Positions 1 through 64,000 of a DNA stretch of 64,000 nucleotides are shown here, one piece after another. The notes beneath the pieces are model-generated. The model was not told the DNA's origin and did not search any database. It saw nothing but the letters and a program-made list of their open reading frames with translations. The translations under genes were made by a program, and so were the position numbers. This stretch comes from Blepharisma japonicum (Eukaryota; Ciliophora; Heterotrichea; Heterotrichida; Blepharismidae): the NCBI GenBank assembly GCA_949751835.1, contig CATKHK010000067.1:1-64000 (forward strand), given 5' to 3'. Position 1 is the stretch's first letter. Each line of letters begins with the position of its first letter.

Positions 1-1281
1 TGAGTTTATAGTCAACAAAACTTTAAGCCTAGGCATTACAATTCCACAAACATCTACAATGAATGCAACTATTTGCCAAATTCAACTCAAAAAAGAAAGG
101 GAAAAAAATGAACAGCTTGAAAAGGAGTTATTTGAATATAGAAAAGAGAACATAGCTCAAAAAAATGAAATTGAGTGACTTAGAACAGAAATAGCTCGCT
201 TAAAAGGAATAATAAATGAGAATAAAAAAAGCTGCAAAAATCTCGAAAACTTAAAGAAGAAATAAACTCAAAAATGGAAAATGAGATGGATCAAATTCAT
301 TCTCAAATAATCAATCTAAATCAAGATCTCAAAAAAATCGATGAGATTATAAAGCCTCAAAGTCTACTTCAAGAATTAAGAGTCAAGAAATTAGAAATTT
401 AAATAAACCAAATGACCCAGAATTAGAAAAAGAATTTAGGGAAAATTGTTTAATCTACCAAAGCCATACCTGCATTAACAACCCACTTATTCAGCAAGCA
501 TATCAAGATTATAACCTTACTTACCTTCAAAAAACATCACTTTATAGTATTCAAAAAGTTAATGACAAAACTAATTTGTTTATTTATGATACAGAAAGAG
601 AAAGTAGAGAAAGTCAGAGTGTTAGAGACTCCTGAATCATTAGACCTTGGCACATGCATGGCTCAACTGCCTGGCGGCAATTTATTTTGTTTTGGTAGAA
701 GCTCTGTTTCTGGCATTTGCTTGATAATTGACGAGAATTATAGAATTCAACATCTGTCATCTGGAACTCCATGCTATTTTTCATCATCTATCTATTTCAA
801 TAATAGTGTTTATTGCTTTGGAGGATGTAATAAACATGAATTAACTCTATCAGAGAGATTTGATTTGAATGAAAAGCAATGGATTAAGTTAAAGCCACTG
901 CCGCAAGCTGATTGCAGCTGCACAAATATAATAGTTAATGGAAATATTTTGATTTCTGGATACCATAATAAAAATCTTTTGCGATATTCAATTGCTAGCA
1001 ACACTTTCGTGACAATTCCTTATGATTTTGTCATTCAGAAAGACAAAATCTTAATAAATTCAGAGAGATTATATTTAATTGAATGTGGACGTAATGGATC
1101 AGTTTATGAAAGTGAAGTTTCAAATGACTATGTCTGGAGAAGGATTGGAGATTCAATAATACCTGATTTTCATCAAGTATATCTCATATATAACAAAGGA
1201 GCAATAAACATTGCACATCGTTATCGTGATAAAATTACATACTTCAAGTTTAATTTGAAAGAAAAGACATTTTTAGAGTAG
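1..1281 (+). pseudogene. Decayed coiled-coil / kelch-like gene, 5' end outside window
   Basis: Coding-like sequence runs from the left edge to a TAG at 1279-1281 but shifts frame at least three times (near 255, 400 and 590), so it is not one open frame. The first 85 or so codons are a charged coiled coil. The middle carries a linker (QQAYQDYNLTYLQKTSLYS) that is also found in the intact kelch gene at 13,633-14,847. The 3' part (562-1281, 239 codons open) has kelch-like motifs such as VYCFGG followed by a W-x-KLKPLP strand, collinear with that gene. No zinc finger is visible; it may lie outside the window. Seen: frame breaks and similarity. Inferred: an inactive paralogue of the 13.6-kb gene. 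Confidence 0.6.
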
Positions 1282-1692
1282 CTAGTTTAAAATAAGTGGC
1301 TTAATGCATAGTTCTCTTTTAATACTCTTTGGCTATTAATTTTAAAAATTATATCATTGATCAATATAATTTATATAGTCATACACTTATTTAGCTAAAG
1401 ATAGGGCTGCAAATGTCCATAGAATATTATTAATAGATCTGCCGTTTGAAATTGACAATTTTCTCTCGCCCAATTACTCAACTTAAATCATCTTGTTAAT
1501 TCCAATAATTTTTGACGATATATTTTAGGCTTTGCAAAATGTTCATTGGTCTTATAAGCATTGATTTTGAAATGTAAATTTTATGAAAAATAATCACTTG
1601 TATTATAAACATAATTTTATAATTAAATAATTATAGAAATCTATGAATGAGAAGCTATTTTCAAAATTTTTAGAATTTCCTCAAATCCACTT
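1282..1692. other. Intergenic, no gene seen
   Basis: AT-rich spacer after the kelch-like pseudogene. I found no open frame of useful length, tRNA-like fold or repeat in it. Confidence 0.5.
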
Positions 1693-1833
1693 TTAGGTGA
1701 TTTTTGATTGCAGATTCCCAATCTGAGCATTTTCCTCTGATAAAGCCTCCGATCTAGAAATTTTAGCAGGGTTCTTCTCTCCGCGGTATGCGGATGCTAT
1801 GTAGTTAATTAGACAAATTCAAGAGTTGCTCAT
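1693..1833 (-). CDS. Small hypothetical ORF, 46 aa
   Basis: An ATG-to-TAA frame of 46 codons on the minus strand inside an otherwise non-coding spacer, with one TGA read as Trp (start MSNSWICL). The bases inside it are less AT-rich than the spacer around it, including a GC-rich patch (ccgcggtatgcgg on the plus strand). I recognise no family. It could be a real micro-protein, a fragment of a former gene, or chance. Confidence 0.2.
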
Positions 1834-2012
1834 TGCTTTCTTATTAATTATTATAGAGTGATTGATAGTTGTTGCATGAAGATATAATCCTTTTTTGCAT
1901 TTGAGCAATACAATTTATTACGATCATGACGCGTTAAAAATCAAGCTAGCTTGCTTAATTTTCAATGAAATTCAGACATATAACTCAATAGCGTAATAAA
2001 GCCAGTAATAAA

Positions 2013-2295
2013 TTGGCCCAATCAAGATTTCGTAGGTCAGGCTCTAATTATCAAAGAGTAAGAGCTAAAACATCTGAGATTTTAAACAGAGCCAATAATA
2101 ACCTGAAACAAAGCAAGATTTTAGAAGAATATGGAATTTATATGAAAGTCAAAATTCTGTTTCTGATTTGCCATGACCCAAGTATATCAAGAATATGTCA
2201 AAGCCTATCATCAAATATTATCTCTTTATCTTATCGATAGATCAGACAAGACAACTAATTTGATTATTTATGACGCTGAAAGTGAAAGAGAATAG
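2013..2295 (+). pseudogene. Fragment of the zinc-finger/kelch gene family
   Basis: Two overlapping frames carry coding-like sequence. The second (about 2175-2295, ending in TAG) reads QVYQEYVKAYHQILSLYL and then NLIIYDAESERE, matching the linker of the kelch-like gene at 13.6 kb and of the pseudogene at 1-1281. There is no ATG at the 5' end and the frame shifts between the halves. It is best read as a broken remnant left by tandem duplication in this cluster. Confidence 0.45.
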
Positions 2296-2518
2296 TTGAA
2301 AGACTGAAATAAAAATCACATAAAAATTGAAAAAATAATATTCTCATTTTAATAACAAAAACATATAAAAAAATGCATGAAATGAGCTTTTAATTACTAA
2401 AAATCAAGCCAATAAATGCTTATGAATCTTAAAAACTGAATTAATTTTAACTAGCTTTAGTATATTAAAAGCTTAGAACTAAAATTTAATTATAATAAGA
2501 CAGCATTATAATAATTAT

Positions 2519-4381
2519 ATGGAGCTTATGCAATGTTTCGAGCAAGGGTGCAAGCGTGAGGTTATATATGCATGCCCATGCGACTCTCCTAAAATTTTAT
2601 CCTGTGAAAAGCATTTTGGAAAGCATTTGACCCAGCCTGATAAGGCTCATGATTTTGAGAGAATTTTTGTAGAGCCATGCAAAGGGACAAAAGAAGCGAT
2701 TCTTGGATTTTTTACAAAAGAGCAGTCAAAAAATAGCAAGCTGAAGGAAAAGATTCTGGCATCCTTTAGTCAACGCTTGATTGAATCAGGGAGCGACATT
2801 AAACTTTTAAACGATTTGGATTCAGGTTCAGCTGAGCTAAGCAATTATTTTACAAAGATTTCTCAAATTCAAAAATTATCAAAATCAGAGCAAGATCCTA
2901 TTATAGGGCTACTGAGTTTACAGCCTGATGAAGCTATTGAGAAATTAAGAAGCATTATCCCAGCTAATCGAAAATTGTACAGCAGTTCAAGATTATTTTG
3001 TGAGCTCAACGAAAAAGTTGAAAAAATGATTGGGCATTTTATCGAAGACAAATTTGAAACTTATTTAAATGCAAGACTCTCTAGTATAGAAAATACTCTT
3101 GAAGAGTACAATAAATCTACCAATTCAAGCAATAACAAACTTGAAGAAATAAGTAAAAGATTTTCTAACATAGAAAATAATTTTGAAAAGCACAATAAAG
3201 CTATTGATTCAAACAATGACAAATTTGAATCTTTAAGTAGAAGATTTTCTAGCATAGAAAATACCCTTGAAGAACACAATAAAGATACAAATTCAAGCAA
3301 TAACAAATTTGAAGAAATAAGTAAAAGATTTTCTAACGTAGAAAATAATTTTGAGAAGCACAATAAAGCTATTAATTCAAACAATGACAAATTTGAAGAA
3401 GTAAGTAAAAGATTTTTTAGCATAGAAAATGCCCTTGAAGAGCACAATAAAGATACAAATTCAAGCAACGAAAAATTTGATATTTTAAATACAAGATTCT
3501 CTAATATAGAAAATACTCTTGAAGAGTTCAATAAATATACCAATTCAAGCAATAACAAATTTGAAGAAATAAGTAAAAGATTTTCTAACATAAAAAATAT
3601 TTTTGAAGGCAACAATAAAGCTATTAATTCAAACAATGACAAATTTGAATCTTTAAGTAGAAGATTTTTTAGTATAGAAACTACCCTTGAAGAGTTCAAT
3701 AAGTCTACAAATTCAAGCAATAACAAATTTGAAGATTTAAGTAAAAGATTTTCTAACATAGAAAATACTCTTGAAGGATACAATAAAGCTATCAATTCAA
3801 GCAATGACAAATTTGAAGATATAAATAAAAGATTGTCTAACTTAGAAAATACTCTTGAAGAGCATAATAAATCTACTAATTCAAACAATAACAGATTTGA
3901 AGATTTAACTAGAAGATTTTCTAGCATAGAAACTACCCTTGAAGAATACAATAAAGCTACAAATTCAAGCAATAACAAATTTGAAGCTTTAAATAAAAGA
4001 TTCTCTAATATAGAAAATACTCTTGAAGAGCAAAATAAAGTTATCAATTCAAATAATGAAGAGCATAAAAAGATTATTGAATCAACGGGTAATGAATTTG
4101 CAAAAATAGCTAAAGTAACCGAAGAAATTAATCAAAATATAAGTGTACTAGAGGAAGAAAATTTAGATAAAGAGCTTAAGCAAGGGTTAATCAAGTATGA
4201 TATTGAAGATCCTCGAGATATTGAAGAAATAATAGACGAAAAAAAAGAAAATATTATGTTTTATCGTTGAAGGAAGAAATTAGAAGATATGAGAATTGAA
4301 GAAAATAAAGTTGCTGAGTTGGAAAAGCTTCATTCCATTTATATAAAGCTTAGATCAAAATCTATGATAGTTAGATCCTAA
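2519..4381 (+). CDS. B-box-like zinc finger protein with 12 x 28-aa coiled-coil repeats
   Basis: 620 aa when TGA 4268-4270 is read as Trp, ending at TAA 4379-4381. Residues 6-44 hold a B-box-like Zn ligand set (Cys6, 11, 19, 21, 29, His32, 36, 44), followed by the family signature EPCKGTKEAIL and a helical region to about residue 185. Then come 12 tandem units of 28 residues (four heptads each), predicted to form a long coiled coil, and an acidic helical tail. Units alternate between an LEEHNKDTNSSN type and an FEKHNKAINSNN type, so the larger period is 56 aa. The same finger opens the genes at 4714, 6937 and 13,633. B-boxes mediate protein contacts and oligomerisation in TRIM-like proteins; a scaffold role here is inference. 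Start chosen because the finger begins six residues in and the 5' flank resembles that of the 13,633 gene. Confidence 0.85.
3077..4084 (+). repeat. 12 tandem 84-bp units encoding a 28-aa coiled-coil repeat
   Basis: In-frame tandem array inside the 2519-4381 gene. Each unit reads roughly FSNIENTLEEYNKSTNSSN followed by NKFEEISKR. Alternate units resemble each other more than neighbours do in the first half, which points to expansion by 168-bp duplications. No unit has a stop or frameshift. Confidence 0.85.
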
Positions 4382-4421
4382 AAGAAATTGGTAATAATAA
4401 AAAATAGTATATGTTGAAGAA

Positions 4422-4610
4422 ATGATTAATGACATTTCAACGATGTCCTTTTGAATAGAAAAATTTCTTACCAGTTCATTGTGCTTTGCCTATTATAAAT
4501 TCTATGATTTTGACCACTCATTAGATATTCACACAAAAATTGCGAATATTGATCCAAATTTCGAGTTTGCCTATTTAATCACTTATTTAAATCAAAGTCC
4601 TAAGATTTAA
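4422..4610 (+). pseudogene. TPR-family remnant (62-codon frame)
   Basis: A short frame (ATG 4422, one TGA read as Trp, TAA 4608-4610) between the coiled-coil and TPR members. It contains FAYYKFYDFDHSLDIHTKI followed by ANIDPNFEFAY, which has the spacing of a degenerate TPR helix pair ending in the usual I-D-P turn. It lacks the zinc finger and full repeats. Likely the tail of a former TPR paralogue; a small functional protein cannot be excluded. Confidence 0.35.
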
Positions 4611-4674
4611 CTTTAAAATAAATAGAAGAGTGATTCTAAATATGCTTTAAAGCTTATATCATAAGCCTTTCCTC

Positions 4675-4713
4675 TTAGGAGTCTAAATTAATGGAAAATA
4701 TAATCCTAAGAAT
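4675..4713 (+). promoter_or_regulatory. Conserved 39-bp 5' flank of TPR gene
   Basis: The 39 bp directly before the ATG at 4714 (starting TTAGGAGTCTAAAT, ending AAGAAT) match the 39 bp before the ATG at 6937 with about six differences. This is the probable promoter/5' UTR copied together with the gene. Conservation could be recent duplication rather than function. Confidence 0.4.
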
Positions 4714-6387
4714 ATGAGCACCATAAGATGCTATCGGTCAAAATGTGACCGAGAAGTTGAATTTTCATGCAAGTGCACTTCTCCAGATACGTATTCTTGC
4801 AAGAAGCACTATGGAAACCATTGCATATCTAGTAAAGGACCTCATAATCCCATCTCATTATTTTATAAGCCTGTTGAAGGCACAAAAGAAGCGATCCTTA
4901 GCTTTCTTGAAGAAGAAAAATCAAAAATTGAAGAAACAAAAGTAAATATAATCGCTTCTTTTTCTCAAACTCTTTGCCGTTATCAAAATATCCTTGAACA
5001 AGTTTTAAAAGAAATTGACTCTTATTCTACTAAAATTGGCAATTATGCTGAAAAAATCTGGATAACACAAAATCTATCAAGATTAGAGAAAGATCCATCT
5101 TTAAATTTGTTATCTTTACAATCAAATGAAGCTATTGATAAAGTTAGAGCAATTTTTATAGCAAGATCAAATAATAACATTAAATTATTTTGCGATATAG
5201 AAAGACAAATTGATTCAATTATCAAGAGCTTCGATGAAGAAAAGTCCAAATTTATTTCAAATGAAATGCAAATTGAATTAAAAAACAATCTTAAAGAGGG
5301 AATGAATTTTAAGAATGAACAGGAAAATTTGCAGCTAGCACTAGACGAGTGTAAAGAAGCTCTCAGAATTGATCCAAATAATGCTGATGCATACAATAAC
5401 ATAGGAGTAATCTTCTATAATGAAAAGAGATATGAAGAAGCAGTAAAACCTTACAACGATGCAATTAGAATCAATCCAAATTCTGCAATTTATTATAGAA
5501 ATAAAGCAGATGCTCTAAAAAAGTTAGGCAGAAAAGAAGAAGCTATAGAATGCTATAAAGAAGTTCTCAGAATTGAACCAAATGATGATTTTGCATACTT
5601 TTGCATAGGAAATATCTTTGCAAATGAAAAGAGATATGAAGAAGCAGAAAAACATTACAACGAGGCAATTAAAATCAATCCACATGATGCACGCTATTAT
5701 TATAATAAAGGAGTTGCTCTTAGTGAGTTAGGCAGAAGAGAAGAAGTTATGGAATACTATAAAGAAGCTATCAGAATTGATCCAAATTATGCTGATGCAT
5801 ACAATAACATAGCAAGTATTTTATATAATGAAAAGAGATACGAAGAAGTAGTAAAATATTGCAACAATGCAATTAGAATCAATCCAAACTCTGCACTTTA
5901 TTATACAAATAAAGGAGAAGCTCTCAGAGAGTTAGGCAGAAGAGAAGAAGCTACAGAATGCTATAAAGAAGCTATCAGAATTGATCCAAATGATGTTAAG
6001 GCACACATAAACATAGGAATTATCTTTGCAAATGAAAAGAGTTATGAAGATGCAGTAAAACATTACAACGAGGCAATTAGAATCAATCCAAATAATGGAT
6101 TTTTTTATACAAATAAAGGATTAGCTCTATATGAGTTAGGCAGAAGAGAAGAAGCTATGGAATGTTTAGAAGAAGCTATCAGAAATGATCCAAATCATGC
6201 TGATTCATACTTTTGCATAGGATTTATGCTTCAAAATGTACAGAGATATGAAGAAGCAGTAAAACATTACAACGAGGCAATTAGACTCGATCCAAATAAA
6301 CTAATTTATTATAGAGCTAAAGGAAATGCTCTGGAGAAGTTAGGTAGAAGAGAAGAAGCTATGGAATGCTTTAACAGAATTAAATAA
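4714..6387 (+). CDS. B-box-like zinc finger + 10 TPR protein
   Basis: 557 aa, TAA stop. The N-terminal finger has Cys6, 11, 19, 21, 29 and His32, 36, 44, then the family signature EGTKEAILSFL. A helical linker spans about 70-200, and about ten 34-residue TPRs fill 215-557, preceded by a half repeat. TPRs come in two alternating types: one with NEKRYEEAVK and RINPNS, one with ELGRREEAMECYKEAIRIDPN, giving a 68-aa composite unit. TPR solenoids bind peptides or partner proteins; with a B-box-like finger this suggests an adaptor, but the partner is unknown. The paralogue at 6937 is in the same orientation with homologous 5' and 3' flanks, so whole-gene tandem duplication is clear. Confidence 0.88.
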   Translation: MSTIRCYRSKCDREVEFSCKCTSPDTYSCKKHYGNHCISSKGPHNPISLFYKPVEGTKEAILSFLEEEKSKIEETKVNIIASFSQTLCRYQNILEQVLKEIDSYSTKIGNYAEKIWITQNLSRLEKDPSLNLLSLQSNEAIDKVRAIFIARSNNNIKLFCDIERQIDSIIKSFDEEKSKFISNEMQIELKNNLKEGMNFKNEQENLQLALDECKEALRIDPNNADAYNNIGVIFYNEKRYEEAVKPYNDAIRINPNSAIYYRNKADALKKLGRKEEAIECYKEVLRIEPNDDFAYFCIGNIFANEKRYEEAEKHYNEAIKINPHDARYYYNKGVALSELGRREEVMEYYKEAIRIDPNYADAYNNIASILYNEKRYEEVVKYCNNAIRINPNSALYYTNKGEALRELGRREEATECYKEAIRIDPNDVKAHINIGIIFANEKSYEDAVKHYNEAIRINPNNGFFYTNKGLALYELGRREEAMECLEEAIRNDPNHADSYFCIGFMLQNVQRYEEAVKHYNEAIRLDPNKLIYYRAKGNALEKLGRREEAMECFNRIK

Positions 6388-6897
6388 TTATAAATTGTTT
6401 AATCTTATAAATAATAAAATATATTTTTATAGATTCCTTATATTTGTTATATTATATAGATTTATTAAAATTTAACAGTTAAAGCTACAAACTTTAAATA
6501 AATTTAAAATACATTAAAAATAATATTTTGCTTTGATAAAGAATTTAAAATAAGCCTTTTGCATCATGCATAAGGCACCGATAATCTGAATTGACAGTTG
6601 TATATGTTTTAAAAGCCTTTTAAACCCTGCTGACCTTAATCTCCATTCAATTTAGTTTCACTTATAGCAATCCTACACATAATATGGGTGATTTTACCTG
6701 GTGTTGACTTATCAGATTGCTACATATGTAAAAGAAATTTCATTAGATGCAAAAAATTAAATCTCCTCAGCTAAGGGAATAAAATGAATTAATAGTTAAG
6801 CTAAATTTTCTTTAGTTAATCATCACTTTTTAAATTTAATTAAACTTGTAATAACTATTACAGGATTTCGTGCAATCTGAAGTCCAATATAATTGAC
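6388..6897. other. Intergenic spacer, homologous to other TPR 3' flanks
   Basis: No gene seen. The first 120 bp (AATAATAAAATATATxTTTTTAGAT and onward) resemble the sequence after the TPR gene ending at 8412, so it is part of the duplicated unit. The rest is AT-rich with no usable frame. Confidence 0.5.
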
Positions 6898-6936
6898 TTA
6901 GGAGTCTAAATTTAACGAAAATATAATTGTAAGAAT
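6898..6936 (+). promoter_or_regulatory. Conserved 39-bp 5' flank of TPR gene
   Basis: Counterpart of 4675-4713: same length, same start (TTAGGAGTCTAAAT) and same AAGAAT directly before the ATG. Probable promoter/5' UTR or simply a duplication footprint. Confidence 0.4.
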
Positions 6937-8412
6937 ATGAGCACCATCAAATGCGATTGGGCAAAATGCGACCGAAAAGTTGAGTTTTCATGCAACTGCG
7001 CTTCCATTAATAAGTATTTTTGCAGAGAACACTGTGGGACTCATTGCATAACTAGTAAAGGACCTCATGATCCCATCTCATTATTATATGAGCTTGTTGA
7101 AGGCACAAAAGAAGCGATCCTTAGCTTTCTTGCAGAAGAAAAATTAAAAATTGAGCAAATAAAAGCAAATCTCATTGCTTCTTTTTCTCAAACTATTTGT
7201 AGTTATGAAAAAATATTTGAACGAGTTTTTAAAGAAATCGATTTTGATTCTACAAAAATTGGCAATTATATAGAAAAAATCTGGAAAACTCAAAATCTAT
7301 CTAGATTGGAGATAGATTCGGCTTTAAATTTGTTAGCTTTGCAATCAAATGATGCTCTTGATAAAGCTAGAGTAATTTTTACAGCAAGAGCAAATAAGAG
7401 CATTGAATTATTTTGTGATATAGGAAGACAAATTGATATAATTATCAAGAGCTTCTATGAAGAAAAGTCCAAATTTATTTCAGATGAAATGCATTTTGAA
7501 CTGAAAAACAATCTTGAAGAGAGCATTAACTTTGAGAATAGACGAGAAAAGTTACAGCCAGCACTAGCCAAGTGTAAAGAAGCTCTCAGAATTGATCCAA
7601 ATGATGCTGATGTATACAATGGCCAAGGAGATATTTTCTATAATGAAAAGAGATATGAAGAAGCAGTAAAACATTACAACGATGCAATTAGAATCAATCC
7701 AAACTCTGCACTTTATTATACAAATAAAGGAGATGCTCTATATGAGTTAGACAGAAGAGAAGAAGCTATGGAATGCTATAAAGAAGCTATCAGAATTGAT
7801 CCAAATGATGCTGATGCATACAATAACATAGGAATTATCTTGAAAAATGAAAAGAGATATGAAGAAGCAGTAAAATATTACAACGAGGCAATTAGAATCA
7901 ATCCAAACTCTGCACTTTATAATAGAAATAAAGGAGTTGCTCTAAATGAGTTAGGCAGAAGAGAAGAAGCTATGGAATGCTATAAAGAAGTAATCAGAAT
8001 TGATCCAAAATATGCTGATGTATACAATAGCATAGGAAATGTCTTCTATAATGAAAAGAGATATGAAAAAGCAGTAAAACATTACAACGATGCAATTAGA
8101 ATCAATCCAAACTCTGCACGTTATTATTATAATAAAGGAAATGCTCTTAGAGAGTTAGGCAGAAGAGAAGAAGCTATGGAATGCTATAAAGAAGTAATCA
8201 GAATTGATCCAAATAATGCTAATGCATACTTGGGCATAGGAAATATCTTATATGATGAAAAGAGATATGAACAAGCAGTCAAACATTACAACGATGCCAT
8301 TAGAATCAATCCGAACTCTGCACTATATTATAAAAATAAAGGAAAGACTCTAAATGCGCTAGGCAGATGAGAAGAAGCTATGGAATGCTTTAACAGAGCT
8401 AAAATATTATAA
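6937..8412 (+). CDS. B-box-like zinc finger + 8 TPR protein
   Basis: 491 aa. TGA 8368-8370 is read as Trp, where its paralogues have Arg in the GRREEAMEC motif; the frame then continues to FNRAKIL and TAA 8410-8412, matching the C-terminus of the 4714 paralogue. The finger has the same eight ligands at the same positions (Cys6, 11, 19, 21, 29; His32, 36, 44). About eight TPRs alternate in the same 68-aa pairing. It differs from its upstream paralogue mainly in repeat number. Adaptor role inferred as for that gene. Confidence 0.87.
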
Positions 8413-9035
8413 AATGCATAATCTAACAATAATAAAATATATCTTTTTAGATCTCGATTTATTATATATATAGTTTTATTAAAGCTAGCTGTTAAAGAAA
8501 CAAACTTTACTTTAAAAAAAGATTGAAAGAAATGAATCTGTTTATAAAAATAGAGCGAAGAATAAGCTAACCCTTTGAAATGAACTTAAATAACTTTTAA
8601 TCCTAGATGATGCCCATTAATCTGCAGGTAAAGTAGCTATTGCGATATAGACCTAACATTTCAAGGATAATAGATTGGAGAAATTCTTTAAATCAATGAT
8701 GAAATGAAAAATTGCTGAAATAGGCTTAAATGATTAAGATATGTTTAAGTGATTAAAATAATACTGAACAATATAAATTAATTTTGAATAATAAACTATT
8801 TTCCTTATTTTATGCTCATCTTTAGCTCTAATGTCTAGATGGCGTTTTCATTTAAATTCCAAAGTTAAACCAAGAGTTCGAACAATCATACTCTTGTCAA
8901 ATTTACAGTTCTAGCTGGGATTTTCATTTTAAACAAAGCTGGCCAAATTTCGTTCTCGAAACTTATTCAAAAGTGTTATTATTTGGCATTTAATTTGATC
9001 GCTAACTCAAACTATTTGTAATTATCAAAATATAT
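8413..9035. other. Intergenic spacer with homologous 3' flank and decayed 5' gene sequence
   Basis: 8525-8655 is clearly similar to 10,910-11,030 downstream of the next TPR gene (shared GAAAGAAATGAATCT, TATAAAAATAGAGC and CAGGTAAAG), so 3' flanks were copied with the genes. From about 8990 the sequence is a decayed copy of the SFSQTIC region that follows the finger in intact paralogues. Confidence 0.5.
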
Positions 9036-9251
9036 TTGAACAAATTGGAAAAAAACGACTCTGATTCTAGTTATGTAGAAAAAATCTGGATAACACAAAA
9101 TCTATCTAGATTGAAGATAGATCCGGCTTTAAATTTTTTAGCTTTGCAATCAAATGATGCTCTTGATAAAGCTAGAGTAATTTTTAAAGCAAGAGCAAAT
9201 AAGAGCATTGAATTATTTTGTGATATAAGAAGACAAATTAATATAATTATA

Positions 9252-10829
9252 ATGAGCTTCTATGAAGAAAAGTCCAAATTTATTTCAGATGAAATGCGTT
9301 TTGAACTGAAAAACAATCTTGAAGAGAGCATTAACTTTGAGAATAGAGGAGAAAAGTTACAGCCAGAACTAGACAAGTGTAAAGAAGCTCTCAGAATTGA
9401 TTCAAATGATGCTGATGCATACTTGGGTATAGGAAATATCATCTATAATGAAAAGAGATATGAAGAAGCAGTAAAAAATTACAACGATGCAATTAGAATC
9501 AATCCAAACAATGCAGGTTATTATCATAATGAAGGAAATGTTCTATATGAGTTAGGCAGAAGAGAAGAAGCTATTGAATGCTTTTTAGAAGGTCTCAAAA
9601 TTGATCCAAATGATTCTGTTGCATATAATAGCATAGGAAATATCTTCTATAATGAAAAAAGATATGAAGAAGCAGTAAATTATTGCAACGATGCAATTAG
9701 AATCAATCCAAACTATGCACTTTATTATACAAATAAAGGATTAGCTCTGGAGCAGTTAGGTAGAAGAGAAGAAGCTATGGAATGCTTTTTAGAAGCTATC
9801 AGAATTGATCCAAACCATGCTGATGCATACATATACTTAGGATTTATCTTCTATAATGAAAAGAGATATGAAGAAGCAGTAAAACATTACAACGATGCAA
9901 TTAGAATCAATCCAAATGATGCACTTTATTATTATAATAAAGGATTATGTCTTGGAGAGTTAGGCAGAAGAGAAGAAGCTATGGAGTGCTTTTTAGAAGC
10001 TATCAGAATTGATCCAAATTATGCTGATGCATATAATCGCATAGGTAATATCTTTTATAATGAAAAGAGATATGAAGAAGCAGTAAAAAATTGTAACGAT
10101 GCAATTAGAATCAATCCAAATGAAACAATTTATTATACCAATAAAGGATTAGCTCTTAGAGATTTAGGCAGAAGTGAAGAAGCTATGGGATGCTTTTTAG
10201 AAGCTACCAGAATTGATCCAAATTATGCTGATGCATACAATCGCATAGGAAATATCTTTGCAAATGAAAAGAGATATGAAGAAGCAGAAAAATATTACAA
10301 CGATGCAATTAGAATCAATCCAAATGATGCAAATTATTATCATAATAAAGGATTAGCTCTTAGAGATTTAGGCAGTAGTGAAGAAGCTATGGAATGCTTT
10401 TTAGAAGCTATCAGAATTGACCCAAATAATGCAGATGCATACATAGACATAGGAAATATCTTCTATAATGAAAAAAGATATGAAGAAGCAATTAAACATT
10501 GCAACGATGCAATTAGAATTAATCCAAATGATGCAGCTTATTATCATAATAAAGGATTAGCGCTTAAAGAGTTAGGCAGAAGAGAAGAAGCTATGGAATG
10601 CTTTTTAGAAGCTCTTAGAATTGATCCAAATGATTCTAATGCATACAATGGCATAGGAAATATCTTCTATAATGAAAAAAGATATGAAGAAGCAGTAAAA
10701 AATTGTAACGATGCAATTAGAATCAATCCAAACTATGCACTTTATTATACAAACAAAGGATTAGCTCTTAAAGAGTTAGGCAGAAGCGAAGAAGCTATGG
10801 AATGCTTTAGCAGAGCTAAAGATTTATAA
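9252..10829 (+). CDS. TPR protein (14 repeats), N-terminally truncated paralogue lacking the zinc finger
   Basis: The frame is open from about 9036 to TAA 10,827-10,829, but the first in-frame ATG is 9252 (525 aa). Before 9036, sequence homologous to the post-finger region continues in another frame with a shift in an A-run near 9048 and lost bases near 9005, and the zinc finger itself is absent. About 14 TPRs follow, the longest array of the cluster, with ECFLEAIRIDPN replacing ECYKEAIRIDPN. The long clean frame suggests either recent truncation or that a finger-less TPR protein is still made. Confidence 0.65.
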   Translation: MSFYEEKSKFISDEMRFELKNNLEESINFENRGEKLQPELDKCKEALRIDSNDADAYLGIGNIIYNEKRYEEAVKNYNDAIRINPNNAGYYHNEGNVLYELGRREEAIECFLEGLKIDPNDSVAYNSIGNIFYNEKRYEEAVNYCNDAIRINPNYALYYTNKGLALEQLGRREEAMECFLEAIRIDPNHADAYIYLGFIFYNEKRYEEAVKHYNDAIRINPNDALYYYNKGLCLGELGRREEAMECFLEAIRIDPNYADAYNRIGNIFYNEKRYEEAVKNCNDAIRINPNETIYYTNKGLALRDLGRSEEAMGCFLEATRIDPNYADAYNRIGNIFANEKRYEEAEKYYNDAIRINPNDANYYHNKGLALRDLGSSEEAMECFLEAIRIDPNNADAYIDIGNIFYNEKRYEEAIKHCNDAIRINPNDAAYYHNKGLALKELGRREEAMECFLEALRIDPNDSNAYNGIGNIFYNEKRYEEAVKNCNDAIRINPNYALYYTNKGLALKELGRSEEAMECFSRAKDL

Positions 10830-11514
10830 AATGCTTAATCTTATCATTATTTATTAATTTAAATAGATTTTAAAGTAACAAACTTTTTACCAATTTTAAA
10901 ATAAAAGCCTAAAAGAAATGAATCTACTTATAAAAATAGAGCAAAAATAAATAAGCTCTTTGAAATGCTATTTGGACTACTACATAGCTTTTAATCCCTT
11001 TACATTTCAGGTAAAGCTGCTATTGCCTTATAAAAGACTGAAGTATTATTAATTGCCTTAAGGCTTTTTATAGGTAAAATCTTTTAGGAGGCATCTATAG
11101 ATAATAATTTATTACATTAAACTCAAATATAGGAAAGACTTGCTTAGCTACTAAAAGCAAAGTCTATGTATCCATATTGGCTCAGATTTGCACTATTAGC
11201 TATTCTTGGTTACTATCCAAAGTACCTACAAATCATAATATATAATAAGATTTAATTAAAAAGGTGTAATTGATAAATCGCATAAAAAAATACTTCTAAG
11301 TCGCTTTTGCAAATTATCACTAAGTCAGGGAACGCAAACATAAGAAAAATGTAATGAATTTTTAGAATTCTGAATTGTGAAATCTACAGTAGTTGTTAAA
11401 AAGAACATCATAAAATCGAAGAAAAAAAAAATTTTATTTTCTCGATTTAAAAGCTTAATCATCTAATAATAGAAAATTATTAATTTTGGATTTAAAATAT
11501 GTATATATATAAAT
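10830..11514. other. Intergenic spacer, no gene seen
   Basis: Begins with the homologous 3' flank of the TPR genes (about 10,910-11,030). The remainder is AT-rich and I see no supported gene or RNA. Confidence 0.5.
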
Positions 11515-12486
11515 ATGAGCAATAATCAGAATACATTAGAAAGGACGAAAATATATGTTGGGTCAAATTTATTTGGATTTGATAAGTGTGAGAAATGTGG
11601 AAGCTTATTATCTGGTAGAGATCAAAGAGTTGTTTTTGATTCGTTTAATACGTATCATTATAATTGCTTCGAGCCAAATTTCAAGCAATTTATATTAGAA
11701 AATGACGTAAAATATTTTATTGAGGGTCAAATTAAAGAAAATTTTAAGATATGATTAGAAAATTGGAACAAAAACTATCCGCCAGTTGGCATCTCAACTT
11801 TTCAGTACAAAAAGCATATAAAATCATCAAAGCCCAAATTTTTCCGTATTTGGGTTGAAATATTGAAATTTTTAACTCCAAATGAGCTTGGAAAATTATC
11901 TTCTGTCAGCAAAGACTTTTATTATTTATCATGAGAAGACGAAATATGAATTTCAATTTTAAATCAAAATAAATCAAATATTACTGGCTGAAGAAACAAA
12001 TATTTAATTGAAAATAAATGCTATGAGTGCAATAGGATAATGAATGACTGAGAATATTTTTGCCCACTTCTACAGAGAAATATATGTGGGTCATGCAGGT
12101 TCTGAAATAAAAAATATGAATTATATGATGAAAATGACATCTCTAATATTTTCGGAATAAATTCAAGATTTTTAAATATCAAATTAGGATATGGAAGCAA
12201 CAATAATAGACTTACGTATAGATTTTTAATTGAAAAAGCAATATTAAAATTTAGAAAGAGAAATAAAGAAAAAATCTTAGAAAAGTATAAGGCTTGGGTG
12301 CATTTTAGGGAAATTAAGGAAATTTTAGATATTATTGATATTCATAGTAGCTTTGATCCAAAAGTTAACAATTGCAAAATAAAGAATAATCATTATGCTT
12401 CAAGATTAAAAGAAATTGCTGATTATATTTATTATAGAAAAGGAGATGAACATTTTCTTAATTCTTTATATAATATAATATCATAG
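11515..12486 (+). CDS. F-box-like protein with two zinc-binding motifs
   Basis: 323 aa with six in-frame TGA codons read as Trp; TAG stop. Residues 20-60 carry CEKCGSLL, then a Y-H-Y-x-C-F motif, a spacing that resembles LIM/PARP-type fingers. An F-box-like helical motif follows at about 105-150 (FFRIWVEILKFLTPNELGKL then SSVSKDF). Next comes a second Cys cluster (C-x2-C, then C-x7-C-x2-C) at about 165-195. F-box proteins link substrates to SCF ubiquitin ligases via Skp1; assignment rests on the F-box-like stretch only, and the substrate is unknown. A decayed relative lies directly downstream at 12.76-13.5 kb. Confidence 0.65.
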
Positions 12487-12759
12487 TGATTCAAACTATT
12501 ATTAAATTATATAATCTAGTAGAAATTAGATATTGAATTTTACTGTCTAGATATTCTACTTAATTAAGCCGAATTTTGTCATGATAAAATTTAATTTGTT
12601 TTTTATAGACAAATGATGATAGTACAAAATATATCAAATAGATTATATTAGGTACTTTATGCACCAATATGTATAATTTAAACACAATTATAATAGATTC
12701 ACTAAAAAGATCAATTAACTGCTATAAAGAGCATGCATCAAAGTTATAATTACTTATTA

Positions 12760-13516
12760 GCAGAAGTAGATGCTTTATGTGTGATAAATCAATTTGAGAA
12801 GATTTCAGTACCCGAAATATTGGAGAAACTCAATATTATCACTTAATTTGCTTTGTTTCGAAATATAATCAATGCATCAATCTAAAAATAATAAATATAA
12901 AACTGCATTAAAATCTATCCCTGCTAAAGTGATTGCAAAAGTTTGAGTTTGTAATTGGGAATAAATTCCGCAGACAGAATTGCTTTTTATAAATGGATTT
13001 CTGATATTTCTCCTTGATCAAAAAAATCTGAATTGAGATTTTAAATTACTCCCCCCATTGAGATTGCAAATATAATGCAGCTTCGATTTTTTTGTAAAGA
13101 ATATGGGAAATAAGAATGACTTGAGAGAGAAATTGATGATTCCATGACGAAGTGGAGATATTCAGGAAGAATGAGAATAATGGAATTAGTGGATTAAGAG
13201 AATTAGTTTCCACCAAGGAATTTGAGAAATGATGTCATGAGATTTTGATCGAGCAGCTAGATAAGAGAGAGATGCTTTAGATGACAAAGATGCCTAATCC
13301 TTGAGAATGGAGAAACTTCTGAGGATGCTAGATCAATTATTGCCAAAAATCCATTTATATAATGATTTTGAAAGAGATATATTTGGTGTGGATAAAAAAA
13401 AGTGCTTTGGTTCAAATGATAAAGAAATTAAATATTTTAATAAATTAATAAAACTCTTTGGGTTTTATCCAAATAGCCTAATGGTTTATTCACGACTATT
13501 TATTATGAAATCTTAA
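12760..13516 (+). pseudogene. Decayed paralogue of the F-box zinc-finger gene
   Basis: Coding-like patches in different frames. At 12,770-12,880 a frame reads RCFMCDKSIWEDF and then YYHLICF, matching the first zinc motif of the gene at 11,515. Further patches (SADRIAFYKWISDISPWSKK near 12,970; LRELVSTKEFEKWCHEI near 13,200) contain TGA-coded Trp but are separated by shifts and stops. The last patch (13,301-13,516) is open for 71 codons, though without a good start. Seen: similarity and broken frame. Inferred: tandem duplicate now inactive. Confidence 0.5.
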
Positions 13517-13632
13517 AAACTTTTATATCAAGATTAAAAGAAGGTAAAAATCCGATTAATAAATAATCTATAATTTGGCTAAATTTATATCTATACAAAT
13601 ATGCTTTATAAATCAACAATTATAATCATTAT

Positions 13633-14847
13633 ATGGAGGTGAAGAAATGCTTCGAGCCCGGCTGTGCAATTGAGGCTAAGATAGCATGCTCATGCTGTTC
13701 TCCTGAGACTTATTACTGTGAGCCGCATGCTAGAAAGCATATAGAAATGCCTAATAAAGCTCATATCTTAGAGCCTATTATTGCAGAGCCTCGCAAAGAA
13801 AGAAAAGAAGCAATTCTCTTATGTCTTGAAAAAAAAGAGTCAAAGAAGGTCAATCTAAAAAGTGAATGATTAGAATACCCTGGCGAGAATCTTTTTGCTT
13901 TAACAAATTATTTGATAAAAAGGAGATCTGAGATCGAGAATTTACCTAAAGACCAAAATCTCGAGCAAGAATTCAGAAGTTTTTCCTCATCATATGAGAA
14001 GAACCAAGATGACTATCAATCATCAGGATCACTTATTAAAGCCTATGAAGACTATGCCAATATATATTGTCAAAAAACAGCACTTTATAATATTAAGTAC
14101 GAATATGACAATATTGTTTTACATATTTACGAAACTGAATTAGAAAGAAAAGACTCCAAATTATTGTTTCCCCCAAACCAATTAGACTTTAGTACTTGCA
14201 TAACTCAGCTTCCAAATAGAAAATTATTCTGTTATGGTAATAAAAATAATTCTGGGGTCACGCTGCTAATTGGTCTTGATTGCGAATTTGAAATATTGCC
14301 ATCTGGAAAACCTTGTTGTATTTCATCAGCAATCTATTTCGACAACAATGTGTATTGCTTTGGAGGCTGAAATGATAAACTTCTTAGCCTCTCTTCTAGA
14401 TTTGATTTGAGGACTAAAAGATGGGTTAAATTGACTCCATTGCCAGAAACAGATTCTGGTTGCTGTAGTATAATATATAATAGGAATATTTTGATATCTG
14501 GATACAAGCGTAAAAATCTTTGGCTATATTCAATTGATATTGAAGCTTTCTCAACAATTCCTTATGAATTTTCAAAGCTGAAGAAGAAGATTCTATTAAA
14601 TACAGAAGAGAGACTGTATCTAATTGAATGCACGGAAGTACTCTATGAATGTGAAATTGGGAGTTATACTAATTGAAGCAGAATTAGAGGCTTAACAATC
14701 AATCATAACCCATCTCAAGTTTATTTATCATTCAATAAAGGCGCGATATATATTGGGTGCAATTATGGCTGGAATCAACTGAGGTATTACAAGTTTAATT
14801 TAGAAAAGAAATCGGTTGAGTATGCTGATAGCACCGCCTATTTTTAA
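13633..14847 (+). CDS. B-box-like zinc finger + kelch-like protein
   Basis: 404 aa once three TGA codons (the first at 13,867) are read as Trp; TAA 14,845-14,847. The finger has the family ligands Cys6, 11, 19, 21, 29 and His32, 36, 44, followed by EPRKERKEAIL. A helical linker includes the DYANIYCQKTALYNIK segment shared with the remnants at 1-1281 and 2.2 kb. The C-terminal half has kelch-like strands: NNVYCFGGW, SRFDLRTKRWVKLTPLP, NILISGY. Kelch propellers bind partner proteins. This is the only intact kelch member in the window. The bases before the ATG (ATAATxATTATATGGAG) resemble those of the 2519 gene. Confidence 0.82.
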
Positions 14848-14928
14848 AATTTATTAATCTTATTTAGAGCGTTTATTGATTAATTTTTACATCGGCATAC
14901 TTATCTTATTTGTGTCAATAAATATGGC

Positions 14929-15153
14929 ATGCCACAGTTTATAAAGCAACTATACTCAGAAACTAGAAAGACTTGAGTCTTAAACTCTAGTGCAATAAAA
15001 CCAATTTATATTCCATTTAGATATGCTAAGTCAGACAATTCCAATTGGAAAAAGCACTTCTTCAAATTTTGCTGATTTATTTATAATTTCAACTTATGAA
15101 ATAATCCAATTACTGACTTCTGCACTCAGGTAAGTGATGCTATTTATGGATAG
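14929..15153 (+). other. Short unassigned open frame, 74 codons
   Basis: Frame open from 14,884, with ATG at 14,929 and TAG at 15,151-15,153, and three TGA codons read as Trp. It contains hydrophobic and aromatic residues (KKHFFKFCWFIYNFNLW). I recognise no family. It may be decayed 5' sequence of the Cys-rich frame that starts 60 bp downstream in another frame; no 15-nt intron joins the two. Confidence 0.25.
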
Positions 15154-15214
15154 GACTCGACAGCAGCTGCTTATGGACTTGTGGCTTTAATTATTATTTA
15201 AATACTGGAGGATC

Positions 15215-15691
15215 ATGCTCAATTGCAATCATTGCTCTTTTGGATGTACAAGGGGAGTATCATACAATATTTGTAAAGATAAGCTTTCCACTGTATGCTC
15301 TAGGTTTGGGTCAGGTATTTGCACAACTTGCGTCACTCATGCCTCAGGGTCTATCTGTACCTGTGATTTTGGCTATAATGTGCCATCAGATGGATTTGCT
15401 TGTCTTATATGCAGTAAAGGTTGCGCTTCCTGCAGCGGAATCAATTATTATCAGTGCTTAACTTGTATGAGCCCTTATTATTATATAAATGGTCTCTGTG
15501 AGTATAGTTGCCTTACAGAATATACTCAAAACTCTATTACTAATAACTGTGACTTATCATCATCTCTTGCATTATATTTGAATCTTACTAATCAGCTTCA
15601 TCTTGATACTGTAAGCCGAAATATAATCAATACTAACCTTCCTGATTTTGATAATATAGGAGATGATCAAGTATCGAAAATTATACTTTAA
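15215..15691 (+). CDS. Cys-rich (furin-like) surface-protein fragment
   Basis: 158 aa, TAA stop. About 20 cysteines in the first 120 residues, in C-x2-C and C-x3-C-x2-C groups (CSKGCASCS, CLTCMSPYYY), as in ciliate extracellular furin-like/EGF-like Cys-rich proteins. There is no signal peptide and no membrane segment, and the start ATG falls inside the Cys-rich array, so it looks like an internal piece of a larger protein, probably a gene fragment. It ends 20 bp before the convergent vWA gene. Confidence 0.45.
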   Translation: MLNCNHCSFGCTRGVSYNICKDKLSTVCSRFGSGICTTCVTHASGSICTCDFGYNVPSDGFACLICSKGCASCSGINYYQCLTCMSPYYYINGLCEYSCLTEYTQNSITNNCDLSSSLALYLNLTNQLHLDTVSRNIINTNLPDFDNIGDDQVSKIIL

Positions 15692-15711
15692 AATAATTTA
15701 GAAAATAAAAA

Positions 15712-17286
15712 TTAATTACCAAAATAACTTTTAGAGGATTTTGATATTTCTTTCTGACGACTATTCTTGTAGCATTCAACATTTTGCTCTCTTTTACTAA
15801 AATGCCCTCTTGCTTTGCTTATAACTTCCGCTTTTCCTCCATGCTCATATTCTCTTTCATTCGCAAACCTGCCTTTTGTATTTTCCAAGTCATTAATCAG
15901 TATTTTAACTATTGAATTTTCTGCAACAACTGAGGCTTTCAGCTCATCTGCTCCTCTTTGAAGCAAATTTCTAACCTCTTCCATGTTTCCATCATCCCCA
16001 AGCTCTCCAGCCTCTTTTAAGATTTCTGAAGCTTTAACTCGATAGAAATTAACCATTACATCTTCATCAATTTCAATGGAATCTATTGCGTCATTTTCAT
16101 TTAAAATGGGAATATTGAGGCAGCATTCTTCTTCAATTTGTTCTCCAGTCCTTATCAGCCTGTAACTGATAAACCCTTTTATAGGGCTTATTGTATAAGG
16201 CTGTGGAAAATGCTGCTGACAAGGCGGAAAACTTAAAATAAATACGGCTTCTTTTTTATCTCCTGTAAGAACAGGAGGCATTGCAAATGCGGAATCCCCA
16301 TTTTCTGAATAAACTTTTATGAGCGAAAATGAAACATCTGTCGCCTGAGTTTGGAAACGGACTTGGATTTGATCAGCAACAGCTGATACTAATTCTCCTA
16401 AACAGTTAGAAAATGCTTCTGGGATTGATTCATTCTTTTCAACATAATAAAATCCTCCATTCCTTCATTGGGAAATTGCACTTAGTAGCTGAGCATCGTG
16501 CCCAGAACCATATCCGAAAGTATGAATTGAGTAATCTTTTAACGATGAAGAGTCAATACGAGCTTTTCCACGGTCTAGTGCTGTATCTTTTTGTTTATCA
16601 AGACCATCTGAAAGTAAAATGATCGAAGATATTTTATTAATAATCTTTCGATCTTAAAGAAGATTCAAAAAAATTTTTCAATTGTTTTACTCATTTTTAA
16701 AGAGGGAGATTAAGGTTTTGATTCCATGATGCAAGCCTCCAATAATATCAGTGCCTCCATTTGCTTGAAGATTTCTTATTTTTTCTATGGCTTGAGTTTT
16801 ACCATGTGGAGTCATGCTTATTAAGGGCTGAACCCTAGTAACAACATTATTGAATGCAATCAAGCTTATTCGATCTTTTTCGCATAGTTGGTTGACCATA
16901 AATTCAAGTGTTTTTTTAGTCAATTCAATTTTTGGACCTCGCATACTTCCACTTACATCAATTACACATACAATGTCAACACCTTGACGAAGAGTTTCAT
17001 CAGAGATTGAAGCCTCTGAGGCTTGCATTGAGAATTGGCAAGGCAATTCTTGGGGTAATTTGCTATTTATTTGCAAATAGCTTAGAGCAGGCTTCATTGA
17101 TAACTGCAATTTTTGATCAAATGGTGTAGATTCTTGTGAAGCCTTAGTCTCTTCTTCTCTGATTTCTATAACTTCATCATCATTATATAAATCTATTTCA
17201 CTTGCTATTGGATAATCAACTTGCTGAACTTTATCATTAATCGGCTTTTTTGCTTCTTTTTGGGTTGATGATGATTTATTTCCCAT
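15712..17286 (-). CDS. vWA-domain protein, interrupted by two in-frame TAA codons
   Basis: 525-codon frame read from ATG 17,286 to TAA 15,712. N-terminus MGNKSSS fits N-myristoylation. The vWA domain has a MIDAS Asp-x-Ser-x-Ser at residues 110-114 (VIDVSGSMRG), then GGTDIIGGL and, after the interruption, SSIILLSDGLD and FGYGSGHD, as in RING/vWA-type proteins. TAA occurs at codon 200 (16,687-16,689) and codon 211 (16,654-16,656). The reading frame before and after is the same and the domain continues without loss. A GT...AG intron here would be 38 nt and would break the frame, so splicing does not explain it. Either a disrupted gene, an assembly error, or an unusual insertion. Function likely calcium/metal-dependent adhesion or signalling; partner unknown. 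Confidence 0.65.
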
Positions 17287-17499
17287 TATAACTGATAGGT
17301 TAGATCAGAAAAAACTTAATCTTTAATGTTGGTATTATTATTGATTCAAAATCAATCATTTATTTTCCAGTATTCTAAAGTCTTCCCAAGCGTCACTTTA
17401 TATTAAATATTTATATTAATTTATATATTTTTGCAACGCTCAGAATCAATATATGAAAACTCTTTATCAAATAGTATCAGAATATGATAAATATTATAA

Positions 17500-19509
17500 A
17501 TGACAAAATTCCCTATTTTTATTCTGCTGTGGATAATTTTGTCATGCATAATTCTCTACTTCAAATCTTCAAATGATGATCTTAATTCAATTGTCAATAT
17601 GCAAGTGAGAAAAATCAATTTAGGGCCAGTCATGTACTACGATCCACCAGAAACATCTCAGAAGTCATCAAAAGGTGAAATAGCTTATGAAAATGTCTTT
17701 AAGCTACTAGATGTAAAAAATCTTATTTGTACTCCTTTTTCATTTGGCTACAGTTGAGAAGAGGCTGAATTATTATTTCCAAGCTATAAGTTTCCGACAT
17801 GCTCTTCACTTATTAAAGAACAAAAATGAGATATATCAGAATGAGTTTTCTACATGACATGCAAAAATTATACGAGCGCAGCTTTAGTTCAAGGCCCCGT
17901 TGGAAACATAAAATACCCATCATGAAAAGCCCATAAAAGGCTTTGGCAATCTGAACATTTTTCAAAAAACCTAAAATTGAATTCTAACACAGATTTCTTG
18001 CTGGCAACATGCGACTATAATGAAAATTATGATGTTGCCTGACATAGGCCAAGCTATGATTATTATATCCATGAAAGAGCAAAGAGTTTATCAAAAGACA
18101 ACCACTTAAAAAAACCTTTATTTATATTGACACTAGGCTTGGATAGTTTTTCGAGAAGACATTTTTTTCAAAAATTGCCAAAAACAGTTGAAGTGCTAAA
18201 TAATTTCGTCAAGGAATTCAAAGTCTTTGATTTCAAGCTACACAATATAGCTGGAAAAGCTACTGTTAATAATGTAACACCATTATTCATAGATGATAAA
18301 TATTCAGGGAGGTTAAAAAAATCAAAAGAAAATGATAAAATGGGAGAAAAAGCTATATGAGTCGACTTTAAAAAGCGAGGATTTATTACTTCAATGCTTA
18401 CTGATGACTGTGATTATAGAGTTTATAATAATATAGGCCCTGAGCCAGATATTGATTTTGTATCACGACAATTTTTCTGTGCTGCCCAAAAGTACACAGA
18501 CTATGTTACAAATAAAAAGAAGAAAATGAAGCAGAGATGCATTGGCTCTCAAATGTCTCATGCCTATATTTTTCAGTATTTGCATGATTTATTAAATATG
18601 TACTCAGATGTAAATCAATGAAGTTATGTTCATTTAAATGCTGCTCATGAATCCACAGGAAGACATGCACAAACTTTAGATCCAGATTTATCTGAATTTT
18701 TAACAATTTTTTTGCCTAAAGTGGCTAAGACACATGAAATTATGATAAATTTATTGGGTGATCATGGAATGAGATATGGAAACTGAAAATACTCAGTAGA
18801 TGGTGATCAAGAAATGAAATTGCCAGTTTTCATAATGATTTTAAGCGATTTTTATATAAATTCAGTGCCAAAATCTAATGAAACATTATCAAAAAATACA
18901 CTAAGATTAGTAACTAAACAAGACATAAGACAAACTTTATTGGGAATTTTGAATAGAATTTCATTGACAAGAGACTCTAAAAATAAATATGCGTATGATT
19001 TATTTTCTGCAGAAATCCCAACCTCAAGAAATTGCGACACTTTTGCAAATATTCCAACTCAACTATGCTCATGCCAAAGCTATAGAGAAATTAAGCCAGA
19101 ATTTTGAAAAATGAAATATTTAAAGGTGTTTGTGCATGAATTAATTCAAATAGCATGTGATAAAATGAATGAAGCATCTCATACTCCTGATAAAGTATCT
19201 TCTGGTTTGTGTCAAAAAATAATTCCAAACGAAATTGTAGGAGTGTTTCACGATCCCCAATGATCGTATTTAGACTTAAAAATTGAGTTCACAGCGAAGT
19301 ATTCTCCTGCAAGATTTTTGGTTGAGTATCATGTTCATGAAGATGATAAAAATCACCATGGAGTTCCCATTATTTATGATCATCAAAGATTGCTTGTACA
19401 AATCATGAATATCGATAGATTAGACGAATATGGAGGTATTTGTGAAGAAAAAAGTAACGAGTTAGGATTGAATCCAGAGTATTGTATTTGTGAATATGAT
19501 AACACTTAA
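17500..19509 (+). CDS. DUF229 / sulfatase-like type II membrane protein
   Basis: 669 aa with about ten TGA-coded Trp and only two TGG. A single hydrophobic segment at residues 5-23 acts as signal anchor, placing the rest in the secretory lumen or outside. The large domain has alkaline-phosphatase-superfamily marks typical of DUF229: FILTLGLDSFSRRHF near residue 208, HLNAAHESTGRH, and INLLGDHGMRYG near 425, which supplies the metal-binding Asp-His. The C-terminal part has a Cys cluster (CDTFAN..QLCSCQ). Known family members are lumenal; the substrate is not known. TAA stop. Confidence 0.8.
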
Positions 19510-19805
19510 TTATAGTTTATATTTTAAATGCCATTATCTCATAAGCTTACTAATATAGAAATTTAATGACTTATAATCAATAACAAAATTAAGAAATCTT
19601 CATAAATTTTTAAATCAATTAATAATTCCAAATATCAAACTTAATATTTATTGGATTTTTAATGCATTATCCAATATTAGCCTTACTACTAACGTCCCTA
19701 ATTAATCACTCAACTATACAAATATTTTATAATTAATGGCATTATAATTTATCAACTCCTAATATTTTTTATCAGCAACCTAGCGTCGAATATTTTCCAT
19801 AATTA
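19510..19805. other. Intergenic, no gene seen
   Basis: Very AT-rich 296-bp spacer between co-oriented genes. I see no gene or fold in it. Confidence 0.5.
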
Positions 19806-21080
19806 ATGTCTCTAATAAAAGCTTCAGATATAACTGAGCCATTATGTGCTGATCAAGCTGAATCTTCGACTGGCCAAGAAGAGATTAAAAACACTTGCGT
19901 ATCATTTTGACAAAGGATTTTTCCAATATTATTCTCTTCTTCTCGAAATGCCGAAATAAGTCTTCTGAGCTCAGGCTCGATAGGAGCAGGTTTTTTTTGC
20001 CTTGACTTTTTGTTTAGAGAATGCGGACTAATACTTGGCTCTATTATTTTCACAGCAACTGGGCTTACATTCGTGTTTTTTCAAAAAGTTATTTTATGGG
20101 GAATGAAGTCTACTCATGACGTAGATTTAATGAAAATGGTTTATCATCTTTATGGAAAACGAACCAGAAGAATTATGAAAATTTGCTTGGGATTAAGCAT
20201 TTTTGGACTATTATGTTCAAATCAAGCATTTGCAGCTGGATTTTTCAAGGAAGTTTTATATTCCCTAAGTGAGTATAAGATCACAAGCGATTATAGCAAT
20301 CTATTGCTGAGTTTTAGTTTTATAACAATTATTTTGCTGTTAGGAATATTCAATCAGCAAATAATTATAAAGTATTTCTCAGTTCTTTGCTGGACTTCAC
20401 TATTTTATTTAACAGCAGTCATATTAGTGCAAGTTCCATTTTATATTGAAGGGATATTTGATATATTGACAGAGTCAAAGCCTATAACAATAAATGCAGG
20501 ATTTGCTGATAGTGCTGCAGTAGTTGTATACGCTTTTCATACTTTATTCACAATTCCTATGGCCTATGAAGGCTTTAGAAAAAGTTCTTACAAAGAAATA
20601 AAGACGATGAAATACACCCAGTTTGGGTTCAGCTGCCTATTATTTTCAATTTTATTTTTATTTTACTACTTTAATAGCATTGCAGAAGATCTCAGCATTG
20701 AGGCGAGCTGGCTTCTGACTGTTGCAAAGATGCTCTTTATTACTATTTTAACAGTGAATACAGTAATTAACCTGCATCAATTTGTGATCATGATGATTGA
20801 AATGCTTCCATGCATAAGTTTTAGCCCCAAAACATATTTTCTAGTGAAACTTATGATAAGCATCAACATTGGCATTTTTGCTTATTTTTTTACAATTCCT
20901 TTTACATACTACAAAGTAATAGGTGGAACATCAGTGATATTTTTTGACATTGTCATACCAACCCTTATCTATTGGAGTGTGTCTTGCAACTACCCTGTGG
21001 TGATTTCTATATCTCTTTGGAGTGTTCTGCTTATCTTGCTTGGAGTTTCATCAGCAGGTTATGCATTTACAGGTTTATAA
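19806..21080 (+). CDS. Amino-acid transporter (AAAP/SLC36-like)
   Basis: 424 aa. The ATG at 19,806 is chosen over the internal one at 20,010 because the TGA near codon 35 is Trp and the first helix (SGSIGAGFFCLDFLFRECG) lies upstream of it. About eleven hydrophobic segments follow, with a short cytosolic N-terminus, the usual layout of the amino acid/auxin permease family. The unwound first helix (SLLSSGSIGAGFF) matches the GxG motif that binds substrate in this fold. Substrate not predictable. Ends 33 bp from the convergent eIF2 beta gene. Confidence 0.75.
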
Positions 21081-21113
21081 ATTTATATTTATAACATATT
21101 TTTAAATCTGAAA

Positions 21114-21716
21114 TTAATTAGCCATTTTAGCTTTCTTCCTGTCTGCTTTGGTCTGATGATGGTAGCCTTCTTTGATAGGTTGAACACTTCGAGTGCATTC
21201 GCATTTTTCACACTTCATAGTAAACATTCTGATGCTAGAATCTCTGGTAAGAATTGTTTGCATACTCTTACAATTTTGGCAGAGCACATACTCAGTAATG
21301 TATTTTTTTAAAAGAAACTCAATTTGTTTTTCGAGATACCTACCTTTAAATATAAGCTGCAGGTCTTGAGTTATGCTGCCATCAGTGCCAAGCTCCACAA
21401 AGAAAAATCGTGACATATGGTCTGAAGGACGCTTAAGCATATCACAAATATCTTGAAAGTTCACCCAGCCTGTTTTCTTTGAGCCGATTCTGACGACTTC
21501 TGGCTGTTTAACAATGCAGCGCTGGTTGTCGGCACTTACATTGCCTCCTTTTGTTTTCCTTAGTCTCTCAAAAATACGTGTTAGCATTTCATCATATTTG
21601 TTGTCAGCATCTTGCGCTTGGTTATTTTCTTTCTTTGCAGGAGTTGGGCCTGCCTTTGGCTTTTTCTTCTTTTTCATCTTAGAGAAGTCTATTTCATCTT
21701 GATCTTCGTCTGCCAT
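21114..21716 (-). CDS. EIF2S2: Translation initiation factor eIF2 subunit beta
   Basis: 200 aa. eIF2 (alpha, beta, gamma) brings initiator Met-tRNA to the 40S subunit with GTP. The core is clear: SDHMSRFFFVELGTDGS, then FKGRYLEKQIEFLLKKYI, then a C-terminal C2-C2 zinc ribbon (YVLCQNCKS ... MKCEKCECTR). The N-terminus is short compared with animal proteins (about 330 aa) and keeps only one lysine block (KKKKKPK) of the usual three that bind eIF5 and eIF2B-epsilon. Start at the first ATG, TAA stop. Confidence 0.93.
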   Translation of the reverse strand: MADEDQDEIDFSKMKKKKKPKAGPTPAKKENNQAQDADNKYDEMLTRIFERLRKTKGGNVSADNQRCIVKQPEVVRIGSKKTGWVNFQDICDMLKRPSDHMSRFFFVELGTDGSITQDLQLIFKGRYLEKQIEFLLKKYITEYVLCQNCKSMQTILTRDSSIRMFTMKCEKCECTRSVQPIKEGYHHQTKADRKKAKMAN

Positions 21717-21893
21717 TTATAAGCTTAATTAAATATAAGTAAAAATTAAGATAAGTTGTCCTAAAAAAATTGGAATTAATTATTTTGAAAATCTATTTTT
21801 ATAAAAATAATAAAAAAATCTAAATTGCACAATCCAAATTTTATGTATAAATAATTAAATTATGACATAAGCCATTATGAGGCCCTATTAATT

Positions 21894-22739
21894 ATGGAAG
21901 AAGGCAATTCTAATTGCCATGAGCTTAGGCTTCAAGAGAAAAAAGCAGAAGAAATGATCGCCAAACTCTCAGAAGAAAAAAAGCAAGTTGCAATTCCTCT
22001 TTTAGAAATCCAAAGACAGAGAAATACTTTATATCTCAACTATTTACAAGAGCTTAAAGCACTCCAAGAGAAATACGAGCAGAGTTATCAACCACTTTAC
22101 GAACAGCGTAGAGCACTTCTTAGTTCAGTCCCTGGATTTTGGTTCAAATCTATCAAAAATAACACAGTAAGCTGTGAGTTTCTCTACGAACAAGATGAAG
22201 CATTACTTCAATTCTTAGTCGACATCAGACACACAAAAGATCCTAACTCCGAAAACTTTTCCATTGAGTTCGAATTCACTGAAAACCCTATAATTGAGAA
22301 TAAAATCCTCAAAAAAGACTATTTCATGGCCAATGAAGATGTCATGGAAAAAGCTATAGGGACAGAAATTATATGGAAAGGAAACAATCTTACACAACAA
22401 GTAAAAAAAAGCAAGAAAAAAGGTAAGCAAGGTAAGGAACCAAAAACTGAAAGAATTGAGAGTAGACCAAGCTTCTTTAATTTTTTTAAAAATGTAATGA
22501 TGCCTGCTCCTCAGGACTTGGAAGCCATGGATGAAGAAGATGAGCATGAGATCGTTAAAGCTTTTGAGCAGGATTTTGACTTAGCTACTGAGTTTAGAGA
22601 CGAGATAATCCCAAATGCAATGCTTTTTTACTTGAATATTAGAGAAGAATCAGATGAAGGTGATGTCGAAGAAAACCAGCCAAAGCCTGTGAAAGTGGAT
22701 GGATCTGGAAGTGAAAAGCAAGAATGCAAGCAGCAATAA
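21894..22739 (+). CDS. NAP1-family histone chaperone
   Basis: 281 aa, TAA stop. NAP1 proteins bind H2A-H2B dimers and help nucleosome assembly. The long dimerisation helix occupies about residues 15-75 (IQRQRNTLYLNYLQELKALQ; YQPLYEQRRALL), followed by PGFWFKSIKN, IEFEFTENPIIENKILKK and PSFFNFF, in family order, and an acidic tail (EEDEHEI, EESDEGDVEE). A basic patch (KKSKKKGKQGK) sits where NAP1 proteins carry a nuclear localisation signal. Divergent from the eIF2 beta gene, 177 bp apart. Confidence 0.93.
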   Translation: MEEGNSNCHELRLQEKKAEEMIAKLSEEKKQVAIPLLEIQRQRNTLYLNYLQELKALQEKYEQSYQPLYEQRRALLSSVPGFWFKSIKNNTVSCEFLYEQDEALLQFLVDIRHTKDPNSENFSIEFEFTENPIIENKILKKDYFMANEDVMEKAIGTEIIWKGNNLTQQVKKSKKKGKQGKEPKTERIESRPSFFNFFKNVMMPAPQDLEAMDEEDEHEIVKAFEQDFDLATEFRDEIIPNAMLFYLNIREESDEGDVEENQPKPVKVDGSGSEKQECKQQ

Positions 22740-22772
22740 TTTAACTTTATGACTATTTTCACACATAATTAA

Positions 22773-23747
22773 CTATTTGATTCAAAAAACTTGTCCACAA
22801 TTGCATATACGTTCTTGGCTGTTTCTTCCATATTTATTGGCTAAGCAATTATTGCACAGTTGTCTGCATGAGCACAGGCATGCTTCTATATTTACATAAA
22901 CTTTACAGTCCTTACATAAAATAAAATTTGCAAAGCTGGCTCTTACATCTTCAGGAAATAAATATCCATCTCTAGGGCAAGATGCAAGTTGGTGCTGAAA
23001 AATACAAAAATTGCATACTTTATTGCAGCATAACTTACTGATATTCATATAATTCTCTATATCTGGAATTAAGTGATTGCAAACTTCACAATACCCATGA
23101 TTTGGCAAAAGTTCCCTCTCCTTTATAGGTCCTAGATATTTTATATATCCAAATCCTTTTCATTTTTGAACCAAAGCATCTAGAAACAGGTCTAATTCTA
23201 TATCAGTATACAAGCTGAAAACGACTTTTTTTAGTCTAATTTCTCCAAAATTTTGGAAATTCCCTGCAAAAACTATAAAAGCCTCAATGTGCCTTAGAGC
23301 TGCCTTTTCAATTGGATACCCAAAAATGCCACAAGAGATTCCAGGGATTCCAATTGAATTGTAGCCTAATTTGTCGGCTTCAATAATTGAAAATAATATC
23401 GATTCGAAGAGAGTTTCGCGATAATATTCTGTTTCTTTTAGTCCCTCAAAGACTGGCCCAACTGTGTGAAAAATTGACTTGAATTTTAAATTTCCTGCTG
23501 ACGTTACTACAACTTTTCCAGGCATGACAATATAATGTTCCCTAATATATTTATCGCATTCTTGTTGAACTATTGGTCCTGCAGAGTTAATGATTTGTCC
23601 TGCTAATCCTCCAAGATTTCGAAGTTTGTCATTTGCTGCATTTACAATCACATCAACGTTTAGATCCAGGATACTCCCTTGCCTAATTTCTAGTACAATG
23701 CCATTCAGAATTCCTTCTGCACATAAAACAGGTTCTATAGATGCCAT
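22773..23747 (-). CDS. Macro-domain protein with C-terminal zinc-binding domain (copy 1)
   Basis: 324 aa; TGA codons at 23,160-23,162 and 22,782-22,784 are Trp, and the true stop is TAG 22,773-22,775. Residues 1-195 form a macro domain: VDVIVNAAND, GGLAGQI, GKVVVTSAG, FHTVGP and GIPGISCGIFGYP are the ADP-ribose-binding loops. Residues 220-320 hold a Cys/His-rich domain (C-x2-C, CC-x3-C-x2-C-x3-H, C-x2-C, C-x-C-x3-C-x2-C) reminiscent of RING/IBR folds. Macro domains bind or remove ADP-ribose. Linking this to ubiquitin is inference. The next gene is a paralogue in the same orientation. Confidence 0.85.
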
Positions 23748-23948
23748 TTTAAAGCCTTGGTTGCAATATTAAAAAATTATAGAAATTTATTTTTCAATTG
23801 TAATAACTAGGAAGTTCATTAGTACACATTTTAAGAAAGTATGATGGTATTTGATAGAAATTTAACCTTTTTGTCTATCAAAATATATTCCAAAATTTTG
23901 GCCAAACTTTATTAGGTGCTTTAAATAGCAATTATCATCATAGTTAAC

Positions 23949-24911
23949 CTAAAAGCTAATTTTATTACCACAGATACACTTCCTCGAACCATTGGAATCA
24001 ATAGGTATGTTGTATGCACATGATGCACAAATTTGCCTGCAAGAGCAGCCCATTTCTGAAGTAGACTTATAGACGCAGCACTTTCGACACAAAATATTAC
24101 TGTATAAGCTGTTTATAACATCATCTGGGAACCGAAACTGATCGATTGGACAAGTTGCTAGGCAATGCTGAAAAATGCAATAATTGCATACCTTGCAACA
24201 GCATGCTTTAGTAATATTCATATATATTTCTTTGTTGTCTATTGACTGATTGCATAATTCACAAAATCCGGTATTTGTCTTGCGTGCTCTCTCTTTAGCC
24301 GAACCAATAAATTCAACAGTGTCAAATGTCTCAAACTTTTGCCATAAAGCAGTTAAAAATGAAGAGAGCTCTTCTTCAGTGTACAAACTGAAAGTAATTT
24401 CTCTTACAGAAATATTTTGATTATTTTGAGCAAACATTCCTGCATATAAAATAAAAGCCTCCAAATGCCTAATTGCAGCCTTATCAATTGGATATCCAAA
24501 TATTCCACAAGATATTGCTGGAATACCTATTGAGCTAATATTTGAGTTATTAGCATAAATAATCGATTCATAAACAGCTGAAAACAAATCTTGCCTGTTT
24601 CTTTCGTTTTCTTGTTTATTTTCCACTCTTGGTCCAACAGTATGCAGTATTTTTTTAAAATTCAGCCTTCCTGCTCTAGTTTCAACAATTTGTCCTATTC
24701 TAATGGTCCCGAATCTTGAAATCACTTGATCGCATTCATTTTGGATGCTATCACCTCCACTTTCGACTATTTGATGTGCAAGTCCCCCAATATTTTGAAG
24801 TTGCTCATTTGCAGCATTGACAATTGCGTCTACTTTCAAGTCTAATACACTTCCTTGTCTAATTTCCAGGATAATATCATTCAAACTTGCTCTTGCACAT
24901 ACATTTGACAT
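23949..24911 (-). CDS. Macro-domain protein with C-terminal zinc-binding domain (copy 2)
   Basis: 320 aa, TAG stop. Same order as its downstream neighbour: macro domain at 1-205 (VDAIVNAANE, GGLAHQI, GQIVETRAG, LHTVGP, GIPAISCGIFGYP), then a Cys-rich domain (GFCELCNQ, CCCKVCNYCIFQH, CRKCC, CSCRQICASC, CICG). The ligand spacing is conserved between the copies while linkers differ, so both domains appear to be under selection. Ancient tandem duplicate, older than the 25-33 kb duplication. Confidence 0.85.
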   Translation of the reverse strand: MSNVCARASLNDIILEIRQGSVLDLKVDAIVNAANEQLQNIGGLAHQIVESGGDSIQNECDQVISRFGTIRIGQIVETRAGRLNFKKILHTVGPRVENKQENERNRQDLFSAVYESIIYANNSNISSIGIPAISCGIFGYPIDKAAIRHLEAFILYAGMFAQNNQNISVREITFSLYTEEELSSFLTALWQKFETFDTVEFIGSAKERARKTNTGFCELCNQSIDNKEIYMNITKACCCKVCNYCIFQHCLATCPIDQFRFPDDVINSLYSNILCRKCCVYKSTSEMGCSCRQICASCAYNIPIDSNGSRKCICGNKISF

Positions 24912-24959
24912 GCTTTCAGATATTTTATTTAAGCCTTTATAGAATACTTATTAAATGAA

Positions 24960-25961
24960 TTAATAATATTTAACTCCATCACGTCATAACTCTTCATGTC
25001 TGGTTCCTTTAGGAGTTGTCCTTACTCCTCTGTCATCTTTTTTGTTATCCTTGAATATTCCTCTATATTTAGACTTATCTCTATAGATAATCATGCCTTT
25101 GCCATGTTTTTTATCGTCTTTAAAGTACCCGTTATATATATGCCCATCTTTCAGTTTCATTTTTCCTCTTCCACTTCTTTTATCGTCTTCCCAATTCCCT
25201 TCATATATGTCTCCATTGGAATAGATCATCTCTCCATAACCTTCATATTTGTCTTTGACAAAATCTCCTCTATATTTAGATCCATCAGACCACTCATAAA
25301 TCCCTTGCCCATGCTTTAAACCATTTATAAAATCTCCTTCATATAAAGACCCATCATAATAATACATTTTTCCTTTCCCATTCATTTTATCATTCGACCA
25401 ATACCCAATATAGCTATTTCCGCTTTGTCATTTTTGCAGCCCAAACCCTTCTCTTTTATCATCAACAAACTGTCCTGCATAAGTAAACGATCCTTGGCTT
25501 ATTAAAACTCCAAACCCATTTTTCCTGCTGCTTCTGAATTCTCCCCTATATAGTACTCCATTTTCCCACATGTAAACCCCATATCCATGCTTCAGTTGGT
25601 TTTCTGAATCCCCATAAAATCCGGGCTGATACTGATGATAGCAAGATAAAAGTTCTTCAATTTTCTGTTCCAAAGTGCTTCTATCATACGGGGTGTGATG
25701 CACCATTTGTTTAGGCAAAGACTGTGATTTGGTATAGTCTGAAAAACGGTTCAATAGGTCAAGGACAATATAGTTTTTTGAAATATCATGAGGATCTCTT
25801 CGATCGACTTGCCGATCATGGGGGCATTCAATATGCTGGTGTCTTGATTTTATATCATTTATACAGACTTTACAAAATGTGTGGCCACATAAGAGTTGCA
25901 GGGGTGTATGATCGGCTTCATTGAACTCTTCGAAACAAATATCACAAACAATTTCTTCCAT
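24960..25961 (-). CDS. RING finger + MORN-repeat protein (complete copy A)
   Basis: 333 aa with TGA codons (near 25,428 and at 24,984) read as Trp; TAA 24,960-24,962. An N-terminal RING-like motif (CDICFEEF, LLCGHTFCKVC, CPHDRQ) is followed from residue 110 by about nine MORN repeats (for example GSLYEGDFINGLKHGQGIYE). MORN arrays bind membranes or scaffold cytoskeletal structures; the RING suggests an E3 ubiquitin ligase. ATG 25,961 is chosen because the RING starts there. The start of the divergent FHA gene is only 15 bp away. Part of the ancestral tandem-duplicated block. Confidence 0.85.
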
Positions 25962-25976
25962 TTTCTGATTGAAATA

Positions 25977-27530
25977 ATGATGGTCGATGATCCAAATGCT
26001 AGAAAAGATAGAGCTCTGGCTGCCCTGAAGAATGACTTTGATGGGCTGGGGATTTTGCAGGTAAATCTTGGACCATTGAAGCAAGAAATCAAAGATTTTT
26101 ATGAGGAACTGCTTCATAAGCTTGAAATTAAGAGAATTGATGAATCGCTTCTACAATTATTATTAAATACGTTTGAAGTGTTCAGGCAGTGCTTGGCTGA
26201 ATATAAAGCTAATGAAATGCAGAATCCAGGGACAAGTGCCGAAATTAAATTAAAAATTAAAGATGCTCTCAAGAACATTAATATAGCATTGGTTACTTTA
26301 CTGATAGGATATCCTGATTATTTACAATACACGACACAAATAGCTTATAATTACTTCAACGCTGGCCAGCATGGTCTAGATGAGTGCATCTACAAATCAA
26401 AGGCAACATTTCAAATAGATTATCTAATTGGCTCTCAATCTCAAAGGGTCAATTGAAAAATTTTCTGGAATAATTTTTCAAAAGACATGGAATATGCATC
26501 AATACCAGTCAGCTGGATATTGGAAAGAGAAATAAAATACAAACTAAATGGGGGAGGAGAAGAAATTGAAATTCCTAGAATAGAGGAATTTTATAAGCAT
26601 ATATGGCTTAGCAGGGCCAGATTTAATTCATTTAAAAACAGAGCGGGACTTTTGATGGATCTTCAGAAATACTTAAAAATTGACTATCAGCTTCTCCAAT
26701 ACCAAGAATATCTGAATCAAATTTTGATGTTAAGAGTTGGTGAATCTCCTCAGCCAAACTATCCAAAGTTTCCGAAAGGAATGACTTACGAAATTGGCCC
26801 TTTAGGTTTAGAAGGATCTGATAGATTTTGTAGAGACCGATTGGTTATATTTGGAAAAGAAACTGATGAAAATTACATAAATGATATAACTCTACCAAAT
26901 GCTTCAAGTCTAAAGCCTTTGCAGATGATAATTTATTGTTCTCCAAGGGGGTTTGCATTGCAAGACTTCTCAGAACAAGGTGCTTATATAAAAATAAAAA
27001 AAGGAGAGCCTCGAGAAGTAAAAAAAGGCTGAATTATACGTTTAGGATTTGTTTGTGAAATTGTGATAAAAGACTTAGAGTATCCTTCACAAGATCCGCA
27101 ATCTAGCACTTCAATCCATTCAATTAAGGAAGGCTGCAACATTTTTTTAATTACCCAAGGGCGCATGGAAGCCAACCTTCATAACATATGCAGTAAAGAT
27201 GCACCAAAATTTTGTATAGGGCGAGATCCTCGCCCAGAAATCTCATTAATTCGTATTAATGAAAAATCTGTGAGTGGGAAACATGTAGAGTTTGAATTTA
27301 TTAATAACAAATGGATGATAACTGATTTGAGTACTAATGGAACTTGAATCAGGGTAGGAAAATATCATGAAAGAGAAGGCGAGCAAGAAAATTATTTATT
27401 AGAGCAAGTTCCTAAAGAAAATATTCTTCCAAGTCATCATTGGATTCAAAAAGGTGATGTCATTGCATTTGGAAACGCAGTTCCATTTTTTGAATACAAA
27501 GTTTGGTGCGACCTAAAAAGTTTAGAATAA
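25977..27530 (+). CDS. Tandem FHA-domain protein (copy A)
   Basis: 517 aa with TGA-coded Trp near 26,455, 27,030 and 27,346; TAA 27,528-27,530. The N-terminal 220 residues are helical and unrecognised. A first, degenerate FHA-like domain lies at about 275-350 (VIFGKETDENYINDITLPN; LQDFSEQGAYIKI). A canonical FHA follows at about 405-515: FCIGRDPR, SVSGKHVEFEF and DLSTNGTW supply the Arg, Ser-x-x-His and Asn-Gly that bind phosphothreonine. The start (MMVDD) is 15 bp from the divergent MORN gene's ATG. FHA proteins read phosphorylation signals; the pathway is unknown. Confidence 0.83.
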
Positions 27531-27666
27531 AGATTGAATTTTCAATAATAAATTTCTTCAAATAAACGGATAGCTAAAGATTTATTCAATTTTTTAATTC
27601 AATAAATGAATCTAAATTTCCTTTTGGAAGTATTAATTATATATGTATTTGATTAAGAAATTTATA

Positions 27667-28099
27667 ATGGGATGCTGCTCTTATGACCGTCAAATTGAAA
27701 ATGATGTAGATGATCTTGGAAATCCTAACTCGGCGTTTAATAACCAGCTTATTTCACTAAAAATTGTTAGCTCTGGGTCAGTCTCAGAACTCAAACAATT
27801 TCTTGACAGAGGATTCCCTACTAAATACAAAATGCCAGCATTCAATGGTGCTACTATTTTGCATTTGGCAGCAGAAAAAGGAAAAGCTATTAATGAAATA
27901 AGGAGCGGACATCGAAAGTTTTGATGATAGAAAGATGACTCCAATATTTTACTCAATAAAAGGGCGAAATCAAGAATGTTTTCGGGTATTAATAAAAAAT
28001 TACAATGCAAATCTAAATGTTGCTAATTCATATGATAAAAGCGTTTAGGATTATTTAAAAGAGGATCCAAATTTTTATAATGTGGCGTTATCTCATTAA
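27667..28099 (+). pseudogene. Ankyrin-repeat gene, copy A (broken)
   Basis: Nearly identical to the intact gene at 31,728-32,174 until AAEKG, where a small deletion replaces the NPGMIKLLIEYGAD segment and shifts the frame; a TAG also replaces CAG in KSVQDYL near 28,047. Host gene duplicate that lost function after the segmental duplication. Confidence 0.85.
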
Positions 28100-28178
28100 A
28101 ACCCGTTATATAGCAATAATAATCTTTATTGGTTTCAAAAACTTGAGTGCATAACTTATAATTCATCTTTTAAATAAA

Positions 28179-29486
28179 ATGAGCAGCCAGCTTACAAAGC
28201 TTAAGTTTCGTATAGTATTTTGTAGCAGTGAAGACAACGAATTCCCAGTAACCCAATTATTGAACCATGGCCTAAACAGCACTGGCTGGCATCAGCAAGA
28301 TTTCAAGATTCCCTCAAATCATTATTTTACAATTCATCTCTCCAATAAGAATCCAACAGCTTCAATTCTTATCACACCAGTCAAAAATCGCTTCAAGAAT
28401 TGAGCTATTTACATACTTACCTAAAAATCCAAGCTCAATTCCTCCATTAGAAAATTTCAAATGAAATAGACTTGGCTATCATTCATTAGATAACAATGAA
28501 AAATTAAGGCTCCAAGCACGAGAGCTGAAATCAGTTTATATTGATGCTCAGGCTTTATTTTTGAAAATTTCTCTTAAGAAGTGCCATGTGAATAAGTACA
28601 ACATTTTCAATCAAGTTGGACTAATTGCTATTAATTGCTTGGGTGAAGAACTTGGCAATACAAAAGCACCAGCTAGAGGAGGGATCCAGCCGAGACTTGA
28701 AAATGGGATGGAGTTTGATTCCGCTACAAATGAAAGGCTTAAACAATTGTCGATAGCCAAAGAAAGCGCGCTTGAAAAGGACGATTTCGATGAAGCAAAA
28801 AGAATTAAAGATGCCATTGAAAGACTCAAATCTGTGGGTTATGAGCTTTTGATGCTTGAAGATAGGAAAAGAAATGCAATTGCGAATGAAGATTATGATA
28901 GTGCAAAAATATTGAAAATTGAAATTGAAAGAATGAGGAATGCAGTTTTGCCTCCAATGCCTGACACTTATTTTGCTCCTGTCCAGCAAAGTTCACATAG
29001 GCCTTTTTCAGACGGCCCTCAGCCATTAGGTATAGGAGGAAGACCTTCATCAAGACCGCAACCTTCTCAATTTCCTCCTCCACAAAGATTGGTGAAATGC
29101 CAAATTATGAGCCATTTGAAAGAAGAACTAACCAGCTGTTACCAGAGCCCAAATCTAAGGTCTCTCATGATGAGCAAATTATTCCTACAATCAGCAATGG
29201 CAGAGCCCCAGGGCAAATATTTGGAGGCAAAGAAAAAGAAAATCTGCCTCCTAATCTTGATAATCCTCCAGAGCCATTAGGAGTTCAACAAGCAAAATTT
29301 GCAGATCCATTACTTCCTATTCTGGGTGAAGATTTATGCAGAATGATCTTTTCTAAGGCCTGGCAATTTAGAGAGGATGGTTTAGGCCAAATCCAGAATG
29401 AAGTTTCAAGAGAATCATCAAGCCAGATTTTTGGAGGGACTGATAACTCAAACATTTATTCAGGCGTCCTAGGTGCAGTAAGATAA
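28179..29486 (+). pseudogene. CEP104 copy A (frameshifted and 3'-truncated)
   Basis: Matches the intact CEP104 at 32,254-34,590 from its ATG to about 29,485. A frame change occurs after NHGLNSTGW (near 28,290), and another after SQFPPPQ (near 29,090). The frame then runs into the duplication junction and stops at TAA 29,484-29,486, so most of the TOG region and all zinc fingers are missing. Clearly non-functional as CEP104. Confidence 0.88.
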
Positions 29487-30101
29487 AGACCCATCATAAT
29501 TTAACATTTTTCCTTTCCTATTCATTTTATAATTCGACCAATACCCAATATAGCTATTTCCGCTTTGTCATTTTTGCAGTCCAAACCCTTCTCTTTTATC
29601 ATCAACAAACTGTCCTGCATAAGTAAACGATCCTTGGCTTATTAAAACTCCAAACCCATTTTTCCTGCTGCTTCTGAATTCTCCTCTATATAGTACTCCA
29701 TTTTCCCATATGTAAACCCCATATCCATGCTTCAGTTGGTTTTCTGAATCCCCATAAAATCCGGGTTGATACTGGTGATAGCAAGATAAAAGCTCTTCAA
29801 TTTTCTGTTCCAAAGTGCTTCTATCATACGGGGTGTGATGCACCATTTGTTTAGGCAAAGACTGTGATTTGGTATAGTCTGAAAAACGGTTCAATAGGTC
29901 AAGAACAATATAGTTTTTTGAAATATCATGAGGATCTCTTCGATCAACTTGCCGATCATGGGGGCATTCAATATGCTGGTGTCTTGATTTTATATCATTT
30001 ATACAGACTTTACAAAATGTGTGACCACATAAGAGTTGCAGGGGTGTATGATCGGCTTCATTGAACTCTTCGAAACAAATATCACATACAATTTCTTCCA
30101 T
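29469..30101 (-). CDS. RING-MORN protein, 3'-truncated copy B
   Basis: 210 aa. The RING and first four or so MORN repeats match copy A closely; after the YYDGSL-equivalent the frame crosses the duplication junction and ends at TAG 29,469-29,471, so the last 15 bp or so are antisense to the CEP104 copy A remnant. It lacks five MORN repeats. The frame is open, so a short RING-MORN protein may still be made; it could equally be a dying gene. Confidence 0.6.
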
Positions 30102-30119
30102 TTTCTGATTGAAATAATC

Positions 30120-31664
30120 ATGGTCGATGGTCCAAATGCTAGAAAAGATAGAGTTCTGGCTCTCCTGAGGAATGACTTTGATGGGCTGGGGATTTTGCAG
30201 GTAAATCTTGGACCATTGAAGCAAGAAATCAAAGATTTCTATGAGGAACTGCTTCATAAGCTTGAAATTAAGAGAATTGATGAATCACTTCTACAATTAT
30301 TATTAAATACGTTTGAAGAGTTCAGGCAGTGCTTGGCTGAATATAAAGCTAATGAAATGGAAGATTCAGAGAGAATTGACGAAATTAACTTAAAAATTAA
30401 AGATGCTTTCAAGAATATTAATATAGCGTTGGTTACTTTATTGATAGGATACCCTGATTATTTACAGTGCACAAGACAAATAGCTTATAAATACTTCAGC
30501 GATGGCAAGTATAGTCTAGATGAGTGCATCTATAAGTCAAAGGCAAAATTTCTAAGAGATTATCTAATTGGCTCTCAATCTGAAAGGGTCAATTGAAAAA
30601 TTTTCTGGAATCATTTTTCAAAAGACATGGAATATGCATCAATACCAGTCAGCTGGATATTGGAAAGAGAAATAAAATACAAATTAAATGGGGGAGGAGA
30701 AGAAGTTGAAATTCCTAGAATAGAAGAATTTTATAAGCATATATGGCTTAGTAGGGTCAGATTTAATTCATTTAAAAGCAGAGCTGGACTTTTGATGGAT
30801 CTTCAGAAATACTTAAAAATTGACTATCAGCTTCTCCAATACCAAGAAATTCTGAATCAAACTTTGATATTAAAAGTCTCTGAAACTCCTCAGCCAAACT
30901 ATCCAAAGTTTCCGAGAGCAATGACTTACGAAATTAGCCCTTTAGGTTTAGAAGGATCTGATAGATTTTGCAGGGACCGATTGGTTATATTTGGAAAAGA
31001 AACTGATGAAAATTACATAAATGATATAACGTTACCAAATGCTTCAAATCTAAAGCCTTTGCAGATGATAATTTATTGTTCTCCAAGGGGGTTTGCATTG
31101 CAAGACTTCTCAGAACAAGGCACCTATATAAAAATAAAAAAAGGAGAGCCTCGAGAAATAAAAAAAGGCTGAATTATACGTTTAGGATATGTTCATGAAA
31201 TTGTGATAAAAGACTTAGAGTATCCTTCACAAGATCCGTATTCCAGCACTTCAATCTATTCAATTAAGGAAGGCTGCAACATGTTTTTAATTACCCAAGG
31301 ATGTATGGACTGCAACCTTCATAAAATATTTAGTGAAGATCTACCAAAATTTTGTATAGGGAGAAATCCTCGCACCTCATTTATTCATATTAATGAAAAA
31401 TCTGTGAGTGGGAAACATTTAGAGTTTGAATTTATCAATAACAAATGGATGATAACTGATTTGAGTACTAATGGAGCTTGAATCAGGGTAGGAAAATATC
31501 ATGAAAGAGAAGGCCAGCAAGAAAATTATTCATTGGAGCAAGTTCCTAAAGAAAATATTCTTCCAAGTCATCATTGGATTCAAAAAGGTGATGTCATTTT
31601 ATTTGGAAAAGGAGATCCATTTTTTGAATACAGAATTTGGTGCGACCTAAAAAGTTTAAGATAA
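30120..31664 (+). CDS. Tandem FHA-domain protein (copy B)
   Basis: 514 aa, TAA stop; three TGA-coded Trp at positions equivalent to copy A. The ATG equivalent to copy A's first Met is lost (ATC), so the start is the next Met (MVDGP), 18 bp from the MORN copy B ATG. The second FHA keeps FCIGRNPR and SGKH, but the loop reads STNGAW instead of STNGTW; Thr after Asn-Gly is common in phosphopeptide-binding FHA domains, so affinity may differ. A two-residue shorter loop lies before it (PRTSFIHI). Confidence 0.83.
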
Positions 31665-31727
31665 ACATTGAATTTTCAATAATAAATTTCTTCAAATAAA
31701 CGGATAGTTAACTCCCATAAATTTATA

Positions 31728-32174
31728 ATGGGATGCTGCTCTTATGACCGTCAAATTGAAAATGATGTAGATGATCTTGGAAGCCCTAACTCTGCGTTTA
31801 ATAACCAGTTTACTTCACTAAAAATTGTTAGCTCTGGGTCAGTCTCAGAACTCAAACAATTTCTTGACAGAGGATTCCCCACTAAATACAGAATGCCAGC
31901 ATTCAATGGTGCTACTATTTTGCATTTGGCAGCAGAAAAAGGAAACCCTGGCATGATTAAGTTATTAATAGAATATGGAGCAGACATAGAAAGTTTTGAT
32001 GATAGAAAGATGACTCCAATTTTTTACTCAATAAAAGGGCGAAATCAAGAATGTTTTCGGGTATTAATAAAAAACTACAATGCAAATCTAAATGTTGTTA
32101 ATTCATATGATAAAAGCGTTCAGGACTATTTAAAAGAGGATCCAAATTTTTATAATGTAGCATTGCCTCATTAA
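31728..32174 (+). CDS. Small ankyrin-repeat protein with acylation signal
   Basis: 148 aa, TAA stop. Starts MGCCSYDRQ: Gly2 fits N-myristoylation and Cys3/Cys4 fit palmitoylation, so membrane attachment is likely. Two to three ankyrin repeats follow (GATILHLAAEKGNPGMIKLL; MTPIFYSIKGRNQECFRVL). The only intact copy; copy A at 27,667 is broken. It lies between FHA and CEP104 in the same orientation with short spacers (63 and 79 bp). Partner unknown. Confidence 0.8.
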   Translation: MGCCSYDRQIENDVDDLGSPNSAFNNQFTSLKIVSSGSVSELKQFLDRGFPTKYRMPAFNGATILHLAAEKGNPGMIKLLIEYGADIESFDDRKMTPIFYSIKGRNQECFRVLIKNYNANLNVVNSYDKSVQDYLKEDPNFYNVALPH

Positions 32175-32253
32175 CACCCGTTATATAGCAATAATAATCT
32201 TTATTGGTTTCAAAAGCTTGAGTGCATAACTTAAAATTCATCTTTTAAATAAA

Positions 32254-34590
32254 ATGAGCAGCCAGCTTACAAAGCTTAAGTTTCGTATAGTATTTTGTAG
32301 CAGTGAAGACAACGAATTCCCAGTAACCCAATTATTGAATCATGGCCCACACAGCACTGGCTGGCAGTCTGCAAGATTTCAAGATTTCCCTCAAATCATT
32401 ATTTTACAATTCATCGCTCCAATAAGAATCCAACAGCTTCAATTCTTATCACACCAGTCAAAAATCGCTACAAGAATTGAGCTATTTACATACCTACCAG
32501 AAAATCCAAGCTCAATTCCTCCATTAGAAAATTTCAAATGAAATAGACTTGGTTATCTTTCATTAGATAACAATGAAAAATCAGGGTTCCAGGCAAGAGA
32601 GCTAAAATCAGTTTATATTGATGCCCAGGCTTTATTTTTGAAAGTTTCTCTTAATAAGTGCCATGTGAATAAGTACAACATTTTCAATCAAGTTGGACTA
32701 ATTGCTATTAATTGCTTGGGTGAAGAACTTGGCAATACAAAAGTACCGGCTAGAGGAGGGATCCAGCCGAGACTTGAAAATGAAATGGAGTTTGATTCCG
32801 CTACAAATGAAAGGCTTAAACAATTGTCGGTAGCCAAAGAAAGAGCGCTTGAAAATGAAGATTTCGATGAAGCAAAAAGAATTAAAGATGCCATTGAAAG
32901 GCTGAAATCGGTGGGCTATGAACTTTTGATGCTTGAAGATAGGAAAAGAAATGCGATTGCGAATGAAGATTATGATAGTGCAAAAATATTGAAAATTGAA
33001 ATTGAAAGAATGAGGAATGCAGTTTTGCCTCCAATGCCTGACACTTATTTTGCTCCTGTCCAGCAAAGCTCACATAGGCCTTTTTCAGGTGGCCCTCAGC
33101 CATTAGGTATAGGAGGAAGGCCTTCATCAAGACCCCAGCCTTCTCAATTTCCTCCTCCACAGCAAATTGGTGAAATGCCAAATTATGAGCCATTTGAAAG
33201 AAGAACTAACCAGCTGTTACCAGAGCCCAAATCTAAGGTCTCTCATGATGAGCAAATTATTCCTACAATCAGCAATGGTAGAGCCCCAGGGCAAATTTTT
33301 GGAGGCGAAGAAGAAGAAAATCTGCCTCCTAATCTTGATAATCCTCCAGAGCCATTAGGAGTTCAACAAGCAAAATTTGCAGATCCATTACTTCCTATTC
33401 TGGGTGAAGATTTATGCAGAAGGATCTTTTCTAAGGCCTGGCAATTTAGAGAGGATGGTTTAGGCCAAATCCAAACTGAAGTTTCAAGAGGATCATCAAG
33501 CCAGATTTTTGGAGGGACTGATAATTCAAACATTTATTCAGGCGTCCTAGGTGCAGTTAGATATACAATTGGAGACAAGGTTTCTCAAGTATCATTAAAA
33601 GCCATGGGACTTATAAATACTCTTTTTAATAGCATCAACCCTTCAAGAGCAGTTGCGAGAGGTGATGTCCCTGAACATGTACAGAGTATCCTAAGTTCAC
33701 TTCTTGATAAGGTTGGAGATAATAATGTAAGGGTAAGAGAAACTGCTGAGCAAACCTTCATATCTCTAGCAAGAAGTGACATTGTAGGAGCTGGTGCAGC
33801 TGTCCAAAGCATCCTTAAACCTATGAAAGATAAATCAACTTCGCAAAAGCATATCATGGGGAGGCTTAACTTACTTGACAATATTGTAAAGGAATTTCAA
33901 ATTGACAACTCTTATGTTCCTTTTCAGCCTGTGGCAGAGTATGCTTTAAATGGGTTCAAAAATACTAGTCAAGATGTAAGGAATTCAGCATATAACTTGC
34001 TTATGTCAATATATGCATGTGTTGGGCAAAAATTGCAGCCTTATCTTGCTGATTTAAGACCAGCTCAACTAGAAATGCTGGAAAGAGGCATGCAAGATAT
34101 TGATGGAGGAAATGGGCCAAGCGTTACTGTTTCGCAGCCTCCTCCTCGACAAGCGCCAATAGGAGTCTCCAAACGAAAAAATTCGAATGCTCAGGTAAAC
34201 AGCTTTATGCCATTTTGCCAATTTTGTGGCAAAAAAGATGCAATATTCGCGAATGAGGATAACCTAGACATTCATTACTGGAAAGACTGTCCTATGCTAG
34301 TAGCATGCTTGCTATGCAACCAAGTAGTCGAAATTTTCGATTTAAATAGCCATTTACTAAAAGAATGTGAGCTTAAAAACGTAATGTCACAGTGTCCGAG
34401 GTGCAAAGAAGCGATTCATGCAGATGAATTCGAACAACACACTGAAGAACAGTCATGCTACGCAGCAAAACCTCCGAAGGTAGCTTCAAGATGTCCACTG
34501 TGCCATGAAGACGTTGATCCAGGAATTGATGGCTGGAAAAATCACATTTTGGCTCAAGGCTGCCCAAATAACGATAGAAGTAATATCTAG
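32254..34590 (+). CDS. CEP104: CEP104 ciliary-tip protein
   Basis: 778 aa, TAG stop; one TGA-coded Trp near residue 96. Domain order matches CEP104: an N-terminal jelly-roll (RIVFCSSEDNEFPVTQLLNH, STGWQSARFQDFPQ, ARELKSVYIDAQALFLK, HVNKYNIFNQVGLIAINCLG), a helical hairpin pair at about 183-255, a Pro-rich linker, a TOG domain at about 370-600 that binds tubulin, and a C-terminal zinc-finger array at about 655-770 (FCQFCGKK, LLCNQVV, CPRCKEA, CPLCHEDV). In other ciliates and animals it acts at the distal tips of ciliary microtubules. Followed 31 bp later by CFAP99. Confidence 0.95.
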
Positions 34591-34621
34591 AAAATCTATT
34601 TTAATTTAATTTTCCTTGAAG

Positions 34622-36088
34622 ATGGCAGAAGCACCAGTTGAGAAGAAAACTTTTCGTAAAAAAGTTGTTCTGCCCAGTGACAAAGATGAAACCAAAGTGA
34701 AAATCAAGCCTCACAAAGTGCCTAAACTCGATGATAAGCCGGCTCAAATCCGACTAAACGCAGCTGCAATATTGAGAGAAGAAGCCAGGCTTAAAAAAGA
34801 AGAAGAAGCAGAAAAGGCCAGGCTTGAAGCTTTTATGATTGATATGAGGGATAAAAGTGAATATGAAAGGTGGAGGGCAGATATGAAAGAAAAAGATGAT
34901 TTGGAAAAGCTTGAACAGTTACAAGTCAGAAAAATTGAAATGGAGATGTCCAGAGAAGAAGCTATTGAAGCACTTAGACTGAAATATAAAGAAAACCAAC
35001 TGACTGCAGCAAAGTTAAAAGAAATGACAAAAGCACAGGTAGAAGAAAAAGTAATAAAAGAAGAACAAGAATTAGAAGAAAAGAAAAAATTTGTCACAGA
35101 AGTCGTTGAAAGCAGGGTGAATATTCAAGTAGAAAAAGACAAAGTCAAAGAAAATAATAAGAAGCTTAAAGAAGAACTGCAAAAAGAAATCCAAGAAGCT
35201 ATAAATAGAAGAAAAGAAGAGGAAATTATTGAACAAGCTAAAAGAGATGAACTTATTAGGCAGATCAGAGAATTACAAAATCAGCCTATTGCGAGGAATA
35301 AAGCCTTTGACCCAACTGAAATCATGGGATATGGGCTTCTTGAAGAAATGTCTCTAGCACAGCTGCGAGAAAGGCTTGAAGAAAAGAAAAGAGAAGTCGA
35401 AGAAGAAATCAATAGGAAAAAAGAAGAAAATATTAGATACAAAGAAAACAAAGCTGTAGAATTAAATGAAAAGATTAACAAAATCACTGAAAATAGGAGT
35501 CAAAAAGCAGCTCAAAACGAAGAAAGGAGAAAGAAAATGAAAGAAGACGAAGAAAGAAAAAAGCAGCTGCAACAAGAAATGAGAGAAAAAGGATTACTGA
35601 CTGTCTATGAAAAAATATCAGCGAAAAAACAAAAAAGGCTAGAAGAGCAGAAAAAGCTGGAAAAAGAGCTGAAAGAAATTAAATTGAAAAGACAATACAT
35701 GAATGCCAATAGAGCTCTAGTTGAAGAAAAAGCATGGAAAGAGCAAGAAGCTGGTGCTGAAAGAGAAGCCAGAGAAAGACAAGCAAATGCACTTATAGAA
35801 CAAGAAAGAGTAGAAAGGATCAAACTAACAGAAACTAACTTGAAAACTAAAGCAGCTAAAGAATTAGCAAAACAAAAAATTGAAGTCATCAATGAATACC
35901 AAAAAGGACTTGCCCAAGCTCACGAAGAAAACGAAATTTTACAAGCAGAAGACAGAAGAGATAAAACCAACAAGCACGACAATCAAAGAAATTTCCAAGA
36001 AACCCACAAGCAAAAAATGGACGAGCGGCAGTCATACTCTACCAAGTTGACTCAATCCATGAAGAACTCTACCAAAACCAAGTCATAA
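34622..36088 (+). CDS. CFAP99: Cilia and flagella associated protein 99
   Basis: 488 aa, TAA stop; ATG 34,622. Almost entirely charged helix. Recognised by RLNAAAILREEARLKKEEE near residue 45 and by GYGLLEEMSLAQLRERLEE near residue 238, both typical of the CFAP99 C-terminal half. It lacks the N-terminal domain of animal CFAP99 and so may be a short form. Located in the axoneme in other species; exact position unknown. It shares orientation with CEP104 and the spacer is only 31 bp. Confidence 0.75.
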   Translation: MAEAPVEKKTFRKKVVLPSDKDETKVKIKPHKVPKLDDKPAQIRLNAAAILREEARLKKEEEAEKARLEAFMIDMRDKSEYERWRADMKEKDDLEKLEQLQVRKIEMEMSREEAIEALRLKYKENQLTAAKLKEMTKAQVEEKVIKEEQELEEKKKFVTEVVESRVNIQVEKDKVKENNKKLKEELQKEIQEAINRRKEEEIIEQAKRDELIRQIRELQNQPIARNKAFDPTEIMGYGLLEEMSLAQLRERLEEKKREVEEEINRKKEENIRYKENKAVELNEKINKITENRSQKAAQNEERRKKMKEDEERKKQLQQEMREKGLLTVYEKISAKKQKRLEEQKKLEKELKEIKLKRQYMNANRALVEEKAWKEQEAGAEREARERQANALIEQERVERIKLTETNLKTKAAKELAKQKIEVINEYQKGLAQAHEENEILQAEDRRDKTNKHDNQRNFQETHKQKMDERQSYSTKLTQSMKNSTKTKS

Positions 36089-36133
36089 TATAAACATTTT
36101 AAAGCTAACTTGCTTTTATAAGAAAACTAATAA

Positions 36134-37207
<1,074 letters not shown>

Positions 37208-37322
37208 TTTCCTTTAAGCTTATAAGCCTTATACAAATTTTAGCTTGCAATTTCTCTTTTTATTTTAAATAATGTTGGAGCCATGCAGCATTTTATGGTA
37301 ATATAAGACACCAAATTCAAAA

Positions 37323-37949
37323 TTATAAAGAATAGTTATTAAGTTGGGCTTTAATTGCGTTCAATGCTGCATCACTCTCATGCACCTTCAGTTCCGCTTC
37401 AATTACCTTTAATTTTGCTTCTGCAAGTTCACGATTTCTAATTTTTGACTGTAATCTCAAAGTCCTTGAGGATTCAATAAGCTCTGATATATCACTTGGC
37501 AATATAAGCACAGGAAGCACTGTGAAATCAAAAGGATCATGGATGATTTCAGGTTTTATTTTAAAATCTTCTGCCATATGCTTGTATGACTTATTAACAA
37601 CTTCGAGGCTTTCCGAAATGTGTCCTTCAAGAATTGCATTTAAAATCTGTGGGGAAGGGGGTTTTGGTTTAGGCGGAGACCTTGATCTGCTTCTTTTTCT
37701 ATCCTCTCGGAAACGATCATCATTTCTTTTGTCATCGCGGAATCTATCATCATTTCTTTTATCTTCCCGGAATCTATCATCATTTCTCTTTTCATCTCGA
37801 AATCTATCATCATTTCTCTTTTCATGATGAGTCTGTCGACGATCTTCTAAGGAAGAGTCATAAATTAATTTATATTTTTGTGGGTGCTGAGTATGGGAGT
37901 GACTATGACTTGGTCGATAATTAGATTTTTGTCTATCATATTTTGACAT
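37323..37949 (-). CDS. RS-like protein with charged 10-aa repeats
   Basis: 208 aa, TAA stop. The N-terminus is His/Ser-rich (SHSHSHTQH), followed by four 10-residue repeats KRNDDRFR(D/E)(D/E) and an RS stretch (KRSRSRSPPKPK). The C-terminal half is helical. RS repeats suggest a nuclear RNA-processing role. I know no family for the C-terminal region, so the function is open. Confidence 0.6.
   Translation of the reverse strand: MSKYDRQKSNYRPSHSHSHTQHPQKYKLIYDSSLEDRRQTHHEKRNDDRFRDEKRNDDRFREDKRNDDRFRDDKRNDDRFREDRKRSRSRSPPKPKPPSPQILNAILEGHISESLEVVNKSYKHMAEDFKIKPEIIHDPFDFTVLPVLILPSDISELIESSRTLRLQSKIRNRELAEAKLKVIEAELKVHESDAALNAIKAQLNNYSL
37701..37820 (-). repeat. 4 x 30-bp in-frame tandem repeat
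   Basis: Encodes residues 44-83 of the RS-like protein, KRNDDRFR plus two acidic residues per unit. The near-identity of units suggests recent slippage or unequal exchange. Confidence 0.85.
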
Positions 37950-38533
37950 TTTTGTTTATATTTAAAGATTTGTACTCAATAAAGCTGATTGGGCAGTAGA
38001 TTGCATCAAAGTGAAATTTAATAGTTTGGATAAGTTAAAAATAATCCGGATTAAGCATTGATAAGCTGATTTTTAAAATTTTCAAGATATATTATAGTAA
38101 TGCATATTTCAATGAAATCATCTATAAGGAACTTTGATGAAAATATAAGAAAAATTATCAGCAAATTGTCTATCCAGGAATCTATATGAAAAGATCGTTT
38201 TAGAAAAACTTTAAAGATATCAAGTTTAAGACAAATCAATAAAAATTAATAATGACTATACTGAGTGGCTGGCTTAAATGAATAGTTGCTCAAAAAGTAT
38301 GTAAATTATTAATAGAGCTTATATAAATATAAAAAAGTTTTCACTTGATCATCACTTGTTAAGCTAAATTCATTAGCCTATAAGTAAATAAATTTACTTT
38401 GTCTATAAAAGGCCATATTTATTAAACTGGAGAGTGAATTTATTAATATAATGGAATGGCCGATCAGAATAAATGAACAGTATTTTGAATTTTAAATATA
38501 ATAAAATATGACATAGAGCTAATTCTTTTAATA
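37950..38533. other. Spacer with little coding signal
   Basis: AT-rich stretch between genes. The only candidate is the small plus-strand frame at 38,100-38,249, listed separately. Confidence 0.45.
38100..38249 (+). CDS. Small hypothetical ORF, 49 aa
   Basis: ATG-to-TAA frame with one TGA read as Trp (ESIWKDRFRKTLK). It is basic and helical. No family recognised; without the Trp reading it would be invisible. Could be a fragment of an older gene or chance. Confidence 0.2.
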
Positions 38534-39274
38534 ATGAAAAATTCAGATTTCTATCCGCTATATTTTTGTTTGCTGGGAACAACTCAGCTCTGCCTAATTT
38601 ATGGGAAGTCTGAATTTATCAAGGATGCTCCATACATGCTAATTTACAGTCCGACAATGATTTATTTAGTTATCGAACTACTCTATTCTATATATATTCT
38701 TATCAGGTCAGATGATATGAGTTCAAATACAGCTCTAGTGCATTTAGTTCATTTTGCAACTCTTGGTCTTGCACTAACATCACTTACATTGTATATAGAA
38801 AGTCTAGATTCCGAGTTTGATTCAATAGGCCCAGCTCTGATTCCGTTATTTATTATTTTAGTATTGCATAGTTCTTGCCGAGTTTTACAAGAGCCGCCAC
38901 CATTATTGGCGCCTATATTGAATGTGCTGGCCCCTGCTATGACAGTATGCACCATAAATGGTACTTGCAGTTCTATGTACATTTCAATTTTTTCGTCAAT
39001 TTTTAGTGCATTTGGGGCCTCACTGGCAGACTTGGTAGCTATTCTCCATCCTTTAACATATTTGCTATTATTTTTGACAGCTTTATCATTATATTATGCA
39101 AAGCACTCTGTTAAATATCCACCATTTATATTAGGGGTGATATCAAGTATAATGATACTAGTTGGGCAGCTCTATAATATATTTATTATTGTTCTCATAT
39201 CTAATGCAATGCTAGTAGCGTCCGTTCTGTGGAACAATAAAGTTCTTAAACAGATTGCTCTTAAAGGTGTTTAA
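38534..39274 (+). CDS. Multi-pass membrane protein, unknown
   Basis: 246 aa, TAA stop. About seven hydrophobic segments (for example YSPTMIYLVIELLYSIYILI, ALIPLFIILVLHSSC, YLLLFLTALSLYY, FIIVLISNAMLVASVLW). No transporter signature that I recognise, and no signal peptide. The loops are short, and the single larger loop has Cys-x-x-Asn-Gly-Thr-Cys, a possible disulphide-linked glycosylation site. Function unknown. Confidence 0.6.
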   Translation: MKNSDFYPLYFCLLGTTQLCLIYGKSEFIKDAPYMLIYSPTMIYLVIELLYSIYILIRSDDMSSNTALVHLVHFATLGLALTSLTLYIESLDSEFDSIGPALIPLFIILVLHSSCRVLQEPPPLLAPILNVLAPAMTVCTINGTCSSMYISIFSSIFSAFGASLADLVAILHPLTYLLLFLTALSLYYAKHSVKYPPFILGVISSIMILVGQLYNIFIIVLISNAMLVASVLWNNKVLKQIALKGV

Positions 39275-39519
39275 TTAATATTGATTTTTTTGATTTTTAA
39301 CTATTATTTTATTTATAATTAATCCTTACTTATAATATTTTAATTTTAAATTCATTGTTATATTCATTTTGAAATCCAAGAAAATGTGGCTTACTATTAG
39401 TTTGGCTATTAAATTTTCAATTATTATTCACTTATATACATTTGGATTTTCTTAGATATTTTTTCCTTTATTTTTTAGTTTTTCAATTTTCTTGAGTATA
39501 TTAGAAACAATAATTTAGA

Positions 39520-42500
39520 ATGAAAAAGGTGGCAGATCGACAGCAACGTTCAGGAAGTCCTATAAGAGAATGCATGCCTGATATATCAATAAGCCCAGAA
39601 GAAGCTCAAAGCCTATATAAATCTCTAACAACAGGAAATTTAGATAAAGCTTCCAAGCTATGAAAGAAATACGGATATATATTTTTGGAGCCTTTACAAC
39701 CGATCCAAAATTTCGAGCTTATAAGATCAATTACCAAATCCAGGGACAATGCAATTGCAAGACTTGAGGCTGAGTTAAGGCTGCTTTCAAAAAGTCGACA
39801 CCATAGTGAAATGTTGAAAAATCTTCAAGAAAAAGAATATGAAATTGAAATATTGAGAAATACATTGGCACAAAAAAACACCCAAAATCCTGAGCAAGAC
39901 CAAGTCTTCGTTTCTTCAGGGTCTGGCTATGAATTAGAAATCCAAGAAAAGCACAACGAAATTAAAGAGCTGCTAAAAGAATACGAAAATCTTCAATTGA
40001 GATTTGATTCACTTGAAAGAGAAAAAGAAGAAATTGAAAGAGAGAATAATAGATTAAAAGGAATGCTAACGAGAAAGTCTGATGATTCAAAATATAAATC
40101 AGATGGATTTATTAGACAATCTCAGCAGAGCCAAAATAGCACTGCAGATGAAGGCCAAGAAATGGCATATTTAAAACAGCTTTGCAATGAATATGCATAT
40201 AAAAACAGTTTCTTAGAAGCAGAATTAAAGATATTCAAAGATAAGAAAGAAGGAGATATCTATGATTTAAGGGATCAACTTTTACATATTTTGCTTAAAG
40301 CACAATTAGGTGAAGATGAAATAGCTAAAATAAATAAAAGTGTCTCAGAAATCATTCATTCAAGGATAGCTGAGCAGCTTGAGTTTATCCAGCCATCAAT
40401 TAATGAATCTTTAAAAATCCATAATGAAACTATTCAGAATGAAAAATTCATAAAGGATATTGAGTGCATACGGCTGAATTTGGAAATCAAAAGATTAAGT
40501 GCACTTATGTCAAATGAGAAAATAGCTGAGCAAGAAATGAAAAAAGTGCCGAAGGACAGCTCTGGGGTAGATCAGTGAAAGAAAATTAGGAGAGAAAGTA
40601 TTGAAAGAGTGGAAAAAACTTACCAGGAGCAATGCAAAGAACTGAATAGATGCATAAAGGAACTGTCTGAAAGAAATTCAGGTCAAATTAAAGAAATAGC
40701 TGAGTTAAAAGATCAATTAAATGCTGGCATAAGAGAAGTTACCATAAAACTAAAAAGAGAGCACGAAACGAAAAAGCAGATTGCTGATCATTTTGCCAAA
40801 GAAAAATTAAGTCATGAAAAAACAAAAGAACAGCTCAGGAAGCTTATAGAGAGCAATAATGTTATTATGCTAAAACTAGGAGAAGAATCAAAGAAGTTGA
40901 CAGCAGAAAAAGACCAAAAAATCAATGAGCTTGAATATCAAATAGAAAAGCATGCAGAAACTATTAAAAACCTTGAGTCAAAACTCCATGAAAATGAGTT
41001 TTCCAAACAAAAAATGTACTTTCAAATAACGAAACTCAATAAAAAATCTCAAGATTCAGAAAGCGAAACTGTTGTAGAATTGCAAGAACTTCAAAGAGAG
41101 ATTGAGCATCTTTCTGATCAAAAGGACTCACAAGCTAGAATGCTACAAGATAAGGAAGAAGCGATAGAAGAACTCACAGAAGCAAATCAAAGACTTGAAA
41201 AAGAGATTTTAGATCTAGATTATAAAATTCAAACTCAAGATAATTTTATTGAAAAATTAAAGAAAAACTCAGGAAGTGAAGATTTCGAAAGAGAGAATTT
41301 TGAATTAAAAGGAGAAATTGAGAGCCTTCAAGATCAAATTGAAGTTTACGAAGAATCAACAAATCAGCTTAAACAAGAAATTGCAAGGCTCAGAGATCAG
41401 TTATTGGAAGTCGAAAATGACTTAGCGAATTCTAAAAAATTTGGAGAATCTTCAAATGGCTTAGATGAAGATCAGCGCTTAAAGGATTACTCTGCTCGAG
41501 TTGATGAACTGGAAAATAGATATTCCGCATTGTCAAAAGACTTTGAATATTCCAAAAGAGAGATTATGAGCATAAATGAAGAAAAATCCAACCTTCAAAT
41601 ATTTAACACCCAGATAGTCCGCGAAAAAGAAACAATGCTAAATCAGATTAAAGATCTTGAACAAAAGCTGGAAAACGCACTAAAGCGAAAATCTATATTA
41701 GAGCGCTCAGACTCTAAAGATAGACTAAGCACCCCTATAAATACAAAGGAAGAAGATGCACAAACTGACTCAGAAAATGGCGATTTTGTAGATGAGCTGA
41801 GAGGAAAGATAAAAACCGATGGAAAACTAAAAGAGCTGCTCGAAAGTATAAAGGCGAAGTTCACAAAGTGGAATCAAGAGTATAGTATGAGGCACAAAAT
41901 TTCGTTTTCTACCATTGGAGATATAAATATTTTCATAGATATCTTGATAGAAGAGTATAAGAAACTTCAAAGCAATGAAAAGTTCAATATAACTGTGCAG
42001 CATATGGATGCTGAAGGTTCTCGACCTATGAGTATAGCAAATTTTGATACAAGATCATATAAACAAAGTCTCAGTCCTCGATCATATACAGCAAATTTTG
42101 ATAGAGACTCAGTTACATCCTATGATGAAGCAGAAAGATTCAGGAGAGGCCCAAAATCAAAGACATTTCGTGAAGAGCCTGACAATAGATCTATGAAAGA
42201 AAGACAGGCTAAGCAAAAAGACACTTTAGACCCTGATCAATGGCAGTACAAAACCTTTGCCCCTAATCCTATCAAAGATGATGCTGACACAAAGTCAGAT
42301 TTCCAATACAAAAGATCTCGTACAAGCGCTAATTTTTCTGATAAGCCCAAAGAAAGGCAAGAAAGTCCTCTGCCAATTAAAAAAGACTATGCTATTGGTC
42401 AAGTTCAAACTATCGAGCCTTTTATCGATGAAAAGCCATTCAAAGAATCTATTAAAAAGCTAGAGGAAGAAAATTCAAGCCTCAAAGAGCTTGTAAAAAA

Positions 42501-43362
42501 TCTCCAAAAATTAGAGGAAGAAAATTCAAGCCTCAAAGAGCTTATAAAAAATCTCAAAAAATTAGAAGATGAAAATATAAGTCTTAGAGAGAGTGAGAAA
42601 AAAATTACGCAAGATTGTGATGATTGAAAAAGTTCGCTTCTAGAGATTTACAGCAACATAATTATAGATCCCAATGAAAAAAGAGAAGACATAGCACCTA
42701 TTGAAATTACTAAAAGAGTGGTTGAAATTCTAAATAGTAAAGAAGAAATTATAAAAGATGAAACTCCACAAGAATGGGCCAATAAAGAAAATGCATATAT
42801 GCAGTCTATTGAATCACTGACGGTTGAAAAGAAATGTCTACTCAAAAGTGTTGAAGACTATGAAAAAGAAGTCCAAACCTTAAGAAAGCAAACTGATTTT
42901 TATAAAATCGCAGCCAATAGTCAAATGGGAGACACAAGAAAAAGAGACAGCATCTATGTAGAAGACCCGCTTGATCCTAGATTCAAAGAGCAGCACACAA
43001 TAGAAGAGCTTGAAGCCCAAAGTAAATATATGCAAGAACTAATTAAAGAATACAAAGAAAATAAAGATAGAATCCAAGAAAAACTTCACAGTCACTGCAA
43101 ATACATAGATAATGTTTCTCGATCAACTCACCAAGAACTGCTTCAAGCTCTCTATGAAGAACGCAAACTTAGAGAAGAGCTCGAATACGAGCTTTCTCAC
43201 AAATGTGATTTAATCGAAGAACTGCTTGCAGAGCTTGAAAATAAGAGAAGATTCATTCAAACCCGCGAATACGAATTTCAAGAAATTATTTCAACAAAAG
43301 ACAAAGAAATTTTAAGACTGAGATGCCGAAGCAGGCTTTCATTTAGTTCTAATGATAAGTAA
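39520..43362 (+). CDS. Large coiled-coil protein, 1280 aa
   Basis: One gene when TGA at 39,661, 40,576 and 42,625 are read as Trp; TAA stop. Nearly continuous coiled coil, broken by Ser-rich linkers (near residues 195 and 850-900). Near residue 985 there are three imperfect 16-residue repeats (KLEEENSSLKELVKNL). Such proteins are usually centriolar/basal-body, cortical or vesicle tethers. Nothing more specific is visible, though ciliary genes lie nearby. Without the Trp reading it would look like four separate genes. Confidence 0.8.
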
Positions 43363-43402
43363 TCTAAAATTCCATATTAACATCTATCAGTGGCTATAAA
43401 AT

Positions 43403-44179
43403 ATGGGTCGCAGAATCAGAGCTCAACGTAAAGGAGGTGCAGCAATTTTCAAAGCTCACGTAGCTCATCGTAAAGGTGTACCAAAATTCAGAGCTTTAGA
43501 CTATTCAGAACGAAATGGCTACATCAGAGGAGTTGTGAAAGAAATCATCCATGACCCTGGTCGTGGTGCACCCTTAGCCCGAGTAGTTTTCAGAGATCCA
43601 TACCGTTATCGTCAGCATATAGAAACATTTATTGCAACAGAAGGTATGTACTCAGGCCAATACATTTATTGTGGTCAGGACGCCCAACTTACTGTTGGTA
43701 ATGTCCTCCCACTTTCACAAATGCCTGAAGGTACTGAAGTTTGCAACCTCGAAGGCAGATACGGAGACAGAGGGACAATTGGAAGAACCTCAGGGACTGC
43801 TTGCGCTGTTATTGGACAGTCAGACGATGGGACAAAGACCAGAATCAGACTCCCAAGTGGAGCAAGGAAAACTGTTGATTCTTCATGCAGAGCCATGATT
43901 GGGATTGTAGCTGGAGGCGGAAGAAACGAGAAACCAATCATGAAAGCTGGAAGAGCTTATCACAAATACAGAGTCAAAAGAAACTGCTGGCCTAAGGTTA
44001 GAGGTGTGGCTATGAACCCTGTAGAGCATCCACATGGAGGTGGTAACCATCAACACATTGGACACCCAAGCACTGTTAAGAGGAGTGCACCACCTGGACA
44101 AAAGGTTGGACTTATTGCTGCTAGAAGAACTGGAAGACTGAGAGGTGCCAAGACTGCCAAGCCTGTTGCAAATGCTTAA
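43403..44179 (+). CDS. RPL8: Ribosomal protein uL2 (RPL8)
   Basis: 258 aa, the normal eukaryotic length. Large-subunit protein near the peptidyl-transferase centre. [28 protein letters not shown], the [13 protein letters not shown] loop and the conserved [16 protein letters not shown] loop with its key histidine are all present. Its single Trp is TGG, not TGA. A TATAAA-like string lies 5-12 bp before the ATG, suggesting a very short 5' UTR. Confidence 0.97.
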
Positions 44180-44225
44180 AGTGGCTAATAGTTTAATCGA
44201 TTTCAGAAAAATTATTATTTAAATC

Positions 44226-45152
44226 ATGTTTATGAAGATATATGGAACTGGGGTCTTAATGTTTGGGGCTGCCCTGCAGCAGTACGCGATTTCAAGAAAG
44301 CATGCAGCTTCTACTCAGAGAAATTGCAATGATAGTAAAGCTACTCTTTTGCTGTACTATACGACAGGATTATCATGTGAAATTATTGCTTTAAGCTTGG
44401 TATCTTTTTTTCATTATATTATTGCTAGTAATTGTAAGGCAGGCTCAAGTCATCTTTTATTTTTAAGCTTTTTTTGGCATAAAGCTGAACAAATAACAAT
44501 TTCGTGGCCAAGTATGATTGGGAATGCAATGATATTGATATCAATTATGTAAGAGATATAAAGGGTGGGATGCTATATTGAAGTAGATGGATATACAGAA
44601 CTTAATGGAAACCTCTTAGGGTATATAGTTTTTGGGATTTGCTCTTTTTTTGTATTTGGATTTTGTGCAAGATTTACATTAAGAGGCATTTATAAAGCAT
44701 TTTTGTGCGGAAGCTTAGGAATGATGAATGTGCTGTGTATAAAAATCCTTGCTCTTATGATACTCTACATATTAGATAATGAATACCAGCCTCTATCATA
44801 TGCAATTTCTTTTATTCTTTTGGCAATAGTTTTGACATGCTTACAGAGCTCTTATAGCAAATTATTAAAAATCGAATACAGTATTGTAAGATCTATATAG
44901 ATTGAAATTTATATCGGTTATTACATCTCAATCCTTATTTTTGGATTACTTTCATCTCGCTTTTTATTATGAGAAGAAATAAAATATGATTTTATGTTTT
45001 CCAGCTGTGTGTTACTTCTAATTATTGTATTCTTTATGCAGGGTATAAGCTGTCATTATCACGGAACTTTATATGCTGAAAATAAAGACAGTCTTGAATT
45101 GTCCAATTTTAATGATGACAAGCTTGAGGAGGAAGAAAAAATTGAAAATTAA
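44226..45152 (+). CDS. Multi-pass membrane protein with two 15-nt introns
   Basis: 298 aa from three exons (44,226-44,548; 44,564-44,885; 44,901-45,152); TAA stop. Each intron restores the frame exactly, joining ISI-M-VGCYIEVDG and EYSI-IEIYIGYY. About nine hydrophobic segments, and an acidic tail (DDKLEEEEKIEN). The arrangement resembles drug/metabolite-type transporters, but no motif proves it. Function unknown. Confidence 0.7.
44549..44563 (+). other. 15-nt intron GTAAGAGATATAAAG
   Basis: Phase 2. Without removal the frame ends at TAA; with removal ATG-GTG-GGA continues the membrane protein. Position 10 is A. Confidence 0.9.
44886..44900 (+). other. 15-nt intron GTAAGATCTATATAG
   Basis: Phase 0. 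Its final TAG would stop the frame if retained. Position 10 is A. Confidence 0.9.
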
Positions 45153-45299
45153 AATATTGCTTAAAGCATCGTTAAAATAAAAAAAAAACATATAAAACTC
45201 TTTTAAATATCCCTAATTTTGTTTAATTATTTATCCTGTCATAATTTCAGCAATTAATTATTTCCACGTATCCATTTATATTTCTGATAATTCATTTCA

Positions 45300-46814
45300 A
45301 TGAAGCTATCTTTTATTTCTCTGCTTTTGATTCTGCAAAGCTTTTTTGCTTTACAGATTCCAGTTTACAAGCTAATCAAATATGAACACCAAGGAGTGCT
45401 ATATGGATCCCAAGTTTCTTCGTTAAAACTTGCTGGAGCCCACTATAAAAACGTTGAAGAAATTCAGCGTAAAATGGCACTCGTTCATGTTTCAGACCTT
45501 CATCTAACCCTTTTTCATGTGATTTTGGCTAACAAACCAGGTGCTCTTTTATTTATTTTAGAAGAAAACGAGCCGGAAAAAATTAGAGACATTGAGCTTT
45601 ATTTAGGAACTCATCGGTTTTACTTTCCGATATATTTTACATTCCAAACCTTAGAGATTATGGAACTCTATGAGCAGCTTTATTGGCTGAAAGGAGATGG
45701 AATACAATTTGTACTGAATTCAGATGTGGAAGCAGAAGGGGTTAGAAATATTACATTGGAAAATTATTATGGATTTCTTAATGATTACGATGAAGCTCTA
45801 CCTACAGTTGTTTTGGCGGCTCATTATGATTCATTTTCGATTGTTCCTGAGTTATCATTTGGTATGGATTCAAATGGAAGCGGTGTCATTGCTTTGGGTG
45901 AGATTGCTAAACTTTTGAAAAAAAATCTGATAAACTCTAAACCGAAATATAATGTTCTTATTCTATTCAATTCTGGCGGAAATGATAATTTTATTGGCCT
46001 TCAGCGTTGGCTGGACTCCAAGGCACCTGATTTGAAACAAGCAATCAATAACATTGCTTTTGCTTTATGCCTTGACACTATTGGCAAATCAGAAGAATTG
46101 ACATTCCATATCACTAGATTTCCAAAAAAAGATGAAACTGAGCTCAATAGTTTGTTTTCTGGATTTAATAGAACTGCTGCAAAATATCAAATTTCTCTTA
46201 ATTATTATAAGAAAAAAGTTAATTTAGTAGACAAATACATTCCATGGGGACATGAAACTTTTATTAAGAAAAAGATTGTAGCTGCTACTCTCTCACATAT
46301 GCAAAGACCAGCAAATTCTACGCTTGAGAAAAACTCAATTTATGATAGAAAACCTAATATAAATCTGCATACTTTGGGAAAAAATATCATGTTTATTTAT
46401 GAAACATTAGCAAGGTTTTTAGATGGAGATCATGATGATACTCCGATGAAGATTGATGCAGGATTAAGCAGTGATGCATTAAGCTGACTTAAAAAATTCA
46501 GTTCACATAGTCGATTTCCAACAAAACTTGTATCGGGATCTGAGTTTTTAGTCATTTTTAGAGATTATGTAAGAGAAGCTCTTGGCAATAACATGAAGCT
46601 TCAAAAGTTCCATGCGTCTGATGATGTATATTTCGATACAAAAGTGGAAATACTAAACAGCTACAAGATGAAATCCAAAGTTCTTGATTTATATATTTTC
46701 TTGTACGTAGTAATATATTTACTACTCCTTTGGATTTCTGTTAAATATGTTGGTAGTTTAAAGTTTATTACGTCGAAAAAATCCAGACAGAAGGGCTTTA
46801 ATCACCAATATTAG
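45300..46814 (+). CDS. NCLN: Nicalin (ER membrane M28-like protein)
   Basis: 504 aa; one TGA-coded Trp at 46,485; TAG stop. Signal peptide at 1-18, a lumenal M28-peptidase-like domain, and a C-terminal membrane helix at about 472-490 (LYIFLYVVIYLLLLWISV). Nicalin-specific motifs: LAAHYDSFSIVPELSFGMDSNGSGV, ILFNSGGNDNFIGLQRWL, FALCLDTIGKSEEL and WGHETFIKKKI. Nicalin is a subunit of the ER translocon-associated BOS complex (with TMEM147 and NOMO) for multipass-protein insertion. The domain is thought not to be a working peptidase. Confidence 0.9.
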
Positions 46815-46932
46815 ATTAATTAATTTATGCATTAATATAAAAGCATTCATAAATCATTTCATAATAAAGATATGCCTAAATTACTATCATTATTTATATT
46901 AGTATTTACGAATTTTCAGCCATAAAGCTTAT

Positions 46933-48660
46933 TTATGATGATGAAAAATATAAAATTTCATCTTGAATATCAACCATTATTCTGAATTCATTACCATTCT
47001 TAGCAAAATCATTGCTACTTCCAACTTTTGTGAAGTTTGAAACTGCAAAGTGTTTCAAATTTGCCCACATAAGCCCAAGGTAGCTAAGAATATGGCTTGT
47101 AAGTTCTATATCTTTCATGAGTAAAATTCTAATCTTCTTTCCACATTGAGCAATTTTAAGAAAACTTCTATCATCAAGTTTTTTGCACCCATCAAGTCTG
47201 AGCTTTCTTAAATTTTTTCCTATGCAATCAATAATTGCAGCAAAGCTCTCATGTGTAAGAATTTTTGAACCCACAATAGAGAGATGGGTTAAACTCCTTA
47301 ATTGTGCTAAAAATCTGAATGACTCTGTATTTTCTATTTTATTACAATTGATAATTGATAAATCCACTAGACTTTGCATGCTTGCAACATCGCAAAGTGA
47401 AGTGATTTGAGCATTATTGATAATCAGCTGTTTAAGATTTTTACTATTGCTAGCAAGAGCGTATATCACTTGGTTAGTGACGTTTGACACCCCTGAAAGA
47501 TTGAGGGTTTCTAGTGCTGACATATGCTGAAATAATTCAATTAACCCTGCTTCTGATAATCTTTTGCAATTTCTTATACTCAAATAACGAAGCTGCTTAA
47601 GTGAAGAAATATGAAAAAGAGATGTATCTGTAATATATGTAAAAGAAAGTGATAGTCTTTCAAGCTTTGGGCTTTTATTGCTCAAAACTTGTGTGCATGA
47701 GTCAGTAAAGTGTTTAAAACCATCTAAGCCAAGCACATTCAAATCCTCACAAGAAGTGAGTAGCTTCAGAATAACATTTTCATCTACAAAGTTGACTCCT
47801 ACCTCAGAGTAGGAAGTGAGTCACAGATATTTAATTTTGTTTCAGTTTCTATAAATAGTTGATATTCCCACATTTGTAAGAATATCATTTTCATATATCC
47901 TGGCATTATAGTCAACTATTTTTAGCTTTCTTATTGAAATACAATTCTCTTCTATAATTTGGATGGTATTGTCTGTTAATGATAGGCTGCTTGTTTTAGC
48001 TTCTTTATTTGCTATGATTTTTAGCTTTTCAAGATAACAAGGTAAGTTAAAAATTTTTGAATTCCAAATTTTTAGCTTTTTGATGCCTGAACTGCTCAAG
48101 CCATTAAAGAGACCTTGACTTTTTTTTAATTCACTGAAAGATGCTAATATCATGTTATCAAACTCAAACGATACGATATTTGTGTTTGATAAAAATGAAA
48201 ATCACCTATCTCGATTTATTTTATAGTCTATTGATTTGTTATAGAGAGAAAGTTTGAGGACTTTTAAAAACTGAAGTCTTTCTAAGACCAATAAAAAATT
48301 TTCATCGCTGATGATTCGATCTAAGGATTCAAGTCGCAATTCTTCGATACCTGTTGGAATATAGGCTAAAGCGCTTACGTCTAGGTAAGTGCAATCTATT
48401 TTAAGTTTTTTCAGTCTGTTACACTTTTTAATGACCGTTTTAAAATCAGTTGCTCTTAATAAAGGAATTTGATAGAAGTTCAGTGATTGGAGGGTTGATC
48501 AGCAAGAATTTACTATATTTCATTGCCAGCTGCAGACACAGGCTAATCTTCCTCAATCACTTATATCCAAGAAGTCCTTAAGCACCATTATTAAAATATC
48601 TTGAGGAAGGTCTTCTAATTTTATATGGCTTTGAGCTGATCCTTTTACTTTTTTAGACAT
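46933..48660 (-). CDS. F-box / leucine-rich repeat protein
   Basis: 575 aa with about eight TGA-coded Trp; TAA stop. The N-terminal F-box (IKLEDLPQDILIMVLKDFLD ... LACVCSWQWN) lies at about 13-55, and the rest is a run of LRRs (LRYLSIRNCKRLSEAGLIEL, LETLNLSGVSNVTNQ, LRKLRLDGCKKLDDRSF) of the cysteine-containing FBXL type. F-box binds Skp1 in SCF ubiquitin ligases; the LRRs pick the substrate, unknown here. Read as standard code it would break into several pieces. Confidence 0.85.
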
Positions 48661-48693
48661 AATTAATTATAAAGATTAAATTTTTATAAATTA

Positions 48694-48985
48694 TTATCTT
48701 TGATTAGAAACAAGTATAAAATTAATTTCTCCAAAAGGATTTCTAAATTTTTTGATGTCAATAATTTCATTTCTCATTTGTTTCTTGTTGTGTTATTTTT
48801 CTACTCATCTTTTCTCGAACCTCTATTAGTGTTCTTCTAGTGGCCATTTTTTTGGGTTTTTGAACATCTTCCTTTAATATAAAGCTCTAGCCTGATTTTT
48901 TATTCTTTCTAATTGTATATCTTTTCTTTATATAATTTGACTTAAGTGGTGGAGGAAACTTGTATCGCGATATAAAAATGCCAGT
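48694..48985 (-). pseudogene. Possible decayed small gene
   Basis: On the minus strand a lysine-rich frame (SRYKFPPPLKSNYIKKRY) runs to a single TAG, continues in the same frame (KEDVQKPKKMATRRTLIEV ... ITQQETNEK), then appears to switch frame to IIDIKKFRNPFGEINFIL and TAA. No 15-nt intron repairs it. Coding-like composition but no family recognised; may be a dead gene or noise. The rest of the spacer (48,986-49,204) shows nothing. Confidence 0.3.
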
Positions 48986-49204
48986 TTATTATGTTAATTA
49001 TATTACCAATCTTTTTAATAAAATTAAAAAAATATGAAGGTGGGTATTTTCAGGGTAAATTTGTGCATAATTTACAAATCTCAATAATGAATCTTATCTT
49101 AAATTGCCTGCAAGATAAACAAAAAAAACTGAAAGCGTTAATAATTTTATATTATCTTCCTTCTTGCTTAATGTAAAACTGGATTCCAAAATTGTTTTCT
49201 TATA

Positions 49205-49795
49205 TTAACTTTCATATTTAAATTGTTTACTTCCTAAGAAAGAATTAAACACATTGCTTTTTTCATCCAAACTTCTAACTCGCCTCTCCTCCAATGCTCG
49301 TCTCTGCGTTAAATTTATTATATTTGCATTATATTCATTTGATGTCTTTCTATACTCCTGCTCCAGTCTAAAAATTTCTTGCGTCATGCTTCTTTTTTCT
49401 TTTTCTTCTTCCTCTCTTTCAGTCTCAAACTGTCTTTCCAAATGTTTTAGCTTCGTCTTTTGAAAATCATATTCCTTTTGTCAAGAAGTCTTCTCTTGCA
49501 TTGCTTTATCTCCAATATCAGTAATTTTGACAGCATAGACCCTTAATTCTCGTTCTAGCTCTTCTTTTTCTTCTTCAAGGCCTAAGTTGGTTTCTGCATA
49601 GGCTCGGATTTCTTCTTGTAGACTTCGAATTTTCGAAGCTAACTGGACGTTGGTTTTTCTTAATTCTCCAAGCCGGGAAGTCAATAAAACTCTTCTGTCA
49701 AGCTGCTTTGTTTTATCAATTTGCTGCTTTGTTATTTTATCATGAATTGTGCCAAGAAGTTGATTTACAACGTTTTCGTAATCTTCTTTTGACAT
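49205..49795 (-). CDS. Coiled-coil protein, 196 aa
   Basis: One TGA-coded Trp (49,481-49,483) and TAA stop. Almost entirely coiled coil from residue 15 to 185 (LRKTNVQLASKIRSLQEEI; LERQFETEREEEEKEKRS). Size and composition resemble small axonemal CCDC proteins, but no diagnostic motif is visible. Same strand as the next two genes upstream. Confidence 0.7.
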
Positions 49796-49839
49796 TTATT
49801 ATTGATTTCTATTATTAATTATGATAGTTTTGGGTTTCT

Positions 49840-50040
49840 TTAGTCATCGCTGAAAATGCTTGCATCAGAATCGCTGCTTTCTGAACTGCTCCTTAGTTTT
49901 AATCTTTTTTTTGATTCATTAGCAATGGCAATAGGTGCTATTTCTTCTTCAATTTTAGGTCTTTTTTGTGGCTCAGGAGATTCTTTTCTTTTTAACTTTT
50001 CTTTCTTTTCTTTATTAAGGTCTTTATTTCTACAGTCCAT
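49840..50040 (-). CDS. Small basic/acidic hypothetical protein, 66 aa
   Basis: ATG to TAA, 66 residues. Lys/Glu-rich first half (KEKKEKLKRKESPEPQKRPK), then a Ser/Asp tail (SSSESSDSDASIFSDD) with casein-kinase-2-like sites. Probably nuclear and disordered by composition. No family recognised; a missing 5' exon is possible but none was found. Confidence 0.45.
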   Translation of the reverse strand: MDCRNKDLNKEKKEKLKRKESPEPQKRPKIEEEIAPIAIANESKKRLKLRSSSESSDSDASIFSDD

Positions 50041-50193
50041 TGCTTTTACTCTAGAATTTGTATAGGGCTGAGCTGGGAAAATTGAATTGAAGCTCTATCA
50101 ATAAATAAGCTATTAATATAAGAGATAAATCGTTTTTCTGGTATCCAACCCCCTAAGAATTTAAGTTTATATCCTTATAACAGAAAATGCTTA

Positions 50194-51114
50194 TTATATA
50201 GTCAAATCATTAAGAACAAGAGAGCAAATTCCTTTGCTGTGAACTCCGATATAGTTTCTCGCAATCCTACCACTGCTCACTTCCCACAGCTTAGCAGTAG
50301 CGTCAGTTGACGCAGTTGCAATATAAGCTGAATCACATGTAAAGTTTGCATCCCACACCCACATCTTGTGCCCTATAAGTGCCTTATCCAGTCCTAGTAG
50401 CTCCTCGCTATCTAAATTGACGTTCCAAAGTTTCACAGTTTTATCAGCAGAGCAAGTTGCTAATAGTTTTGAATCCATCGAGAGCACGCATTTTGTAATT
50501 AAATTATTATGTGCTTGGATTCTTCCTAAAATTCTGAATTGGTCACCGTCAAGTGTTCATATTGTGATAACTCCTAAATTGTTTCCAAATACCCCAAATC
50601 TAGCATCCCCTGCTATCTGTGTGCTTCTTATTGCTTCTTCGTCTGGATTGACTACAATTCGGTAACTACTGGAGGCAATATCCCATACAGCCAATAAGCC
50701 ATCTTCGTAGCCTGCAATTAATTCGCTTTGGTTAGGGTGAAGCACAGCTGTGTTAACTCCTGTCTTCCCTTCATAGCACCTTTGAGATCGGTTTGTGTTG
50801 AAATCCCAAATTCTTATGGTTCCGTCTTCTGAAGCTGTATATAGCCAGTTTGAACGCTTAGGAAATCCAATAGCAGTTATATTTCCTGAGTGGCCGTCAT
50901 AGGTATGAACTGGAATGGTTGAATTTGACTGAAGATCAAATAATTTTAAAGATTTATAAGCAGCCACAGCTATATATTGGCGATCTGGGGTTACAGCAAG
51001 AGCACTGACATGCACATCTTTAAGAGGAATTACACGAGTTGCTACTTCAGTGCTGGGGTTTCATAAAACTACTTTTTCATCATATCCTCCAGTCGCCAAA
51101 ATAACTTCGCTCAT
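50194..51114 (-). CDS. LST8: LST8 WD40 protein (TOR complex subunit)
   Basis: 306 aa, TAA stop; starts MSEVILATGGYDEKVVLW whose last Trp is TGA. Seven WD40 blades, the usual length of yeast LST8 (303). Diagnostic: LATGGYDEKVVLWNP, DGHSGNITAIGF, TASEDGTIRIWDFN, LATCSADKTVKLWNV, GHKMWVWDANFTCDS and TASTDATAKLWEV. LST8 binds the TOR kinase domain and belongs to both TORC1 and TORC2. The TOR kinase is not in the window. Confidence 0.94.
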
Positions 51115-51168
51115 GTAATAATTGTAAAATTACCAGAAAAATCTCAATTACAATGTATTATTAATTAT

Positions 51169-52182
51169 CTATATAATAATGCAGCTATTAGTCCCTTCTT
51201 CAGGTTTGCCGTCTTCCTCACCATTTTGATGCTCAGAATCCTTTACAAAGTTATTTTGAGTCCATGACCTTTTTAGAGATAAGGCTTGTGATTGTGATTT
51301 ATAATTGCAGGCAGATTTTCAATCATAATTGTAGTCGAAATCATAATCCATTCTGATAAAGAGGTCTCTAAAAAGCCTTTTTATGTATGCGTAGTCAGGC
51401 TTGGCAGTAAACTCAAGACTTTTAACATAGCTCATGTATGTAGTAAACTCAGGAGGACATAGAAAACATAGCTCTTGGACTGTTGCACAGACTTTTCTTT
51501 TTATTAGCTCTTCTTTTCTCATTTGATTTGTATTACTGATTCCTTCTCATGGCAATGACCCGCTTAATAGATAAATAAGCATGTAACCTAAAGCTTCTAA
51601 ATCATCCCTTCTACTTTGTTCTATCCCTAATAAAGCATTATTAGAGCAAAATCTCTGATTCCCAGTAAACCCCTTCCCCTGCTTGTATTTTATGTGATTT
51701 TTGGGTGATTTTTTATATCTTTTGCTCAAGCCAAAATCAATAAGATAGATGATATTTTCAAATTGGTTTTTTCCTATCAGAAAGTTTTCAGGCTTTATGT
51801 CACGGTGTATCAAATGGTAAGAATGCAAACTTTCAATCCTTGATATAGCTTGTTCAGCTATCATTAAAACTGTTTTTAGCGAAAATACCTTCTGGCACAT
51901 GAAGAAAAGTTCTTGAATGGTATACCCAAGCAAGTCCATGATTAATACGTTAAACGGCCCATTTGTTCCGTACCACTTCACTTTGGGGACTCCTGGCTCT
52001 TCTTTTAGTCTTAAAAGGATGGCTGACTCCATTAGCAGCTGGTTGTATGCTGATGAAACTGGTTCAATTTTTATGGCTACTTCTTCGCCAGTTGCTATGT
52101 GCTTCCCTATAAATACTTCTCCGAAAGAACCGCTTGTTATTTTCTTGTCTAATTTTCAATATTCTCCAAAAACATAATTCAT
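51169..52182 (-). CDS. Casein kinase 1-like protein kinase with C-terminal CIII
   Basis: 337 aa; TGA-coded Trp at several sites; TAG stop. Ser/Thr kinase: LIHRDIKPENFLIG, YLIDFGLSKRY (DFG) and LGIEQSRRDDLEALGYMLIY, a CK1 hallmark. The N-lobe ATP-binding loop reads ITSGSFGEVF. The last residues, NSCIII, form a C-a-a-X box, suggesting prenylation and membrane attachment, comparable to yeast Yck-type CK1 that is lipidated at its C-terminus. The neighbour gene starts divergently 12 bp (or 42 bp) away. Confidence 0.9.
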
Positions 52183-52194
52183 AATGTTTTTAAT

Positions 52195-53364
52195 ATGTTC
52201 GTTTTTCTACTTTACTTGAATTTAATGTCACTATTATTAGGGAGACCTTTTGATATCAAACCCTCAAGTGCTGGTGATAAAAAGGCCCAGCTTAGGGAAT
52301 TATTGTCCATAGCTTCTGAGCTTAGGACTGAAAGCCAACTTTTGGAAATTTCGAGCTTGATAGAGGATAACAGCTTTTTTTCGAGATTTGCAGGATGTGG
52401 GCAGCTGGCTGAAATGTCGAGATATATAAAAATAAAAAAATACTTATCGAATGAAATTATAATTGAACAAGCTGAAGATATTTATGGGTTTTTCCTAATC
52501 CACACAGGAAGAGTAAGATTTGAAACTGCTTCAACGATATCTAAAGATATGATCAATGGCCAGTGCTTCGGCGAGAACTCATTGATAGATGGAATTCCAC
52601 TTAGAGCTACAGTAAAAGCATTAGACCCAACTGAAATAATAATACTAAAAAAGCAAACTTTTGATTTACTTGCAAGATCTGTGCTCAAATTACAGCATAA
52701 AGTCAACCTTGACTTTTTCCACAGCCTTCCTCTATTTCAAAAAGTGTCTAGAGATTTTATCAAGAGTATTTCAAAGAAAGCTTATATTAAGAAATTCTCT
52801 GCAAATCACATTCTTATAAAAGAAGGGGATTATCCTCAAGGAATTTATATAATTTCAGAAGGAAATGTTAAATTATCACGCACATTGATATTTTCAGGCA
52901 ATGAAAGTACTATAAATAAAAGAAAAATTATTATTGACGAACTAGGGCCTGGTGATATATTTTGTGAGCATGCTTATATAACAAAGCAGCCAATAGAATA
53001 CACTGTTATTTGTCCTATCCCTCTAGTTTGCTATTTCATATCAAAGGAAGATCTAAGGTGTTTTGATCCTGCATTTTTTGAAGAATTGAAATTATTATGC
53101 AAGCCTTATCCTAATGATGAAGAACTTAAACAGGAGTTTTTTGAAAAGCAAATGTGAAGGGCATTTCGAGTGGATATTGTAAAGAATATTAAAATCGAAA
53201 AACAGCTTAGAAGGTAAAAAATATGTAGAAGTCTTGATAATCGGTTCAGAAATCCAAGCTTGATACCGAAAAAGAATTTGGTATTTGAAACCAATAGGTT
53301 TCCTAGCTTAAAAAAGAGTCGGCCTTATACAACTCCGCATAAACGTAATGTTTCAATGTTTTAA
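52195..53364 (+). CDS. Tandem cyclic-nucleotide-binding protein
   Basis: 384 aa from two exons (52,195-53,213; 53,229-53,364); TAA stop. Met 52,225 (MSLLLGRPFD) is an alternative start and perhaps likelier, leaving 42 bp to the divergent kinase. Two CNB domains: the first, at about 65-165, has GQCFGENSLIDGIPLRATV, close to the phosphate-binding cassette with its Arg; the second, at about 180-300, ends GPGDIFCEHAYITKQP, which lacks the Arg and may not bind cNMP. The basic tail is encoded partly by exon 2. No catalytic domain, so a regulatory subunit or sensor. Confidence 0.8.
53214..53228 (+). other. 15-nt intron GTAAAAAATATGTAG
   Basis: Phase 2, joining AG to AAGTCT. Removal extends the cNMP-binding protein by 45 codons to TAA; retention gives TAA at once. 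Position 10 is A. Confidence 0.88.
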
Positions 53365-53400
53365 AAATCAGCGATATTAAAAAATTTTTTTGCTAATAGA

Positions 53401-53979
53401 ATGTCATCCATAAAAAATGTAACTAATTCTAAAATGGAAATAAAAACTGATAACCGAGAAAAATTAGGTCAATGCTCAAGTGACATAGAAAGCATTCTGC
53501 AAACCCAAAAGTGGAAAAATAAACGACACTCCCAAAATATCCAAAAGCCTGTAAGACAAACAATCAATCACGCAAAATCGTCTTCTCAAGTTGAAATTCT
53601 GTCTAAAAACGATAAAAAGCTTATGAAACTTCCTTCAATCAAAAATAAAGTTTCACCTTATCTCCTTACAATGAACTTAATTAAAACCACCCTTAACTCT
53701 CCTCACCATGGCCCTACTAATGACCAAAAGGCAAGCCAAAGCTCCAAAATTTTTCGCTTTGCTATCCCTTATAAAATCCTAAAAGACTCTTTAAAAATTA
53801 ACCTAGTAAGCCACAAAAAGCCCCAAACTAACACTTTAAAAGTGCCACTTTTCCCTCAATCTCCTTACGGAAATCATAAGCAAGACTCAGAAATTCGTTT
53901 CAAAGACATCCCAACGCCTAAAGAAAAGACACAACCAACCTTCACAGAAAGAGCCAGAAAAAATAGTGGCAGCTTTTAA
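53401..53979 (+). CDS. Basic hypothetical protein, 192 aa
   Basis: ATG to TAA, no Trp from TGA. Rich in Lys, Ser, Gln and Pro, probably disordered, with no family that I recognise. It starts 36 bp after the cNMP-binding gene on the same strand. Short basic segments (KKPQTNTLKVP) could be binding motifs. Function unknown. Confidence 0.55.
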   Translation: MSSIKNVTNSKMEIKTDNREKLGQCSSDIESILQTQKWKNKRHSQNIQKPVRQTINHAKSSSQVEILSKNDKKLMKLPSIKNKVSPYLLTMNLIKTTLNSPHHGPTNDQKASQSSKIFRFAIPYKILKDSLKINLVSHKKPQTNTLKVPLFPQSPYGNHKQDSEIRFKDIPTPKEKTQPTFTERARKNSGSF

Positions 53980-54056
53980 ATAATTGCAATATAGTTAATA
54001 GCTTTTAAAAATAAGCTTATAATTAAGAAATTAGATTAATGGGTCGCTAATAAATA

Positions 54057-54260
54057 ATGGAAGAACAAACCCATATACTTGCGACGGTACAAAAATTGCT
54101 TGGGAGGACAGGTTCACGAGGTGGGATTACACAAGTTCGTGTTGTTCTTCATGGCGATGAAAGTGGGAGAACTCTCGTTAGAAATGTAAAAGGCCCTGTT
54201 AAAGAAGGGGATATGCTTGCCTTGTTGGAAAGTGAAAGAGAAGCCAGAAGATTAAAGTAA
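54057..54260 (+). CDS. RPS28: Ribosomal protein eS28
   Basis: 67 aa (animal forms 69). Small-subunit protein near the mRNA exit. [39 protein letters not shown] and the final ARRL are the family signature. No Trp, no intron, TAA stop. Confidence 0.97.
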
Positions 54261-54345
54261 CTTATCAATAAACAGATCAGTTTCACTCAAATCATATTAA
54301 TTGTTTAGTGATTTATTATTATTTTAAGAAAAGAAATTAGAGTAT

Positions 54346-55968
54346 TTAAGGACCTATCTGGTTTTCAGGAGGATTCTGAGGAGCTGGCATCATCATTTCT
54401 AAAGGAACTTCTTCAGGGAGAATAGGGATGTGACCAATTCTTTGCATATAGTCTGTTATCTGTTTTGGGATCTCCGCAAGAACTTCTTGAGCAAGCAGAT
54501 AAGGATTTCCACCAAACTTTCTGAATGGTACAAATTGAACAATATCCCTAGCAGCTTGTCTCCCTTCACGATCTCTTAGTAGGCCAGTGTCAGAGTCTAA
54601 AATTTCCATGTTCCTAAAGTCTTCATCTCCTAGGCCGACGATGATGATGCTCAAAGGTAATTGCGAAGCCTGGACAATCAAAGATAAAGTGATATCCATA
54701 TCATGTATTTCCCCATCAGTCATAAGCAGCAGAACGTGATAAAATTGCCCTGGAGGAGTACTTTGAGCTATATTCATTGCATTCCTGATTACATGCTGGA
54801 ATAGTGTTGGCCCTGACAAACGAACTCTGGCCAAAGCTTGATGATAAGCCTGAAGTATTCCTGGTATCCCAAAAATAAATGGATTTTGAGGGTTTCCGTT
54901 AAGTGGAAAACAATGATCTACCTTTTTAATCCAATCTGGCATTCCTCCAAACCCAAAAACTGGGTACATTTTGCTCATATCATAATTATCAAGGATGCTT
55001 CCTACAGCCCACATAGCCCTTTCATACTCATTCTGTGCGCTATTGCTTAAATAATGCAATGAATTGCGTTCAGTATAATCTCCATTGCTACCTGTAAAAT
55101 CTATAGCTACCATCATTGTAAATTGAGTTCCGCCCCTCAAATAGTCAATAAAAGAATACACCTTCCTCTTTGTGCATTGCAAAACTTCAAGAACTCCTGA
55201 ATTTGTGTACTTCTTTTTATCTTTCTTAGCTGGGTTAATTATAGGAAGTTGGCAACCAGGCTGCAATAGATCATGCAAAGTAGTGGTGCAATAACCTATC
55301 AAGTCATTAGAAGAGTTGCTGTCCCAATCCCAGCATTCAATCTTCAGAGGCATGTATTCATCTCCTCCACATAGCTTTTCGCAGGGTATTTCAAAAGGTT
55401 TTCACATAGGATCCAATGTGTTTTTAATTACCTCAGTTGACCAAACTTTAATTGCTTCTCCATTTTCCCTTAGTCTATAAATGAACAAATAGGGGTCACT
55501 CTTTCCTAAAAAATCCATTTTGTCTACATGATGTGCACAAAGCTGCATAAAAATGATATCCCTTGAAAATTTTATTTCTTCTGCCCTTATAATGATTTTC
55601 CCTCTTGATCTTCCATCATGACTGCGTTTATCATGCAAATCTTCTATCGCAGTTCCTTTCCCTACAATGTATCCAAGTGTTGTCTCATATGTCCCAATAG
55701 GCTCATAATTTGTGCCATCATAGTCATTTACAGTGAAAGTTAAATGCTGTTGGACTTCAAAATAATAATCCAGAGGAATAGAAGTTGCTCAATTAGGGTT
55801 GAGGTTATTTCGGATGACTTCAGTTCTCCCCACCTCTATAGGTGAAGTGTTGTGATTGTCATGCATAGAAATGATGCAGATAGGATCACTTTTGCTCCAT
55901 ACATCAAGATCTTTTAGAGACCTTCCACTTATGAAAAGCTGTACTCTTGTGCATAGCCTTTGATCCAT
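54346..55968 (-). CDS. Copine (two C2 domains + vWA)
   Basis: 540 aa, TAA stop, with TGA-coded Trp at two sites between the C2 parts. Start MDQRLCTRVQ at 55,968. C2A at about 5-135 (LKDLDVWSKSDPICII supplies calcium-site Asp), C2B at about 140-260 (MDFLGKSDPYLFIYR), and the copine A domain at about 290-500 (VAIDFTGSNGD, FGFGGMPDW, LLLMTDGEIHD, IVQFVPFRKFG). Copines bind acidic membranes in a calcium-dependent way and recruit partners through the A domain. Length is close to animal copines. Confidence 0.93.
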
Positions 55969-56023
55969 TTTATATATATTTATAATAAAATCTGTTCCTA
56001 TAATAATTAACATTTATTAGAAA

Positions 56024-56689
56024 TTAGTCAAGATGCGTAGTTGAAGTTGTCATCTCTGCTGTTCTTCGTAACGATGGGGACGATTTCTTCTGCAGATCAC
56101 AAATCCTATAGTTAAGAGGGGATTTACAAGGAGATCCAATTATACTTTCTGATTTTTCGCTTTTTTCAATTTTTTCTATTTTCATGCATTTTAAAATAAC
56201 AGAGCTCATTTTTTTATGCCTCAGTTTCTTTATTGATGACTGAATATTCAACTTGCTCGTAAAGTTATCTGGGCTTGAAGCTTTTAAAACGTTAAACTGC
56301 TGAATCTGCTCTCGCTTTTTCATTTTAGGTAAGGGAGAGCATGAAAGTGAATAGTTAGGCTGGGGTTTAGTATTTAAAAACGTATGGAGGTTTTCTGCCT
56401 GAGGCGTTTTCTGCATGGTTTGGGAGTACAATCGTAAAATTTGATTCAGTAACTTGTCTGCAATATTACGATCTTTTAAGTGATAATGAGATCTTAAATA
56501 TTTTTGATGAAGTCTGCAAGGAGACGAAGCAAATTTCGGAGATTTCACAGATTTCTGACTGTTATGGAGTGATTGAAAATATCTCCGGAAATCGTCAGGA
56601 GTTTCTGCATCTTTTCTCATAACGAGAGGCAAAATACTGTTTGAGCTTGATCCTTGCTTGAGTTGAGAATTTTCGATCCTTGATCTCAT
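56024..56689 (-). CDS. Basic hypothetical protein, 221 aa
   Basis: ATG to TAA. Ser/Lys-rich, largely disordered, with several Ser-Pro sites (KSVKSPKF, ASSPDNF, CKSPLNY) that could be proline-directed kinase targets. No family recognised. Lies 55 bp upstream of the copine on the same strand. Confidence 0.5.
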   Translation of the reverse strand: MRSRIENSQLKQGSSSNSILPLVMRKDAETPDDFRRYFQSLHNSQKSVKSPKFASSPCRLHQKYLRSHYHLKDRNIADKLLNQILRLYSQTMQKTPQAENLHTFLNTKPQPNYSLSCSPLPKMKKREQIQQFNVLKASSPDNFTSKLNIQSSIKKLRHKKMSSVILKCMKIEKIEKSEKSESIIGSPCKSPLNYRICDLQKKSSPSLRRTAEMTTSTTHLD

Positions 56690-56864
56690 ATTGAAATATG
56701 TACCATATTTATCACAATCTATTAAATTAATTTTTTATCAAGTTAATTTATCTTCTTTGCAAAAATAATCTCTCATGAATAATTTACTTGATATTACATT
56801 TTGGCCTGCTTATGGAATTCTATTATAATCCCTGTAGCAATGCAAAGAATTCGTTACAATAAAA

Positions 56865-57497
56865 ATGGCTGAAAAACCTCCTTTTGCAAAAACTATTCTT
56901 CTTGGCAGCTCTGGTGTTGGAAAATCAGCCGTAATAGAACGTTTACTGCATGATGATTTTAAGCATTCTTGTAGACCAACTATAAGCGCAGGCTTTCAAA
57001 CACAAGAGGTAACTTTTCTCGATGAAAAAATTAACCTTCAATTATGAGACACTGCAGGGCAAGAACGATTTTTTTGTCTATCCTCAATGTTTTTCAGAAA
57101 TACAGACTGTTGCGTACTAGTTTACGATATATCCAATTTAAAAACGTTTTATGAGACTAAAGAATGGAAGCGAAAATTTATTGAAAGTGGGTTTCCAGAA
57201 AATATTGATGAATTCCCTTTTGTTCTTATAGGAAATAAACATGACATGAGGGCATCCAGAAAAACCAATAAATCTGATGCAGCTGATTGAGCAAGGGCAG
57301 AAGGAATGACTTATAGAGAAGTTTCTGCAATGACTGGAGAAGGATTTGAAGGATTACTAGAAAAAATAGCTGAATTATCATGAAGATATGCAATTAAAAG
57401 ACAAAAACTGAGAAATATTGAAGAAGGTAATGATGCTATAGAAATTAAAAATAAGGAAGAGCCTGCCAAAAAGAAAGGATGCTGCATTATATGGTAG
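56865..57497 (+). CDS. Rab-like small GTPase
   Basis: 210 aa; four TGA-coded Trp; TAG stop. G1 GSSGVGKSA, G3 WDTAGQERF whose Trp is TGA 57,045-57,047, G4 IGNKHD, and a G5-like SAM in place of SAK. C-terminus KKKGCCIIW is a CCxxx prenylation motif. Divergent from classical Rab groups, with some similarity to Rab7. Membrane-traffic role by family. Confidence 0.88.
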
Positions 57498-57633
57498 ACA
57501 AAATCTTGCAAATAGCAGATACAAATTTTAATTAAAATTTTATAAAAGTAAACTAATCATTTCTGAAGCTGCAAAAACAATTTTAGCAATCAAAAGATTT
57601 AAAACTAAATTAAATAAGCGTATACTTACTTAT

Positions 57634-58185
57634 CTATAAAAGTCTTGGATACTGCTCTCCGTCCACAGCGCCTCCTCTTAAGGATCTTCTTACATTATCA
57701 TTGAACCTCTCAATACTGTTTCTCATTAATTCTGCTGCAGTCTGATTTAATGGATCATTAGGATTCGGCTCTAAAAACAAGAAATTTAGCCCCAAGATAA
57801 CTGCACTTATGCAAAGGACTGGCTTCCAGTCACCTCTTAAGATGTTAAGACAGACATTTCCCCTGAGATCGATATTTGGATGATAAATCTTGGTGTTACA
57901 ATGCACACGAGGAGGTTCATGGGGATATGCGATTGGGACTGTAAAGGTAAAATTATACGACGCTCCATACCAAAGAGATGTGTTGTCATCGACAGTCAAG
58001 TCAATGTTGAAGTTCATAATGTCATTGTCATTAGGGAAAGTGATTCTAACATTTCTTGGTAGATCTAGCTCTCCCAATTCTTTCTGAAGTCTAATTTCGC
58101 CAGCTGTTCTACGTCTGGCTCCACCTTCTTCTTTCTTTTCTTCTTCGTCGCGCTTGGAGGCTTTTGGTCCGAATATTTTTATCAT
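57634..58185 (-). CDS. UBE2M: UBC12-type NEDD8-conjugating E2
   Basis: 183 aa (human UBE2M 183), TAG stop. Transfers NEDD8 from the E1 to cullins, activating SCF-type ligases. Catalytic Cys112 in GNVCLNILRGDWKPVL, preceded by HPN; LFLEPNPNDPLNQTAAE is diagnostic for UBC12. The N-terminal extension that docks on the NEDD8 E1 is basic and acidic but lacks a clear match. Fits with the F-box proteins in this window, which would work in SCF complexes. Confidence 0.92.
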   Translation of the reverse strand: MIKIFGPKASKRDEEEKKEEGGARRRTAGEIRLQKELGELDLPRNVRITFPNDNDIMNFNIDLTVDDNTSLWYGASYNFTFTVPIAYPHEPPRVHCNTKIYHPNIDLRGNVCLNILRGDWKPVLCISAVILGLNFLFLEPNPNDPLNQTAAELMRNSIERFNDNVRRSLRGGAVDGEQYPRLL

Positions 58186-58523
58186 GCCTTAATAATTATT
58201 ATAAAACTTCTGAATAATTGAATATTAATTCTAAATTTAGAAATTAAAAAAATAAATAAAATTTAAGATTGATACCAAGTGAGGAATTTATTAAATAATA
58301 ACAAAGCACAATCTAAATGACTTAAAAGGAATTTATTAATATTTAAATACTCTTAGCAGTATTTTAAAAATATAATAAATGCTACAATAGCCAAGTGATT
58401 ATATTTTTTTAGCTAAATTATCAAAAACTCCAAAGTATCCTTTAAAATTTAAATAAAATTTTCCTTCTTAATTTCCAAATATTCACCTAAAATTCAACAC
58501 AATCAAATGCCTTATAAAAATAT
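58186..58523. other. Divergent intergenic region, no gene seen
   Basis: 338 bp, very AT-rich, between the E2 and the Rab gene, which face away from each other. It probably holds both promoters. A TATAAAAATATATGG string directly precedes the Rab ATG. Confidence 0.45.
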
Positions 58524-59135
58524 ATGGCTAGAAGCGCAGCTCAATACGATTACTTAATAAAATTACTGATAATTGGAGACTCAGGTGTAGGAAAAACATG
58601 TTTCTTACTCCGATTTTCTGATGATAACTTCACTGCTTCCCATCTCACAACTATTGGGATTGATTTCAAGCTAAAAACAATAGATATTGAAGGAAAAACT
58701 ATAAAACTCCAAATCTGGGACACAGCTGGCCAAGAGCGATTTAGAACAATCACTCAAACTTACTATAAAGGTGCAATGGGTATTATCCTTGCATATGACT
58801 GTACTGATGAAAAATCTTTCAATAACATACGCAACTGGGTGCAACAAATAAAAATGCATGCCAATGAAAACGTCGCTAAGGTACTTATTGGAAATAAATG
58901 TGATAGGCCTGATAAGAAAATTAGTACTGAGCAAGGAGAAGCTTTAGCAAGAGAACTCGGAATAAAGTTTTTTGAAGCCAGTGCCAAGACAAATATTAAT
59001 GTCAATGAAACTTTTTATCATATAGCCAAAGAGATCAAGGATAAGAGGTTAGGAGAAGCGTTAGGGACAACTGGGAATATTAGAGTTCAGAAGACTGCTG
59101 AACCTAAAGCCAAAAAAGGTTGCTGCGGAAAGTAA
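58524..59135 (+). CDS. Rab8/Rab1-type small GTPase
   Basis: 203 aa, TAA stop. All Rab motifs: [25 protein letters not shown] (effector loop), [25 protein letters not shown]. Ends KKGCCGK, a prenylated C-terminus. The effector region TIGIDFK is typical of the Rab8/Rab10/Sec4 group. Both Trp codons are TGG, unlike the Rab-like gene at 56,865. Role in exocytic or ciliary traffic inferred. Confidence 0.93.
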
Positions 59136-59238
59136 TAATTCCCTAAAATTTGAATTATAATCATTACTAATTGAGAATCTAAGGATTTTTTGAATAGACT
59201 CTATTAATAGGAAATGAGAGGTCAGGATAATATATATA

Positions 59239-59559
59239 ATGGCGAAACCTCATAAGGCACCTAAGAAGGCTAAGCAGCTCACAAAAGGCCACGTCGTGAC
59301 CAAGCTCGAGAAAAAGGCAAGACCTTCAAACAGAAAAGGAAAACTCAGCAAGCGTACTGAGACCGTAAGATCTGTTATCAGAGATGTCACTGGGTTTGCA
59401 CCTTATGAAAGAAAAATCCTTGAACTTTTACAGGCTGGCAGCACTAAGGACGAAAAGAAAGCCCTTAAGGTCGCTAAAAGAAGAGTTGGAACTCACAGAA
59501 GAGGATTGCGCAAAAGAGAATACATGAGAGGAGTCATGCAAAGATTACGCCATAAGTAA
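59239..59559 (+). CDS. RPL36: Ribosomal protein eL36
   Basis: 106 aa (human 105). Large-subunit protein. KRTETVRSVIRDVTGFAPYE and AKRRVGTHRRGLRKRE are diagnostic. No intron, TAA stop. ATATATATAATGG precedes the start. Confidence 0.97.
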   Translation: MAKPHKAPKKAKQLTKGHVVTKLEKKARPSNRKGKLSKRTETVRSVIRDVTGFAPYERKILELLQAGSTKDEKKALKVAKRRVGTHRRGLRKREYMRGVMQRLRHK

Positions 59560-59881
59560 ACTTTAAGGACAAATTTATCATTAATCATCTTATACTTTTA
59601 TATATATTGACCAAATATAATTTAACGATACAGAATGAGTCAACAATAAAAGATTTCTATTGGATAAGTGGCAGGTTAATACATTATTTAACTTTCTTCC
59701 ACAATTAAAGAAATTCTCACAATAAAACTTATATTTAGCAAAGCTATATAAGAGATTTATGTATTTTGATTAGCTATTTTGATAATTAAATAACTAAATC
59801 GCAAAAATATGTAATTTATTTTATAACAGAAAATAGCTCAAGATTTAATTGAACCAAAAATAAATTATTTAAATCTCTTTT
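59560..59881. other. Convergent intergenic region, no gene seen
   Basis: 322 bp AT-rich spacer between the 3' ends of eL36 and the CDPK. No open frame of interest or fold seen. Confidence 0.5.
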
Positions 59882-61420
59882 CTATATTTGACTCCTGGCT
59901 GATCCAATATTTACATCAAACATTTTGCAAAACTCTTCATAATCGACTCTTCCAGGAGTTTTTAGCCAACTAAGATTCATCATTTCTTCGATCTCAGCAT
60001 CAGTGATCGCCCTTCCTGATTTCTCAATCACTCTTTTTACTTGTAAGCCGGTAAAATATCCAACATCATCCTAAATAACAATTACAATATCAAAAGTCTT
60101 ATATGCAGCCATCAAATTTTCTTCTTTTTGGATGATAGCAGGATCCAAGGTTGCAATGATAAATTCTGAATAATTCATTTTTCCATTGCCATTTAAATCA
60201 ATTTGTGACATGATACTTGTGATTTCGAAAGGAGCAATTTCTATATTCGCTGCTCTTAGGCATTGTTCAAGCCCTTGCGGTGTTATTAAGCCAGTGAGAT
60301 CAACGTCAAGAGCTTTAAAATTGTCAAGGACAAAAGAAACTTCATTAGGTTTCATAAATTTAGCAAGAACCCTTGTTGCTTCAACTCGGAGCCGATTAGA
60401 GGATGTGAAGCTTCTTAAACGTGAAATAACGTTCATATCTAAAGGCTTAATCCTATTAGCACCCATAACTGAAAACCAGGGATGCCTTAAAGCTTCAATT
60501 GCAGTTAAACGCTTATTAGGATCAGGGCATAGCACTCTTTTAATAAAATCTTTAAACTCTTTAGAAGCCCTTTCAAACTCAGGCTCTTTTAAGGATATAT
60601 TTGCTTTTCTTATACTTTTGAAAATTTCTTTATTGCTTTCCCCTCTGAATGGTTGATATCCTGCAAACATTGTATAAAGAATGACTCCTAGACTCCATAC
60701 ATCACATTCAGGGCCATATTTCCCTCCTAGTACTTCAGGAGCTACATACAGCGCAGTTCCAACCATGGTTTTCATATCATTTCCTCGAAACCTACTCGCT
60801 AATCCAAAATCCACCAATTTCAGCTCAGCATCTTCTTTGTTTGAATCAAATAAGCAATTTTCAGGCTTCAAATCTCTATGAGCAATATTGCTAGCATGCA
60901 GATGGTTGATTCCGTAGAACATTTTGAATGCCACATGTGCTGACTCTCTTTCAGTGAAGCGGTTTTTTTTATTGATTTTATCAAAGAGTTCTCCTCCGGA
61001 GCAAAACTCCATGACAATATGAATAAAATTTCCATCCTCAAACACTTCATAGAGCTTAATTATATTAGGGTGGTCGCTTGCTTTTAGGATCATTAATTCT
61101 CTTTGCAGTGATTTGATGTCTCTTTTAATTTTTTCCTTATTCAAACTCTTAATTGCATATTTTTGATGGCTTCCAAGCTTGGAGACACCTAATCTAACTA
61201 CTCCATATAAACCTTTGCCGAGAACTTTTTGTAAATCGTAATATTTGCTGATATCTGTTTAAAACTTACCATCAGTCATTATGTATAAACTATCGTTAAT
61301 AGGAGATTTGGGGGTGTGAGGAGAAGCATCTATAGATGCGTCTTTGTTAGGAACAACCAAATTATTCGAAGTAACTACTTTTGGTGAAGTAGGAGTACGT
61401 TTTGAGGTGCAGATGCCCAT
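59882..61420 (-). CDS. Calcium-dependent protein kinase (CDPK) with two 15-nt introns
   Basis: 502 aa from three exons (61,420-61,270; 61,254-60,086; 60,070-59,882 on the minus strand); TAG stop. N-terminus MGICTSKR fits myristoylation plus palmitoylation. Kinase at about 55-310: LGKGLYGVVRLG, AIKSL, HRDLKPENCL, DFGLASRF, APEVLGGKYGPECDVWSLG. Then a junction domain and EF-hands: DVDLTGLIT, DLNGNGKMNYSEF (canonical), DIDDVGYFT (spliced across intron 2) and a degenerate last hand in TDAEIEEMMN...DYEEF. Kinase activity is released by calcium. Length matches plant and alveolate CDPKs. Confidence 0.93.
60071..60085 (-). other. 15-nt intron GTAATTGTTATTTAG
   Basis: Interrupts EF-hand 3 in phase 0; removal joins FDI to DDVGYFTGL, and retention gives TAG. 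Position 10 is A. Confidence 0.92.
61255..61269 (-). other. 15-nt intron GTAAGTTTTAAACAG
   Basis: Phase 1, between MTD and DISKYYDLQKVLGKG at the start of the kinase domain. Retention gives TAA. Position 10 is A. Confidence 0.92.
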
Positions 61421-61825
61421 CTATAATATTTTGTTTATAAATTATAAATAACTTAACTTCCATGCCATTCTTCGAGTATTTGTTGGTTCATATCAATTCA
61501 ATTGAAACAATTCTATTTAAATTTTTAAATTAATGAATATTTGCGATATTATAACTTACTTTTCTCAATGCATATAAAAAGTTATAAGCTTAATCATAAA
61601 GAATAAAAGTGCGTTCATTTTAGGTATCAAAAATTCTAGTCAAGTTGAACTTATTAGAGAATGCTTATTTCGATTCCTCTTTGACTGTATAATTACATTT
61701 TTTTTATTAATACCTTTAATAATTTTTAAGCATTGAGCATTTTAAAAATTCCTCAAATAATTAAAATTTATTTCCATTTATTTCAATTTTATTCAGCACA
61801 ACTGTATGCCTAAATAATAAAACTG
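61421..61825. other. Divergent intergenic region, no gene seen
   Basis: 405 bp, AT-rich, between the starts of the CDPK and the coiled-coil gene. Likely carries both promoters; no motif is clear. Confidence 0.45.
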
Positions 61826-63103
61826 ATGAAGAAGAAGCCAGAAAATTTTTTAGTTGATAATACCCTGTAATATTAATGCAGTGCAATCAATAAATTAAAG
61901 AATCAAAACGCAAAACTCAAAACTGAATTAAGAATCCTCAAACGCTCACTTGAAGAAGCAATTTCTAGACAAAGAAAAATTGACAGTGAGAAAACTAAAG
62001 TTCCTCAGCATAATGGGAATAATACAGAGCTAGAAAAAGAATTAAACAATGTATATTGGAAAATTAATGACTACAAAAAAGATATCAATGAAATGAAAAT
62101 GCAATTGATTGGAAATTTAAAAAATCCAAAAATCACAGATCTTGAAAACAGAAGAGCTTTTTTGAAGAAACAGATTGAAGAAGTAGAAGCTGAGTTCATT
62201 GCATTGCAAAATATAAACGTAAAACAAGAAAAAGCTTTAGATGCAGCTGCTAAAGCTCAAGGCTATCCAGAAAAAAACGAATTTTTAAGACAAGAGCTGA
62301 AAAAGCTTAAAGATGAATATCGAGAAAAATCGTATAAGCAGCAAGTCGATGAGAAAAATTTGAAGGCCAGGCATGAACTTTTTGTGGATGTTAGAGAAAA
62401 ATGCAAGGCTTTAAAAGAAATTATAGCTAAAAAAAATGCTGAGGAAGATGACCCTATTGACCCAGAAGCGTTAAAATATGATATACCCACTCTTGAGAGA
62501 AAAATAAAAGAAATTGAAGAAAAAACAAAAGAAGATGTAAATGCATTGAAATTAAAAATAAAAGATCTTGAAACTCACATAAATGACAGCAAGCATACAT
62601 TAAGCTTGCTGCAAGTAAAATTAAAAGAAAAGGACCAAGAAACTCGAATTTGTATGCTGAAAATAAGAGAGCTCAGAAGAGCAGTTAGCCATACTAAATC
62701 ATTGAACAAGCTAGGACTTCAAAACCATGGTTTTGATGAGATTGGTTTACCGCTCAAGAGCAATCGATTGAAAGGGATTTCAGAAAAATCATCATTCCGT
62801 GATTTAAGATTATCACAAGAAATGCAGTCACCTGTTCCAAATGAGCCTATTGAAGTGTATCCACCAAGATATGTAAGTGATATCTCTGAGAAGAAGGAAG
62901 AAATTAGTGCAAAAGAACAAAGTGAAAAAGAAAACTGGGAACAAGAGGATAGAAGCAGCGATAAGCCTCATATAAATCAAATGATAGATATGATGTCTAG
63001 TATAGATGTCAAGGAATCTTCGGTTGATGAAGAAAGCATGGACTACAGGCAGGAGGAGCAAAAGATTTCGGCATTTTCGAAGCCGAATTTTGCAATTCGC
63101 TAG
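61826..63103 (+). CDS. Coiled-coil protein with a 15-nt intron
   Basis: 420 aa from two exons (61,826-61,866; 61,882-63,103); TAG stop. The first exon codes for MKKKPENFLVDNT, and the intron restores the frame to LAINKLKNQNAKLKTELR. Coiled coil over about residues 15-290, then a Ser/Glu-rich tail. The look is that of an axonemal CCDC/CFAP protein, but I cannot name it. Without the intron the first in-frame ATG would be 62,093 and 85 residues would be lost. Confidence 0.75.
61867..61881 (+). other. 15-nt intron GTAATATTAATGCAG
   Basis: Phase 2, joining CT to T. Retention gives TAA in frame. Position 10 is A. Confidence 0.88.
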
Positions 63104-63165
63104 AAAATCTTACTTTATCTTAAATTATAATTTACAAAAAAACAATTTATGAATTGCAACTAAAT

Positions 63166-63540
63166 TTAGTTACTTTCAATATCAAGCAAAATAACATTTT
63201 TTCCATGTTTTTCTATTTCTTCGTCGCTTGGGAATGTCTCATCGAATGTTTTGGTTCCAAAAATACTTACTTTCAGCTTCTCATAGCTAGATAAGAATTG
63301 GTTAAATGATTCGATCATTCTATCATCAGGCTCGCTTCTTACTTCTTCTTTTTCAAGAGCTTCCATTTCTTCAGCTTTCCTCAAGTAAGGTCTCAGCATC
63401 AATTGATCATACCAAACGAAAAATCTCGGATTATTGGAGATGATTTGAGGAGTGTAAATGACTAAAAGGGCCATAGGTGGATAAATTGCTATTTTCAATG
63501 CAACCTTAAGCAGGCGCATGGCTCTTGCTCCTAAGAACAT
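63166..63540 (-). CDS. Small membrane protein, 124 aa
   Basis: ATG to TAA. One hydrophobic segment at about residues 10-30 (LLKVALKIAIYPPMALLVIY), then a charged helical C-terminus. Could be a mitochondrial or ER single-pass protein. No family recognised. Convergent with the coiled-coil gene, 62 bp apart. Confidence 0.5.
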   Translation of the reverse strand: MFLGARAMRLLKVALKIAIYPPMALLVIYTPQIISNNPRFFVWYDQLMLRPYLRKAEEMEALEKEEVRSEPDDRMIESFNQFLSSYEKLKVSIFGTKTFDETFPSDEEIEKHGKNVILLDIESN

Positions 63541-64000
63541 TTTAATAAATTATTTATTAGAGCTTGCCAGAAAATTTAACCAAACCATTAATGCTTTTAC
63601 AATTATCTACTTTAAATTTTATTTTTTGATTTATTTTTAAGAAATTCTTTATGATAGCAATTTAATTTCCTTTAGTTATTCAAAGGTGAAATTAATGGTT
63701 AGCCAGACTAGCTAAAAATGCTTGGAAATAAAAATAATTTAGAAGTTTGTAGTGCTGAATATTGTTTAGGAATACAATATTAAATAGAATGAAATTTTAA
63801 ATGCTTAGTTATATAAATCCCAATTTATTTGGCAATATATCAAATTTATGTATATTGATTAATAGTTCAGCAATTCTTTGCTATCTAATTCATGTTAAAT
63901 AGGTAAAACTCATATTATAATACCTATTTTCTGAAGAACTCAAAGTATTTGCTCAATTTTTGCTAGGATCTAATATTTTAAATTTTTAAAAGTTATTATG
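63541..64000. other. Right-edge intergenic region, no gene seen
   Basis: 460 bp of AT-rich sequence upstream of the small membrane-protein gene. No coding frame, RNA or repeat recognised. Confidence 0.5.

Follow-up and report, generated by a model that had tools for sequence, protein, structure and literature searches.

What kind of system is encoded by four neighboring genes that begin with one and the same Cys/His-rich finger and end in different domains? This question is raised by the first 64,000 nucleotides of contig CATKHK010000067.1 of Blepharisma japonicum, which we call the window and whose first-pass annotation had suggested that exchangeable binding domains are attached to a fixed N-terminal module, an arrangement that resembles a diversifying recognition system. 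TGA encodes tryptophan in this genome, and the four finger genes are then single open frames on the forward strand at the places first proposed: g1 (2519..4381, one in-frame TGA), g2 (4714..6387, none), g3 (6937..8412, one), and g4 (13633..14847, three). Every gene opens with the finger, which follows the pattern C-x4-C-x7-C-x-C-x7-C-x2-H-x3-H-x7-H, and its putative ligands stand, as had been claimed, at identical positions (residues 6, 11, 19, 21, 29, 32, 36, and 44). The signature EGTKEAIL, taken at first as common to all four, is exact in g2 and g3 and occurs as a variant in g1 (KGTKEAIL) and g4 (KERKEAIL).

In an alignment of 25 family members selected as intact, no column is invariant apart from the eight Cys/His ligands. 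None of these 25 matches the B-box in Pfam at E values up to 1, and the 77 stretches of the same genome that do match PF00643 (E up to 0.01; 71 of them above the cut-off) all lie more than 400 nt from any of the 203 finger places described below. On these grounds we rejected a known B-box, whose fold is a cross-brace with two zinc ions; the earlier label "B-box-like" would hold for the number and order of the ligands only. Thirteen other Pfam families match one to three of the 25 fingers (E up to 1, best 0.0044), which we take as chance; one of them, the C-terminal family of SF3a60/Prp9, which holds a zinc finger, was matched by a single member at 0.063. No RING was found by Pfam in the 25 finger modules, nor in the N-terminal pieces of g1, g2, and g4 searched alone. 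A profile search of the PDB with the finger returned no finger match (best E 0.16, an unrelated protein), and the NCBIfam search matched only one member, at 0.014. The structure model of g4 has a pLDDT of 72 to 78 over finger residues 1 to 40, with a strand at 17 to 19, a helix at 30 to 37, and a strand at 46 to 48. Unrecognized by the Pfam, PDB, and NCBIfam searches used, this is an undescribed eight-ligand finger, which presumably binds zinc.

Behind the finger, g2 and g3 carry TPR arrays of 34-residue motifs (Pfam TPR_1, 3.0e-87 and 7.8e-74, respectively); g2 contains 11 TPR stretches, with 5.0 copies of a 204-bp (two-TPR) period at 5352..6379. In the AlphaFold2 model of g3, the finger and helical part are low (pLDDT 34 to 64) and the rest is a helical repeat; 258 of the 491 residues reach at least 90, and all ten-residue blocks from residue 221 onward average at least 86. 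In g4, a short helical part leads to a kelch domain (14038..14820), identified by a local profile match (1 to 261 of 264), Pfam Kelch_6, and PDB kelch sequences, and its kelch motif and propeller fold were recognized by Foldseek and VIA-align, the listing of the latter spanning residues 179 to 404 only. These TPR and kelch heads bear out the first reading, whereas the coiled coil of g1, which had been counted among the swapped domains, does not. In g1 the finger (residues 1 to 62, eight invariant Cys/His; 2519..2704) belongs to a module of about 2519-3075, followed by a coiled-coil array (84-bp unit, 11.5 copies, 3086..4052) and an unrelated C-terminal tail (4046..4378). In close relatives the equivalent of the array is a stalk between finger and kelch, and for this stalk position we rejected the array as a binding domain of its own; what differs in g1 is the tail. 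Eleven other stretches, on contigs C14, C98, C169, and C208, match the tail, and none coincides with any of the at least 203 listed finger places. A coiled coil after the finger is present in g1 (the 84-bp array, with coiled-coil family matches) and its relatives; g4 and the TPR genes are without the 84-bp array.

The broken copies reported in this region are real. A 5'-truncated TPR copy with 14 TPR stretches, in which no finger was found, lies at 9006..10829 on the forward strand, and at 1..1281 the contig start cuts a kinase-coiled coil-kelch gene on the same strand, leaving its 3' part with split frames. Positions 2-232 (the translation of 2-253 was examined) match residues 155 to 231 of a kinase-coiled coil query at 90%, and the kelch piece at 571-1278 matches kelch X, one of the two clades compared below, at 79%; the kinase domain would fall beyond the contig start. 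The finger cluster also contains an F-box-like gene (11515-12486). Viral contigs were searched for g4 relatives, and none was found.

The finger search proposed for counting paralogues disposed of the possibility that there were no others: the first query gave at least 150 scored matches, all with E below 1e-15 and so far beyond chance, and in total at least 203 places with a finger and at least 175 with a kelch domain were found, each set spread over 93 contigs and broken copies included. The places are clustered in part: when those less than 15 kb apart are linked, 132 of the 203 finger places group into 42 clusters and the other 71 are solitary. Of the 175 kelch places, 84 have no listed finger and no listed kinase upstream; 82 of the 203 fingers go with neither a listed kelch nor a TPR-type linker, and 27 of 77 kelch stretches in the DNA examined are near full length. 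Among the 20 finger places ranking next after g1, 19 are no more than 20 kb away from a contig end, and this holds for 13 of the 14 places whose contigs exceed 90 kb. Telomere repeats were seen at one of 14 contig ends inspected (C171, about 5 kb from a finger). We make no claim of a subtelomeric position, since the ends of several contigs fall within copies of the family, as expected if the repeats break the assembly.

The idea of a fixed module with exchangeable domains stands in a restricted form. In one clade, eight almost identical stems bear two kelch types, TPR-ZZ, and one unrelated tail, and the kelch type found behind finger stems also follows a protein kinase. However, the stem tree accounts for the head labels with 12 changes, where shuffled labels take 25.4 on average, and the TPR-type stems come close to forming a single group. 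Heads are mostly clade-bound, and their exchange is occasional, not free.

Selection on the kelch heads was examined in two clades, X (10 genes) and Y (5 genes, of which C98:12979 is a 5'-truncated copy). Whole-domain pairwise dN/dS is 1.07 in X and 1.34 in Y. The 37 of 257 columns that are hot in X hold 137.8 of the 214.5 nonsynonymous changes in Y, against null maxima of 72.3 (20,000 permutations) and 102 (circular shifts); measured against their own synonymous rate, these columns reach only 1.47 to 1.81 in Y, and the other columns 0.81 to 1.18. The loop classes were defined once the hot columns were known, by combining the kelch motif with the DSSP of a low-confidence model (mean pLDDT 50.6). 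On these classes, the DA and BC loops account for 310 of 440 nonsynonymous changes in 75 of 248 columns of X and for 173.5 of 213.5 in 73 of 245 columns of Y, and the 43 columns of the AB and CD loops for 34.3 (X) and 11.0 (Y). Relative to domain dS, the rate is 2.2 to 5.3 in DA/BC, 0.26 to 0.77 in AB/CD, and 0.11 to 0.51 in strands A, B, and C. A site model in which every codon has its own freely varying synonymous rate (positive call at P of at least 0.9) placed 20 of 22 positively selected codons of X and 26 of 29 of Y in DA/BC, and none in AB/CD; its power is low because Y has five sequences, one of them truncated, and purifying calls were few (none in Y and only 2 of 186 codons in one N-terminal set). 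The DA and BC loops make up the substrate face of Keap1 as described in PMC4668279, and by this analogy amino acid change would be concentrated on the presumed ligand face of the propeller.

The TPR heads were assessed with published concave, binding positions (2, 5, 9, 12, 13, 33, and 34, as given in PMC1261162). At these positions pN over overall pS is 3.27 in 18 class A units and 1.84 in 23 class B units, compared with 0.74 and 0.57 at the remaining positions; set against their own pS, the binding positions give 2.12 and 1.14, respectively. Exceptions are binding positions that are not fast (13 in class B, 33 in both classes) and fast positions outside the list (24 and 25 in class A, 6 in class B). 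The N-terminal module is under constraint, with dN/dS of 0.37 to 0.61 by segment and no positively selected codon among 185 and 186 in the same site model.

Positive selection on the presumed kelch face and on the concave TPR positions, together with a constrained stem, supports the earlier interpretation as a diversifying recognition system. Judged from sequence, these genes probably encode a large family of modular recognition receptors, presumably intracellular, that form a diversifying repertoire. The N-terminal module (finger, helical segment, and often a coiled-coil stalk of variable length) would most likely oligomerize the protein and couple it to a common downstream partner, and the C-terminal head, a kelch propeller or TPR superhelix, would bind ligand via its hypervariable face. 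A repertoire of specificities would arise as genes duplicate, cluster in part, occasionally trade heads between finger and protein-kinase modules at the N-terminus, and undergo diversifying selection on the ligand-binding face. We infer that the hypervariable surfaces bind ligands in B. japonicum; such binding may signal through the finger or the kinase, and the selective agent may be non-self, namely, bacteria, viruses, endosymbionts, or other strains. The role of the family would most likely be cytosolic defense or non-self recognition, similar to that of finTRIMs or fungal NLRs but built from different parts.

Could redundant or dying copies simply drift, with surface loops that vary because nothing holds them? 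Broken copies are common, with only 27 of 77 kelch stretches near full length, and whole-domain dN/dS is near 1, as such drift would have it. Yet the AB and CD loops, which are surface loops too, change at 0.26 to 0.77 of domain dS against 2.2 to 5.3 for DA/BC; 20 and 26 DA/BC codons exceed their own synonymous rate, and strands A, B, and C (0.11 to 0.51) and the finger module (0.37 to 0.61) are held, so we disfavor relaxed constraint as extremely improbable. An expansion of substrate adaptors or scaffolds for many endogenous host proteins, for example in the ubiquitin pathway and with no link to non-self, is rather unlikely, although kelch proteins of the Keap1/KLHL type are described as adaptors that bind their substrates through the same DA/BC face (PMC4668279, PMC6720452), the F-box-like gene at 11515-12486 sits within the cluster, and the same kelch type is joined to a kinase. 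Against it, Pfam lists neither BTB nor RING for the six finger members searched over their full length (the best 25 families for five of them), and dN/dS above 1 is seen in most blades of near-identical paralogues. Endogenous targets would not be expected to drive dN/dS above 1 across most blades. The heads might also recognize proteins of conspecific cells or strains, that is, serve self-recognition or mating compatibility. Fungal NLRs with TPR, ANK, and WD repeats are reported to be under positive selection tied to non-self recognition (PMC4986451), and Blepharisma has mating types; the gamones that these secrete, however, are according to PMC9942806 a glycoprotein and a small tryptophan derivative, and we regard this role as decidedly unlikely.

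A further question is whether the diversity stems not from selection alone but from focused mutation or cassette conversion that targets the hot codons. Hot codons of clade X carry 1.94 synonymous changes per site and other codons 0.43, third positions differ between pairs at 0.33 in very hot codons against 0.07 in cold ones, and pairs with the same residue use different codons in 0.203 of cases at hot codons versus 0.051, such synonymous switching being four times commoner at hot codons in X and three times in Y. Neighbors no more than two codons from a hot one are raised only slightly (0.51 versus 0.40). This raised silent change therefore leaves room for a mutational component. Diversity-generating retroelements leave adenine-templated NNY variation with a fixed third base; that pattern is absent, and adenine-templated diversification was rejected, as very hot codons differ at the third position in 33% of pairs. 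Nor did recombination in kelch X leave a spatial signal at 30 informative cold sites (P = 0.48; 44% of site pairs incompatible), and selection is still called when synonymous rates are free. Focused mutation or conversion as the source is accordingly very improbable. A bolder version, in which hundreds of finger- or kinase-stemmed proteins would form an anticipatory repertoire, with ligand-face codons actively diversified by focused mutation or cassette conversion plus selection and perhaps re-sorted with each new macronucleus, is a long shot; if true, it would mean an immune-like system in a single cell that gains new specificities faster than by ordinary mutation.

Animals, plants, and fungi are known to have large repertoires of receptors whose binding faces are hypervariable. 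No comparable ciliate repertoire was found in the open-license literature searched or by a term search of the main text of ciliate papers. If the receptor reading is true, cytosolic immune or compatibility receptors in ciliates become directly testable, and the family supplies a natural collection of kelch and TPR binders whose frameworks are constant. The zf-B_box family (PF00643) shares with our genes a Cys/His-rich finger of similar ligand number followed by helical and coiled-coil sequence, but it matches none of the 25 fingers, and its 77 stretches in this genome all lie away from them. The TRIM family likewise has a coiled coil after the finger, as in g1 and its relatives, whereas the finger genes in the window are without an N-terminal RING and without a B-box that PF00643 recognizes.

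Among the systems closest in organization are the finTRIMs, which PMC2657112 describes as 84 zebrafish genes in clusters, with near-identical N-terminal zinc-finger regions, variable C-termini, and positive selection focused on the recognition part of the C-terminal domain. The constant zinc-finger N-terminus, varying C-terminus, clusters, and selection on the presumed recognition part all recur here, as does a head domain common to another receptor class through shuffling; however, finTRIMs as described there combine RING, B-box, and a B30.2 head, and our proteins begin with a finger that matches no B-box model and carry kelch or TPR heads. Fungal NLRs, in the account of PMC4986451, also combine N-terminal effectors with repeat heads, show positive selection at predicted interaction surfaces, and have high internal repeat conservation, comparable to the almost identical TPR repeats within one gene on C110 (a 1,110-residue open frame). 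Here, in contrast, neither NACHT nor NB-ARC is among the 6 Pfam families that make up the full list for g4 or among the best 25 families of g1, g2, g3, and two other members, the propeller is kelch and not WD, and the N-terminal module is the undescribed finger with its helical part, or a kinase. In the BTB-kelch adaptors Keap1 and KLHL20, the DA/BC binding face reported in PMC4668279 and PMC6720452 corresponds to the hypervariable loops of our heads, which differ in having a finger or kinase instead of BTB and in forming a paralogue repertoire under diversifying selection. If the proposed role is true, a free-living single cell would have evolved, from other parts, the same plan of constant stem, exchangeable head, and selected grip surface.

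The window forms the start of contig C67 in an assembly of 45.2 Mb and 224 contigs, where telomere-type repeats of TGTTAGGG were found at 1 of 14 contig ends examined; Blepharisma stoltei has CCCTAACA as its telomere repeats and Trp as the meaning of UGA (PMC9942806), and on this likeness we regard the source as a Blepharisma-like heterotrich. When TGA was read as Trp, the finger region resolved into single-frame genes, namely the four finger genes g1 (2519-4381), g2 (4714-6387), g3 (6937-8412) and g4 (13633-14847). They are preceded at 1-1281 by the 3' part of a kinase-coiled coil-kelch gene and stand around a TPR copy with no detected finger (9006-10829) and an F-box-like gene inside the cluster (11515-12486; F-box E 2.3e-04; 21.4 bits, cut-off 20.5), which has six in-frame TGA codons and a weak PLATZ-like match (0.018). 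A short remnant upstream of g1 (2173-2295, +), with the frame read by eye, resembles a kelch-domain entry and ends in TAG. The GC content is 28-30% across positions 1-14000, which hold the finger cluster, versus 30-37% in later 2-kb bins. Farther along lie two tandem macro-domain genes on the minus strand (22776-24947; Macro 6.2e-26 and 3.2e-28), both ending in a Cys-rich part that by eye resembles a RING and neither with a Pfam family beyond Macro at E up to 0.001, and a tandem duplication (25343-33465) with a spacing of about 4.1 kb and six matched stretches of 94-98% identity.

The first-pass annotation proposed counting paralogues by a genome search with the finger, and three such searches (best 150 scored matches each) yielded at least 203 distinct places on 93 contigs. 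The clustering it expected applies to 132 of these listed places, in 42 clusters (links under 15 kb), but 71 are solitary. Alignment of 25 intact fingers, 24 from the 59 finger stretches examined and one from locus L044, revealed only eight invariant columns (C6, C11, C19, C21, C29, H32, H36 and H44), which bears out the eight shared ligands of the suggested B-box-like finger. The Pfam matches of the 25 fingers (E up to 1) comprised thirteen families, each matching 1 to 3 fingers (best 0.0044), with B-box and RING absent. Pfam B-box stretches, of which this genome has 77 at E up to 0.01, never lay within 400 nt of the at least 203 finger places. A PDB profile search with the finger found no relative (best E 0.16). 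Judged by the Pfam and PDB libraries, the finger is undescribed. Residues 1-40 of the g4 model show short strands and one helix (pLDDT 72-78), and the finger region of the g3 model was poorly predicted.

The order in the sequenced loci examined is finger, helical part, a coiled-coil stalk of variable length (in many members) and C-terminal head. The head is kelch, TPR, kelch then TPR (contigs C203, C205 and C216), TPR then a ZZ-like finger (C88; ZZ E 0.001, 19.3 bits, below the cut-off of 21.4) or the g1 tail. The longest TPR-head gene is an open frame of 1,110 residues with nearly identical repeats. The g1 tail has eleven other matching stretches, on C169, C208, C14 and C98; their open frames reach 968 residues, and no such stretch sits at a listed finger place. 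Counting broken copies, two genome searches gave at least 175 kelch places on 93 contigs; among the 175 listed, 80 have a listed finger within 3 kb upstream, 11 have an upstream match to the one protein kinase-coiled coil query on which this count rests (one being the cut gene at the window start), no place has both, and 84 lack both. At locus L009 the order is Pkinase (2.3e-35, profile positions 91-263, at the locus end), coiled coil and kelch, and its linker is 74-84% identical to the linkers of three finger-kelch genes. At C138:54333-55301 (-), by coordinates only, a TPR-type finger starts three in-frame codons after the end of kinase-coiled coil homology, a possible kinase-finger-TPR fusion. 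At locus L013 (C98), a kelch-BTB gene that looks ordinary by eye lies directly upstream of a 5'-truncated family kelch copy at 12979.

The first-pass annotation regarded the heads as exchangeable, and the tree of N-terminal modules (finger and helical part, with or without stalk) supports this for recent branches but not for the family at large. On the quick-search tree of 43 modules, drawn from the 59 finger stretches after short and truncated ones were dropped, the head labels need 12 changes versus a shuffled mean of 25.4, and 0 of 200 shuffles were as low. One group of 12 (support 96) takes in all 11 TPR-type modules, its remaining row being a single long-branched kelch. It follows from this grouping and the few label changes that, on the tree, kelch and TPR types separated long ago and a head is mostly inherited together with its stem. 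The g1 clade consists of eight near-identical modules (support 99) carrying three heads of kelch clade X, three of kelch clade Y, one TPR-ZZ head and the odd tail of g1; the kelch Y label of C199:15709 comes from the linker alone because the contig stops there. By comparing C19 and C98, we found 87% identity in the finger and 92% in the helical part versus 43% in the linker and 61% in the kelch, while the N-terminal parts of C98 and C206 match at 42% and 36%, against 84% for the linker and 80% for the kelch. The mixed g1 clade and these identities together indicate that head exchange is real and recent and is located at or after the stalk.

For the codon analysis, 27 of the 77 kelch stretches examined were near full length and 15 of these were used, as clades X (10, including the kinase gene) and Y (5, including the 5'-truncated copy C98:12979), the other 12 being too divergent. 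Over the whole kelch domain, clade X has a mean pairwise dN/dS of 1.07 and clade Y one of 1.34, versus 0.37-0.61 for N-terminal module segments (sets of 10 and at most 11 sister genes) at similar dS. Kelch changes are concentrated in short patches. The 37 columns (of 257) that are hot in X carry 137.8 of the 214.5 nonsynonymous changes of Y, exceeding the null maxima of 72.3 (20,000 permutations) and 102 (circular shifts); their ratio in Y is 5.8 relative to domain dS and 1.73 relative to their own synonymous rate, the latter ranging over three thresholds from 1.47 to 1.81 versus 0.81-1.18 for other columns. With strands assigned from the model DSSP and the kelch motif after the hot columns were known, the patches would correspond to the DA and BC loops of the propeller blades. 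Relative to domain dS, DA and BC reach 2.20 and 3.38 in X and 2.73 and 5.31 in Y; AB and CD, which we assumed to lie on the opposite side and used as a built-in control for relaxed constraint, reach 0.77 and 0.40 in X and 0.26 and 0.45 in Y. A FUBAR-type grid, in our own implementation instead of the published program and with the synonymous rate left free per codon, placed 20 of 22 positive codons (posterior at least 0.9) of X and 26 of 29 of Y in DA/BC loops and none of either clade in AB or CD, with 15 positive in both clades. In the N-terminal modules no codon was positive, neither among 185 (10 genes) nor among 186 (9 genes). The power of this model is uneven, since at 0.9 it called 40 purifying codons for X but 0 for Y, and 100 for the 10-gene N-terminal set but 2 for the 9-gene set. 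The Keap1 substrate surface is described as one face built from DA and BC loops (PMC4668279), and a KLHL20-bound peptide as contacting every DA loop and five of six BC loops (PMC6720452). Very hot sites appear richer than elsewhere in Tyr, Asp, Gly, Arg, His, Trp and Cys.

Silent change is also raised at hot codons. Synonymous changes per site in X are 1.94 versus 0.43, the share of pairs with different third positions is 0.33 at very hot codons versus 0.07, and same-residue pairs use different codons more often at hot codons in both X (0.203 versus 0.051) and Y (0.092 versus 0.029). This could stem from path averaging where a codon was hit more than once, from convergence, from older age or from focused mutation. 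Among 30 informative cold kelch sites, a PHI-like test gave no recombination signal, yet 44% of site pairs are incompatible.

The TPR heads were analyzed through 51 units found by pattern in five genes, 41 of which fall in two classes (A 18, B 23) and 10 of which were dropped. The most variable concave TPR positions are listed as 2, 5, 9, 12, 13, 33 and 34, and the ligand contacts as 2, 5, 6, 9, 12 and 13, in PMC1261162. Among pairs with a DNA identity of 70% or more, concave-position pN relative to overall pS is 3.27 in class A and 1.84 in class B, versus 0.74 and 0.57 at other positions; relative to their own pS the concave values are 2.12 and 1.14. Only 2 (class A) and 497 (class B) of 100,000 random seven-position sets matched the concave mean entropy. 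Position 33 (both classes) and 13 (class B) are slow despite belonging to the concave set; outside that set, class A has fast positions at 24 and 25 and class B at 6. Because every TPR varies at these positions, the pattern supports a recognition reading but is not independent proof.

These data show modularity in this family and selection on the surface of its heads. Its likeness to a diversifying recognition system, advanced in the first-pass annotation, is strengthened by the apparent selection in DA/BC loops and, with the exceptions noted, by the fast concave TPR positions. In the mechanism we propose, the stem would serve assembly and signalling and the hypervariable head would capture a ligand, while the repertoire would build up as genes duplicate, cluster in part, exchange heads and come under diversifying selection. 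That the heads bind ligands, that these ligands are non-self, that the proteins signal and that the finger binds zinc is what we infer from these data. PMC10810533 assigns 1,722 duplication events to the common ancestor of Blepharisma species. The finger modules scanned have no RING or recognised B-box, which define finTRIM proteins, and the listed Pfam matches of the family include no NACHT or NB-ARC, which define NLRs, so we place the family in neither group. By analogy, however, it probably works in a mode similar to that of finTRIM proteins (as presented in PMC2657112) and of fungal NLRs with conserved repeats (as presented in PMC4986451).
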